Assembly (NCBI RefSeq): GCF_000003815.2
Contig: NC_049984.1
Span: 217,472-281,471 of the forward strand
Length of the DNA stretch: 64,000 nt
Source of the DNA: Branchiostoma floridae
Taxonomy: Eukaryota > Chordata > Leptocardii > Amphioxiformes > Branchiostomatidae
Direction: 5' to 3'
Positions 1 to 64,000 of this stretch are shown one piece after another (the first letter of the stretch is position 1; each line of letters opens with the position of its first letter). Both the position numbers and the translations under genes were made by a program. The notes beneath the pieces are model-generated. The model made no database searches. It was not told the DNA's origin and saw only the letters and a program-made list of their open reading frames with translations.

Positions 1-1878
1 ATGATACTACGGTAGCTTCAATGGCCATTTTCATGCCCCCCCCCCCCCCCCCCCCTTTGTATAGACAGGTTGTGTGTAGCTGTTTCCCGTTACGGCCGTT
101 CTCTATCCCATACTGCTGTCAGATGGCAGAAAACGCCTCATAGCTGCATCAGTAACGCCCGGACCGGCTGGGCACGAGGGGCGTTAGGCCGTTAGTCTGA
201 CCCTGTTCCTTGTGAAACATACACAGCCTTTCTTTCGCGGGTAAACCACTGCAAGTTCTACCGTAGCCTGAAACTCAACTGTATCTGTTTTATAAGCCGC
301 CGAGTCCCAGGCTCGCTAGCTGCCAGACCAGCACTAGTTCCGAGGCAGGGGGAAGCAGACGGAGGAGCGGGCGGGAGTGCAGGCTTGTATGTGGGAAGGA
401 GCGGCGCGCGTGGACCATTGGACAGGTTTGTGCTGTTTTGTGCGTTATGCCTGATCATAAGACACGATTGCGCGGTAACCATCAGTTTTACAGCTACTGA
501 CTAAGCTAGTCGGGATTACTCAGGCTTTAAGGCGAAGTTCAAGCAGAGCACGGTTGATATCCGGTTGTTTAGCGCGACTTCTTATTTGTTTATTTATTAC
601 ATTATCACCGGTGACATTATTCCAAAGGCGAGACCAGATCACACATACATGACTGCGCTGTAATGCTTGTGATGTTATTGGTAATATTTTGTTGTTCTGT
701 ACCTGTATGTACTTTAGTAGTAGCTGTTGCCATACGGTGTATCCTGTACAATTGTCGAGCAATAAAGTTAATTCATTCTCATATTCATCTGAATCAGGCA
801 CCTTGCCCATATCACCTCACCTATAGCTATCCCCCATACTCATCTAGAGGTTCTCGACTATGGTAGCTGGCCTATGTATACATGTACATAGAAGGAGACT
901 ATCTTTTAAAACCATATTCAGTGAATGGCCCCAGAAGGTACTGAGATTGTAGGCATCTGAATGGACACGTGTCTGGATTTATTTATTTATTTATTTATTG
1001 ATGGCGTTACAGGAACAGAGGAGTCGGGAGACAAATGAAAATGACAGTTTGGGGAGTCTAACGTCAAAGGAGCCAGTCCTGTTACTGGCAAAATAAACCT
1101 GGTGCTGGTCTAGCAGCAAACAACAAGGTGCCATGACCTAGCCTGAGTACCATCCACGGTGAGCAAGCGAAAGTATCGAGCCAGCGGTCACTACGGAGGA
1201 TGGTACTCTGGCTAGCTATGACCGCGCGTATTGTGGAGATTGCACACGTTATGTAGTGTTTTGTGGCATCTTGCACGTTTTTCTCTGCTCGACAAAATGC
1301 GTAGAAAGTAAGAAACTGACAAAACGCGACCGAAAGTACGCCAGAATCTGACTGGAGTTGTGCGTTAGCTCGCAGGTAGGTGAGAGGTTCCCGCGCTCCT
1401 GTTGTTTCCGCGCTTTGTGCTGTTTCCAATCGATCCCTCCGCTCTCCACCCCGGCTGTAGGGCTCTGTCCTGCCATCGGAACTACGCTACATGTCAGCGG
1501 GTTTATGGTGGCTTAGAGCGGCTTGTGTGGAACTGGCGAAAACATGACGGGCAGAACTGTAGGCAGGTAACAGGTGTAGGCAGGTGCACAGGTGTGGGCA
1601 GGTGCACAGGTGTTTATAAGGTGTGTAGGTGTTGCCCAGCTGTAGCACATTCGCAGTCGCCTTAAGCACTCTACTTGTGTCATCATTGTCATATATCCAA
1701 AAGGGCAAAGTCTCCATCAAGGGTTATTCTAAAGCTTTATCAGTTTTAAGATCTTTTAAGGAAAGATCGCAGTCCTTATTGTCGGTGAGAAGAAGACTTC
1801 AACACGTCTGCAGTGTGAGGAGAGTTTTGTCCCAGCAGGACAGGTTCGCTCTCCATGTGTGTACTTCTCCCTACCCTG
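1..1878. other. Intergenic 5' flank, no gene seen
   Basis: No convincing exon was found on either strand. It holds a run of 20 C at 36-55, an ATTT microsatellite around 978-999, and a short GT/CA-rich tandem (GTGCACAGGTGTGGGCAG-like units) at about 1565-1650. A retroelement-like 3' tail ending in GAGCAATAAAGTTAATTC lies at about 730-790. The open frames are short and show no recognisable domain. Confidence 0.6.
700..790 (+). mobile_element. Non-LTR retroelement 3' tail fragment
   Basis: The stretch 'CATACGGTGTATCCTGTACA', followed by TTGTCGAGCAATAAAG and an imperfect ATTC tail, closely resembles 38485-38600 (CCATACATTGTACCCTGT, TTGTTGAGCAATAAAATTC, then a pure ATTC array). Two loci sharing the same end and simple-repeat tail indicate copies of one retroposed family. 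No coding part is visible. Confidence 0.4.
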
Positions 1879-1900
1879 ATCTCCAAGCAGATGTAAGGAC
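1879..1900. mobile_element. Solitary MITE end (CTCCAAGCAGATG type)
   Basis: ATCTCCAAGCAGATGTAAGG matches, in inverse orientation, the CCTTACATCTGCTTGGAG ends of the elements near 14957 and 27668. No matching opposite end was found nearby, so this is a truncated or decayed copy. Confidence 0.5.
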
Positions 1901-2044
1901 TCAACTCGTGTTGTACGGCTGCTTTTGCTTTTCCAGTGTCCTATTTTGGAACGGTTCGTCTTCTCCTACGATACAACATGATTGCACAGAGAACACAGAA
2001 TAATACTTGAAAAGCGTAATAAAGGTAAAGCTAGTTCCTTACCC

Positions 2045-2300
2045 TTTTAATGCCGTAGGTTGTTATACACTATATCGGCCATGATATTGGGAAGCGAAGC
2101 CCAACCCTCTCCTTCCATCGCCGGTGACCTCCCAACCGAAGTCAGGTGCCCATTTAACCACCTGGGTGGAGTGAGGAAAGTCGTCATGTCTTTTTTTCCA
2201 CTGGTACAAGATCGGCAGCATGACAGGATTCGAACCCAGGACCTCTGGGTTCTGGACCAAACCCTGCAGTTTCGCCACATGACCCCGCTAACAAAAGAAT
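2045..2300 (-). mobile_element. tRNA-derived SINE
   Basis: Read on the minus strand, the head has a pol III A-box-like word TGGCGAAACTG (2277-2267) and a perfect B box GGTTCGAATCC (2236-2226), the spacing of a tRNA-type internal promoter. The head is not a foldable complete tRNA, and a non-tRNA body of about 200 bp continues to about 2045. This is the usual SINE arrangement. The B-box neighbourhood ACCCAGAGGTCCT recurs in a second copy at 61620-61700. The family name could not be assigned. Confidence 0.65.
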
Positions 2301-2384
2301 GGCGCAAAGCACGGAGAACAGGCCTGATGCTCACATCTACTTGATGATCCCTCCACAACCATTATAGTTTGCGACAGCGTGCTG

Positions 2385-2488
2385 TAGTTTTGAGCCGACT
2401 AACTCCTCTGGTACATGGTGTGTTATCTATCTAAAATGTATTTGGCCATTCTACTATTCCTAGCACCCTGTTAAGCCTGGTAGAGGCC
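2385..2488. mobile_element. Decayed half of a GCCTCTACCAGG-type MITE
   Basis: The end AGCCTGGTAGAGGC (2474-2487) and the inner words AACTCCTCTGGT and TATTTGGCCA follow the same order as the right arm of the element at 4054-4231. The left arm is missing or unrecognisable. Confidence 0.5.
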
Positions 2489-3941
2489 ACCAACATCGAA
2501 CAGGCTTGTGGCTCCAGCAAAGCGTCTCTTCGTTACGATTTTAACATATTGATTCTCGGTCCATATAAGAAGTCACCATCCATAGCGGCAGGATTAGTTC
2601 ATTAATCATTCTCAACATTCCCTAGATATGAAGTAACTTTTTTTAGTGTATGAATCTTCAATTGTGTATAAGATAAGTACCCTAAAGTTGTCGATATTTA
2701 TATAGCATAGAAACATTCGTGCAATTGAATAAATCGTGCATTCTGAGCTCAGTCAATTTATAGCTGACCAGGAAACGAAAATTTGAACCTGCACATGCTA
2801 GTGTACATCAGGCATTGTAGATGTAGTAAGATCCACATTCTTATTTCACTGTAGTTATACATGTACTGTACTTCTGTTTTATCACAATGGCCTGTACTTA
2901 GCTTTCTATAGCGAAAACGCACAATCAATGTCTCTCCTTCATTCTTATGATTATTTTTTTATTGAAGAATATACGGATGATACAAATAAAAGGACAAAGA
3001 CGAAATAACGGTGGAATCAAGTTGCACTCAACTTATTTTAGCGTTGCCACTTGTACAAATAATCCATTCTACCTTAATCAGAGTTCAGAGAATTTTAGAA
3101 GAGACTGTCGGGTTTGTTAACAGCGTATTTCCTGAGCTGTACCCGGAAAAGTTGTTCCCGAAAACGAAAGAAGAGGAAATGGTTAGGTACGTAGAGGGGC
3201 GTGGCACCGCGCGAGGTCATTGACCCCGGCCAGAGGCAAGGCTGGAGGCTGTCCAACTGTTATTTTATATATTCATGGCATGTTGTTAAGTCCTATATAG
3301 CACGGAAGGAAACGGTACAGATACGGCACATGGATATCATCATAACACTACACAAACAAGACCACAGGAAAATCAAGTAACGAAAAAAATATTTCAGGAA
3401 AACAACTTTCAATTTGCTACACTGTATCGCCAGTACTTGCGAGGATTTTAACACTGACCGTTTATTTCATACTTCATAACAGAAATTTTGCAGCCGTGAT
3501 TTTATATGAATTCCTGAATTTCACCCATAAATCATTATATGTATTCATGATTGATAAACAATCCTGATGGCCTGAGTATGTGATGAGAGTTGGCACGGTT
3601 TTAACAGTTTGTACTTGTAGCGGTCCGGCTTGATACAGCAGAGCCTGTAGCGTTACGCTGTGCACCAGGCAGTGTCAGGACACGTACGGACCTGTTAACT
3701 CGGAGTACCATCTTTCTTACCGCCCTGTACGGGCACGAGTCGCCCTCCCCCCGCCCGAGCCACGCGTGCGGCCCGCTGGACAGGTGGCGGTACCGGGCAG
3801 GTTCCGGGGACACATGTTCGGGCTCACGTGCTCTACGCTTCACACCACGCTTCTCAACGGGCAGGACACACCGTGGAAACTTGCCAAATGGAGCTTCTGT
3901 GACGGCTGGCAAGTCACCAACCTGTTTCTGTGGTTTATTCC
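2489..3941. other. Intergenic, nothing recognised
   Basis: AT-rich DNA turning GC-richer at about 3700-3860. Short open frames only, with no domain, splice-site set or repeat structure that could be supported. Confidence 0.5.
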
Positions 3942-4261
3942 ACTCTCCAAGCAGAGGTTAGGCTCCGGCGGGTTTTTGGTGTCTTTGTAGCTAATTTGTT
4001 GGCCTTGGAAATGGAAAAGCCATTAGAAATGGCTATAAAACAACCGAGACCTAGCCTCTACCAGGCTCATCAGGTCGCTGAAAAAACAGTAGAAATTGCC
4101 CAAATAGAAAGAAAACACACCAGAGGAGTTGGAGGTGTACAGTTTGCGACCAACTCCTCTGGTGTGTTTTCTCTCTATTTGGCCAATTTCTACTCTCTTT
4201 TTTTCAGCGACCTGGGGAGCCTGGTAGAGGCTATCCGAGACCTAACCTCTGCTTGGAGAGT
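3942..4261. mobile_element. MITE with CTCTCCAAGCAGAGG termini (outer element)
   Basis: Inverted terminal repeats CTCTCCAAGCAGAGGTTAGG (left, from 3943) and CCTAACCTCTGCTTGGAGAG (right, to 4260). Other copies at 18044 and 26705 show TA on both sides, indicating a TA target-site duplication; here the left TA appears mutated to CA. There is no coding capacity. A different MITE sits inside it (4054-4231). Non-autonomous TA-duplicating elements of this kind are known in amphioxus; which published family it belongs to cannot be told from here. Confidence 0.75.
4054..4231. mobile_element. Nested MITE with GCCTCTACCAGG termini
   Basis: Palindromic 178-bp element with ends GCCTCTACCAGGCT / AGCCTGGTAGAGGC flanked by TA at 4052-4053 and 4232-4233. 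Long inner arms carry GTAGAAATTG and the complement, so the strand can fold into one hairpin. Relatives lie at 7398-7571 and 26900-27118. It is inserted in the outer element 3942-4261 and is therefore younger than it. Confidence 0.75.
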
Positions 4262-4779
4262 AGGTTTCATTCTTCCCGGGAGGGTCGGGTGAACACCCGG
4301 GGGTCCCGGGGAATGTAAGACCCCAACACGGAAAGTTTCTTCGATCCCCAAACATGGAGGAGATCGCTCCTGCTCTGGTCGGGCTCCGGAGCCGTGTGGA
4401 CACACTCGCGGAATCTGCTGTCTCTCAGTCCGCGGAGACTTACACCAATTTCCGTGCTGGTAAACCCGAGTTTTCCTTATCAAATAAACAACATTGACGG
4501 TTACTAAAATTGAGTTAGGTACATGTAGATTAATCTATGCTTGACTTGTTGATCTTAAAAAAAAAAATACATGCTAATTTCCGAGATACATTGATTAGAT
4601 AGCTTATAGTTTAATACACTACCGCTTTCTTCGATAGTAGTTGTTGGTTTTGTCGCATGTGGGACGTGTCTTTGAATATGACAAATGTAACAAAAAACAA
4701 ACAGAAGGAAATAAATTATAATCTTCTTCCAGTTATCTAGTGAACTTACCCATACTGTTAAGAATTTATGTTTATCATT
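4262..4779. other. Intergenic, nothing recognised
   Basis: A short GC-rich stretch (4270-4450) is followed by AT-rich DNA. No gene or repeat structure could be supported. Confidence 0.5.
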
Positions 4780-5035
4780 CATTGTTGTCCTGTTATTTTG
4801 TAACTATGCATATGCTATGTATGTCGGAGTGAATAGTGGTGAAGTTTGGTGTACCAGGGTCTCCCTAACCTGGAATCCAGTCTAGTTGTGGCACGGCGGC
4901 TGAGAGCTACACTGGCCCCGTAGTTTAATAGGCCGAGCCAGTAGTAGACTGGATTCCAGGTTAGGGTCTCCCGAAAATCAGGGCTCTCGCCCTGAGTGAG
5001 CACACCTGGCTAAATAAATAAATGAAATGAAGTTA
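4780..5035 (+). mobile_element. LINE-like 3' end, interrupted by a MITE
   Basis: The end shows a small stem (CAGGGCTCTCGCCCTGA) followed by an AAATAAATGAA tail. The same order (TTGTAACTATGC, TGAAGTTT, CAGGGCATTAGCCCTGA, AATAAATGAATG) occurs at 18810-18956. A 3' hairpin followed by a short tandem tail is typical of CR1/L2-clade non-LTR retrotransposons. Only the 3' UTR is left. Confidence 0.5.
4866..4963. mobile_element. 98-bp inverted-repeat element with 9-bp target duplication
   Basis: Perfect 19-bp terminal inverted repeats TAACCTGGAATCCAGTCTA / TAGACTGGATTCCAGGTTA, flanked by identical GGGTCTCCC (4857-4865 and 4964-4972). A 9-bp duplication fits Mutator-like elements best, though a hAT-like 8-bp reading is possible because the edge bases are ambiguous. 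It interrupts the LINE tail 4780-5035. Confidence 0.75.
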
Positions 5036-5929
5036 CAAGTCAACTTCATTAGATTGAAGACTCTGACAATAATCCACACATGTCCGGCTTGCTACAAGTC
5101 ATACACAGTTCTAAAGTATAGATGCACACACAGGAATGAGCTAAGACTGTGTTGCAGTAATCCATACAACACTCAACCGTGTCGGATCTGTAGTATATAC
5201 CAGGTTTCAGCAGTGGGTACTGTGCGGGTGTTGTGTTTGTGTTTATAATGACCGGAGGTCCGAGCAACCACAGAAAGCCGCAACCGCTTACTTAGAAGTC
5301 CCCTCCCACTTCTGTGGTCACACCGGCCACACAGGTGAGATAAACGGTGATAAACACCGTCTTCAGTGTGATAAACCGCTCATCAAGAGTTCTCAGAGAC
5401 TATTCGCGGAGGTAACGCCCCCTGCCCGCCTGTACACGCGGGGTGAAACCTGACCCTCCCCCGGCACGCGGCACGTGCAGCCCGGCGGCGCCCCGCCTAC
5501 CCCCGTGCCGAGCACACACGCCGGGCGGCCCGGCGGTAAGCTACCCGGGATCGCACCAGGCTGTGACAACACGCCCGTACACAAACCATGGTCACACACG
5601 GGCCGGGGGGCTTCAACCTGCAGGACAGACTAATACCGGGGTTTTTCCTCGGGGACAGGCAAAGTTTCCTAAGGGGGCATGTTGGCCCAAAAACCGAGGA
5701 GCTGGACTGTGTTAGTGTGTAATTTGCAACAGTTTGGCTTTGCAAAAACTTTCAAAACGGGGGAAACGATCCTCATCCATTCATCTGCTTGGAGCCTGTA
5801 AGAAGCCTCTCCACAACTGGGTAAATCCGGGTTAAATACCGCGGCACGGCCGCCTAAAGCCCGTCTCAAAATATCCCAGCGGCGGCCCATCTGTCCCGGG
5901 CACGTGCCCGCCTGTCAGCCGCCGGGCTT
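5036..5929. other. Intergenic, partly GC-rich, no gene
   Basis: GC-rich at about 5400-5560 and 5820-5925. A solitary CATCTGCTTGGAG MITE end lies at about 5779-5791. No exon is supported. Confidence 0.5.
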
Positions 5930-6092
5930 CTCTCCAAGCAGAGGTGGGGAACCGGCTTGTTTGGGGCATCTTTTGGGTCATTTCTGTCGGGCCTCAACTT
6001 TGTAAGGATAAAAATAAAATCTGACAAAGCACAGAGTCCGGCAACAACGCCTAAAAAGACGTCAACTAAAAGCCTAACCTCTGCTTGGAGAG
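5930..6092. mobile_element. MITE, CTCTCCAAGCAGAGG type
   Basis: Ends CTCTCCAAGCAGAGGT and AACCTCTGCTTGGAGAG enclose about 130 bp of non-coding DNA. The flanks (TT / TG) do not form a clean TA duplication, so one edge has decayed or the ends come from two insertions. Confidence 0.6.
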
Positions 6093-6241
6093 TGCGGGTT
6101 CATCCTCGGAGCTGAGGTTCGGCTCCCCTGGGTTCGCGCGCGTTTCTGTGCGCGTCTTCCTGCAGGTGCGCTTTTCTCTGCACTAGAGAGACGTAATAAT
6201 ATAAAGACAACACCCCAAAAGTCACACCCATATTTCTGCTT

Positions 6242-6645
6242 GGAGCAGAGCAAGGCCTGCTATGTGACCAGAAGTTTTGTCCATTCTGCCCAAATGAGAT
6301 CGAAGACGAACGTCACTTTGTAATGGATTGTTCTCGACAAACGCACAGAGCTGTTCACATTACTTTCCGCTTGCTCTAAAGAATTTGCTACTCACTGTTC
6401 GATAGATAAACTCAACTACATTCTGGGAGGCGATAATCCTCACTGTGTACAAGTAGGCAAATATATCCTAGAATGTTTATACCATAGAACCAATAGTGTA
6501 AATGACATGCTAGTCCCTATGTGTTGATTTATTCATACCTATGGATATCCATATATGTGTGTTTAGCTGTACAGTAAGTAGTTGTTATACATGTAGACCT
6601 TACGAAAGCCGCTGTGCTTTTGTCGTGTCAATAAAGATTTTCATG
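6242..6645 (+). pseudogene. Decayed 3' end of a CR1/L2-type LINE (ORF2 C-terminus and 3' UTR)
   Basis: From 6242 the + strand reads an in-frame remnant containing QKFCPFCPNEIEDERHFV then MDC, the cysteine/histidine motif (CxxC..EDExHF..C) typical of the extreme C-terminus of CR1/L2-like reverse transcriptases. That frame stops at about 6376-6383. A second frame (6408 onward, KLNYILGGDNPHC then VGKYILECLYHR) continues the same C-terminal region to a TGA near 6525, so a frameshift separates the two parts. A 3' UTR follows, ending near GTCAATAAAGATTTTC. The endonuclease and the catalytic RT core are absent. Confidence 0.7.
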
Positions 6646-7397
6646 TCATGGTTTGCCTCGCTGCCCAGCTTCGGTGTTCTGGTGCTCATTACTTCTGGGA
6701 AGTCTCAGACCTTAGGGCGCTACCCCACCCCCCGGGGTGTTGAAAGAGTGATGGTTCGGTCCAACATGACAGCTGAGGGGGGGGGGGGGTTCTACAGGTG
6801 ACCTTGACACCGCGGGGAAGGTCATTTCTCCTTATCTACCCGGAAGTCACCTGTAACAAAGTTACGCAGCTCCGCTCAGCCCTCCGGAAGTCGCACCGGG
6901 CGAACTTCTCCGAACTCCGCCAGGAGTCCTGACTCCGAAGTCCCCGAGGAAGCGACTTTAAGACACGCTGTAAAACTTAAACCAGCGAAGGTTTCGCGTC
7001 TTGTAACTTCCTTCCGTCAACCCCAAAGAACTCACCTGAGGTAGTAAGGAACCCGTTGTCTTGGCCCGAGCTCTGTTTTCCATCTCTGGCGCTGATATCA
7101 GTTGACAGGACAGATAGAGAGGCGATGCTGCGAGCTGGGTCCCTGGAGGAAGCGTGGTGACAGGACGGGAACACAGATGGACATATAAACCCCGATGTCA
7201 TCGGAGCTAAGCTTTCAGCAAAGCCTTACACCAAACCTATATTATAATAGCTAAGCTTTCACAGCAAACCTTATCTGTACCTACATGCCGAAACTGTTAC
7301 CCCCAAGCAGATCAACAGGGGTTTACTTCTTCTTTCGTCCGGATCACACCGGGCTCCTGGCTAGCTGGAGAGAACTCCTCCCTACCCGAAGGCTCTA
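6646..7397. other. Intergenic, no gene; small local duplication
   Basis: It contains a run of 12 G around 6778-6789 and a local repeat of AGCTAAGCTTTCA (7206 and 7250). No exon is supported. Confidence 0.5.
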
Positions 7398-7571
7398 GTC
7401 TCTGCCAAACTCCGGGTCGCTGGGAAAACCGTAGAAATCGGAACAAATAGAGGAGTAAGCCCGTCAGAGGAGTATAGCCGGCTAGGAACAGCGCGACATC
7501 TCTGGTCGTCTTACTCATCTATTTGTTCCGATTTCTACGGTTTTTCCAGCGATCCGGAGTCTGGTAGAGAC
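7398..7571. mobile_element. MITE, GCCTCTACCAGG family
   Basis: 174-bp palindromic element with ends GTCTCTGCCAAACTCCGG / CCGGAGTCTGGTAGAGAC flanked by TA (7396-7397, 7572-7573). The arms contain CCGTAGAAATCGGAACAAAT and its complement, and the loop carries AGTATAGCCGGC. The arms align with the elements at 4054 and 26900. Confidence 0.75.
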
Positions 7572-7573
7572 TA

Positions 7574-9024
7574 GTGCCCAACCCTGAGTTGGATGATGTT
7601 TTGGCCCATAGCTGTGGATGGTGTCTTTCGCCCGGTAGTTTTGCTGGTATACTCCCGATCCTGTACTTAACTTAGTTTCGTATTACAACTATTTCATGCA
7701 TGTTTGTTTCCGTGTGTAGGTATTTGTTCGCGATGACCCGTACTTAGCCCGTTGGGGCACAAAGTTATAGTTAAATTCATCCATCTATCTATGTGCGAAT
7801 TGGAGATATAAAACAACCGTTCCTCGGTGAACCCGTGGATACTACCATATGTTACCGGAGTGCCCTTGTTTGGGGGCGGGGCGCCCGGGTGTGTACGGAA
7901 GGGAACAATATTGTTCCTCACCCCGACACGAGCGGCAACACAAATAAATAAGCACCCCGCTGGTCACACCGGGAACTTATCTAGTCTATCATATAAACAC
8001 ACAGACGAGAATAAACCAGACCTGCAGTTTTCATCCAGTATTACGGATATTTCACGTTTGTTTATCTCTGAAACGTTATATAGTTACCAGTTCTAAACGA
8101 CCTGCACTGAGCCGTTGGGGCACAAAGTTACAATAATAATAAAATCATAAATATAGAGTCGAATCAAATCTTCGATCCTCTAGGAACTGTATAGGTATTC
8201 ATTCACACAATTATAATCAATACAAGTGTCTTTTAAAATGGGCTTTCGTGGTGATAATTTTCAGTTTTGTGTTTATGTTGTGGTTTGTGCTGTGTGAATG
8301 TTGTTTGTTTGTAGAAGTGAGGATTGTGTGATGATGTATCGTCCCGATGTCACGGTGTGGGGAGGAGGTGAGGTCTGATGGACACTCGCAACTGGGCATT
8401 ACAGCACAAGTTATAACTCTTACACTGTTACATCGGACATCGCAAACACAATCTGACCGGCAACATAAGTAAAGGACAGGTTGAGTTCTTTCAGGAGGTT
8501 TTGTTATAGTCGTCAGTTGTTTTATTCTCTACTATTAAAGCGGAGAGGGACCGAAGCCAGGCAGTTGAGGAGTCGGCCTGCCCTGCGCGCCCCGTGGCCT
8601 ACCGTGGCCGTGCCAGGGTATATTTAGTAGCGGATATCCGATCCGCGGCCAGTTGTTTGTATGTGATATTCCCCGTTATACGCGCTGTCATTAACCCACA
8701 TTTTATCCCCGAAACGAAAATCTATGGCCCAAGCATTCCTCGGCTGTAATACCGTTTTACACCTTCCTTTATTCAAAGCGCTGAAATAAAAATCAAAACC
8801 TTGCAAACTTCTGCCGCTCGTACCATCCCTGGTCCTGTCGGGTTTTGGGGTAACAAGTTTGCGGCAGTGTACAGATATTAGCAGGCTGTAATGTCCTGGT
8901 GTTCCCCTGCTTGCTATCTGGCCGTGTAGAGGCGATATGTCGAACCTGTAGCGGCACCAGGCCGTGGAAATGGCCGTATCTAATTTATGATGCACGGTTT
9001 CGCCCCGTGTGACCCCGGGGTGTG
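7574..9024. other. Upstream DNA of the Maf locus, no exon
   Basis: The word GTTGGGGCACAAAGTTA occurs at 7751 and at 8113, perhaps two retroelement tail fragments. At about 8580-8990 the base composition is more even, with few simple repeats; this could be conserved flanking DNA, which only cross-species alignment can show. Confidence 0.4.
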
Positions 9025-9074
9025 TGACGTCACGCCTGTCATGTATATAGGCATCAGAGCCCGGGTTGGTGAAT
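9025..9074 (+). promoter_or_regulatory. Candidate distal promoter: CRE plus TATA
   Basis: A perfect palindromic CRE TGACGTCA (9025-9032) lies 11 bp upstream of TATATAG (9044-9050). The proximal Maf promoter has the same order (CRE 11192-11199, TATATAAA 11207-11214), and both share GTGACGTCACGC. Transcription would start near 9073-9080. This is inference from motifs; no transcript evidence is available. Confidence 0.45.
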
Positions 9075-9396
9075 CACAGCCTATAACCCAGCAGTGCTGA
9101 AGCTCGGGCACACTTCCCGGTGTGACAGCGCAGTGCGTGCACTACCGTCCGCTCTCCCTGCAGGACTTACCTACTACTCCCTCTACAACACTACAGGAGT
9201 TACCGTCCTTCCTACCTACGGGGTCTGCACCGGCACGCCTGGACTGTACCTGCGGCTCGCCTCGCTCACAGGCCCGTGCACGCCAGGACTTACGTACGGT
9301 ACGAGCTCGTACACCAGCGGGACGCCAGGACTGTACCTGCGGCTTGTACGGCGCACAGACCCGACCACAACGCACGGCACGGCACGGTACGGCTAG
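9075..9396 (+). other. Candidate non-coding first exon (alternative Maf leader)
   Basis: The stretch follows a CRE/TATA promoter, contains no ATG on the + strand over its whole length, and ends exactly at a consensus donor AG|GTGAGT (GT at 9397-9398). A pyrimidine-rich tract ending in CCTCCTATTTAG (AG at 11318-11319) inside the Maf 5' UTR is a strong acceptor candidate. Joining them removes about 1.92 kb and gives a roughly 500-nt leader still without an ATG. The 12-mer CTGTACCTGCGG occurs twice here (9244, 9331) and once in the Maf leader (11401). Alternatives are an independent lncRNA start or chance. Confidence 0.4.
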
Positions 9397-9402
9397 GTGA
9401 GT

Positions 9403-10769
9403 TCCCCTGATTTTGCTGCTATTGGGACAATCAATCTCAGCTTTTCTGTAGTCTGTATGTTCGGGGCGCAGTGACCGCCCGGGGGTTCTAGTGGCGCGGG
9501 GTTTGTTGTAAGGCCTGTCCAGCTGGTCTAGCAAACACACTCAAACACACGCACAAACACCCAGTATGACTACCAGTCTTGCACCTACCAAACTTCGTTT
9601 TTTTTTTCTGGTATAGAAAAGTAGCCTGGCTCCTTTGTGACCAGTTGATGTGTATTGGCATTCCTATGCACGGGTTGTCCCCTGTCGGAGTAGGATTGTT
9701 ATTTATCTGTTTTTAATGGGTTTTGCATGTCTCCCAGCTGATATGACGGGCGGAAAGCCGCCTCTTGTCGGGTCTGTATCTTGTCTAACGTTACGGTACC
9801 AGCCAGCGCAGAGCTCGGGCAGAGTCCTGCGATGTGCTGCTGAAACTCTGCAGTGTGGACAGGGCCGAGCTGTTGGGCCCCCATAGCCCGGGACCGCAGG
9901 GGTGTATCGTTGGGTCCCCGGGCAGTGGAAAACAGCTCCGGGCCGAGCGGGGCTAAAGCCGGCTGGACCAGTCTTTATAAAAACAACTCGCAGTCCTAAC
10001 CAACAACCCTGGTTGACGTACAACTGGTAGTAAGCCCCTCTAGTTTGCTATAGGAAATGCTATAAGAAAATGCATTTTTCTGCCGGGTTTTGTAGTTGGG
10101 GAACAAGAAGAAGATTCGGATCTTAAGAGATGTAGTGATGAGTAAAGTAAGACCGGTCCTCCGTCTTGCCGAGCTGTCAGTGTGTTTGGATAGGGCGGGT
10201 TGTTTTTGCGAAGCCACCGAGACCTTGGACCGTGCTATACTGTACTCTACTGTACTGTATTGTACTCTACTGTACTGTATTGTATTGTAGGCATGAGCAA
10301 GGCATTGGTAGGAACTAAGTAAGCCCAGTCGAGGAACAACTGTAGTCACTAGTGCGTCCTAACCTGGAACTTTATTATGATTATGTGGATTTTTGTGTGA
10401 TTTTATCTCTTGGGTTTATCTTTTTTCCCTGTCCATAAACAAACCGCAGAGTACGACGGCCAGGTCATCACGTCCTCACGGCGCCCCAGCGCGAACTCTG
10501 ATGTTTGAACAGTTCCGTAAAACTTCGGGCCGAACTTCCAAATCTGTTGACAGAAAAAATACCCATACGGAGAGTTCGGGTCCGTATCTTTAATCCCAAG
10601 GGAACCCCGGGTTCAGGGAAAGCTTCGCAGATTGTTTATAGAGCAGATTTATTTGAAGTGTAGCGAAGTTTCGTAACAGGTTGCAATGAGAAGCATGTCC
10701 TGTCACGGTTGCAGTGGTTTCTGGAAGGTGTTTTTTGTGCGTGTGTGTCGAGTTGAGTCACCCTTTACC
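9403..10769. other. Intergenic or possible leader intron, no exon seen
   Basis: It contains a small tandem of ACTGTACTCTACTGTACTGTATTG words at about 10240-10290. No coding exon is supported. If the alternative leader exon is real, this is part of its intron. Confidence 0.45.
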
Positions 10770-11240
10770 GATCAGCTGGCCAGGGCCGGTGTTTTCCACC
10801 CATTGTGGCCCGCGCGGCCAATGGGAGCGCTCCTCCCACAGAACTATTGTTTGTGCTGTCATCTGGGCTTGTGTAACTAACTGCGAGGGTCCGGTGGTTT
10901 ACCCCGAACAAAACGCACTTCGGTCCGGGGCTGTTTGCCCAGCAATCCGCCGGTGTCAGAGCTGTTGGTTCGGCGGAGACCAGAAGCCTATCAACAGCGC
11001 TAACGTGTGGTTGTTTACGCCGCTCGGCCACATTTTATCGTCCGAAGGTGTTAATCATTAAATTATCGACCTGCACTGCCCACCATAACCACCCCAGCAC
11101 CGATCAGCTGGCGGCCTCCTGATTGGCCAGAACTTTAAGCAGGAGGTCGCGACTGGCGCGCTGATTGGCTGATAGTGATGTAATATTAGCGTGACGTCAC
11201 GCGGGGTATATAAAGCGACCCGGATCGAAGTGCGGAGTGT
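10770..11240 (+). promoter_or_regulatory. Maf proximal promoter
   Basis: TATATAAA at 11207-11214 and a palindromic CRE in GCGTGACGTCACGC (core 11192-11199). Inverted CCAAT boxes (ATTGG) lie at 11122-11126 and 11164-11168, with a forward CCAAT at 10818-10822. CGATCAGCTGGC-type words recur at about 10769 and 11100. Initiation is expected about 25-30 bp after the TATA, near 11235-11242. No full Maf recognition element (TGCTGAC..GTCAGCA) was found, because the bases flanking the CRE are GCG/CGC; direct autoregulation through this site is therefore not supported. Confidence 0.75.
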
Positions 11241-11494
11241 TGTTGCCTTCTTCCTTCAACCCTTCACGTTGCGTTGGTTTCTGTCTGAAATCTTCGCCTT
11301 CTCTCCCCCTCCTATTTAGACCAACCGCTCCAGAAGTGCTACCAGACTGTAGACCAGCCCCAGCCCGACCCACACGGGACCTGCCGCCGCCTGCCCGGAG
11401 CTGTACCTGCGGGACCGCAAACTTTTCTTCCCGGGGACCCTGGATCCAGGGACCGCTGCCACCATTGCGCAATAACTCTCCTGCCAGCTGCAAA
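11240..11494 (+). other. Maf 5' UTR
   Basis: The leader between the TATA-predicted start and the Maf ATG has no upstream ATG. The Maf frame stays open upstream to about 11237 but contains no ATG, so it is not evidence for a longer protein. The leader includes a pyrimidine-rich tract ending in TTTAG (AG 11318-11319) that could serve as a splice acceptor, and the word GCCACCATTG (11458-11467), a near-cognate AUU in a strong context, out of frame and closed by TAA three codons later. Confidence 0.6.
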
Positions 11495-12367
11495 ATGGCC
11501 GACCTCGTCAACGGCGGCGACATGCCGACCAGCCCGCTCGCCATGCAGTACGTGAATGACTTTGACCTCATGCACTTGGACGTGAAACGGGAACTGGAGG
11601 AGGCGAACCAGGCGAGCTGCATGGTGTCCTCGGGGGTGGCCGCGTCCCTGTCCGGCAGCAGCTCCGTGTGCACCACCCCAATGTCGTCGCCCTGCAGTTC
11701 CGTGCCCTCCTCCCCCGGGTTTGAGATCCCCAGCCCCGTGGACCAGAAGCCCAACATCGAGGACCTGTACTGGATGACGAGTTACCAGCAGCTCAACCCC
11801 GACGCGCTCAAGCTGACTCCCGAGGACGCCGTGGAGGCGCTGATCTCGTCCGCGGCGGGGTACGAGGCTGGGTCGGCGGGACCAGGCTGCGGGCAGCCCG
11901 GCTCCCATCACGCCCTGCCCCCGGCACCGCACCACCACCACCACGGGCCCGGCCACGGGGACGACCACAAGCCGCATCACCACCACCACCACCACCCCGC
12001 CGGCCAGTCCCGGCCCAGGCTGGAGGAGAAGTTCTCGGACGACGAGCTCGTCTCTCTGTCCGTCCGGGAGCTCAACAGGCAGCTGCGCGGCTACAGCAAG
12101 GAGGAAGTGATTCGGCTGAAACAGAAACGCAGAACGCTGAAGAACCGGGGGTACGCGCAGAGCTGCCGCTCCAAGCGGGTCCAGCAGAGGCATCTGCTGG
12201 AGATCGAGAAGCAGCACCTACAGAGAGAGCTGGACGATCTGCAGAAGAAGCTACGAGACACGGAGAAGGAACGCGACGACTACAAGGCCAAGTTCGAGCG
12301 CCTCAAGTCTTACTCCAGCTCGCAGTCGTCCCCGTCCAACCCAAGCAGTCCCGAGTACTACATGTGA
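11495..12367 (+). CDS. Maf: Large Maf bZIP transcription factor
   Basis: Nuclear DNA-binding activator of 290 aa in one uninterrupted exon. The start is ATG 11495 in a good context (A at -3, G at +4). The N-terminal minimal transactivation region is recognisable at residues 11-36 ([16 protein letters not shown]). V30-K31-R32-E33 is a sumoylation consensus. A proline-directed ladder with exact 4-residue spacing (S57, T61, S65, S69, S73) matches the GSK3 phosphodegron of vertebrate large Mafs. Two histidine runs (146-150, 161-167) lie in the linker. The extended homology region runs from F180 to about K209. The basic region has the Maf-specific NRGYAQSCR (217-225; Tyr where most bZIPs have Ala). 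The zipper heptads are L235, L242, L249, T256, Y263, L270. The protein ends SSPEYYM, like c-Maf. The transactivation domain excludes a small Maf. A single pro-orthologue of MafA/MafB/c-Maf/Nrl is likely, but this is inferred. Wwox lies downstream in convergent orientation. Confidence 0.97.
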
Positions 12368-13244
12368 GCCGCGTCGCGCCGTCGGAAGGGTTCGGATCCT
12401 ACACGGCAACACACGCACTAACTAACCAACGGACAGACGGCCGGAGCGACTCACACGCGCACGAACGGACTAACGGACGAACCGACAGGTGAGCTGTCAT
12501 GCCCCTACATGCCCCGCAAACAGCTCCCCCTCGCGGCACGCTCGGAACTGGACACTGTACTTTGGACTCTAGTATCACATAGTAACCAAACGCTGTACAT
12601 ACACACCCTGGACAATTCTGAATCCCCTTTTGGCTGGGAGTTTGACTCTTGGGGGCCCCGATAGTAGATTTAAGAGTTAGCTTTTTAACGTAGCAGAGGA
12701 GTTTTTATTCAGACCAAGTCAGGATGGTTAGTGTTCCTGTGCCCAAGCTGGCATGTCCACCTGAGCTTGTGTTGACTGTACATAGCGGTCCCATATGGAA
12801 ACGGGTACAGCAGGCGACCCCATGTTTCCAGGGCTATTCCTGTATATCTGTTTACATCCGAGAACTTCTAAAAGAAGCTATGAGCTATGTCCAGCTGTGG
12901 TCTGGATATGTAAGTACAGAGAGTATAGTGTGTATATAGGAATATCGTGGCTTCAAACAGCCTGCCTGATATGAACATAACACGACGAAAACGGACTTGT
13001 CCTAACGGGACTCGAGAGTATGCTTTAACGTTGGTAATGAACTAGTCGACCGCTCTGAATGTCTGACAAGAGCTGAACTTTCTTCCACAAGTGACAGGGA
13101 AAGGCAACATCCACGATGCTTTGGAGGAAGAATTTAGAGTCTGCCGCGGAGGCGCATCAGCACTGAGAAAAACAAAAAACAAAAAAAAATCGAAAAAGGA
13201 TAGAAAAAGACACCAAAAAAAAAAGATGCTACCAGGTGAGAACA

Positions 13245-13330
13245 ACAGGAACGGAGGGATTCGAACACCTGGGTCGGACATGGTGACTCTCTAAACCAAC
13301 ACTGAAGAAGGTTCTTGTTGCAACTATGTC
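13245..13330 (-). repeat. Possible tRNA-derived SINE fragment
   Basis: Read on the minus strand, a B-box-like GTTCGAATCCC follows an A-box-like TGGTTTAGAGAG at roughly tRNA spacing. The arms do not form a complete tRNA cloverleaf by eye and no body was identified, so this is a weak call. Confidence 0.25.
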
Positions 13331-13634
13331 TGAACGGACTGGACTTCCCGACAGCGATTGATCTGACGCGATCATGAACTTGTGCCTCGACACAACATAT
13401 TACCATCGAGAGATGTTTTTAGCTATCGTCACAAATTTCTGTCTCCATGATTCCATTGCCAAATGTCTGTGGTCCTTCGAACGTTTCCCAGTTTTGGATG
13501 GGACATTTTGAAAGAGAAGAAACTATAATGAAAATAGAGTTCTATTAATTTGTGAAATGTTTTATGTTGTCCGTTTCTGTTGATCACATGTGACAGACTT
13601 TCCTGTAATCGTAGCCGAAGCGTTCGGAGCTACT

Positions 13635-13640
13635 ATTAAA
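13635..13640 (+). promoter_or_regulatory. Candidate poly(A) signal ATTAAA of Maf
   Basis: The most frequent AATAAA variant, with a GT-rich downstream element at 13670-13702. No AATAAA was noticed between the stop codon and this point. Confidence 0.3.
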
Positions 13641-13660
13641 AGCATGGAAAGACCTTTTAT

Positions 13661-14756
13661 TTTTAACCCTGGTGTTGGTGATCAGTCCCTGTGTGTGTGC
13701 AGGCAGTGGGGGGGAAACAGGATCCGTGTGTTATGTGGTGTGTGCATGACAGCATGGACTGGACCATGGTATGGTCATCCTATAGCTACAACTGTTGGGC
13801 AGTTCAGATAGGGGTTGGTCAGAACTAGAACCAATCACTGAAATCTGAGGAGTGCATTTTCTGGTTGCTCTTATATCTTTTGGCCTGGCTTATCTGTTGA
13901 ACTTCAAGTTTAAGTGGTGTATTTTCTCACTTATTGATGAAATATACCATGTTTAAAATATAATACTACACAACGAACTCACAAAAGTTGCCCCAAACCA
14001 TACCTTTATTCAGGATTCAAAATATCTCATTCCCTGACTTATTGAAATTTTGAAAAGGAAGTTCTGAAACGAAAGTACGTGACCAAAAATCACTTCTAAT
14101 TCCAGCTTGTTGGAGGGGAGTACTTAGCCCAGGCATGGTCTAAAACCAGCTGTCCTCCTCCCCCTGGTGACCTTGGGTTCACCTTGCACTGGTGATGCCC
14201 TGAAAAAGGCAGTAAAACCAGGATCATAACTTCCATGGCTTGTCTAGTTCCACACCCAACCCTTGTTTGAACATGCCAGAAACAACTGCTCTGCTCCTCA
14301 TAAAAATGAAGATCCTTGTGAACTGGTTAGTTCTGATAACACATGGAGCAAGATATGAGTCCTTTTAGTTATGAATACTCGAGTATAGAGTAAAGTAGGG
14401 CATGTAGATTACCCGGGTAACCAGAGTGAAAAAATACTGCACATAATTCAAATGGTGAAAAATTCTCCACCTGTTCATATAATATCTGCTCCCCCATTCC
14501 GGGCTTCTTCAGGTTCTGAAAAATTATAAATTTCGTAGAAACTGACCAAATGGGCTGAAAAATTTGCCAGAAGACTGTCAGTCATAGAGATACAGATTTT
14601 CAACTTGGCTGATGCAAAAAAAAATTATTTGGCAAATTTTAAAACCTCTTTGGCCAACTTCTACTAATTTCTCAACGACCGAATGAGTGGTGGGGTCTAC
14701 TGTACAGTGCACAGAGCTGTAACATTACAAGGCTAAGCCGTGTACTCAACTGGATG
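13661..14756. other. Intergenic, nothing recognised
   Basis: AT-rich DNA without exon-like frames. A short TCAGGTTCTGAAAAATT-type stretch was inspected and no repeat partner was found. Confidence 0.5.
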
Positions 14757-14957
14757 TCTCCAAGCAGATGTTTGTGATTTATTCCTGTCTTTGACACATT
14801 CAGTAATCTTTTCTATTACTGGTATTTTATTGGTTTTAAAAGTTTGCCTCCTACAAAGTAGTATTAACGTTAATAAACCACCAAAATACAAGACTTCTGA
14901 ATGGTCCAAAAACAGGTGCAGAACGAACCAAATCCTTACAGTTACATCTGCTTGGAG
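14757..14957. mobile_element. MITE, CTCCAAGCAGATGT type
   Basis: Ends CTCCAAGCAGATGT and ACATCTGCTTGGAG enclose about 170 bp. The right sub-end GAACGAACCAAATCCTTAC aligns with GAATGAACCAGTTCCTTAC of the element at 27518-27668, so the two are one subfamily. Clean target duplications are not visible. Confidence 0.65.
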
Positions 14958-15009
14958 TTTAGATACCACTGCCAGGTTCTACTCCTAGCCAAGAGGGGGC
15001 TGGATCCCA

Positions 15010-15360
15010 GGCTACCTGCCTAAATGCTACTATATATACTGTATATATTTAGAGCCCAGATGAAGGCAGTACAGCTGAAACCCTTATCCCAGGCTAGTAC
15101 ATGTACTCCTATTTGGAGCCTAGCAGGAAGGCCGGATCCCAGGCTAGTACATGTAGCCCAGAATGGCTGGGTCCCAGGCTAGTACATGTGGCCCAGAATG
15201 GCTGGGTCCCAGGCTAGTACAGTAGTCCTATTTAGAGCCCAGCTGAAGCCTGGATCCAAGGCTAGTACATTTAGCCCAGAAAGGCTGGGTCCCAGGCTAC
15301 TACATGTAGTCCAGAATGGCTGGGTCCCAGACTAGTACATGTACTCCTATTTAGAGCCCA
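15010..15360. repeat. Degenerate tandem repeat, about 35-bp unit
   Basis: Repeated words GCTGGGTCCCAGGCTAGTAC and ATGTAGCCCAGAATG alternate with diverged units across the segment. Related GGGTCCCAGGCTATCTGTCC words occur in the array at 22915-23475. Confidence 0.6.
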
Positions 15361-15475
15361 GCTGGCTGAAGACTGGCTGTGATGACAGGTTGGCAGGTCG
15401 CCAGCAGGCCTGACCCTGGATCAGGGCTGCTCTAACCAACTGGCTCAATCTGGGGAGGCGCCTGTCAATATGCCT

Positions 15476-15736
15476 AACCTGTGCGACTCCAAGTGTACAG
15501 ATATAACCTGTGCCACTCCAAGTGTACAGATATAACCTATGGGACTCCAAGTGTACAGATATAACCTGTGCGACTCCAAGTGTACAGATATAACCTGTGC
15601 CACTCCAAGTGTACAGATATAACCTATGGGACTCCAAGTGTACAGATATAACCTGTGCGACTCCAAGTGTACAGATATAACCTGTGCGACTCCAAGTGTA
15701 CAGATATAACCTGTGGGACTCCACAGTGGGTACAGA
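15476..15736. repeat. 29-bp minisatellite, 9 units, with trimer order
   Basis: Units start at 15476 and recur every 29 bp to 15708 (core ACTCCAAGTGTACAGATATA). The variable triplet before ACTCC runs GCG, GCC, GGG, GCG, GCC, GGG, GCG, GCG, GGG, and two of the GGG units also carry TAT for TGT. This suggests duplication of a 3-unit (87-bp) block. Since 87 is a multiple of three, long open frames appear on the minus strand; they are not genes. Confidence 0.85.
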
Positions 15737-16332
15737 TGTGTTACATGCTGGAACCACTACAGGCTAACACTTCAAACTGTTGTAAACTCATGCTGTCAAT
15801 GGTATAAACTCTGGTCAATGCAAATGTGGAGATAAATTACTGTAAATGTTCAAATGTTCGCAACACTTGGTTTTTACTTTTGGAGTGACCTCTCCAACAT
15901 GAAGTCATGACAGAACAAATATGCATTTCCATTGTATCACTACTGTACTACAAAAGTACCTCAATGTCGAACTGAAAACAATAAAAATATCTATTCCCCC
16001 TCTACAGACACTGCGAAAGTAAGTAGATCTACAGTATTTCATTTACACACACCCTCTCCTGTTATAGCTCAGGAAAGTGTATGATTGACAGGGATACAAA
16101 CAACATATGTTCTGTGTACAGAGTTGTAGTTACTGATCCACCCCTGGGATCTCAGATCCCCTGAGATCTCAGCAGATCCAAAACAATCAATAGCAGAAAA
16201 TGATATCACTCTCTGGGACATGGCAATACAGGCCACCCCCCTCTGCATGGAAATGAGCTTGTTGAACTGCAGCAGAAAAACATGCCATAAACCTGTCCTG
16301 ACTCGTTGACCCCAAGGTACAGGTCAGGGGAG
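15737..16332. other. Intergenic, nothing recognised
   Basis: Mixed-composition DNA with no exon or repeat structure that could be supported. Confidence 0.45.
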
Positions 16333-16488
16333 CTCCAAGCAGATGTGTGGCTGCCTCATTTTGAGGTCTTCTCTACATATTTGTTGTGGTTCACCTTTTT
16401 AGAGGGAATATTAAGGTTTATCACCAGAGGACTGTAAAATGCTACAAAATGACTGAAAAACCAGCCTTAGCCATACATCTGCTTGGAG
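16333..16488. mobile_element. MITE, CTCCAAGCAGATGT type
   Basis: 156-bp element with ends CTCCAAGCAGATGTGTGGCT and AGCCATACATCTGCTTGGAG, non-coding between them. Same terminal signature as the elements at 14757 and 27518. Confidence 0.7.
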
Positions 16489-18041
16489 ATGGGTCGCTGA
16501 GGGTCAGTGGTGGTTGCTATGGTAGCCGGCTGTGAGGATCAGATGACAGCTCCAGGACAGCTGGTGAAACAGGGGAGCCAAATTAAGAAATATGAGGGAT
16601 GATATGACAGGTCCCCTCTTCAACTTCTGTTCAATAAACAACCAACTTCATTCTTCTGTGTCACCCGAATGAATAGAAGTTCCTCTGCAGAATACTTGCT
16701 AGGGATTCGCATTCGTCTACCAGGTAAATAATGACTATATTGATAAAGTGGAAGAAGTTTTGCGAAAACTTTCCTGGACTTTCCACCCTTTTGGCTGTTA
16801 AGAGGTCCAGATCAGTAGTTATAATCCGTTACCTGTCCTGTACAACAGGAAAGACAGTTGGACAGTTGTTCTCAGCTTTGGAGTGGAGGAAAACAAAAGA
16901 ACAGTCCTAACCATAGAGCCATGCTGTCCCTGGGGAATCTTCTGTTTTTCTTCAGTCCTCCAAGGAGCTAAAACAACTCCTTATTCCTCTGACCTTCTGT
17001 TCGTGTCTCTTCAAAATTTCCTTCAGATAGCCAAGTGTTCAAGTCTTCCCCAAGTTCACTCCACTATTATTAAAATGTAAGGAAGCTATGCTGAACTCTT
17101 CCTGTAAAACTGTTTGGAAAATAAAGAAAGAAGCGTGTTTGAAAACATTTTGCCAGCCCGCCCCTGGTAATGCCCTGATGTCCCATGAGAGGCGATCAGT
17201 GTTGGAGTTCAGTGGAGCGTGCTCTACTGATGAACTGGAACTAATAAAGCCTCAACACACAAATTTTGCCTCTGTGAAAACATTTTGCGGCCCTCTATTT
17301 TAAACTGTAAAGAAGAAACATAAACTGAAGTATAGTATAGTATAGTACCCACTCATTGTTTGTGAACCCTAACTTTTGGGGCTATATTTGCTATTGGGCT
17401 ACCTATTAAGCTTAGCTTAGTTCTTGAGACTGTATATGCAATTAGCCCTCGGGCATGATTTTGCAAATAAAACACATCATTAAGCTGATGGAAATACATT
17501 TTCAAAAGTTTCAGGTCATCATATGTTATCAAGAAGTTACCTTTTGTAGAGTATACCTATACAAATGAGCCCAATAGCCGCTGTATAAACAAGTCTTCCC
17601 AACATGCACTTACTATATCCTGAAAGATCAGTGCCCACTATACACCACACCAGCTCAGCCATAGTCTGGCTCTGATTATGGTGTTGGGCTTCAGTGAATT
17701 ACCAAACTGGAAACAGCCCATCCTGGTGGCTGCTGGAGGCTAGAGATGACAGACTGGTGAAACCTGGGGAGATGGTACAACATAGCCTCCAACAGGCTCC
17801 TTGGGCCGGTAGGATTCTGATGATGATTTTGTTGCACTCCCTCTATGAGTAGATCTATAGGCAGACATATTACTTAGGGGTGAGGAACATAACACTTTCC
17901 TTTAATCTATGCAAAATTAAGCAATTCTCCTCCTATTGTTTAAAGTCAGACTTTTCCAGTCAGCAGACAATTATTTTGTGTAGCTGGAGAGAGGTTACTA
18001 GTAGACTCCCAGCGGGGTAGCTGATTATGAGGGGGTGGGTG
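16489..18041. other. Intergenic, nothing recognised
   Basis: No exon supported. A short TATAG tandem lies at about 17332-17346. Confidence 0.45.
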
Positions 18042-18043
18042 TA

Positions 18044-18242
18044 CTCTCCAAGCAGAGGTTAGGCTCCAGCTGTTTTTTTTTTACATTTCTTTTAATCGTT
18101 TTTATCTGGCTTTCTATATTGTATTGTGTCTTGTATTGTTAGGTTTTGACAATACAAGATACGAGATAAAATAGAAAGTAAAATGAAAACGACTGAAAGA
18201 AACGTAAAACAAACAGCCGGAGCCTAACCTCTGCTTGGAGAG
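18044..18242. mobile_element. Full-hairpin MITE, CTCTCCAAGCAGAGG type
   Basis: 199-bp element flanked by TA (18042-18043 and 18243-18244), with ends CTCTCCAAGCAGAGGTTAGG / CCTAACCTCTGCTTGGAGAG. The two halves are complementary over almost the full length (for example TTTCTATATTG against CAATAC..ATAGAAAG). It is the best-preserved copy here and defines the TA duplication of the family. Confidence 0.85.
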
Positions 18243-18244
18243 TA

Positions 18245-18769
18245 GATGGTTGGGTATCAATGGGAACTTACAATAAGTTACATTGTATTGCTGATGTAAC
18301 AGCTACATGTTGCAACATGTTTCTACATGCCTTTCAAAGCTATTGGAGTTGACAGGAGGTTTGGGAGCAATTGTCATCAGCCAGCCCAGCTGGAGGAGGG
18401 ACGTGTGTCATACATCCTTATTTTCATTTTCTTTTTTGCTTATAACAATCTTTACAAGCAACAGCCACTGACTGAGGGTTTTACAAAGTCAAGGACCCCA
18501 AAAGAACAAACAAACCAGAAGTGATCAAACATCCTGAGTACCGAACAAAACCACCTCAGGCCTGGCCTGCCCCCGGAGACCAGGAAATTGGAGCTATTAA
18601 AGCGTCAGAGTCGCCGCTGTGATCGCTGAGCTATTGTCAACCATCTCTTGTACAGGTGATGGATACAGATGTCTGACAGGTCTGCCTGTCAATCAATCAT
18701 TCAATCATTCACTCAACTATTCACTCACTCAATCAATCATTCTGTTTTTAAGGACTGATTTTAAATACG
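18245..18769. other. Intergenic, short STR only
   Basis: An AATC/CATT-type simple repeat lies at about 18690-18740; nothing else recognised. Confidence 0.45.
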
Positions 18770-18956
18770 GATCTTACCCATAGATAGGAATTTAATATAG
18801 GGATGTAATCATGCATTGTTGTTCTATTTTTGTAACTATGCTGTTTGTCGGATTGTATGTTTGTGAAGTTTCCCAGCTTTTCCTAAAAAACAGGGCATTA
18901 GCCCTGATAGTAAGTAATACCTGGTTAAAAAGAATAAATGAATGAATGAAATGAAG
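18770..18956 (+). mobile_element. LINE-like 3' end
   Basis: TTGTAACTATGC and TGAAGTTT, then the stem CAGGGCATTAGCCCTGA and a (AATGA)n tail, match the interrupted copy at 4780-5035. Only the 3' end is present. Confidence 0.5.
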
Positions 18957-19640
18957 TTATGATCTTTGCCATAGTTCCTTCAGCTTGTCAGTGAGTTTGT
19001 TCAATCAAACTGGCTGTTTTTTGTTGTATGTACCAAAATTGCAACACACCCACTTCTCTCTGAGAACCAAGACGTTACATTGGTACAGCCCACTTATTCT
19101 TCTTCCAAGGAGCATTAAGAACCCCAAAATGAGCACATCTGCGCCCAGCAGGTGGAGGAGTCTGCTAAGACGTCTTGGTGCGCCAAGACAAACGTCTGGA
19201 AGGAGGCGGTGTGTGCAGGTGTTACTTCTGGCTGGTTGGTGCCCAGTCAAGGCTGACTCGGACCTGTTTGTGCTAAAAGGTGCCGCCTCGCTGAGCAGGG
19301 CTGGGCGGGAAGGTTGTTAGACAGGACTGTTAGGTCATCTGTAAGCAGACGGGCGGTTAGCACTAGTTTTACACGTCTTTTACAGCATTTGGTACATCTT
19401 TTCAACTGATACACTTTATTTCTCTCTTTGCTCTGCCAAAAGACAGCTTTGGCACATATTTTACAGGGATGTTCTTTATTGGTCTTTTTCCAGTCATGTG
19501 ACATCACCCCCTTTAAAATCTTTAATACATGGAACATATTTTATCCAACTCCTTAAGCAACTTTTAAGACAAAAAATATGTTTCAAGAATCAGTGTTTTT
19601 TTTAAGCACACTTCATCTTCCTTCACTAATGTATTATCCA
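18957..19640. other. Intergenic, nothing recognised
   Basis: Short open frames without domains; no repeat partner identified within the window. Confidence 0.45.
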
Positions 19641-19852
19641 TTCACTCTCACTCACTCACTCACCACTCACTCACTCACTCACCTCTCTCACACATTCACT
19701 CACTCACACTCACTCACTCTTACTCACTCACACTCACTCACTCACTCACTCACTCACTCACTCACTCACTCACCACTCACTCACTCACTCACCTCTCTCA
19801 CACATTCACTCACTCACACTCACTCACTCACTCACTCACTCACTCACTCACT
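19641..19852. repeat. (CACT)n microsatellite with internal duplication
   Basis: About 210 bp of CACT units. The interruption CACCTCTCTCACACATTCAC occurs twice, about 100 bp apart, showing block duplication within the array. Confidence 0.85.
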
Positions 19853-22204
19853 CTGTCCAGCTTGCTTGGAATTGTTCCATCTCACCAAAAGAAGTGAAAA
19901 ACAGGCCGAAGCCTTGCATCTGCTTGCAGATTACACAAGACTCTTTTGGTCTCAAAACAGAAAAGAACAACAGCCACAGATTTGCACAACAGCCCTAAGC
20001 ACAAACTAGCCACTTGTTTCCACAACATGGTGTGTGTTTATCCCTGCCTTTATCGTTATCCTGTGACGTGCAATTAGCCCCCAGGCAAGGGTCTGCCGTA
20101 CCAGTCATCTTTCATCCATCATTTCTGTGGCAGGGTGAAAAGTTTACGTCTGCTCATTTAGCACTCAATTTTATCAAATCATAAGTTTTTAAGAGCAGAG
20201 ACGAAATTCTGATCAGTTTTCTAGTTTTCTGCAACAGCAAAAATTGAGCCCACAATGTACAATTCAGGGTCTCAGACAGATATCACATTCTCCAGCCCCT
20301 TCAAATTTGTCTGGAAGAAAAAGAACTTTTGATTCCAGTACAAGAAGAAGTAGGAAGGTTTCTTTTTTACCAGTAAGGAAACACACCTGCTACAGAAGGC
20401 ATAAAAGAAACTGTCTTCAAAACACAGAAGGTTTGACACAGAAAGAAACCATTTGAGATGAACTGACATAGACTAGTAGAACAGGGACACTCCTTTCTAT
20501 TATAAATCTGCAAGAAGATGTGAGGATCCGGCCCATTTTTGCAAAAAGCACTGAGAAAGGACAACTTTCCTAATCCGGTGAGGAAAGTGTTTGTAAGCCG
20601 TGCACAGACCTGTGACACTGGAGATGGGCTGTCTTCAGCTTTAAATTCTCTCTGTCTCAGTCTTTGTTGGGGAGCCCATGTTGTAAATTCCCTCCATTAA
20701 ATCTGTCATTTCAAGCTTAAGAAAATGCATTTTCATATCAAGAAGTTCAGATTTTGGGGATGGACAGGGTGAAACTTTTGTCCGTCCTGGGACATGAGGG
20801 GTCATGAGGGAGGAAGGGACGGTCCTAGACTAGCTAGAGATAGTCCTGCACTGGAGCTGTAATAACCAAGGCTCTGACAGGAGTTCCCCACTTGTCAATC
20901 TCAGGGTACAAAGTACACCAGTAGTACAGCCCTGCTGCCTAAAGCTCGACACGACTCCAGAAAACACGTCTTCTGCACAAAAACAATTTCCTCCAGTCTC
21001 TGCACAGGAATGCCGGCGGCTCCAAACACTTTTATTGGGAAATTCCTGCAGGAATGAGATTTGATGGAAGAGAGTGCACCGGCAACTGCGGGCGGAGAAC
21101 CCAGCTAACAACCTTCCCGTGGAACAGGAGGGTTAATGAGGCAGCACTGATGTCTGTACAATATAGACTGGAAGTTTCGAACCAGGAGGGGGAGGTGTAG
21201 TGCCCTCCCTTCACAGGCTCTACAGGCTTTTGTTAGTTCTTTTTCTGACAGAGGCAGCTTACAAGAAACAGAGAAACTGAGAACTATCTAGACTGATTTG
21301 CCATTTAAGAAAAAGCACATCATAAATCACCCAAAAGCCAGTTTGATAGGGAGTGCTAAAGGGACTAGAGCTGGAGGAGTTGGCTTCTGCTTGTAGACAA
21401 TTTTTTATTCGCACCCATGAAAACTCTCCAAGCAGAGGTTGAACGAGGAGACTGTAAGCATAACACCTTCTTCTGATCATGACTTTGACTGTTGGATGGA
21501 CAGCTGTCAGACAGAGCGACAGGTCAGAGGAAGGTAACAATCTCTGTTTCAAAAGTCATCCATGCGAATCCCATCAGGCCTTGTGTTCATCGTGGTTGGT
21601 GGGACAAGCTGAGCTGCCAACTGTGCTTCAGGGCACGATGAACTCAACTTGTTTTTCAGGCAAAGTGATGAAATATACTCCTATTGTACCAGACACTAGC
21701 TAATAACTGCTGTGCTGTCTTCAGTTTTGTAATTTTTTCTTTCCCACTCATCGTTTGGGAGCCTATGTTGTTAATGTTCATTGTTAAAACTGACATTTGA
21801 AGATGAAATGTAATCAGAAAACTGTATGGTAAGCAAGAGGGGGTTGGGGAAGTGGCCAAAAAACAGCTGGAAGAAAGTTTTACGATGTTATCTTGGTCCA
21901 ACTGTTTTTGCAGAAGCATCCCAAAGTCAAGTTCAAACCGCACCAGCGACTCTGTCATGTCATGTCGACATTTCCATTGTGTCTGAAGGACGCGATCGTC
22001 AAGGTCATCTGCGTGTCCTTGGGAAGCGCTACACAGAGTGTTCCCTACAGGAAACCTGACCATCTGACAGGGAGTCACACACACACGTGGCTTCTCTCTG
22101 ACCTTGCCAGGAGACTCACAGCTGACAGACAAGTTTGCTTAGAGATAAAATTGTAACCTCCAAACAGACGTGGAAAGACAAGGGTTCCTCAAGCTCCCAG
22201 TTCC
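19853..22204. other. Intergenic, nothing recognised apart from a stray MITE end
   Basis: A solitary ACTCTCCAAGCAGAGGTT end lies at 21424-21441 with no partner found. No coding exon is supported on either strand. Confidence 0.45.
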
Positions 22205-22208
22205 ATAA

Positions 22209-22366
22209 TCTCCAAGCAGATCGTAGGGTAGCATAAGGTAGTATCAAAAGCTGACAGAGGAGTGAAGCCGGCCTAGGAGTGTGTACGCGACCGTCTGACT
22301 CCCTTTGGCCGGCTATACTCCTCTGCCAGACACTATCTTATGGCACCATAGGATCTGCAGAACACC
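22209..22366. mobile_element. Degenerate palindromic MITE
   Basis: CTCCAAGCAGATCGTAGGGT, GCATAAGGTAGT and AGAGGAGTGAAGCCGGCC on the left pair with GGCCGGCTATACTCCTCT, ACTATCTTATGGC and CATAGGATCTGC on the right. The final CTTGGAG of the right end is lost. Confidence 0.65.
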
Positions 22367-22914
22367 AAAGTATGGAATTGTCCTAATCAGCATAATGATT
22401 TTGCCATTGCAGAACTGCTCGGAGGCTAACTAAACTCCACCACAAAATCACTTCAACTTTGCAAGCTGAAAGGAAAAAATCACAGTCACTTCCCTTTTTG
22501 CTGCAGATGTTGCCCTGTGTAACCAAGAGTTGGAAACAAAGTTGCATGATGTTACATGATAACAAACTTCAGAGTGAGTATTAAACTTTTATACTGTTAC
22601 TACTGTAGAAACAAAAATAAAAAATATCCTCTTTGGAAGCAGATAAAAAATGCACAATCACATCTGAGTCAATTTGTTGTCCTTGAATGACTCTTGATAT
22701 CGGAAATTTTGCCAGTCAACAACTACAAGTCCACAAATAAAGCGTTTCCTGTCAAGAAAACACTTTCCTGTTTGCTCCAGTGACCTACAAACTGACTTTC
22801 AAAGTCACAGAGGAGACAAAAGTGACCTTGTACTTCTGCACAAGGACAGAGCGTTACCCCTAGCAACGGGATGCAGAGTTACACAATGTCTACTGTTTGT
22901 GTTAACCAACCATT
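22367..22914. other. Intergenic, nothing recognised
   Basis: No exon, motif cluster or repeat could be supported. Confidence 0.45.
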
Positions 22915-23475
22915 ACCTCAGAAGGCAGGGTCCCAGGCTATCTGTCCTGCAAGACAATCCGTGTTGAAACCAACCAGGGGTGAAATGTATGGAGCTCTGC
23001 CATTGTTCCAAATAAAAACATGTACAACAAGAAGGCAGGGTCCCAGGCTATCTGTCCTGTAACACAATGCAAGTACCATAAGGAGTTTGGGTCCCAGGCT
23101 ATCTCTCTTGTAATAGAACTCCTGCTGAAGCTAACCTAGGATGAAATGTGTGAAGCCTTACCCTAGAGTTTCAGTCTATCCCCCTGTTAAGTGTAATAGA
23201 ACCCCTGCTAACATATGGAACCACTCCTAACGAGGCTGGATCCCAGACTACAGACCCTGTAATAGAGCCCCTGTTGAAGCTAACCAGGTATGAAATCTGT
23301 GTAGCCTCAGAAGCCTGGATTCTTGCCTACCCTGCCTGTAATAGAACCCCTTGTTGAAGCTAACCAGCTATGAAATGCATGGAGCCCTAAGGAGCCTGGA
23401 TTCTTGGCTACCCTGCCTGTAATAGAGCCCCTGTTGAAGCTAATCAGCTATGAAATGCATGGAGCCCAGCCATTG
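22915..23475. repeat. Degenerate tandem array, about 80-bp unit
   Basis: The phrase TAATAGARCCCCTGTTGAAGC recurs at 23111, 23260, 23339 and 23420 (a degenerate form near 23190), each followed by an AACCAGSTATGAAATG-like word. GGGTCCCAGGCTATCT words dominate the left part. Confidence 0.65.
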
Positions 23476-24018
23476 TCTCTGTTCCGCCCCGCTGAGCACA
23501 CTGCACAAACCATATTGGCAGCCAGCTGATGGTTGTGAAGCCAACACGCTGCTAACTTATTGTTGGGCCCAGCATACATGACTTCAGCTTTACCAGCGAC
23601 AGGGGCATTGTATTGTTAGGAAAAGGCTTCTCGGGCTACAACAAATTATTTCTGTGGTTCTCGGAAGAAAAGGTTGAAAAGAAACGTAAGGCTGGGAGAA
23701 AATTTGAGGGGACTCTGTTCAACTTTACACCCTGAAACGGTGTGTACCGTACATGGTATAGACTTTTCCTCTATCTTAGACACGATTAAAGTTTCAGTTC
23801 AGCATTTTTGTTTTTCAACCCCAAGAAACAGCAAGTTTAACTGTTGTGTATGTTCAAGTGATGTGAGAGATGTCAGAAGTGGAAGTGAAACATCAGTTCG
23901 GTTCTGAGAAATTCTGAAGCTCAGTAATAAGGAACATCTGCATTGATATCTGTCTGAAGAAACCAACCGAGCAAGACATCTGCTAGGGAAGGTGTCCTGT
24001 GCAGAAATACTCCTGGCT
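23476..24018. other. Intergenic, nothing recognised
   Basis: No exon supported. Confidence 0.4.
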
Positions 24019-24321
24019 GCAGACACCACTTGTTGTGAGTCCCAGCCTGCACCTAACCTCTGCTTGGAGAGTAGCAGACACCACTTGTTGTGAGTCCCAG
24101 CCTGCACCTAACCTCTGCTTGGAGAGTAGCAGACACCACTTGTTGTGAGTCCCAGCCTGCACCTAACCTCTGCTTGGAGAGTAGCAGACACCACTTGTTG
24201 TGAGTCCCAGCCTGCACCTAACCTCTGCTTGGAGAGTAGCAGACACCACTTGTTGTGAGTCCCAGCCTGCACCTTACCTCTGCTTGGAGAGTAGCAGACA
24301 CTACTTGTTGTGAGTCCCAGC
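24019..24321. repeat. 55-bp tandem array built on a MITE end
   Basis: Units begin GCAGACACCACTTGTTGTG at 24019, 24074, 24129, 24184 and 24239, with a partial unit at 24294. Each unit ends with CCTAACCTCTGCTTGGAGAG plus TA, the exact right terminus of the CTCTCCAAGCAGAGG MITE family. Units are nearly identical (one C to T change in the fifth, one C to T in the sixth), so the array is young. Confidence 0.9.
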
Positions 24322-24491
24322 TGTTAGCGGAGTCTGGAGACCTGCCAGGGGGTCAGAGGTCATCAGCAACCCTGCTGCCTGTCAGGTAATAGCCAGGGCC
24401 TGGGGGACCAGGTAGGGCAGCACTAATAAAGTTTGCTGGTTCTGGGGCTTAGAAGCAATTGTGCTGAACTGATGGAATTTGAAAACAGATA

Positions 24492-24698
24492 CTGTAAATG
24501 CATTTAAATTCGCGGGGATTTAATTTCGCGGTAGCGAGAAAAAGACTTTTCGCGGTGGATTTAATTTCGCGGTAACACCATAGACTGCAGTCTAATACCA
24601 TAATAGAAAAATGTTCGCGGTGGTTTTAAGTTCGCGGTGAAGTGGTCACCGCGAAAACCGCGAACATTAATCCACCGCAAACATTTCTGCATTTACAG
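24492..24698. mobile_element. MITE with CTGTAAATGCA termini and CGCGGT repeats
   Basis: 207-bp element with ends CTGTAAATGCA / TGCATTTACAG, flanked by TA (24490-24491, 24699-24700). The interior has six or more TTCGCGGT words and a hairpin (GTTCGCGGTGGTTTT against AAAACCGCGAAC). TA duplications suggest a Tc1/mariner-type transposase supplied in trans. Confidence 0.8.
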
Positions 24699-24765
24699 TA
24701 ACAGAGGGAGAGTGCATATGTTGGAACATTGGAATTGCAGAGTGAACGACAGAGAAAGTTTTCTA

Positions 24766-25250
24766 ATCTCCAAGCAGATTCCTCCGGTGGCATAAAACAG
24801 TAAGATAAGCTGGGGAAGGACTTCAGCCGGCAGAGGGGTAAAATTGGCCACCGCGGGCACCGTAGCTTCGTGAAATGTTGGGTAAATCGACATCAGCGCC
24901 CCCCTCCCCACTGCACTTGCCTCCCGTCGCATCGTGCTCCGTCGGACGTTTTGCTGTTGTTTTCCTTCAGTACGTAGTCAGTTATTGACACCAAAGAAAC
25001 AAAAAAAGATCCCCAAATGTCACAGAAAACACAATGAACTCTTGCAGCCGACCGAGACGGGATCCCTGGCCCCGCACGCCCGGAGTAATTAGCACCTTCT
25101 TCCTAACGCAGTTTGATTGCCTGATAATTGCCTTTGACCAGTGCGTTCTGTTGCAGATTCCGCGGTGGCCAATTTTACCCCTCTGCCGGCTGAAGTCCTT
25201 CCCCAGCTTATGTTACTGTTTTATGCCACCGGAGGAATCTACTTGGAGAT
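24766..25250. mobile_element. Long-TIR non-autonomous element
   Basis: The left arm (24766 to about 24865, ATCTCCAAGCAGATTCCTCC then GGTGGCATAAAACAGTAA) is mirrored by the right arm (about 25155-25250, TTACTGTTTTATGCCACC then GGAGGAATCTACTTGGAGAT). The arms are about 95 bp, flanked by TA. The loop of about 290 bp has no transposase. A long open frame crossing the right arm (25034-25597) is a by-product. Confidence 0.8.
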
Positions 25251-25252
25251 TA

Positions 25253-26702
25253 AAAGTTTTCCTCCTAGTCATTTGTTCTCATCTTGGAGTTGCTGCAACA
25301 CTGTCCGTGAACCAAGCGAATGACTTAGTGAGGCCCTGCACCAGTGGAAACACTGCATGTGTTGTACAAGAACAGTTGAAACCCAACTCGCCTGAAGGCA
25401 AAACTGAAACTGTCTGCTGGAAAACAATGTTTGCCAAAAGTTATTCAAACATCATTTCTGAAAATCATGACTGTAGAACCAAAAATGTATCCTCTATAAA
25501 GGCTGGCAAGAAATATTACTTATTTGGGAAAAAGATAACGAAACAGCATTATTCCTCTTATCCGAACTGTATGCTATGGTTTGAAAATATGAAATAGTCT
25601 CAAAAACATGTTTGCTGAACATTAGGCTCATGCCTTGAGAAGTAAAGCTGTAATAGTTCTTTGAATTAAAAAAAAGCAAGAACATATTAGAGCCTGTCCC
25701 TATAAGTTATGTACTTCTGAAGATCAGTCTTCCTCCTTCCTTCAGTAGAGCCCTATTTAATAATAAGTGAGGAGAAAACATCACCAAACTTCAACAGACA
25801 ATCCGGCCTCCGGGCACTGCTAGGGAACAACATTTGCACACAAAAGACTGGAGGGTAGCCTGGGGGACTGGGCAGGCTTCAGGGCAGCGTCACGGCTGGG
25901 TGATCGCTGGGTACAGCCTGAGGGGCCTGCAAGGCAGGACTTCAGGCTAGGATTTTAGAGCCAAAATGAACACTACATCAGTTGTAAGCTAAACAAACAA
26001 GTAGTAAAAACAGCAGGTACTTATTCATGACTGTCATCCTCTGGTTTATGGTTTATCTTCTATTGACTGGGACTCTATTAACACTTACACTATAATGGAG
26101 GGGTGAGGTTTATTGGTCTTTTGTGGTATTGTTATTTAATCTGATTATGTCTTGAAAGTGTATTGAACATTTTGAGATACAAAAACAGTCTTAGTAGAAA
26201 AGAGCACAGACGAATTTCCTAATTGAAAGAGTCATACTTTTATTTGGAGCTAAAGTTCACATTGCCCAAGACAGTCTGTTCAAATGACTACATGGGCATC
26301 TTGTACTACAGCTTTGAATTTTATCTACAAAATCTCCCATTTCAAATGTTTAGAGAAGCATTTTCTATTCTTTTCTATTCTAAAACATCTATGGCTTTGA
26401 ATGGCACAAACCTTCTGTGATTTAAACTATGCTACATTGGGATGCTTTAAATGATATTAAAAAAATGACGTAGTTTCCATGATAAAAAAAGTTTGCTTGC
26501 ATGATAAAAAAGTTTTTACGATGACAAAAAACTTAATTTCATTTTTATATTTCCTCTTTATTGCACACATAATGATGGATATGTTAAGCATAAGTTCACA
26601 ATGTAGCTTGTGTTTAAGGAATGATCAGCAGAAATAAATAAAAGCAGCTAACTACCCTACAGCTACAGACAGAACCATCACGGACCTCCACACATATCTT
26701 AG
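25253..26702. other. Intergenic, nothing recognised
   Basis: AT-rich. The word ATGATAAAAAAGTTT is repeated around 26479-26535. On the minus strand AATAAA occurs near 26558 and could serve Wwox, but no GT-rich element follows. Confidence 0.4.
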
Positions 26703-26704
26703 TA

Positions 26705-26855
26705 CTCTCTAAGCAGAGCATGATGGGGAAAATTGTGACCTTTTTCTTAATAACATATGCCATCTTTTTCTGTCAGTTGGTGGGGATAGCTGACAGGAAA
26801 ACATGGCCTATAAGAAAAAGGTCACAATTTTCCCCATCGGCCTCTGCTTGGAGAG
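26705..26855. mobile_element. MITE, CTCTCCAAGCAGAGG type
   Basis: 151-bp element flanked by TA (26703-26704, 26856-26857). Arms GATGGGGAAAATTGTGACCT / AGGTCACAATTTTCCCCATC are perfect complements. Confidence 0.8.
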
Positions 26856-26899
26856 TAGTATCTCAACAGTTTCCCTTTACATCGTTCTGTTTTTCCCTA

Positions 26900-27118
26900 T
26901 CCTCTACCAGGCTCCGCGGATCGGTGTGGTCTGATAGTGGAAATTGGACAAATAGAGTCAATAGTACGCTAGGGGAGTCGGGCGTACGCTAGGGGAGTCA
27001 GCCGGCCAGTGAGGAGATAACTCCTCTGGCCTGCCGACTCCCCAAGCGTACTATTGTCTTGACTCTATTTGTCCAATTTCTACTATTAGACCACCGATCC
27101 GCGGAGCCTGGTAGAGGC
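26900..27118. mobile_element. MITE, GCCTCTACCAGG family
   Basis: 219-bp element flanked by TA (26898-26899, 27119-27120). Ends CCTCTACCAGGCTCCGCGGA / TCCGCGGAGCCTGGTAGAGG; arms contain TAGTGGAAATTGGACAAATA and its complement. The stem includes a small direct duplication of GTACGCTAGGGGAGTC. Confidence 0.8.
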
Positions 27119-27517
27119 TAGTTTTTCCCCTGAGAAGCGCAGAACCGCCCAGCTGAGTTGGTTCGGCCCGGCAGCCATTGTTCTCAGCACAATACAGCTC
27201 CAGTGACACCCGGCTGACCTTCGCCTCAAACCATGCAGAATGATGTTTTCTCCTGCAGACTCCAAACAGCAGCAGTTTACATGTCATCGTAGTCACATAC
27301 AAACATACGTCCTGGACGTTACAGTCCTGGGGAAAATGTTGGAAATCATTCACTATGAACCACCAGTGTGGAAGCAGACAAACTCAGATGTCTGAGGCGA
27401 TTAAAAACACATTTATCTCCTAGCACGTCATTTCACCCAAGGGCACAAACCCTCCCCCCCTGTCCAATGGTACGATCCATGTGTCATGCAACAGACAGAC
27501 ACAAACCAACCATACTA

Positions 27518-27668
27518 CTTATCTCTAGGCAGATATAGCGATCGGACGAATTTTATATCCATTTTTACAACATTTACACGTAACACCCGTTTCTAGTATT
27601 GCACTTTTCAGACTTAAACGTTGCAAAAACAGACATGAGAATGAACCAGTTCCTTACATCTGCTTGGA
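27518..27668. mobile_element. MITE, CTCCAAGCAGATGT type
   Basis: The right end CCTTACATCTGCTTGGAG is intact and the left end TCTCTAGGCAGATA has diverged. The sub-end GAATGAACCAGTTCC aligns with the copy at 14757-14957. It lies in what is probably the Wwox 3' UTR or just beyond. Confidence 0.55.
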
Positions 27669-27727
27669 GGTTAGAAAACAACAAGCTTCTGTCATCATCT
27701 TATATCCAAGCAGATGTGAGGCTTCAG

Positions 27728-27958
27728 CTATAGGCTGAATTTGCTGGTCCTGGCCTGCAGCATGCGCTCACTGATGTCACACAGCCCCGCCGTGACGGGG
27801 GGCGCTATAGGCTCAATTTGCTGGTTCTGGCCTGCAGCATTCGCTCGCTGATGTCACACATCCCCGCCGTGACGGGGGGCGCTATAGGCTGAATTTACTG
27901 GTCCTGGCCTGCAGCATGTGCTCACTAATCTCCCACATCCCCGCTGTGACGGGGGGCG
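27728..27958 (-). repeat. Three tandem copies of the Wwox C-terminal coding tail
   Basis: Downstream of the Wwox stop, units of 76-78 bp repeat the last 17-18 codons plus stop and a GC-rich spacer (CGCCCCCCGTCAC.GCGGGG). On the minus strand the stops lie at 27882-27884, 27806-27808 and 27728-27730. The copies read [34 protein letters not shown] and [17 protein letters not shown]. The period is not a multiple of three, so readthrough would not join them in frame. They are probably part of the 3' UTR. Confidence 0.85.
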
Positions 27959-28147
27959 CTACAGGCTGAATTTGCTGGTTCTGGCCTGCAGCATGCGCTC
28001 ACTGATCTCCCACAGCTCGGCGGCGGCTCTCTCGTTCTGTCCGTCCGGCGAGGGGATGCAGCGGCAGCAGTTGTTGAAGTACATCCCGCCGATTCCCTCG
28101 AGCTCCCGTGCCGTCCCACAGTACACACTCGTCGCAGCGCCCTGTTG
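27959..28147 (-). CDS. Wwox: Wwox last coding exon (WW-domain oxidoreductase C-terminus, partial gene)
   Basis: Minus-strand exon of 62 codons plus stop, beginning after acceptor TTTCCTGTGTCCGCTGCAG (CAG at 28150-28148). It encodes [20 protein letters not shown], then [14 protein letters not shown] and a tail [18 protein letters not shown]. This is the C-terminal end of the short-chain dehydrogenase domain of WWOX, a tumour-suppressor adaptor with two WW domains before an SDR domain. The [11 protein letters not shown] signature is specific to WWOX rather than to retinol dehydrogenases. Human WWOX likewise ends with an exon of about 62 codons. Upstream exons (WW domains, SDR cofactor and YxxxK sites) are not visible within the 36 kb to the window end, apart from what gaps may hide. 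The gene is convergent with Maf. The 3' end is odd: the C-terminal tail is tandemly repeated after the stop. Confidence 0.92.
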
Positions 28148-28164
28148 CTGCAGCGGACACAGGA

Positions 28165-28199
<35 letters not shown>
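28165..28199. repeat. (AATC)n microsatellite at the Wwox acceptor
   Basis: About nine AATC units, read as TTGA on the transcribed minus strand, 17-51 nt upstream of the last-exon acceptor. It therefore occupies the branch-point window. Confidence 0.9.
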
Positions 28200-28298
28200 G
28201 ATGTAATAGATAAATCAATAGATAAATCATTAGATCAAACAGTTGATCATTACATCAAGTAATAGCTTAATTGATCCAATGATCAAATAGATTAATCA

Positions 28299-28326
28299 AT
28301 ATATATATATATATATATATATATAT
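28299..28326. repeat. (AT)n microsatellite
   Basis: Fourteen AT units, followed by further AT/GTAT-rich DNA to about 28365. Confidence 0.9.
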
Positions 28327-28499
28327 GCTTGCTTATATGATATATATATGTATGTATATATGATAATCAATCAACCAATAGATCAATTTATATGTCAATC
28401 ATTCACATTCATCAATAAGACAAAAGCTAGGGACTACATGATAAAGCATACAGGAGACCTGTCTACAGACTGCAGGGGGTAATCAACAGCCTCGTTTAG

Positions 28500-28770
28500 T
28501 TTGCACCATTAAAACCCAGGGGTCTGCTTGGGGCAGGGGGGTTTGCCTGGAGCATGGGAGTGGCCTGGGGCAGGGGGTGGCCTGGGGTGGGGGAGAGGAG
28601 AGCAGAGGGATGGCTGACACTGATGGAGTGAGTGAGAGAGGGACTTGTAGAGGAGAGATGGTCGACTGATGGAAGGCATGAAAGGACTTGTGGAGGAGAG
28701 ATGATTGACACTGATGGAGTGAGGGAGAGAGGGACTTGTGGAGGAGGAGAGAGATGGGTCTACGCTTGAA
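28500..28770. repeat. GA-rich imperfect tandem repeats
   Basis: Recurring TGATGGAGTGAG and GAGAGGGACTTGTGGAGGAG words, preceded by GGCCTGGGGCAGGGGG-type words. It gives long low-complexity open frames on the minus strand that are not genes. Confidence 0.6.
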
Positions 28771-28894
28771 AGAGAAATCTCTTGGGACACATGCAGAAAG
28801 CAGAAGCCGTTTGCGCTGGTCGTGATGAGTGATAAACCTGTGAGGAAACACAGGAATGATGGGAAGCGATGGGTCGGCGTGTGTCGGAGAGACA

Positions 28895-29130
28895 ATGTCG
28901 TGCGATAACCATCGCCTGGCCGCAGGTGAGCCGCCCAGATAACGCCGGCGCGGGAAACGTGCGCCGCTCCCCGCCCCGCGCCAGTCACCACCAGATACAA
29001 GTCAATGGATTCAATAAGTTTCCCCACAAAAACCCCATTAGCCTCCTTTGTGGGAGCGGGACAATGGGCCTGTGTGCGCGGAGCGCGGCTCATGAATGTG
29101 AAAGGTGGCGGAGAGGGACCCTGTTCTGGG
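28895..29130. promoter_or_regulatory. Candidate conserved regulatory island
   Basis: GC-rich island in AT-rich intron with unique-looking sequence. It carries Sox-like CCTTTGT (29045-29051) and ACAATGG (29061-29067) and a GATA word (CAGATAAC, about 28934). Inference only; it would need cross-species conservation or open-chromatin data. Confidence 0.3.
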
Positions 29131-29689
29131 GTTAATATGTGGGTAAATACAGCACATTGACTCCACTGGGCCAGCCGCGCACAGGCCCTCTCTTACACAG
29201 ATGCTACCGAGATGTTCCGATACTCCTGGCCAGATAACCGGTCCCTACAGGAAGACGGCACCTTGAGCTTCTTCAGACAATGTCTTATCTCTGACCAGGA
29301 AGAAGTTATGAATAAAGGAATGTGGTGTGATAGCTGGAAAAAGTATAAATCAGAAATGAAGACGATACAGAACATATCTGATAAGTGCTCCCTAGAGGCA
29401 GACAGACGTTACCGGAACACATTCAGCCAATGTCTCTATCTGTGACCAGGTCAGGAAAGAATTTAAGGAGACTGCATGAACTCGCTATTAGTGATGTTAC
29501 CTCTGCCCGGAGATAACAGGAAAAGTTCGGGCAAAAAATGGAATGATAGAGAGTACCGTAAAATCATTTACTTCTGCCATGAACTAGAAAATCACATGTA
29601 ATACAGTGATGGACAGCCACTCCAGTCCTGGGGTATGGTAAGTAGTGCAGTAGTTAGTCAGTTGTAATGTAGATGTAACAGAAGAACAG

Positions 29690-29945
29690 TAACTGTTGTA
29701 ATGTGGATGATTGAAGCTAGACTTGTACACTGTTGTAACAGAAGAACAGACTTGTACAATGTTGTAACAGGAGAACAGACTTGTACAATGTTGTAACAGA
29801 AGGAGAGTTGTAGTGTGGATGTTTGAAGCTCAGGAGGGTTAAGAGTTTATATCGTCCCAGTATCAGTGGTGCCCCAAGTGTGGATGTTTGAAGCTCGGAA
29901 GGGTTAAGAGTTTATATAGTCCCAGTATCAGTAGTGCCCCGGCCA
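29690..29945. repeat. Two short tandem arrays
   Basis: A 29-bp unit containing GTTGTAACAGAAGAACAG and ACTTGTACAA repeats about three times (29730-29800). After it a 65-bp block (GTGGATGTTTGAAGCTC, AGTTTATAT, CCCAGTATCAGT) occurs twice, at about 29815-29880 and 29880-29944. Confidence 0.7.
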
Positions 29946-30357
29946 GCAGGGGTCTAAGTTTGGACATGAATGATTTATCCAGGAGTGTTTATTCAGTATT
30001 GATGTGGGTTAACCAGGCCTCAGCTCAGGCCCAAAATAAGTGTGAGGTAGGCGGGGGCCAGGGAAGCGGCATGGCACACATAGCCGGCATTCTGACACAC
30101 GACTGTCCGAACGCGCCACGCCCAATCACACACGCTCGCGTAAATCCCCGCCAACGAGATGGGTCAAGTGCACGCTGCTACGGCCGCGAATGTTCCCGTG
30201 CTCGAAACGTTTTGCTGGAGAGGCTGGGATGGACAGAGGGAGGAAACGAGAACAGGAGACAAGCCTCCACCTGGATGCATACAGGTTCTGGGGACTCAGT
30301 TCTAATAGCAAGTTGGGGTACCGAGCTCGATCGATCAATGTTCCCTTTGTTTTTTTT

Positions 30358-31301
30358 NNNNNNNNNNNNNNNNNNNNNNNNNNNNNNNNNNNNNNNNNNN
30401 NNNNNNNNNNNNNNNNNNNNNNNNNNNNNNNNNNNNNNNNNNNNNNNNNNNNNNNNNNNNNNNNNNNNNNNNNNNNNNNNNNNNNNNNNNNNNNNNNNNN
30501 NNNNNNNNNNNNNNNNNNNNNNNNNNNNNNNNNNNNNNNNNNNNNNNNNNNNNNNNNNNNNNNNNNNNNNNNNNNNNNNNNNNNNNNNNNNNNNNNNNNN
30601 NNNNNNNNNNNNNNNNNNNNNNNNNNNNNNNNNNNNNNNNNNNNNNNNNNNNNNNNNNNNNNNNNNNNNNNNNNNNNNNNNNNNNNNNNNNNNNNNNNNN
30701 NNNNNNNNNNNNNNNNNNNNNNNNNNNNNNNNNNNNNNNNNNNNNNNNNNNNNNNNNNNNNNNNNNNNNNNNNNNNNNNNNNNNNNNNNNNNNNNNNNNN
30801 NNNNNNNNNNNNNNNNNNNNNNNNNNNNNNNNNNNNNNNNNNNNNNNNNNNNNNNNNNNNNNNNNNNNNNNNNNNNNNNNNNNNNNNNNNNNNNNNNNNN
30901 NNNNNNNNNNNNNNNNNNNNNNNNNNNNNNNNNNNNNNNNNNNNNNNNNNNNNNNNNNNNNNNNNNNNNNNNNNNNNNNNNNNNNNNNNNNNNNNNNNNN
31001 NNNNNNNNNNNNNNNNNNNNNNNNNNNNNNNNNNNNNNNNNNNNNNNNNNNNNNNNNNNNNNNNNNNNNNNNNNNNNNNNNNNNNNNNNNNNNNNNNNNN
31101 NNNNNNNNNNNNNNNNNNNNNNNNNNNNNNNNNNNNNNNNNNNNNNNNNNNNNNNNNNNNNNNNNNNNNNNNNNNNNNNNNNNNNNNNNNNNNNNNNNNN
31201 NNNNNNNNNNNNNNNNNNNNNNNNNNNNNNNNNNNNNNNNNNNNNNNNNNNNNNNNNNNNNNNNNNNNNNNNNNNNNNNNNNNNNNNNNNNNNNNNNNNN
31301 N
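30358..31301. other. Assembly gap (944 N)
   Basis: Unknown sequence. Open frames spanning the Ns are artefacts. The bases just before it include a polylinker-like 15-mer (30316-30330) and a T run. Confidence 0.99.
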
Positions 31302-34300
31302 CAATTGGGGAATATAATTTCAGGAGGGGTATCTTCCCCCCAGGAAGCCTGGGCAAATGTTACCTATTGTTGCTAAACTCCCCTGGCAGATAACCTCCCT
31401 AGCAAATATATACTAGCAGTGTAGTTAGTCCGATATATCAAGCTACAAGGAGACACTGTCAGGTTTGGGACAGGCATGGGTCTACATGGCGCAGTCTCTT
31501 CTTACAACTATACAAGGGGGGTCTTGTCACATACCCCCTAACACCCCCCCCCCCCCAAGAACAAACATACAGGGAGTTTACGATGGTGGTTTGCTTCTCA
31601 GGACTCGGGACAATGTCCACGTGTGGCACCCATAGTCCAGCGGTCAGCGACCCTGTCTCCGGACTAGAAGGTCAGAGGTTAAAATGCCAGACATCGCTAA
31701 AGGAAAGCCTTTCAGAGTTTCAGTACTTTAGACATGCATGTTGTAAGCCACCGTTTACTAGTCAATTCTGATCACGCAAGAACATGGGAAGTTTCCTGGT
31801 GAACGTAACGTTAACCAGTGTGTGATTTGACTGAAACCCTTCTTGTTCTAAAACTAGGCTGAGATGCATCCGACCTGCCGACCCCTTCTAACCCACAGCA
31901 CTAACCAACAATGTCTGACATGTTGTAATGTTCGTTTGTAAAAGACTATCCCATCAGGCATTGGGCAGAACAGTCCTTCCATCAGCCTCCTCTGTTGTTA
32001 GGTGTGGCTGCCTAGCAACCCCTCTCTTCACACGTAAACTACAGAACCAGTTACTGCTAGTTGGGAGAGGGACTGACAGAGTTGGTAAGTTTTAGTCTGT
32101 TGAAGGGTCAAGTTGTGTGTACTAAACAGGCAACCTACTATCCATCAGGGATGTGTTTTTCCCATGTAAATATCACCATGCTCCACTGACTAAACTCTAA
32201 TTCAGAACCGGTCCTGTTTCCAGTTGTTTTTACAGCAGGACAAAAGGTTCCTGCCTGCCTCATCTGCCAGCTGACAGGAGGGCACCAGGGGACACGTCCA
32301 TCACTGGCAGACTTGGGAAGGGGCAACTTTCATCCTTCAATACTTCTTCATGATTTCTTATTATAAGGTACAGAAAAATTGTTTTGCCATTTGTTTCTAA
32401 TCCTTTACAATTCAGCTGATTGTTGTCTCTGAGACCCAACACGTTACTATGGACAGGCCCACATCAGAAGTGCTCCATATTCTTGTGAGGAAGCAAGATT
32501 ACGACCTTCGAAGTTCTGTGACCATTTTTCAAGGACATCGACAAGACAGTGGGTAAAACAAGGTCACCAAGGTGTGTTCTGGTCGTCATGGCAACATGAG
32601 GTCTCAAGAGTATACAGCTGGTTGCCATGGCAATAACAGACACATTACCAATTGGCCTTTTGATGGAAGTTCATTACAAACAGATTTTCCCACAACAGGT
32701 TTGTCCCCGGGGAGCGCCCCCCCTCCCGACGCTCCTGTTCACTCCCATCAACCTGCCACGCCTGAACGACCGTCGCCAAGGCAACCATCGCCGCGGCAAT
32801 GGGGACTGGCACAATATGAGGTACCCATCCATCACACGGCACCCTGGGAAATATGGCAGGGACTGAGCCTTATTAATTAGTGGTTATGAGAATGAATTAT
32901 GCTGTTATCAGTCCTCTCTATCTGGTGTGTGGCATCGCTGCAGGGGGGGGGGGGCATCGCTGCAGGGGTGTGCAGGGTGTGTGTGTGTGTTACATGTATA
33001 ACAGGTACGAAGTCTTCTGTACTGTTCACTACACATGTTTTATAAACTATCTCAGGCCTTCCAGAACAAGTAGGAAAAGAACAAACAAAAAATATGCCAT
33101 GGACAGTTGGCTAGGAATTTCGCTAAAGTTGATGCGAATAACTAGAAAAAACATTCCTACAAAGAAGATGGAAACACAAATTCATCTGAGAAAAGTTAAT
33201 GGAATACCAGTAATGACACTTTCACCATCCTTGCATCCAAGTTGTACAGATTACAGGTCACACACCCTGACTCCACCTCTTATCATAGTGGTCTAATCTG
33301 AATCAGACTTAAATTAATGGGGAAACAATACACAGCTGGGCCATACTACTATTCACAAGGGATGACCTAAATCCTGGAGGTAGGAGGCAGAATATCAGAC
33401 TGTACTGCCTTCCATCAAGGATGCTCCTTGCTTCCATGTAGATTCTTGTTATTTTTACACAGTATCCATGAACCAGTCAGTGCACACCTACCCAAGCCAT
33501 GCACAGCCTCCATGTCTTTGGAAATATCAGATCCTTATATAAACTTCCCAGGCCACCTTCTCCACAGCAAAGAGTTTTTACAAAATACCAATATTTGTGT
33601 TGCTAATGAAATTTGTAGATAAATGAGATGTTACAAAAGATGAATTGTAACAAGAACCAAGCCTGGGACAGAAGTTATGATGCTGGAAGTTATAAAATGT
33701 CAAGTTGTGTAATTTATTGATTTTTGCCACTTCTGGGATATTTGGCTGTTACCATGGCAACGGTGTGAAGGCTGTTGCAGAAATCAATAGATTTTATAAC
33801 CATTGAATAACCTGTACTTACATAATTACAACAGTCATAATTAGGTAACATTATTTCATAATTAGTACACTCAAAATTAGGTAACACAAACATGTACTTT
33901 GAAATTACCATGGTGCCAATTGCTCAATGATGAGTTACAATTAGATCTAGAACATATAGAATTCTATAATTGGAATAGTAATAATTTGTAGAAATGCTTT
34001 CAAAATTTATCAATGGCATTGCTATAACTATGTAAAATGAAACAAAAATTACCACAATGTCATGTATTTGCACTAAAAGAGAAGAATTGTTATGTTAAGT
34101 TGTTGATATGTTAAAAATGCTTTTCTAGTAAAACTATCATACCATGAGGAAACCTGTACTTGTTTCCATCACTTCTGGGTATGGTTTTATAATATCAGGA
34201 TGTTCTATAATGACTTACTTGACTATTACTTATAATATCTATACATAAAACTAGTAGTTAAGCTATAAGTTACATAGTATAACCCTGCCCGTTTCCTCCC

Positions 34301-34925
34301 TGATGACAGTTCAGGTCTGCAGATTTGACATGTCATGTTTTACACCCCAAACAAACGACATGCGCTGAACCACAAAACCATCCGTCAAACAGAACAACAC
34401 ACCACCAGCCATCACTGTAGACTTGCTGTCATCTCAGAAGGATTGTGGGACAAGCATCGCTTCTTTCCCTTCCAAACATTTGAAGTGAGAGGTCGACAAT
34501 GTTTCACAAGATTGGTATAAGCCACAACATTACAGTTACACCACATATGTATGACCAATAACAATTGTATGAAAGGATTTACAGATAAAGCTAACCTATT
34601 CCCTAAGCCCACAGCATGAAAAGGCTCCCAGAGGATCCCTGTACAGGATTACATTCATGTCAAAACCCTTCCCAGGCCACAGGCCTCACCAAGTCAATTG
34701 GTTGGTTCTCAGAAAGCCTGAAGTTTGACATTTTATCTGTGTTGACTCTTGGTAGAAATCTTCAGAAGCAGAGTTGAGCTGCAAGTGTAACAACGTTTGC
34801 AGGCCAGGTTTATGGGCAGACAGTGTCAGGAGGTGAATGTAGTCTGAGGCAAGTCTTGCTCCAAACCTTCTATTTCCATGGTGTTGTTTTGTAAAGTAGA
34901 ACTCCAATTTGTCTGAGAACCCAGT
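31302..34925. other. Intronic DNA, nothing coding recognised
   Basis: Contains a C run at 31541-31555 and a G run around 32942-32953 inside a duplicated GCATCGCTGCAGGGG word. Palindromic RFX-like words GGTTGCCATGGCAA (about 32621-32634) and GTTACCATGGCAAC (about 33747-33760) were seen. No exon is supported. Confidence 0.45.
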
Positions 34926-34929
34926 AAAT

Positions 34930-35370
34930 GCCTTGGAGTGTCCGGGGTGCAGAGACCAGATCAATGGAGCGGGGAATGGGATTACCCGCGTCGCGCCGTG
35001 GCTGCCGGCTAACGCGTTTGAAATTGCCGCCGCTCGAGCGGCCGTGCGGTGTGCGTGCGACGGGCGCGGGAATGTGTTATTGATTGAGTGCTGAGCGGTG
35101 TTCGTCGGCGCGGCTCCCAGGTGAAAGTGTTTATGTGCGAGGGATGAGCAGGGATAATACAGGGGCAGATAACGACACAAAGGGGGCGGCAGGAGTGATG
35201 GCGGCCGGGCGCGCCGATGTCAGGACGACGGTTTGTCTCCCCGCCACCCCCCGGCCGCGAGCGCTCCTCACGCACATAAAATTAACCATTGATCGGCGGC
35301 GAAATTTATGCAGGGCGGCTAAATGGGGCACTGATGGAGGACGTGGCACATTCTGTGTCTAATTTCCTTG
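34930..35370. promoter_or_regulatory. Candidate conserved regulatory island
   Basis: GC-rich, non-repetitive block (CGCCGCTCGAGCGGCCG, GGCGGCCGGGCGCGCC) interleaved with AT-rich homeodomain-like words (AAATTAACCATTGAT, AAATTTATGC). CpGs are frequent. Inference only. Confidence 0.3.
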
Positions 35371-35389
35371 AAAACTACCAACATTAATC

Positions 35390-35560
35390 AGGAGTATTGA
35401 CTTCCAATACCAGCCCCGGCCCTCTCCCCGCCATTGTGATCCCGCGCTGCCCGATCAATACCAGTCGGGCAGTAAATTTGGCTGTGATACATCCGCATCA
35501 ACCCTAATCACCGCACAAAGGCCAATATTGTGCAGCTTCACCCGGAGGGACCAGGAGGAA
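35390..35560. promoter_or_regulatory. Candidate conserved regulatory island
   Basis: Contains CCATTGT (35431-35437) and ACAAAGG (35515-35521), both Sox/TCF-like, and TAATCA words in a unique, moderately GC-rich block directly before the minisatellites. Inference only. Confidence 0.3.
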
Positions 35561-35660
35561 CTTTCCCTGCTCCAGGATGTCCCAGCTGATGGATGGATGG
35601 AGTTTGGGGCAAGCCGGGACCTGGTTATCATCCGGGTGTCACTGGTCTGTTGTTACCACC

Positions 35661-35950
35661 TCACTGGTCACTCTGCTAACCGGTCACTCCACTAACCGGT
35701 CACTCCACTTACCGGTCACTCCACTAGCCAGTCACTCCACTAACCGGTCACTTCACTAACCGGTCACTCCACTAACCGGTCACTCCACTAACCGGTCACT
35801 TCAGTAACTGGTCACTCCACTAACCGGTCACTCCACTAACCGGTCACTCCACTAACCGGTCACTCCACTAACCGGTCACTCCACTAACCGGTCACTCCAC
35901 TAACCGGTCACTCCACTAACCGGTCACTTCACTAACTGGTCACTCCACTC
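35661..35950. repeat. 16-bp minisatellite, about 18 units
   Basis: Unit ACCGGTCACTCCACTA, with some CTTCACTA, CTTACC and CTAGCC variants. Starts after GTTACCACC and ends with a related GTCACTCCACTCATTACC. Confidence 0.9.
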
Positions 35951-36134
35951 ATTACCACCACACCGGTCACTCTGCTCGTTACCACCTCAATACTGACGTC
36001 TTCACCCCGCTCTGACACCTGACTTTAATATCTATTGAACACAGATCAATCGTCCACTCTAGTGATGTCCTGACCCAAGCTCTTCCTGCTCTATTATGTA
36101 CTGGCCCAATCTCTTCCTGCTCTATCATGTACTT

Positions 36135-37808
36135 GCCCAAACTCCACAGGCCAGTTGTATCCTGGCCCTATTCTCCTCTAGCCCAAACTCCCCTGGCCAG
36201 TTGTGTCCTGGCCCTATTCTCCTCTAGCCCAAACTCCACTGGCTAGTTGTATCCTGGCCCTATTCTCCTCTAGCCCAAACTCCACTGACCAGTTGTATCC
36301 TGGCCCTATTCTCCTCTAGCCCAAACTCCACTGGCCAGTTGTATCCTGGCCCTATTCTCCTCTAGCCCAAACTCCACTTGCCAGTTGTATCCTGGCCCTA
36401 TTCTCCTCTAGCCCAAACTCCACTGACCAGTTGTACCCTGGCCCTATTCTCCTCTAGCCCAAACTCTACTGGCCAGTTGTATCCTGGCCCTATTCTCCTC
36501 TAGCCCAAACTCTACTGGCCAGTTGTATCCTGGCCCTATCCTCCTCTAGCCCAAACTCCACAGGCCAGTTGTATCCTGGCCCTATTCTCCTCTAGCCCAA
36601 ACTCCACTGGACAGTTGTATCCTGGCCCTATTCTCCTCTAGCCCAACCTCCACTGGACAGTTATATCCTGGCCCTATTCTCCTCTAGCCCAAACTCCACA
36701 GGCCAGTTGTATCCTGGCCCTATTCTCCTCTAGCCCAAACTCCACTGGACAGTTGTATCCTGGCCCTATTCTCCTCTAGCCCAAACTCCACTGGACAGTT
36801 GTATCCTGGCCCTATTCTCCTCTAGCCCAAACTCCACAGGCCAGTTGTGTCCTGGCCCTATTCTCCTCTAGCCCAAACTCCACTGGCCAGTTGTATCCTG
36901 GCCCTATTCTCCTCTAGCCCAAACTCCACAGGCCAGTTGTATCCTGGCCCTATTCTCCTCTAGCCCAAACTCCACTGGACAGTTGTATCCTGGCCCTATT
37001 CTCCTCTAGCCCAACCTCCACTGGACAGTTATATCCTGGCCCTATCCTCCTCTAGCCCAAACTCCACTGGACAGTTGTATCCTGGCCCTATTCTCCTCTA
37101 GCCCAAACTCCACAGGCCAGTTGTATCCTGGCCCTATTCTCCTCTAGCCCAAACTCCACTGGACAGTTGTATCCTGGCCCTATTCTCCTCTAGCCCAACC
37201 TCCACTGGACAGTTATATCCTGGCCCTATTCTCCTCTAGCCCAAACTCCACAGGCCAGTTGTATCCTGGCCCTATTCTCCTCTAGCCCAAACTCCACTGG
37301 ACAGTTGTATCCTGGCCCTATTCTCCTCTAGCCCAACTCCACTGGACAGTTATATCCTGGCCCTATTCTCCTCTAGCCCAAACTCCACAGGCCAGTTGTA
37401 TCGTGGCCCTATCCTCCTCTAGCCCAAACTCCACTGGACAGTTGTATCCTGGCCCTATTCTCCTCTAGCCCAAACTCCACAGGCCAGTTGTATCCTGGCC
37501 CTATTCTCCTCTAGCCCAACCTCCACTGGACAGTTATATCCTGGCCCTATTCTCCTCTAGCCCAAACTCCACTGACCAGTTGTATCCTGGCCCTATTCTC
37601 CTCTAGCCCAAACTCCACAGGACAGTTGTATCCTGGCCCTATTCTCCTCTAGCCCAACCTCCACTGGACAGTTATATCCTGGCCCTATTCTCCTCTAGCC
37701 CAAACTCCACTGACCAGTTGTATCCTGGCCCTATCCTCCTCTAGCCCAAACTCCACTGGCTAGTTGTATCCTGGCCCATTCCCCCTGTACCCCAAACTCC
37801 ACTGGCCC
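36135..37808. repeat. 46-bp minisatellite, about 36 units, with higher-order pattern
   Basis: Unit phrases CTGGCCCTATTCTCCTCTAG, CCCAAACTCCAC and GGCCAGTTGTATC. Diagnostic variants are ACAGGCCAG (A), ACTGGACAG with TTGTATCC (B) and CCTCCACTGGACAG with TTATATCC (C). In the middle and right part they recur as A-B-C blocks of 138 bp. Diverged precursor units lie at 36056-36134. Confidence 0.9.
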
Positions 37809-37929
37809 TGCTACAAATGTACTTGTTTAGTTAGGTACCAAACTACCACTTTGATACCAAAGTCTTTCCTTCTTTCCAAAGTTGTACCTACTTCTGAACT
37901 GCAAATTCATTCCAGTCTGTGAAGAAGTA

Positions 37930-38110
37930 ATGTGAAGGCGGGCCGTGCGTGGGAATCCCCAGCGGGGATTGGTGCGATCTTCGCTCCTGTTTACGACCGT
38001 TCTTTGATCTCCTCCGTACGGCACCGCCGGACTCCCAACCGGCCTCTTCAAACGGCTCCTCCATAATTGTGGATTTGTCCGCGGTTATCCTCAGTCAGAC
38101 AACGCCGAGA
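37930..38110. promoter_or_regulatory. Candidate conserved regulatory island
   Basis: GC-rich unique block after the minisatellite with CCATAATTGTGG (homeodomain TAATTG, 38064-38069) and CCGCGGTTATCC. Inference only. Confidence 0.25.
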
Positions 38111-38329
38111 GAAACTTTCCCGACAAGCCCAGAGATGGAAAAATCATGTTCAGCTGAGAGAAGAGGAAACCTGTGTGGACCAACTGGGAACTGATTCTTT
38201 TGAAGAAAGAAATTCCACTTTGCAGGGTGTCCAGAGACAGTCTGTGTTTGCTCCAGAGTGAAACTTTCAACTGGAATATGTTGTTTGAATTTAATTAACT
38301 CCAAGATTTTTTAAAATTGATTTTTGACA

Positions 38330-38600
38330 CTGTTTCAAAGTCAAGGCCATACGGAAAAAGAAGAGGTGGATGAAGTTGACTTGAAGTTGTTTTATCTAGT
38401 AGAGCAATACAGTATCTACACAATATTTAAAAATTGTACATTTAATATTTTTCTTTTCTGCCTGCTACTGTAATCATTAATGTACCCTGCCATACATTGT
38501 ACCCTGTGCCATTGTTGAGCAATAAAATTCATTCATTCATTCATTCATTCATTCATTCATTCATTCATTCATTCATTCATTCATTCATTCATTCATTCAT
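38330..38600 (+). mobile_element. Retroelement 3' end with (ATTC)n tail
   Basis: The unique 3' sequence ending CCATTGTTGAGCAATAAA passes into about 18 ATTC units (38527-38600). The end is shared with 700-790, so this is a family terminus, not a gene poly(A) site. Confidence 0.5.
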
Positions 38601-39059
38601 TTAATGCAGGAAAGCTATCATGTATAACCTAGGACGTTGGTTTAACATAAATCCTGCAAAATGTGATCTCAAAAAGATTTTCCTGCTAAAAACAATCAAA
38701 GAGAACACATCTCCCCTACAGACAATGTTGGGACTTGGGAGTAACCTAGCATGTAGATCTGACCCTTCTCTCCAGCAGTGGTGATGGGCAAATTAAAAAA
38801 GCCAATAAACCCTCATGATAACATAATTCCTCATATAACCCAATCCAAAGGGATCCCCCATAGTGGAGCCAAGGCCGCTCTAACCGATACAGACACACGA
38901 GAACCCAGACAATCGTTTTCACCAGCCGGCCACGGGAGAGGAGCGTCGATGTTTTGATCGTCGGCTACAGCAGAGGGCGGACAGACAACAGATGGTCCCA
39001 GTTGCCGCGGCAACGTCCATCGGGGAAATCTGGCCGGGGGCAAGCGGAGCTGTGAAGTA

Positions 39060-39370
39060 TGGTGCCGGGGTCAAACCGCCACCCAATTTGTTCCCCCTGA
39101 ATTGAAACTGTCAGTGCGCCTTAATTGCTAATGAGAAATCAATGAGCGGCAAACGTTTTTATGGGGCGGGAGGCTGAGATCTGAGCGGCCGGGCGGGCGG
39201 GATCGGCGCGCTCCGGGGCGACATAAACCCCGCAATTACACCGCTACTGTCACTCGCAAGGTCGCCTGAATATTCATGCGCCAATTTGGGCGGGAATTGA
39301 TTTATTGATCCGGGCGATCCGTCAGATTTGTGATTCGGATCCGCCGGATCACATGATCACACCTGCAGGG
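39060..39370. promoter_or_regulatory. Candidate conserved regulatory island
   Basis: GC-rich island with TAATTG (39122-39127), ATTGCTAAT (39124-39132, also at 42350-42358), Cdx/posterior-Hox-like TTTTTATGG (39156-39164) and GAATATTCATG (39268-39278). Just upstream, GTTGCCGCGGCAAC (about 39001-39014) is a palindromic RFX-like word. Inference only. Confidence 0.35.
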
Positions 39371-40589
39371 CACAGCGAACATCTGTCACTGGTCGGGATG
39401 GTGTTTACCTTAAACATTCACCAACAAAACAAACAAGCAAACAGCAGAGAAAGCAAAATTCTTCCTCTACATTGTCAGAAGACATACTATCACTAGTATA
39501 TCTAAAGCAAACAAAACTGAAACAAATTCTTGGCACAAATAACTGACAAACTTTTTTCCCTTTGTCGTAACAGACATCAACACCCACTGTAACTATCAAC
39601 TGCTATCCATACAGAAACTGCAGCACGATTACTACCTCTGTACATCATAAACAGAACATCAAGAAAACAAATCTGCTATTAACTCGACATGACAAACAGA
39701 AACCCCCTGAAACGAAAGCTGCCGCCCAGTCCACTGTAATTTGCGGCTGAGGTTATGAGTGATGGAATGATATGAAATAGTTATGACCATCCGATCAAGG
39801 CTTATTAAGCACCAACCCCTCCCAGCTATGGGCAGGACTGCGTGAATCATTCAGAGCTGGGATCCATCAACGGCTCCACCTGTAGGGCTGCCACTGGAGG
39901 AGTCTGGGTGATGGAACCTTTCCTATACATGTTTCAAAGGATAGAGTACCTATTAGTGAGTTAATTGTTCTTTTGTCTTTTAGTTTTCCTTACTTTAACT
40001 TTAATTTACAATTTACCTATTCTTAACCATGTAGCCAAGCCACCATGACACAGGGTGAGCTATACAGTGTTGTCCGCTGCACATGTGAGTTTGGGGTTTA
40101 GGCTCTGAAATAAATGAAAAATGTAAAGGAAAAACATGTTAGATACTGGGATTTCTGTAGGATCTGGGGCATAGTTTGGAAACGTTGTAAGTGGCTACTT
40201 TGATAGGAAGATTATCAGAATGGCAAAACAAAACCATGTAGGAAAAGTCTGGTAACAGGTTATTTCATGGTTTGATAATGGATGACCATGTCTAACCCTG
40301 TAAACAGCATGTTTGGGAACAGGCAGTGATTCTCCACGCTTGTTCTAAGCTGTGTAACAGGACCCTAATGTCTGGACACGGCCAATTCTGCACGCCAAAT
40401 CAAATCCTTCCACCAATTTTCCGCATTACCAGATTCTGGGGCGGATATCAGGGATGATCAGGCGCCTTTAGTGGGTCAGAAGCCGGCTGGGAAACTCTGG
40501 TACCTTCCACCAAACTGTTGAGGTGTTCCTCCCCTCTCTCCTCTCCCAGGGAACTTATTGATGAAGTTCCAGCCACGACAATAAGGCAA

Positions 40590-40900
40590 ATTTCAAGGTT
40601 CAATGAGCGGCTAATCCCAAGGTCACAGCCCTGCCATTAGAGGTCGTACGGGGCTGGCCGCGGCCATAAGAGTTGATAGGATGTAGTTTTGATGAGCTGA
40701 GCAGCGCCCATTCCGACCGGCGCTGGAATTGTCTGGCTTCGTAACAGGCGGAGTTTACAGGAAACTCCCTCCACTCCGTCTCCATGGTTCCCAACTTCTC
40801 CCGCCGCACGGACGTTTCCCCGCGACCGTCCGTCATCGTACGCGGGAAAGCAAAGGCCCGTTTCCCCCGCGCTTACCGATCGTTACTGCGCGATAAACAA
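40590..40900. promoter_or_regulatory. Candidate conserved regulatory island
   Basis: Unique GC-rich block with an Otx-like TAATCC (40612-40617) overlapping an orphan nuclear-receptor half-site CCAAGGTCA (40617-40625). Inference only. Confidence 0.3.
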
Positions 40901-41290
40901 CAACTGAAGACAGCCGGGAACATTACAGGGTAATTCATGGACGATGTAGGGCAGAGAGGAAGAGGAAGATAAGGGAGTAAAACAGTTTATCAGACAGTGG
41001 AGACATGGTGATGGTTGGGAGCAGGAAGGATGGCTGGAGCAGGAAGGATGGTTGGGAGCAGGAAGGAGGCTGGTCCAGATGGACCATCAGCAGACTGTTG
41101 TCTGGATGTGAGCGGGTCAGATGGGTTAAGGAGGGGGCAATGATGGTGTAATGTAAGATTCTATACACTATAATTATACACTAGGATCCACAGCGTGGGT
41201 CACATCTTGCACCAGGGGCTGGTACTGCATCCTGCTCTGGGTCAAAAACTTACACAGGTTTTGGCTATCAAATTCAGTGTAAGATGATAA

Positions 41291-41521
41291 GTAAGTGAGT
41301 GAGAGTGAGTGAGTGAGTGAATGAAAGAGTGAGTGAGTGTGTGAGTGAGTGTGTGAGTGAGTGAGTGTGTGAGTGAGTGAGTGGGTGAGTGAGTGAGTGA
41401 GTGTGTGAGTGAGTGAGTGAGTGAGTGAATGAAAGAGTGAGTGAGTGAATGAAAGAGTGAGTGAGTGAGTGTGTGAGTGAGTGAGTGAGTGAGTGAGTGA
41501 GTGAGTGAGTGAGTGAGTGAA
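41291..41521. repeat. (GTGA)n microsatellite
   Basis: About 230 bp of GTGA units, with GTGT, GGTG and GAATGAAAGA interruptions, the last occurring three times. It gives a THSL-type open frame on the minus strand that is not a gene. Confidence 0.9.
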
Positions 41522-41813
41522 TAATGAGTAACTAGAGCTCAAAGCTAGTAGGTATGGGTGAGAAGTCCTGCTCCTTCTGTGGTATTCAGACAAAGCTTTT
41601 CTCCCAGCTCAGCACACAACAGTTTCCTTCCCAACCAGACCTTACAGCCTCACTAAAACAGCAGGGGTCTCATGGTTAGTGCCTAACTAGTTACCTGAAA
41701 GTCTGCAACTTGTATCACACCATCTTAAGAAATCAAAACATGAGTACCTGTCTGAATCCAGATCTTAACACAAAAATTACTCACTTCTTCCTTGAGCTGA
41801 GAAGTCAGCCCTT

Positions 41814-42025
41814 TAGAAGAGGGTCCGCATGGGGGGGTCCTGACAACGATTTACGCTGAATTCAGGACAGCCCCCTATGTATTACGCTAAATCAAGGAAG
41901 GCGATTACACTAAATTTCGTCGCCTCGCTACGATTTACGTAGATAAGATGGTTTTCCCTACGAATTACGGGAAATAAAATAGGCTGCCTACGCCTTACGT
42001 AAAAGAGCATGCAGACCCTCTTAGA
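41814..42025. mobile_element. Inverted-repeat element with TTACG subrepeats
   Basis: Ends TAGAAGAGGGTCCGCATG and CATGCAGACCCTCTTAGA are inverted repeats with few mismatches. The interior repeats an 'acgaNTTACG' motif (GATTTACGCTGAA, TATTACGCTAAA, TACGATTTACG, TACGAATTACGG, TACGCCTTACG). No coding potential and no clear target duplication. Confidence 0.6.
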
Positions 42026-42179
42026 ATAGAAAAGTAAAGAAAACTCATCATGGCTAAAACTTTATATTTGAGTCATCCTGTCCACAAACAAACAAACAAA
42101 GTTAACATAATCTTGTTGCCATGATTATTACACACATTCTCATCACAACATCTGTAACTTCGCTAACACTTCACCCGAG

Positions 42180-42380
42180 TGACGGAACTGCACGCAAACG
42201 AGAGACGTAGCAGATGAAAGTGATACGATCGGCAGGGCTGGTTAATGGCGGCCCTGGCGGACCCGCGGCGCAGCGTTCCCCGCGGAACGCACGCTCAGCG
42301 CCGCGGGCGACTCCGCACATTAAATCTGATGCATGTCTACACAACGCTGATTGCTAATTGACACCGGCACTTCTGGGACG
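42180..42380. promoter_or_regulatory. Candidate conserved regulatory island
   Basis: CpG-rich core (GACCCGCGGCGCAGCG, CCGCGGGCGACTCC) followed by GATGCATG and ATTGCTAATTG (42350-42360). The 9-mer ATTGCTAAT is shared with the island at 39060. Inference only. Confidence 0.35.
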
Positions 42381-42767
42381 GGACGCTTGTGAGAACACAG
42401 AAGACGTGAACAACACCAGAATGACTAACAAACATTTGTTTTAAAACTTACAAGAAAATAAAATACAAACTAACTAAAAGAAAATACAGCTGATGAAAAG
42501 TTTGTTTATCCTTTCATTTCCATTCTTTACTGCTCCACTACAGCAGATAGACCAATCATTTCATTCATTCCATCAATCACTCTTTATTCTCCCAATATAG
42601 ATCATGCATTCATTCATGCATTCAATTACCCATCCATTCATCCTTTCATTCATTCATTCATCCACTCATTCAATTACTCATTCCTCCATTCAATCAATCA
42701 CATATCTCTAAAGCCATGCAGATAAAACAAGCTTTGTCCAAAACTTTCTCCCTGGCACACAGGAGTA

Positions 42768-45700
42768 CACTACCAAAAATGCCATTCTTATTTATCTTTG
42801 TGGAAGAAAAGTTATCTTCCACAAAGAAAATTATTCTCTGTGTGAGAAAATAAGAAAACAAGAAAATGTCAGTTAGAAGGTGAAAGTTTTCTTAGAATAT
42901 TTTTCTCAGGCCAAGCTGTTCTTTCTTAAAGTTTTGGGACTAAAAACTTAAGATAAATCTTCTTGTGGCAAGAATGATTCTGTGGTACAGAATTTATATC
43001 TAATCATAGTTTTAAACCTATAAATGTTCTCTAAACTAAGAAAAATCATCTTATTCTAGAACAAAGATTAAATAACTTATAGCAGGAAAACCTAGATTAT
43101 GTTTCTTGAAAGGTTCTTGTAGCAAGAAAATCTTTCTGTCCTTAATAATAGATTTCTTGTTGCTTCTTGCACTAACCATATTATGCATCTTGTATGAAGA
43201 TTTAGATTCTTTCAACAAGAATAACCTTCCGTCCTTAAGAATAGATGTCTTAAACCAAATATATATTATCTTGTACAAAGATTAAGATTCTGGTAGCAGG
43301 TCAAACCTAGAATCAGTTTCTTGAAAGTTATTTGGAAGCAAGGAAACCTTTCTGCCCTAAAGAACTAAGTTACCAGTTAACAGAATATGCGTCTTGTGCT
43401 AAGATTCAGGATCTTGCTCAAGAATTCCTTTCTAATCTTAAGACTGATACTCTTACTCTTAGACAGTGATTCTCTGTACAAGTCCGGAAATCTTGCACCA
43501 GGAATATTTTACTTGCACCAAGAATCAGCTTCTGGTTCAAGAATTTCTTCCTTCCTAAAGACACACCAAGAAAATGTCTCTCGCATTGAGATTCACTTTC
43601 TTGAACAATCATTCCTGCTGTCAAATACTTGAAAACAGAAAATCACTAAATAGTTAATAGCAACTACAAAAATGTTAGAGGAAGAAATCTCAACAAATTA
43701 TGTGTATAGTATAGGAATGTTTATTACCACATTCTTGCATAAGACTTATGAAGTATGATCACAATAGTAACAGTCTTTGAATGGAAATACTTTTACGATG
43801 ACAGTACCAGACAAACATCAATAATTCCTTTACATTCAGATTGCCAATTATTTATCTTGATATACGAACAAGAAGAAGAGTCTCAAATTCATTACGCTTC
43901 TCAAAGAAGCATTTACAGCAATATTACTGCATTACTTAAATGGCAGTGTAGCTGTTTTGTAGCGGAATATGCTAACTACTACTAAAGGCCATAATTTATA
44001 AACTTAGATATAACTATTCCATATGGTTACAGAGTATCACATTCCAAAATAGAGCAAACCCTTGCAGTGAACTTTTCATTCTTGACATTTGGTATGGTCA
44101 AAACCTCCAGACACCTAGAGAAAAAGTGAAAGACCTTTATTACTTCGTAGTCTTACACAAAACAACAAAAAAGGTATAAAGTAAACAATTTTGAATAATA
44201 TATATTAATTTCAGTAATGCACTGTACTATATACCTATTCTTTAATCCACTGGTGACACCTATAGATATGTTTATATATGTTTACTTGATACCGTAATGA
44301 AGTTTTTGAACCGAAATACAGCAGACTAACCCTGTGATATGAAATGGAATCTCCCAACGATTATTTTGGTTAGACATACAATGTGCACATAGAATTTGGC
44401 AGCCAAAAGGTGGATAAACTATAGCTATGGAAACAACTCTTGCCTCTCCATATCTACTGCTTTGTCAAGATTCTGTGCCTTGTTGCTTTTGAACCCTATA
44501 CTCTAAAGTCTATGCATGGACTTCTTTTATCTTGAAGTATTTCAAGGTGGGGGAGGGGGGCACACTTACCTTATCCTTCATATCTGGTTCCCAGCTGTTT
44601 CTGCTGCATAGATTTTTAGCAAATTGAACCCAGTCACCAGTGCCTCACATGATTATGGTCCCTTTTACCTTACTTTTGACTGTAAAACTGGCATGAGTTA
44701 TCAACTGATACAAAGAGTAGTGAACTGAACTGCTGCAACTGTAACTCTGTTCAAAATGGAGATGGGGTAGCCCAACTGTACTCTGGGATACAGATCAACC
44801 AATCAGGGGTTCAGAAAAAGTCACATGACCAGAGACGCTAGAAAAACAAGAAATGTTAAGAAATATTTTCTTATAACTGTTCAAAATAGAGATGGACCAC
44901 CTGGGGTAGCCCAACAGTACTCTGAGATACAAATAAACCAATCAGGAGTTCAGAAAAAGTCACATGACAAGATAGGCTAGAAAATAAAGAAATGTTTTCT
45001 TGTTACCAAGACTAATTCTTAACAAAGACACCAAATGGGTTTGATTTGAGGAAATCAAAGTTTAACATAACTTTGAACTAAACATAGCTTGGTCACCAAC
45101 AGAAATTTCAAAAGAAAGGTTACCATACTATTCAACTAAATGTTATATCTTGCAACTACATGTACCTCTAGGTGCCATGAACCCCCCAAAAATATCTTGT
45201 TTTTCTTAATCAAGAAAGTTAAGAAATATATTCTAGTATATCTTAAACATTACCAAGAAAAACAAGAAGCATCTTTCTTAAGCTTTTTGAATAAGGAAAA
45301 CATAACATTAAAGAATTTTATGCTAGTTGTAACTTTTTGTTTTGATTTCTTGATTTTATGATGTAAGTAAGTGAAGAAAAGAATTCTTGTATCTTCTTAA
45401 ACATAACCAAGAAAATCAAGAATTATCTTTCTTAAACTTTCTGGATAAGGAAAATAAGAACATTTGTGAATTTTATGCTTGTCATATCTTGTTTTAGAGT
45501 TTCTTTTTTTCTTCTTTTTCTTAACATTATTTGGTCAAGAAAGTGAAGAAAAAAGTTCTTGTATCTTCTTAATTGATAGAAAGAAAAACAAGAATAATCT
45601 TTCTCAAACCCCCTGGATAAGAAAATCAAGAAAAGTCAAGAATGTTCTTCTAGCAAACCAAGATTTTATGTAGAAATTGAAAATGACAAGATTAAAGATC

Positions 45701-45989
45701 TTACGGTTAGAATCTATGGAATACTCTGTTTGATCTTAGAGAAAATGAATCTTATGGGAAGATTGAAAAATAAAGTTTTTCTTAAATTTCTAGAAAATTC
45801 TTGTTGGCAAGTATCTTAATAGAAATACTTTCTTCACTTAAGAAAAAATAGAGAAAAACTCTTTCTCCAAGAACTAACATACAGAGATTTTGCAGAGGGT
45901 TTCTTACTTTCCTTGAATTTTCTTTACCGAAGAAAATCTTTCTCTACATAAGAAAACAAGAAAAATAAGAAAAACCATTTTTGGTAGTG
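42768..45989. mobile_element. 3.2-kb inverted-repeat element with internal subrepeats
   Basis: The left end CACTACCAAAAATG, then CCATTCTTATTT, is mirrored by the right end AAATAAGAAAAACCATTTTTGGTAGTG. TA stands beside each end (one base offset on the right). The interior is filled with CTTG/CAAGAAA-rich degenerate repeats: TTCTTG..GCAAGAAAAC..TTTCTGTCCTTAAGAAT units at 43080-43600, a duplicated block at 44748-45000, and three units of about 155-175 bp near 45251, 45404 and 45577. No transposase frame was seen. Probably a large non-autonomous DNA transposon. Confidence 0.65.
44748..45000. repeat. Tandem duplication (about 125 bp, two copies)
   Basis: CTGTTCAAAATGGAGATGG, GGGGTAGCCCAACTGTACTC and GTTCAGAAAAAGTCACATGA recur in the same order from about 44878 (CTGTTCAAAATAGAGATGG onward). 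Both lie inside the 3.2-kb element. Confidence 0.8.
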
Positions 45990-46369
45990 CTATAGAAACT
46001 GTCAAACTGCTCATGAAGCTCATGACATTAAACCATGTATCAATATCTGCCATCTAACGACACCATAATTGTTCACTGGTGACGACTGTGGTGATATGAT
46101 TAACATGACAGGTTTAATTACAGCTCTCATATGTAATCATACCACTCAACACAGACTCCCCTGGAGACGATCGTACTGTCACGGCCAAGTTTATATCCAG
46201 AAGCTTACGTGTCGGCTGTTCGCTTCTTGTTTTTGTGTTTTATTAATGTTAGATGTAACTCCGAGTTACCCCAAAACCAGGTGACAGACCTTAGGTTCAT
46301 TTTCCTGGCAAAACAGATGAGTATAGAGTGGAACGTGAGCGCTGTATGCAGGTGTGAGACAGACTCTGA

Positions 46370-46610
46370 GTGCTAATGAACTAATGAGGGCGTTCCCGCG
46401 GCGACGACTCCCGTCGGTGTGTTTCCGCCGCGCCCCCGGGCCCTCCCGACATCAAAGCCTTCCCTGCCGTTATACGCCGTGTGGGAACGGATGCAATAAC
46501 CCAGAAACAATTAGAGCCGCGGCGCGCGCCGCCCGCGTTAACTGGATGATGGATTTGACAAGAGTTGTTAATGACTAACGGAGAATACGAGGCCCCAGCG
46601 CCAATCCTCC
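46370..46610. promoter_or_regulatory. Candidate conserved regulatory island
   Basis: CpG-rich (CCGCGGCGACGACTCCCG, CCGCGGCGCGCGCCGCCCGC) with GTGCTAATGAACTAATGAG at its left edge and CAATTAG (46508-46514). Same composition as the other islands. Inference only. Confidence 0.3.
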
Positions 46611-46854
46611 CCTACACCCCGGGGACGTTAGCATAGGGCTGGCCCTACCCTGGGGGCATTTGTGTCCTGCCCCTGGGGCATAAGTGCAGGTTTGATGAGG
46701 AGAAATTAACACAACAGGAACAAGTTTCAGTTGTTATGGCTGATTTACAGTCATAAACTCAGAGCTGGGCAACTATTGAATAGGAAATAACACTAACCAG
46801 CAACCACCTACAGTCATAAACCACATTAAATCAGTCGCTTCAAATCTTACACTG

Positions 46855-47371
46855 TTAAAGGGACATAATGTAGAAATATGGCGCCAAAATTTCAAATGTT
46901 TTGAACTTGAAAATCTCCATTCAGATTGACATTTGCAACTTATTTCTAACTTATCTGCGTCATTTTATCACATTTCTAGTGCTAATTAACGACTTCAAAG
47001 TAATCCGCGACCAAATTCACTTACTTCCGGGTAGCCTACCGGAAGTAAGCCGAACGTAGATTTCCAAATCGACCGTTGCGGTCGCAGATCTTCGGTGCTT
47101 TGCGGGGACTTTCAACAAACTTCAGTAATGATTCGAGCGAACCACCGAACGCGTTCTAAAGCGCACTTTGGCTCGCCGGCGAGTTGAATAAAATGGCGGA
47201 CAACTCAAACGGCGGAGGGAAGTGCGCATATTTCAAGACATCCTCACGGCTCAACAAAGTCGTAGTGATACGTTGTAAATATTGCTGTGCAGTGCAATAA
47301 GGTAGACTCAACTCATTATGTAGAGAAATGACCGAAAACAGTGACTTTAATTTTACATTATGTCCCTTTAA
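46855..47371. mobile_element. TTAA-flanked MITE (piggyBac/Kolobok-like)
   Basis: Perfect 18-bp ends TTAAAGGGACATAATGTA / TACATTATGTCCCTTTAA. The outer TTAA (46855-46858, 47368-47371) is the likely target duplication, as in piggyBac and Kolobok elements. There is no transposase. A central palindrome (CTTACTTCCGG 47020-47030, CCGGAAGTAAG 47039-47049) can form a cruciform and carries two ETS-type CCGGAAGT sites. Confidence 0.75.
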
Positions 47372-47689
47372 GACCCATTTGTGACCTTTTTCTTCAGAGT
47401 TGTTGAGACCAAGTTTGACTGGATATTTGTTTTTATTTACCATATTGATCACATATGGAGAAGAGACGCCCCTTTTTTGAACGGCATGTAAGCTGGGGTG
47501 GCAGTCAGGCCTTGTGACGCAGTAACTGAGAAACCCTTTAAGGAACGAACAAACACCTTTCTTCTGAAGGACGTGCTGTGGCCCACGTGCTAACTACATG
47601 GCCTGCACGTGTGCCAGAGGAGAGACATCCCAGCCACCACTGACAGACCACAGCCGACAGGACCTGCCAGCCTGACAGCACCACAGGAA

Positions 47690-48600
47690 AAACTCCTTGA
47701 CCTCCAACTTCTCTCTGCTGACAGACTGTGCCTGGCAGGGAGCAGGTTCGGTTTGAAGCAGAAACTTTTAACAAACGCTTTTTATTTGCCTTTACTTCCG
47801 TTTCCATAAGAAACCAGAACAGAAATTTAAAAAAAAAATTTTTCACATAATTTTTAAAACTCAACTATGCAGAGTCTCATATATGAAAACCTATACAAGC
47901 TGCCACCTGGAAGACTGTAGCCTGGCAGGGAGCAGGTTGTGTTTTTAGCAGAAAATAAGCATTTTATTTTCCTACCGTAGTTTCCCTCCTGTAAGAAACC
48001 AGAACAGAAATCTTAAAAAGATTTTTTTTTCACATGATTTTTATATATAACTCAAGTATGCAGACTCTCATATATGAAAACCTATAAGGACTCCAGGAAG
48101 AATAGTGATACTACATTTAGTATCACTAATGGAGATCCCAATAAAACAAACAAACAAACAAACAAACAAACAAACAAACAAACAAACAAACAAGACTCCA
48201 AGCTGCCACCTGTAAGACTATAGACTGGCAGGGAGTAGGTTGTGTTTTCAGTGGACATTTAGCATCTTATTTGTCTACCTCTCCCTTCCATTGGAAACCA
48301 GAACAGGAATTTTAAAGAAGTTTTTCCACATAATTTTTACACCTCAACCATGCAGTCCAAATACTGTAATTCCTGATTTTTTCAATGTACTGTTATGTTC
48401 ACGGTTTTCCCGGTGACGACTGTATCGTGAACTTATCATTACTGATAAAAAATAATTCACAGACTTTTTGTATGTGCACTTGCTGCAATAGTGAACATTT
48501 AGTTCGGAGTACAAGTTAAATTTTCTCAGACCGTGAAAGTTTGGTACCGAGAAGACAAAGTGAATTACAGTATATGAGAACCTACAGGCTGCCACCTGTA
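47690..48600. repeat. About 190-bp tandem repeat, 3-4 units, with a nested insertion
   Basis: CTGGCAGGGAG.AGGTT recurs at 47732, 47922 and 48225; CATATATGAAAACCTATA and AGCTGCCACCTG.AAG recur in order, with a last partial unit at about 48560-48600. The second unit is lengthened by a retroposed insert (48096-48193). Confidence 0.75.
48096..48193 (+). mobile_element. Short retroposed insert with (AAAC)n tail
   Basis: The insert ends GAGATCCCAATAAAAC plus about 12 CAAA units and is flanked by GACTCCA on both sides (48089-48095, 48194-48200), consistent with a 7-bp target-site duplication. GTGATACTA / TAGTATCAC form a small stem inside. Probably the 3' end of a SINE or LINE. Confidence 0.65.
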
Positions 48601-49322
48601 AGTTGAGAGGACCCGAAAAATAAGCAAGCGTATTAACACAGGTTCAACGAACTACATTTATCGTACTCCCAGTCTTCTTCTGAGAAGTTGTGGCTTTGGG
48701 TCGTACCAGTGAGGATAGTGGACGTGGGGGAGGTACAGGTATATACATTTTGTACGTATGCAGGGGTTGGCAAGACTTGTTTCTTTCCTTTCTGTCTTTC
48801 TGCAGAGTCAGTTCTTAGCGAACAATTTCAGTGAACTCAGGTGATACAGCAAACTCCTTGGCAGACTATTCTGGGTCCAAGAAATAGTTTCTTCCTCCCT
48901 TCGTTCTGTCCCTCCTTGCTTTGTCTACCTGCCCTTGCAGTTGTCCCAGCCCTGACAGCTGGTGTAGCCTTGGTAAGAACAGTCCAGGCCAAGCTAACTG
49001 CTAAGCAGTATGACTCCAAACAGCTGGAACAGATCCCTGCTCTTGTACAGTGTCACACTGACCCACTTGGCACAGGGCCATGTGACCTGTTCCAGCCAAT
49101 CAGCAGCCAGAAGCGGGGCTGTGGGCGGAGCCTGCCATTTTGGGCCACTTGTTGCTGGGGGCCTGAGGAAGCAGGTCGTCGACCCCAGATGTAGGGGAAA
49201 AGTTTGTTTGAACTGGGCGGCTATGGGAGCAAACAGGGCTTATCGCTGGCATCGGGAACACAACAGTTTAGGCCTATTACAGGCATTAAGGCAGACCCAG
49301 TACAGGGCACAGGGACGGCCTG

Positions 49323-49510
49323 GAGGGCAGGGGCGTGGTGCCTGGTTTCCATGGTAACATAGAGGCAGGGGTGTGGTGCCTGGTTTCCATGGTAACAGGG
49401 GGGTGGGGTGTGGTGCCGGGTTTCCATGTTAACATGAGGCAGGTGTACCCTGACTGGTTTCCATGGTAACATAAGGCAGGGGTGTGGTGCCTGGTTTCCA
49501 TGGTAACACA
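49323..49510. repeat. 37-bp minisatellite carrying RFX X-box-like motifs
   Basis: GTTTCCATGGTAAC (GTNRCC..RGYAAC) occurs at 49345, 49383, 49457 and 49494, and as GTTTCCATGTTAAC at 49420, every 37-38 bp. Spacers read AGGCAGGGGTGTGGTGCCTG. Confidence 0.85.
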
Positions 49511-50279
49511 GCTTTCTAGATGTATGACAGAAAACGGCTAGAAATGAATACAAGTTACCTTGCTGATCCTTTGTTAACCAAGCACTATACACATGTCTTA
49601 TGTAAGACTTGGGTGTGGAATACTGGATTAGTAGGTTAGTAAACCCAAGGAGACTAAGAGATAATGTCCTTAGTCGGTGAGCCTACATCTGAGCAGGTAA
49701 ACTTCAGACCAACATGAGGATGTCTGAAGCTCCCTGGCAACACAGCTTAGGTCCTTATCATCACATCTGCTTCAACAGTTATAAATCACTTTTCACAACT
49801 GACGAGCCATTGTTCTACATATCATAGATTTGATTAATTAAAAGTGATTTTTTTAAATTCATAAGATCACAGAATGGACGGACGTTCACCTTCAAGGTCA
49901 TCTTGCTTTGATTACCAGAAATTTTCAAGGTCACAATGTCCTTGAACACACCAGGTAGAGGTCATAACTTATCTGGACTGTCCTGAAACAAGTCAAGGGA
50001 TGTTTCTGATTTCAGTACCTAACCAGAATAGATGTTTCTTCATTAACACAACACTGCGGCTATTTCACTCCCCCTTCAACCCCCTTTTCATGCACAGAAA
50101 GCTGCTCCAAAAACATTTACGCTCCACAATAGGTCAGTGTGTGAGCTGGTTAACATGTCCTAATTACAGATGGAAGCCAACAAAACCGGTGCTGAAGCCC
50201 AATCACATGGGCAGGCAGGAACAACCGTATCTGCCATCTATGGCAGGGCTGGGGTTAGTCTGACCAGATAAGCTGGGAG

Positions 50280-51030
50280 TTTGTGAAGTTAGAATCCTTC
50301 CCATACGAAATGGCACTTTGGGTGGCGCCCATCTCCATTCTGTAGCCTTGGGCCACACAGTTTTTTGTGCAGTCACTTCAGCAGGGGGCTAGTCCACTGG
50401 TAGTGATGTGTGTTCAACTTCCATAGTCTTTCTGCCAACTGCCAGGCGAATCCTACCCACCTGGACATTGCCCCGGTGAACAAGAAGGTTACAGAGACCT
50501 GCTGGGTGTAGATAGACAGTAGGGCTGGGCTGAACAGCCTGTTACAATGTAGGTCTGAATACTGGAGGGTTTCTTATCTAAGGGACAAGAAAAGCTGCAT
50601 GTTCATGTGCTAGATGGGTGTGAATACTCCTATATAAACTGTATTTCTAGGTTGTAATTTCTTTCAGTTGTTTCCTTATTTTCTGCCCCACTCAACCAAA
50701 CTGCTTAGCCCACTGACAAACCACAGGTAACAAGCCAAGGATAGGACATTTATTGTCTGGGAAGAACTTCAGAAAAAAGGGCATATACTGGTGACAGATT
50801 TTAGAAATTAACTTTAGTAGTAGTCCACTGTGTCCTGCTGCTGAGGATTGCACTAATTTTGTGAAAGGAAAACCTGTTGAACTCACTGTAAGTAAATAAA
50901 ACCGAAAATAAAACCCTGCTATTCTAAGCTGTGTTACCCTCCCAGCCTGACAGTATCCCACAGTTCAAGAGTTATTACAGGATCAGGCCTGTCAGCGGAG
51001 TCCTTGTAAAACTGATAAACACCTACACTT
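50280..51030. other. Intronic DNA, nothing recognised
   Basis: No exon, island or repeat structure could be supported. Confidence 0.4.
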
Positions 51031-51631
51031 GACATGTTGGCACACGGGGAGTTTTATACACCTCCGTCCACCAGCCAATCACATCGCAGCACCGGTGGTA
51101 ACCACGGTGACATCACTGCCCAGGAATGTTCCATTGTGAGAGCAGTGCTGTTGCTGAGGAGGAAGGGATGTCAGGCTCAACGGTCGAGCCGATCACAGAA
51201 AACAAAAGGCCGTGTGGTTACGGGACAATCCAGTGGCTGTCAGGTCGTAAATAAGGCACCGTGGATGTGGGTTAATGGTGGAACGGTGGGGCGTTGCTGG
51301 GCGCCACTCAAGATTAATGGGGGAAATTCCTATAGACCCACCTGTGGGATAAGGGCTTTAGGTGAAAGTGTTCTTACATAGTGTGTCCCACACAAATGTA
51401 AAAAGTCACACCTGAAAAATAATTTTATTTCTCAAGTTTCAAATTAATTTTTCAAGTTTCAAATTCATGTTGGATGCCCTAGATCAAACGTTAAACAAGA
51501 AAATGCCGAAACATTTCAAAATTCTGCCAATGATGGTAAAAGCCAGGGTGTTCTCATCCCATACTGCTACATATTTATCAATCTTTTGGTAAGTGGACTA
51601 GTTTCAGTGAGTGTGCATGTAGCAGTGGTGT

Positions 51632-51835
51632 AATTGTTGTGCAATAAAGTTTATCATTATCATTTACAATTAGTTCTTACTGGATCGACAGTTGAGATTA
51701 GGCACATTTGAACCTGAATCTTCCCCACAGTGGTGTAATTGGTGCAATTAAGTTTATTATTCTTATTTACAATTAACTAAACTTGTTACTGGACCAACAG
51801 TTAAGTTTGGGGACGTTTGAACCTGAATGTTCCCA
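51632..51835. repeat. Tandem duplication, about 102 bp x2, of a retroelement-like tail
   Basis: GTGGTGTAATTGTTGTGCAA, ATTTACAATTA, TTACTGGA and TTTGAACCTGAAT occur in the same order in both copies (from about 51626 and 51731). The first copy holds a TGCAATAAAG end like that at 730-790. Confidence 0.65.
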
Positions 51836-52961
51836 ACAATATTCTGTGTGATTTTCAGGAGCTGCCTCCGTCCTTTGCTCACCACGATGACGAAGGGACC
51901 TGTCAGTTTCACACAACACGCCCGTCCGTTTCTCCCTCCCCCGACAGCAGGTAAAGCAGGGCCTGGCGGGTGATTGGCAGGGCGGGTCCCGCCTGATGAA
52001 CTTTAACACAAATATTGAACCATTTGCTTATCAAACATTCCAGTTTAACCACAAAGTACACGCTGGGCGATTAGTCAAACTTTCCTCCAACCGCAGGAAA
52101 CCCTCACCGCGCAGGGGGCATTAGAGTTACTCATTCTCTGGCCGAGGTTTTGCTCACAAGTGTGAAAATAAACTACAATGTTATATTTCATCTAGATGTA
52201 CAGATAAAAAAGTGTTAAGTTGAAACATTATGCTCTTCTCAACACTCCTAGGAAAGGTTAAACTTTACAATTCTAAAATTCACTCAACAGAAGCTACTCT
52301 CTGTCACAGGACTTTCAATCCAAACTTTTTCTTTGGAAAACTGAAGCATCGTTTTACAAGTTAGTGAGGGCGATAAATTGGTTTTGCTTTTGATCTAAAA
52401 CATGTAACCTACATTGTAGCAAAACGTGACCTCAGACTTATCAAGTTCAAATTTTCTGATTTGGGAGGGTGAAAGACACCTGCCAATGTCTAAACCCACC
52501 TGAGACAGGTGTTCCTAAGCAGGTGTGCAGAAACACCTGTCTGTGAGGAAACTTCTGCTTAATGTGTGCGGGGGACAAGTTTGACCTTGAACACCAATGT
52601 CAGGGTGACCCCAAGGTCACAGTGCACAGATTTCACCCACGTGCACATCAAAGTCAGCCTGATGACTCCCCCCCCCAAAAAGGCTACTCGCTTCCGCAAA
52701 ACTTTTACAAAGCAAGAAAATGTTCTAGTCACCTTGACATGGCAAACCAGAATAGATAATATCTAATCTAAATTACCTGTGTGTAAGTAGTTTCTACTTC
52801 TTGTTTTTTGCTGCTGAAACTAGCCTGACTTTAAAAGCTTTCAATTTGGCCAGTTTGAAACAAAGTACTCCCACCCAAATCGGTGACTTCTACAGAAGTT
52901 TCACCACGGAAACTCTGAGATAACCAAACTGCAGCTGGGTCCTTTGGTGAGAACTTGAGTG

Positions 52962-53232
52962 CAGGGTTGGACTAGTCCACTAGCCCTATTGTCCCGGGCA
53001 AGTGAAAATGCCGATCGGGCAAGTGCATGACCTACCCTACTTGTCTGATCGGGCAAATTAGATTTTTTTCAATTGAGTAAGATTTTAATGTACTTGCTAC
53101 TTTTCACAGTCATGGCATCAAGCAATGGTCAACACAGAAAAATAGAGCCAATAACAAGTCTTCCATCAATGGAAGTGACAATGCATAGAAAAATTTCGGG
53201 CAAGTGAATTTTAGAAAACTTGTCCAACCCTG
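52962..53232. mobile_element. 271-bp MITE with CAGGGTTGGAC termini
   Basis: Ends CAGGGTTGGACTAGT and ACTTGTCCAACCCTG, flanked by GAGTG on both sides (52957-52961, 53233-53237). The interior repeats GATCGGGCAA / TCGGGCAAGTG words. CAGGG ends suggest hAT, but a 5-bp duplication is shorter than the usual 8. Confidence 0.7.
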
Positions 53233-53239
53233 GAGTGAC

Positions 53240-55715
53240 TATAAAGCAAACTACAATGGACAAATCTCTAATGACTCTAACAAACTTCACACATGTTACA
53301 CCAGTAGTGAAGGACAGGGAAGAAAACTTAGCCTCCGGCTGTGACAGGAGAATCTGAGTGACTTTTGCCCAAACAACAATGAACCAGTCTTCAACAACTC
53401 TGTAAAAGTTACACCAGACATCCCAGTACTGAGGGACAGGAGAGAAAACTTTGCCTCCGGCGGTGTGACAGGGACTGAACGGCCTCCTTCACGCTAACGG
53501 AAAATCTAAAAATAACCCTTGTCTCTTGGGGAGGGGAGCTCCAATTTTAAACATTCTACCGTTGCCCCCTTATGTGACAGACAACTGAAGGCTGTGTCTC
53601 TTTGTGAGATGACAGAAGTGTGTTTGAAGAAAAGTAAATGAACACAGTACAGAGGACAGCCGTGTTGACAGGGCAAATTTGGGCTGTCCGCGAGGGTTTG
53701 CTCATGTGCGGTTGTACTCAGGAGTAAGGCTGCTGCTTTGGGGTTTCATAAACCTGATGATGCTTGGACTAGAAAAAGCTGAAAAATATACGATTCTGAA
53801 AGTATTCTTTCTACACTTTTGTCTTCTGTAGATCTCGAAGTATCATCTTTTGCAGGTAAAAGAGTTTTGTGATGAAAAGATAAATATGTATAAATTGTTG
53901 AGACACGACCACCTGTTAAGAGCTCTGTGTGACGAAACTTTATTGACTCTTTTTTCTTTTTTTTTTCTTCATCCTGATCCAGGTGACTTATCCGTTTCTT
54001 TTCTAAGAAGTTCTGCAAAATGTACAAAACATGTTTATTCCCCCGACGGAAACGACGTTTGTTTTCCAGCTATTCGGCAGCTAGGAGATTAAATATGCCC
54101 AATGTCGGGTAAAAGACATGTTGACTAGAGTAGAGGGCTGATGTGACTGTTGGGGTAACTACTGCTTCACCTGTCAATCATCTAGCAGGGGTCAACCAGG
54201 GTCAACCACAACCACTGCAGCTTTTCACTGCCCATAGAAAGTTATACTCCTATTCTATTGACAAAAAAGGGACTTTGGGGGCTTTTTTTACCCGCAAAGC
54301 CTCAATTGTTTACTTGACAGAACTGAATGTATTTGGCTTCAACACCTGTATATAGGTTGGGGACCAAACTGATTTTTGGTCCTCTGATGACTTTTTGCAT
54401 TGACCCTATTAGTTTCCTAACAGAGAGGAAGAAAACAATATTGCTGCTAATCGTGTTGAGTAGAAGTATTTTAAACCCAGCTCCCTGCTATAACATCTCC
54501 CCGACGTCCGAATGATTAACAGCGTGTCAACATTTACGCCCTCATAAAAACGAACCACAGCGGCCTCAAGACAAACAGGCCGTCCCCTAAGTCCACACAT
54601 CGCTCCACACAACAGACAGGCGGACGCCACCGGTTCACTGGCGTGCCTGCATGGCAATGTCTACACCTCTGCATAAGGATATCATGGCCACTGTTCTTTC
54701 TTAGATAATTTCTCCCATTCCCTCAGCACAATAAACAGGAGGATGCCACCGGCAGACCTAACTTCTGCTGCACAATGTCTGCACAAACCTTGCCACATCT
54801 CAACAACTCACATGCTAAAACTTAACACTATTCATGTTAAACATTGGTCATATTGAGCCTAGATGCTGGGAATGTGAAAAATTTGATTGTTTTAATGCCT
54901 TGAAAGACTCATGTAGTAGCTGTGAATGTAGGGTCATCAGAAAGAGTTTGGTTTTAACCAAAGCTTTGTTTCGACATAACGTTTCTGGATTTGGAGACTT
55001 GAAAACCCTGGCCTCTCCTGTTCAAATTTGATGTGATGAGCGTTTCTACATGATTTTAAAGGATTAGCAGAAAAAACAAACTTTCCCCAGACTGACAGGC
55101 ATGCCAAGGTTGTTGACTGACAGTTTCTCCCAAAAAGCCTTTGCTTTAAAGATTACAAAGCTCCACTCTGTCAAGATCTTAGCAACCTGAGAGACTTGAG
55201 TCTTTCATCATTGATGGCATGTAATGCAGTTTTTAACTTAATCAGATCAGAAGGTTCACAAAAAACTTTGACACTTCAAGTTACCACAGGAAACCACTAT
55301 CCCTTGCACCCGGCATTGCCTTAAGTCTTGTTCTACTGTAAAAAAAATTTGAATTTATTTTTCTTCAACCTGTGCTCTTTGCATGAGTGTCACTTTCTTT
55401 AAGTCTACAAGACGACTCTTAAAAGCCTTTTCTGCAGAAAACCAGTACTTTGTAAATTGACTGTATCATAAAGTTTTCAAGAGACCCAGCATTCAGCAAT
55501 CCTGTGCTATTTAAAGTTGCCCTTCATTGCTCTACTTAGAAAACTTTTTTTTCACTGTGCACTTTGGCTGAACATGACTTTCCTTAAGTCCACATGATGA
55601 CCCTTAAGACAGTTCTGAATGTTTTGTGCAGGTGTTGCAGGCTTGGCCTCACCTGGAGACGAACACATGCACAGCCACATCTCAGAAACAACCCGAGAAA
55701 AACATGTTTGACATG
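53240..55715. other. Intronic DNA, nothing recognised
   Basis: Short frames without domains. Two TGAGGGACAGG-like phrases with GAAAACTT.GCCTCCGGC.GTG (53313, 53428) form a loose local duplication. Confidence 0.4.
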
Positions 55716-55719
55716 TGAG

Positions 55720-55870
55720 TTGAACATTAACAGGGCCGTCCACTTGTTTTCTCGGCCCGACAATACTGCGGTTTGTATAGCTGTCAATCAAACGTGCTGT
55801 TCGCACCCGGCCCGGCGATGATTTATGGGGCTGATTACTCGAGCTGCGGTCCGGCCGCACTTTGTTTAAA
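55720..55870. promoter_or_regulatory. Candidate enhancer with PBX/MEIS and PBX/HOX sites
   Basis: GC-rich unique island with CTGTCAATCA (55781-55790), a consensus PBX-MEIS composite, and TGATTTATGG (55819-55828), a consensus PBX-HOX composite, 28 bp apart; CTGATTAC follows. The same island type occurs elsewhere in this intron. Inference only. Confidence 0.4.
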
Positions 55871-56564
55871 CTTTTGTGTCAACACGTTCTGGGCTCTTGC
55901 CTTGCTGGATTGTGGGTAAACAGGGACAGGGGGCGTGAGGGGGGTGGGGCAGCTTTCCTGCGTCCTGATTGGCTGTCGGCTGCTTCTCTCAGATCACCCC
56001 AGATTGGCAAAGGCAATTCAATACTGGAAATCTCAAAATGTTTGCGGCAGTTTTGTTTTCACATTTTTCTTCCTGTGGTCTCTTTATACTACAAAATCAT
56101 GACACCGTGTATGTGTATTAATTGTTTCTTTACTGCTACTGTACTAAAACTTGTTACAAACACAAATTTAAAACATTGTGAAAACCAGAGTCCTTTCAAC
56201 CATGACAGGATACTAAGTCACTGTGAAAATAAGATAATCTATAGTATGCTGAGTCCAGTTCTGCCAGTTGAAATGGAAGAAAAGGCCTTTTTCCAGTACA
56301 GAGATAGGATTTTAAAGAATTGTACCAATTGAAGACTTGAATTTAGCAGGGAAACTTTTAAAATTTAAAACATCTTGAATATTTTCATACATTTTCTAAG
56401 ACGTTTGATGATTTATGCCACAGTTTGTGTCAAATTCTGCCCCCCACTCGACCCATCAGGGTAAGTGGTCAGTAGTGGTGATATATCACCTCACATGGCC
56501 ACTTCCCTACTTCACAGGCTCTCAGGCTTGTGGTGGGCAACGGAAGTTTTGTCAGGTATATACC

Positions 56565-56670
56565 AGGGGTAAATCATGGGTAAATCAGGCGTAAATCACG
56601 AATAAATCAGGTGTAAATGAAGAGTAAATCAGGTATAAATCGTTGTTGATCAGGTCAAACAACGTTTCAG
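56565..56670. repeat. Short tandem of GTAAATCAGG words
   Basis: About eight 10-12-bp units (GTAAATCATG, GTAAATCAGG, GTAAATCACG, ATAAATCAGG). Confidence 0.75.
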
Positions 56671-57302
56671 GCGTTCGGTTCAACTTCAGGTGACCTGTGC
56701 GATCATTGCCTCAATCCCGATCACGCCACTTTGCCAGAACAAAACAGGGCGGATCGGGTTTCATCCCCTACCTGCCGCCGGCTGTTTGTGGAAACTTGTT
56801 CAAAGATCGCTCATTCAAGTCAGGTAGGCTACTGGATCTGAGGGTCTCCTGGGGGTTTACAGGATTGCTGCAAACTGATGTAAAGCTTTAAAATGTAACC
56901 ACCAATAATGTTCAACATAAGCTGAGAGCAAGATTGCACATAGGGCAAAATTAACAGCATTCTCCCCCCATTTACAGTTAACAGTACATTCTTATTAGGT
57001 TCTAGGTAAACCCCCTGAAGAGCCTTCTGCTTTAGGCTACTTTTCTTATCAGTTGTCCTGAGACACAAACAGCCAACTGGAGACAAGTGTCTATTTTATT
57101 TTTAGTCTGATGTTTTTATCATGTCACTGATTGACTTTGTTCAGACATGACTCTGCCCCCCCCCCCTCCGATTTGAACCTGTGATAACCCAAATATGGGC
57201 ATACCGGCACCAAAAACAACTTGTTTTTCTCCTTCGTATTGCATCATGTCTTGGGAAGCCTGACACTTAAGCTATTGTCCTTTCTGTGTCTGCAAGAAAC
57301 CT

Positions 57303-57618
57303 NNNNNNNNNNNNNNNNNNNNNNNNNNNNNNNNNNNNNNNNNNNNNNNNNNNNNNNNNNNNNNNNNNNNNNNNNNNNNNNNNNNNNNNNNNNNNNNNNN
57401 NNNNNNNNNNNNNNNNNNNNNNNNNNNNNNNNNNNNNNNNNNNNNNNNNNNNNNNNNNNNNNNNNNNNNNNNNNNNNNNNNNNNNNNNNNNNNNNNNNNN
57501 NNNNNNNNNNNNNNNNNNNNNNNNNNNNNNNNNNNNNNNNNNNNNNNNNNNNNNNNNNNNNNNNNNNNNNNNNNNNNNNNNNNNNNNNNNNNNNNNNNNN
57601 NNNNNNNNNNNNNNNNNN
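57303..57618. other. Assembly gap (316 N)
   Basis: Unknown sequence; frames running through it are artefacts. Confidence 0.99.
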
Positions 57619-58343
57619 GACAGCTGGCAAGGTCACCACTGAACATGTCACGCTGCCGCACAGAGAGGGCCTTCCACAACTTGACGTGGAAACTTTTAAA
57701 CAAACTCATTTCATACGTTGCAAACTGCCAAAACTACAACAACCCATAGTAACAAAAACATGACGTGCATAATTTTTATCTACGGATTAAGAGTTTGGAA
57801 GTTTTTCTTCTCTATCTGTTCTTCAATTATCCCCAAGGATTGATTTTTTATTCACAAGTATAATATAGTGCTTTGGAAATAATCTAAAATGCCAGAAAAC
57901 CAAACCTCCTCTCTATAAAAACCTTTCTGCATTGTAATAAACTAAACTCACTGATAAAGCCTCGAATAGTTTAACTGTATAATGTTTAAGCCTCTACTTG
58001 GAAGAGGAGAATAGTTTAACTTTTAAGACTTAAACATCTTCCATTGTCCCAGTGAAGCTGATATGTGGTGTTCATCCATCATGATCATATTGAATGGGGA
58101 CATTGACTTCAGTTGTTGTAACTCCCAAACAGTAATGATTTCTTTTGGAATCATAACTTTCCCGTCATGCCTGAAGCTTTGAGACAGCCCCCGTCCTGTA
58201 ACTCGTTTCACGAGGCTGTTTTTCTGTTCCTTCGGAGCCGGGGGCCCTTCAGTAATGACCGTTTGTTGACATGTAAACATGTTTGTGCCGCGGTGGGCTG
58301 AGCGCGGAGCAGTAAACAGGCTCAAAGGAACTGCCGAGTACCT

Positions 58344-58620
58344 NNNNNNNNNNNNNNNNNNNNNNNNNNNNNNNNNNNNNNNNNNNNNNNNNNNNNNNNN
58401 NNNNNNNNNNNNNNNNNNNNNNNNNNNNNNNNNNNNNNNNNNNNNNNNNNNNNNNNNNNNNNNNNNNNNNNNNNNNNNNNNNNNNNNNNNNNNNNNNNNN
58501 NNNNNNNNNNNNNNNNNNNNNNNNNNNNNNNNNNNNNNNNNNNNNNNNNNNNNNNNNNNNNNNNNNNNNNNNNNNNNNNNNNNNNNNNNNNNNNNNNNNN
58601 NNNNNNNNNNNNNNNNNNNN
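58344..58620. other. Assembly gap (277 N)
   Basis: Unknown sequence; frames running through it are artefacts. Confidence 0.99.
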
Positions 58621-59640
58621 TTATAAGCCTACGGCGATCTGTGACATTGAAAATTACCCGCACCAGAAAAATTTTACTTGCACCACTCAGAACTTAGGAA
58701 GTATGGATCATACTAAAAACTATTCAGAAACCATTGCCATTTGTTCTTTCTAATAGCTAGTAAAATTCCACATCTTGAAACATGTATATATAAACCCAGC
58801 ACATGGACCAGTGCAGGTTAGGTACAGGTAGACATCAGGAATACCTGCACAGTTTTAATTTTTCCTGCACCAACCTGTATATGCAGGTGGTATATTGAGC
58901 CCTGAGTGTTGTTTTTCTGTGGCTACGTGCCTGGGAAGCTGTTGTGTTAAGTTGTAGGGCAGCAATACAGGTACAGGTACAGGTACAATATCTGTGAAAG
59001 TTGTTGATTGGTTGTTGTTGTTTGTATATCTCTGCGGCACGTGGGTTGTGCTATCGGTCATGATGAACCAAGGCAATCATCATGACCGATTATCAGCCAC
59101 GATAAAAATGATTGACAAAGTACAACACCAAAGTACAACCAGCTCGAGTGCCTCTAATGTGACATGTCACTTAGAAAACTTGACAAGCTTGTTGAATAAA
59201 GACTTTGCTTGCAATACAGTCCAGGGTCCTTTATCAACAAGTCTTGAAAGTTTAAAACCAACTTTATGAAGTTTGAGAAAAGAAACTATCTTGACCACTG
59301 CTATTCCTGAGGGAAAGCATAGGTGCCACCTTGAGTGACAAAAACATGGACATGCTTTTTTGTGTAAAGTAAAAACTCTGTCTTTTCTGACCTGTTGGTG
59401 AAAAAATTCTTCATCAATGTTTTCATGGCCCAAGCCTTTATGTCTTGCTGATAGAGACTCTATCCAAATGCATGATGACTGGAAGAAACAGCTACTAAAT
59501 AACGTTACTTTTCAAGTTAAATTCGGACAGACACAAAAATAGAAAAATCAACTTTTAGACTTTGCCAACTTATGATTCCAACTTATCATTTTCATCCTGT
59601 CGACACTCGTTAGAACCGGTTTGAAAGCTGGCAACACACC

Positions 59641-60977
59641 GGTCCAAACTGCACAGAGCTGGTCACAGGTTACCGACCCTTACCAGTCCCAACTACACCT
59701 GGTACCGGCTGGCATGTTCACCTGACCTGACTGTGCTGTGGAACACTGCAGACAGGACAGATGGTCTCTCTCACACACTACTGGGTCATGCTCAGGACCT
59801 TCGTACAACACTGTACATGGTACAGGACCTACATGCAACACTGTACGTGCTACAGGACTTGTTGTACCTTTTTGTATCCACAGTCACCAGCACTGGGGCA
59901 AGGTTCAACCTAGATGACCACCAATAACCTATTAGTTATGTTTGTACAAAATCATGTTCGTACCAGTTATTACCTGATACTGTACTGTGAGTCTGATAGA
60001 ATTCTCATCTTTACTCTGACAAAATCTGTCTTAATTCGAGATCTCTATAAAAAATGTCGGAGTCTATCTCACCCCATGTACAGTTTCCCTTTCATATAGG
60101 GTGTGGTGTTACCTATTAAAGCGTACTTTCATATCAATGTTTTAAAGTTTATGATAAGTTGTGATATGTTGTTTTGCTATGCTTGTATTGTATCGTATAT
60201 GTAATTTAGCTTCTGGCTGTGAAGTATCACGTTTTAATAAACCATTCATTCATTCACTCATTCATTCATTCACCTATACTGACAGGTGTTTAATGTTCTA
60301 ATCATGACTAATTATAAGACAATTGTGTGATTAACCTGGAGTAACCCCTGGTGTGGCAATGTCCTGCACTAGGGATGATCCAGAAATACTTCAGCATGGA
60401 GCAGGAGACTGGGTCAGGCTAACTGTGGGTTATGTACGTAACGTTACATGTGACATTTTCAACATTCTGAAGGTGTCATGTGGATTCATGCTGGATGGCC
60501 AACTACTTACTAAATGTACAGAGAAAACTATTCCTCTTTTAAAGTCAAAATACATAATAATCTATCTAAAACTTAGTAAAGAATGTAAAAAAAAAAGTTG
60601 AAACTCTGGCCCTGCCCCCACACTGCATCATTACTGGACAGTCCCCGACGGAGCTTGGAGATGACCTGTACAAACCCCTGCTGTTTGCGATGACGTCATT
60701 ATTACATTACTTATCAAAGATTCAAGGACACGCCAACATGACTTCAGAACAGTTTACTGACTTTTGCAGATACATCGCTCTGTTATGGTCTATACTTCGA
60801 ACAGGGGGCAATTGATTGATATGATTGCACAAAAAACTAGGACATTCTTCCACGAAACCTAATGATGGCAAAACAGCCATTCTTTTGTGCACTATGAAAC
60901 GGACACTGTGATTGGATAACGGGAGTTAGTGACCCTGAGGTCATCAACTGCAGGTCAACAACCTGTTGATTCCCTGA
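59641..60977 (+). repeat. Left copy of a 1.3-kb perfect direct duplication
   Basis: Every line compared is identical to 62664-64000 at an offset of 3023 bp. The start differs slightly (TTGAAAGCTGGCAACACACC against TTGAAGCTGGCACACACC). Content: unique DNA, a retroelement-like end (TTTTAATAAACCATTCATTC, about 60228-60272) and no gene. The right copy runs off the window, so the true length is unknown. Confidence 0.9.
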
Positions 60978-61439
60978 CCCCATGACCTTGACCAAGTGCC
61001 AAATGTCATAAATATTGTTGACAAGTTTTTCAACCAACGTGACCGAATTCAAAACAGGTAAACACGGAAGGTGACGTCAAACCCTGGCAGTAACACCTTG
61101 GACAGAGGTCATGGCAGTAAACTCTCCCAGAGGTGACCGAACTGCAGGTTGTTTTCAAGGTGACACAAATGTGTGGAGAGAGAGTCAGAGATTCGGAAAC
61201 AAGAACAAACTTTACTCATGACTATGTTGAAGTGACAACTTTGAAATATACCGTTTGGAACGACGAATTTCTGAAGTATAGTGGAGTCACTTTCCCAGAG
61301 AAAATATGTGGGTTAAGCTGATATGTCTTGTTATTGTTAGATATGTCATTATATGTTATAACTAGGCCTGAAGAAAGTTTAAAAGTTTGTATACTGAAGA
61401 GTAAAAGTTGTACATTTGGACAGATTTACAACATGCATT

Positions 61440-61700
61440 CACAATGGGAAGAACCCTGACTCTTTTTGAAAGTGCGGTGGGTTCTTTACCATGCTCAAGG
61501 TGTGGCTGTCCTAAAACACAGGACCTCTATTTAACGTCTTAGCCAAGGAATGTAATGGTACTGACATTTTGTAGTGAAGTGACTTAAGTGGTGTACAGTG
61601 CTTTTCAGAAGGGCACAACATCGGAGCATGTCATGGGACTCAAACCAAGGACCTCTGGGTTCCCCTACCAAATTGTTATCAACGCCCCATTCCATTCTGG
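61440..61700 (-). mobile_element. Degenerate tRNA-SINE relative
   Basis: On the minus strand AACCCAGAGGTCCTTGGTTTGAGTCCC is a decayed B-box region (split: AACCCAGAGGTCC, GGTTTGAGTCC) matching the SINE at 2045-2300. A body follows with GTGCGGTGGGTTCTTTACC and TAAAACACAGGACCTC words on the + strand. The A box is not preserved. Confidence 0.45.
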
Positions 61701-62537
61701 TGCCTAAAAATGAGGTCTTTGTGCAAATCCCGTGCCCCGTAGGTTTTTCTGAGTAACGTTTGTTGTCCAGCTCCTGAGGAAAGATGACTACCCCACTCCA
61801 GCTCCTGAAGTGTAGTCAGGACTGAAGGCTTAAAATAGAACTCCACTAAATAATGGACTCACAATCTATTGTTCTCACCTGCGCAACCCTGACACAGGTG
61901 TTCCTACCTGCCACACACCCACACACAACGCTCCACTCTCTCTCTAAAGCTTTACACAACTGTCCTCAGAATCAGAACAATCAGAGTACGATGGCAGAAA
62001 AGTCTGCGGTGGAAACCCTATCAGCCGAGAAGCGGCATTACACACCCACAACGGGACGGCGCATTGTTCCACAGGAAGGGACATCATCACACACAGGAAG
62101 TGTCGGACCAGAAGCTGGTCAGGTGTGAGATGGACCTGCTTACATCGGTGTCATATGACCTGGTCGCCATGGTTACGTCAGTGTCATATGACAAAGTTCT
62201 AATAAAAGGTCAGTCAAGGTCGCCCGTGACTCATCCCTGTCTTGTGTGAGATGTTTGTTGCACATCGGAAGAAAAGAACAACAAATCACAGGAAGAGAAA
62301 ATACCCATTACCGCTGTGGGTGATTTACCTGTAAACAAGACTGGAAATAGCTTGTTTATTACACAGTTCTGGTGACAACATTGATGATTCAGCTACAGAA
62401 CAAGGGGGTGACTGGACATGTAACAATGTACCTTATTGTGAGGACAGAAAAAAAGGCCTGCAAGTTGAATGACAAAGCTACAAAAAATGATGCATTCTGA
62501 TCAAGCAAATGGTGTAAAATCAGATATCCTCTTCTTA

Positions 62538-62637
62538 NNNNNNNNNNNNNNNNNNNNNNNNNNNNNNNNNNNNNNNNNNNNNNNNNNNNNNNNNNNNNNN
62601 NNNNNNNNNNNNNNNNNNNNNNNNNNNNNNNNNNNNN
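62538..62637. other. Assembly gap (100 N)
   Basis: A round 100-N spacer of the sort used for gaps of unknown size. The right copy of the 1.3-kb duplication begins directly after it. Confidence 0.99.
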
Positions 62638-62663
62638 TAGACGGTTTGAAGCTGGCACACACC

Positions 62664-64000
62664 GGTCCAAACTGCACAGAGCTGGTCACAGGTTACCGAC
62701 CCTTACCAGTCCCAACTACACCTGGTACCGGCTGGCATGTTCACCTGACCTGACTGTGCTGTGGAACACTGCAGACAGGACAGATGGTCTCTCTCACACA
62801 CTACTGGGTCATGCTCAGGACCTTCGTACAACACTGTACATGGTACAGGACCTACATGCAACACTGTACGTGCTACAGGACTTGTTGTACCTTTTTGTAT
62901 CCACAGTCACCAGCACTGGGGCAAGGTTCAACCTAGATGACCACCAATAACCTATTAGTTATGTTTGTACAAAATCATGTTCGTACCAGTTATTACCTGA
63001 TACTGTACTGTGAGTCTGATAGAATTCTCATCTTTACTCTGACAAAATCTGTCTTAATTCGAGATCTCTATAAAAAATGTCGGAGTCTATCTCACCCCAT
63101 GTACAGTTTCCCTTTCATATAGGGTGTGGTGTTACCTATTAAAGCGTACTTTCATATCAATGTTTTAAAGTTTATGATAAGTTGTGATATGTTGTTTTGC
63201 TATGCTTGTATTGTATCGTATATGTAATTTAGCTTCTGGCTGTGAAGTATCACGTTTTAATAAACCATTCATTCATTCACTCATTCATTCATTCACCTAT
63301 ACTGACAGGTGTTTAATGTTCTAATCATGACTAATTATAAGACAATTGTGTGATTAACCTGGAGTAACCCCTGGTGTGGCAATGTCCTGCACTAGGGATG
63401 ATCCAGAAATACTTCAGCATGGAGCAGGAGACTGGGTCAGGCTAACTGTGGGTTATGTACGTAACGTTACATGTGACATTTTCAACATTCTGAAGGTGTC
63501 ATGTGGATTCATGCTGGATGGCCAACTACTTACTAAATGTACAGAGAAAACTATTCCTCTTTTAAAGTCAAAATACATAATAATCTATCTAAAACTTAGT
63601 AAAGAATGTAAAAAAAAAAGTTGAAACTCTGGCCCTGCCCCCACACTGCATCATTACTGGACAGTCCCCGACGGAGCTTGGAGATGACCTGTACAAACCC
63701 CTGCTGTTTGCGATGACGTCATTATTACATTACTTATCAAAGATTCAAGGACACGCCAACATGACTTCAGAACAGTTTACTGACTTTTGCAGATACATCG
63801 CTCTGTTATGGTCTATACTTCGAACAGGGGGCAATTGATTGATATGATTGCACAAAAAACTAGGACATTCTTCCACGAAACCTAATGATGGCAAAACAGC
63901 CATTCTTTTGTGCACTATGAAACGGACACTGTGATTGGATAACGGGAGTTAGTGACCCTGAGGTCATCAACTGCAGGTCAACAACCTGTTGATTCCCTGA
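62664..64000 (+). repeat. Right copy of the 1.3-kb perfect direct duplication
   Basis: Identical to 59641-60977 up to the window end. No substitution was found in the lines compared, which means either very recent duplication or one locus assembled twice. Confidence 0.9.

What the first reader, a model, noticed from the sequence alone, without database searches (positions are those of the whole stretch)
11495..28147. Convergent Maf-Wwox linkage conserved with human 16q23
Maf (+) and the last Wwox exon (-) face each other tail to tail about 15.6 kb apart. In human, MAF lies just beyond the 3' end of WWOX, also convergent. This would be linkage kept since the chordate ancestor, which normally signals regulatory interlock: WWOX introns hosting MAF enhancers.
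Basis: partly seen in the sequence, partly recalled or inferred. Interest (0 to 1): 0.8.

Follow-up and report, generated by a model that had tools for sequence, protein, structure and literature searches.

The report
Amphioxus Maf–Wwox tail-to-tail gene pair
In an amphioxus genome the regulator gene Maf and the last exon of Wwox sit tail to tail, neighbours as they are in humans, so the pairing probably dates to early chordates; whether Maf's control switches hold it together remains to be shown.

Summary
The window is from a Branchiostoma (amphioxus) genome. It holds a complete, intronless large-Maf gene (11495-12367, +) and the last coding exon of Wwox (27959-28147, -), convergent and 15.6 kb apart. 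The exon is 97% identical to the C-terminus of annotated B. lanceolatum WWOX, has a clean splice acceptor and starts at the codon where human exon 9 starts (recalled). No other Wwox exon was found in the ~34 kb to its right, so the last intron is very long, as in human (recalled). Maf and WWOX lie on contigs of equal length in B. belcheri, in a B. floridae x belcheri genome and in 5 of 6 vertebrates that the hit lists let me check; for B. lanceolatum the listed lengths differ and the case stays open. A B. belcheri gene model carries Wwox's last exon plus pieces of the same interval in the same order. In vertebrates WWOX is already published as an alleged bystander in the MAF genomic regulatory block. 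The addition here is that the pair predates the vertebrate genome duplications. Regulatory interlock is the best reading but untested: no vertebrate DNA or chromatin data were available. Linkage outside chordates could not be tested.

The parts
11207..11214 (+). TATATAAA box, candidate Maf promoter element
   Evidence: Read directly; 288 bp upstream of the ATG.
11495..12367 (+). Maf, single coding exon, large-Maf transcription factor, 290 aa
   Evidence: Pfam Maf_N and bZIP_Maf; MafA and MafB PDB chains; Branchiostoma relatives.
22844..24444 (-). Stretches of the Maf-Wwox interval matching, in order, the tail of B. belcheri model Bbelb_203230: 24444-24313, 23950-23876, 23074-22844 (overlapping 22976-22905); a weaker piece at 27221-27174
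   Evidence: tblastn: four pieces at 31.6-38.5 bits exceed the best of 200 dinucleotide shuffles (25.8); the piece at 27221-27174 (25.0) does not.
27727..28016 (-). 77-bp tandem repeat, 3.8 copies, covering the end of the Wwox coding exon and its 3' flank
   Evidence: TRF; extra partial copies of the C-terminus.
27959..28147 (-). Last coding exon of Wwox, 62 codons plus stop
   Evidence: tblastn; database match; acceptor site.
28148..62537 (-). Presumed last intron of Wwox (about 34 kb or more), no other Wwox exon found
   Evidence: No further credible WWOX match; holds N gaps.

Best explanation
This is the amphioxus copy of the convergent Wwox-Maf neighbourhood of the chordate ancestor. A large Maf gene existed before the vertebrate genome duplications with Wwox tail to tail beside it; after the duplications Wwox stayed beside the MAF copy, as far as the listings show. 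The most likely reason it lasted is that distal control elements of Maf sit in the Wwox-Maf interval and in the very long last intron of Wwox, so that breaks there would cut Maf off from its enhancers; Wwox is a bystander. Inferred: that the pair was inherited and not formed twice, and that enhancers hold it.
For: Gene identities and orientation. Equal contig lengths for Maf and WWOX: B. belcheri 4,546,047 (tags Bbelb_203250 and Bbelb_203230, close neighbours if tags rise by tens, a convention recalled) and B. floridae x belcheri 20,224,093. Six vertebrates had a Maf- or Maf-like-named protein and a WWOX, both with a contig, in the listings; 5 of 6 share the contig length (Varanus, Pelodytes, Scyliorhinus canicula, Narcine, Rhinatrema). 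Five vertebrates had a MafA- or NRL-named protein and a WWOX with contigs: 0 of 5 share it. Tree: the amphioxus Mafs fall in none of the MAF, MAFA and NRL groups. The B. belcheri interval is collinear with the window. Vertebrate precedent: WWOX as alleged bystander of the MAF block, with conserved noncoding elements (passages).
Against: No enhancer, contact, or noncoding element shared with vertebrates was tested. A scan for the Maf response element TGCTGACTCAGCA (motif recalled) found 0 sites at up to 2 mismatches against 2.0 expected. Sinocyclocheilus rhinocerous has Maf-like and WWOX on different scaffolds, both under 1 Mb. Annotated B. lanceolatum WWOX (P0121) is on a 24,230,189-base contig, while the longest contig listed for the window's own Maf cluster is 28,086,088; the cluster's second contig is not shown, so this case is unresolved. 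The documented human MAF enhancer is upstream of MAF. Human position and orientation of MAF and WWOX, and the exon 9 boundary, are recalled. Equal contig length shows neither distance nor orientation.
Confidence: 0.6

Rival explanations
1. The linkage is ancestral but passive: such genomes rearrange slowly, a convergent pair with a long intron is rarely split, and no regulation is shared.
For: Nothing here shows regulatory elements. The human MAF enhancer in the passages read lies upstream of MAF. The scan for Maf response elements was empty.
Against: In zebrafish both maf copies, one of them on a chromosome without wwox, are surrounded by conserved noncoding elements, and elements around wwox are attributed to maf. 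WWOX is on the contig of Maf-named but not of MafA- or NRL-named genes in the listings, though passive loss would give this too.
Confidence: 0.33
2. The exon is an isolated segmental or retro copy and the full Wwox gene lies elsewhere.
For: No other Wwox exon found in the ~34 kb to the right; the window exon differs from B. lanceolatum WWOX at 2 of 62 residues; the contig lengths listed for B. lanceolatum WWOX and the window's Maf cluster differ.
Confidence: 0.04
3. The pair came together independently in amphioxus and in vertebrates.
For: None found.
Confidence: 0.03

Closest known systems
Vertebrate MAF genomic regulatory block with WWOX as alleged bystander (PMC2745767, Synorth 2009; passages read)
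   Same: The same two genes linked.
   Different: The passages cover human and fish; the word amphioxus occurs once, in the reference list. Here the pair is seen before the vertebrate duplications, at 15.6 kb, and conserved noncoding elements shared with vertebrates are not shown.
Metazoan microsynteny kept by cis-regulation (Irimia et al. 2012, recalled; not held)
   Same: A developmental regulator next to an unrelated gene with a long intron.
   Different: Whether that paper's tables list Maf-Wwox could not be checked.
Human 16q23 WWOX/MAF translocations in myeloma (PMC6558388, PMC8656811, PMC5715138; passages)
   Same: Breakpoints hit WWOX and affect the neighbouring MAF.
   Different: There another locus (IGH in t(14;16)) drives MAF; it says nothing about native MAF enhancers in WWOX.

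Membership tests
Large Maf transcription factors | Maf_N domain plus Maf-type bZIP | tested here: met
   Both Pfam models above cut-off.
WWOX | C-terminal exon sequence and boundary | tested here: met
   97% to annotated B. lanceolatum WWOX over 62 residues; acceptor at human codon 353, boundary recalled.
WWOX | WW domains and short-chain dehydrogenase domain on upstream exons at this locus | tested here: inconclusive
   Not found in the window; listed for the annotated Branchiostoma proteins P0121 and P0123. The own genome could not be searched.
Genomic regulatory block | Developmental target gene and bystander gene in conserved linkage | tested here: met
   Window itself; same contig inferred from equal lengths and species names.
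Genomic regulatory block | Conserved noncoding elements in the bystander's introns and the interval | tested here: inconclusive
   Within Branchiostoma, collinear similarity in the interval; the intron was not compared, and no vertebrate DNA was at hand.
Genomic regulatory block | Elements act on or contact the target promoter | not testable with these tools
   Needs chromatin or reporter data.

The most novel reading that the evidence does not exclude
The MAF regulatory block, with enhancers inside the last intron of Wwox, was already working in the chordate ancestor more than 500 million years ago (date recalled), and the giant last intron of WWOX that lies in a human fragile site grew out of this ancient enhancer-bearing intron.
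Probability: 0.35. Interest if true: 0.7.

Novelty: new member of a known kind. Interest (0 to 1): 0.45.

Why it matters
It gives a compact invertebrate version, with 15.6 kb between the genes, of a human locus that spans over a megabase (recalled) and is broken in myeloma. If elements in the amphioxus interval or the Wwox intron drive Maf, the origin of the MAF regulatory block and a reason for WWOX's long last intron become testable in one small region.

Tried and rejected
Retrocopy or chance exon: rejected on the acceptor site and the database matches. Further Wwox exons in the window: apart from the exon and its repeat copies, matches to WWOX were E 0.046 or worse; the best of them, at 11054-10935, lies left of Maf and has a stop in it. 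Human neighbour DYNLRB2 (neighbourhood seen in a figure legend): no credible match in the window, best E 0.23. Maf response elements: none. Structured RNAs: none at gathering score. Linkage outside chordates: the WWOX hits include nine records named for molluscs, a brachiopod and chelicerates, but no Maf row named for those species is in the lists (120 of 1341) or (120 of 299), so it stays open; no row is named for a hemichordate or echinoderm (some rows carry no name).

Papers: ten full-text searches were run. Those joining WWOX or Maf with amphioxus (6, 27, 28) or WWOX with microsynteny or regulatory blocks (10, 19, 46) gave only PMC2745767 as a paper on this linkage, judged by the listings; I did not open the other listed papers of those calls except passages of PMC6292497, in whose text the word WWOX does not occur. 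Searches listed 20 of 59, 20 of 28 and 20 of 255 papers. Supplements could not be read.

Full report
The window belongs to a Branchiostoma genome. Its Maf protein (290 aa, 11495-12367, +) is 90% identical to the Maf-like protein of B. floridae x B. belcheri, and B. belcheri Bbelb_203250 matches at 79%; the window's own protein is cluster P0001. Pfam finds both Maf_N and bZIP_Maf. The species was not given; the Wwox exon is closest to B. lanceolatum.

The Wwox claim is right. Residue 353 is, from memory, the first codon of human exon 9 (c.1057), and the window exon begins there after a good acceptor. The exon has 62 codons and a stop, as the human one does (recalled). In 45 of the 76 proteins the tail from this point (found by its QGA motif) is exactly 62 residues; the other 31 differ in length or lack the motif. 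Annotated WWOX of B. lanceolatum (P0121) and of the hybrid genome (P0123) match the exon at 97% and 90% over all 62 residues. Their other residues find nothing credible in the window: the best is E 0.046-0.52 at 11054-10935 (-), left of Maf with a stop inside.

The stretch to the right of the exon therefore looks like one long last intron. N runs cover 1,537 of the 34,390 bases from 28148 to 62537. Beyond a 100-N gap, 62657-64000 is a copy of 59634-60977 at a constant offset of 3023, 100% identical in every block from 62738 on and over the 300-base copy starting at 62657. This is most likely an assembly overlap, so I count about 34 kb and not 36 kb. Human intron 8 is about 780 kb (recalled).

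Is the linkage real and shared? The own genome could not be reached, so I used the contig lengths printed beside protein hits. Maf and WWOX have equal contig lengths in B. belcheri (4,546,047) and in the hybrid (20,224,093). Of vertebrates with a Maf- or Maf-like-named protein and a WWOX, both with a contig, 5 of 6 agree: Varanus komodoensis, Pelodytes ibericus, Scyliorhinus canicula, Narcine bancroftii, Rhinatrema bivittatum; Sinocyclocheilus rhinocerous, on scaffolds under 1 Mb, does not. Peromyscus was dropped for want of a Maf contig. With MafA- or NRL-named proteins 0 of 5 agree (Leucoraja, Stegostoma, Ambystoma, Engraulis, Pimephales; the Pimephales contigs are under 5 Mb). MafB could not be checked this way. 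I matched the lists by eye; they are partial (120 of 1341, 76 of 76 and 120 of 299 hits shown), and equal length suggests the same contig, not distance or orientation. For B. lanceolatum itself the listed lengths differ: 24,230,189 for WWOX, and 28,086,088 as the longest for the window's Maf cluster, whose second contig is not shown. I leave that open.

A second, independent sign comes from a faulty-looking gene model. Bbelb_203230 (P0124, 241 aa) starts with Wwox's last exon and continues into residues that match the window's Maf-Wwox interval at 27221-27174, 24444-24313, 23950-23876 and 23074-22844 (overlapping a second match at 22976-22905), all on the same strand and in the same order, with stops in several of the window's pieces. 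Of these five matches four score above the best of 200 dinucleotide shuffles of the interval (25.8 bits); the one at 27221-27174 (25.0) does not, as 5 of the 10 best shuffles shown reach it. So in B. belcheri too, the 3' end of Wwox appears to run into the same DNA on the way towards Maf.

A tree of 34 Maf rows, picked by name from the proteins held, puts the three amphioxus sequences together, outside the MAF group (99/98), the MAFA group (100/99) and the NRL group (100/100). The deep order is unresolved, MAFB is not recovered as one group, and tunicate and arthropod branches are long. Three MafB-named fish rows fall in the MAF and NRL groups, so source names are not fully reliable. This fits a Maf from before the vertebrate duplications, with Wwox retained beside the MAF copy. 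That amphioxus has only one large Maf was not tested.

[quoted passage not shown] Myeloma papers describe breakpoints in WWOX beside MAF (PMC6558388, PMC5715138 and PMC8656811, passages). A urate study places a tested kidney enhancer about 300 kb upstream of MAF (PMC6348267, passages), the side away from WWOX (orientation recalled). Of ten full-text searches none listed a paper that I could recognise as reporting the pair in amphioxus; the library lacks most subscription journals, and supplements could not be read.

Verdict: observation confirmed; linkage since the chordate ancestor well supported, with the gaps named above; regulatory interlock plausible but not tested here.

Noticed in passing
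window 62538-64000: After a 100-N gap, 62657-64000 copies 59634-60977 (offset 3023, 100% in the blocks checked), with small differences right at the gap: probably an assembly overlap and not a real duplication.
   Followed up: yes
window 27727-28016: A 77-bp tandem repeat has grown out of the end of the Wwox coding exon, leaving three extra copies of the last codons and stop in the 3' flank.
   Followed up: partly
P0124 (Bbelb_203230) and P0003 (Bbelb_203250): Both B. belcheri gene models look faulty: one joins Wwox's last exon to intergenic DNA, the other extends Maf into its upstream region (matches at 10765-11160).
   Followed up: partly
window 36135-37807: A 46-bp satellite of about 36 copies lies in the presumed Wwox last intron.
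   Followed up: no
window 24019-24321: A 55-bp tandem repeat, 5.5 copies at 99% matches, lies in the Maf-Wwox interval: probably recently expanded. Part of it touches the best B. belcheri match at 24313-24444.
   Followed up: no
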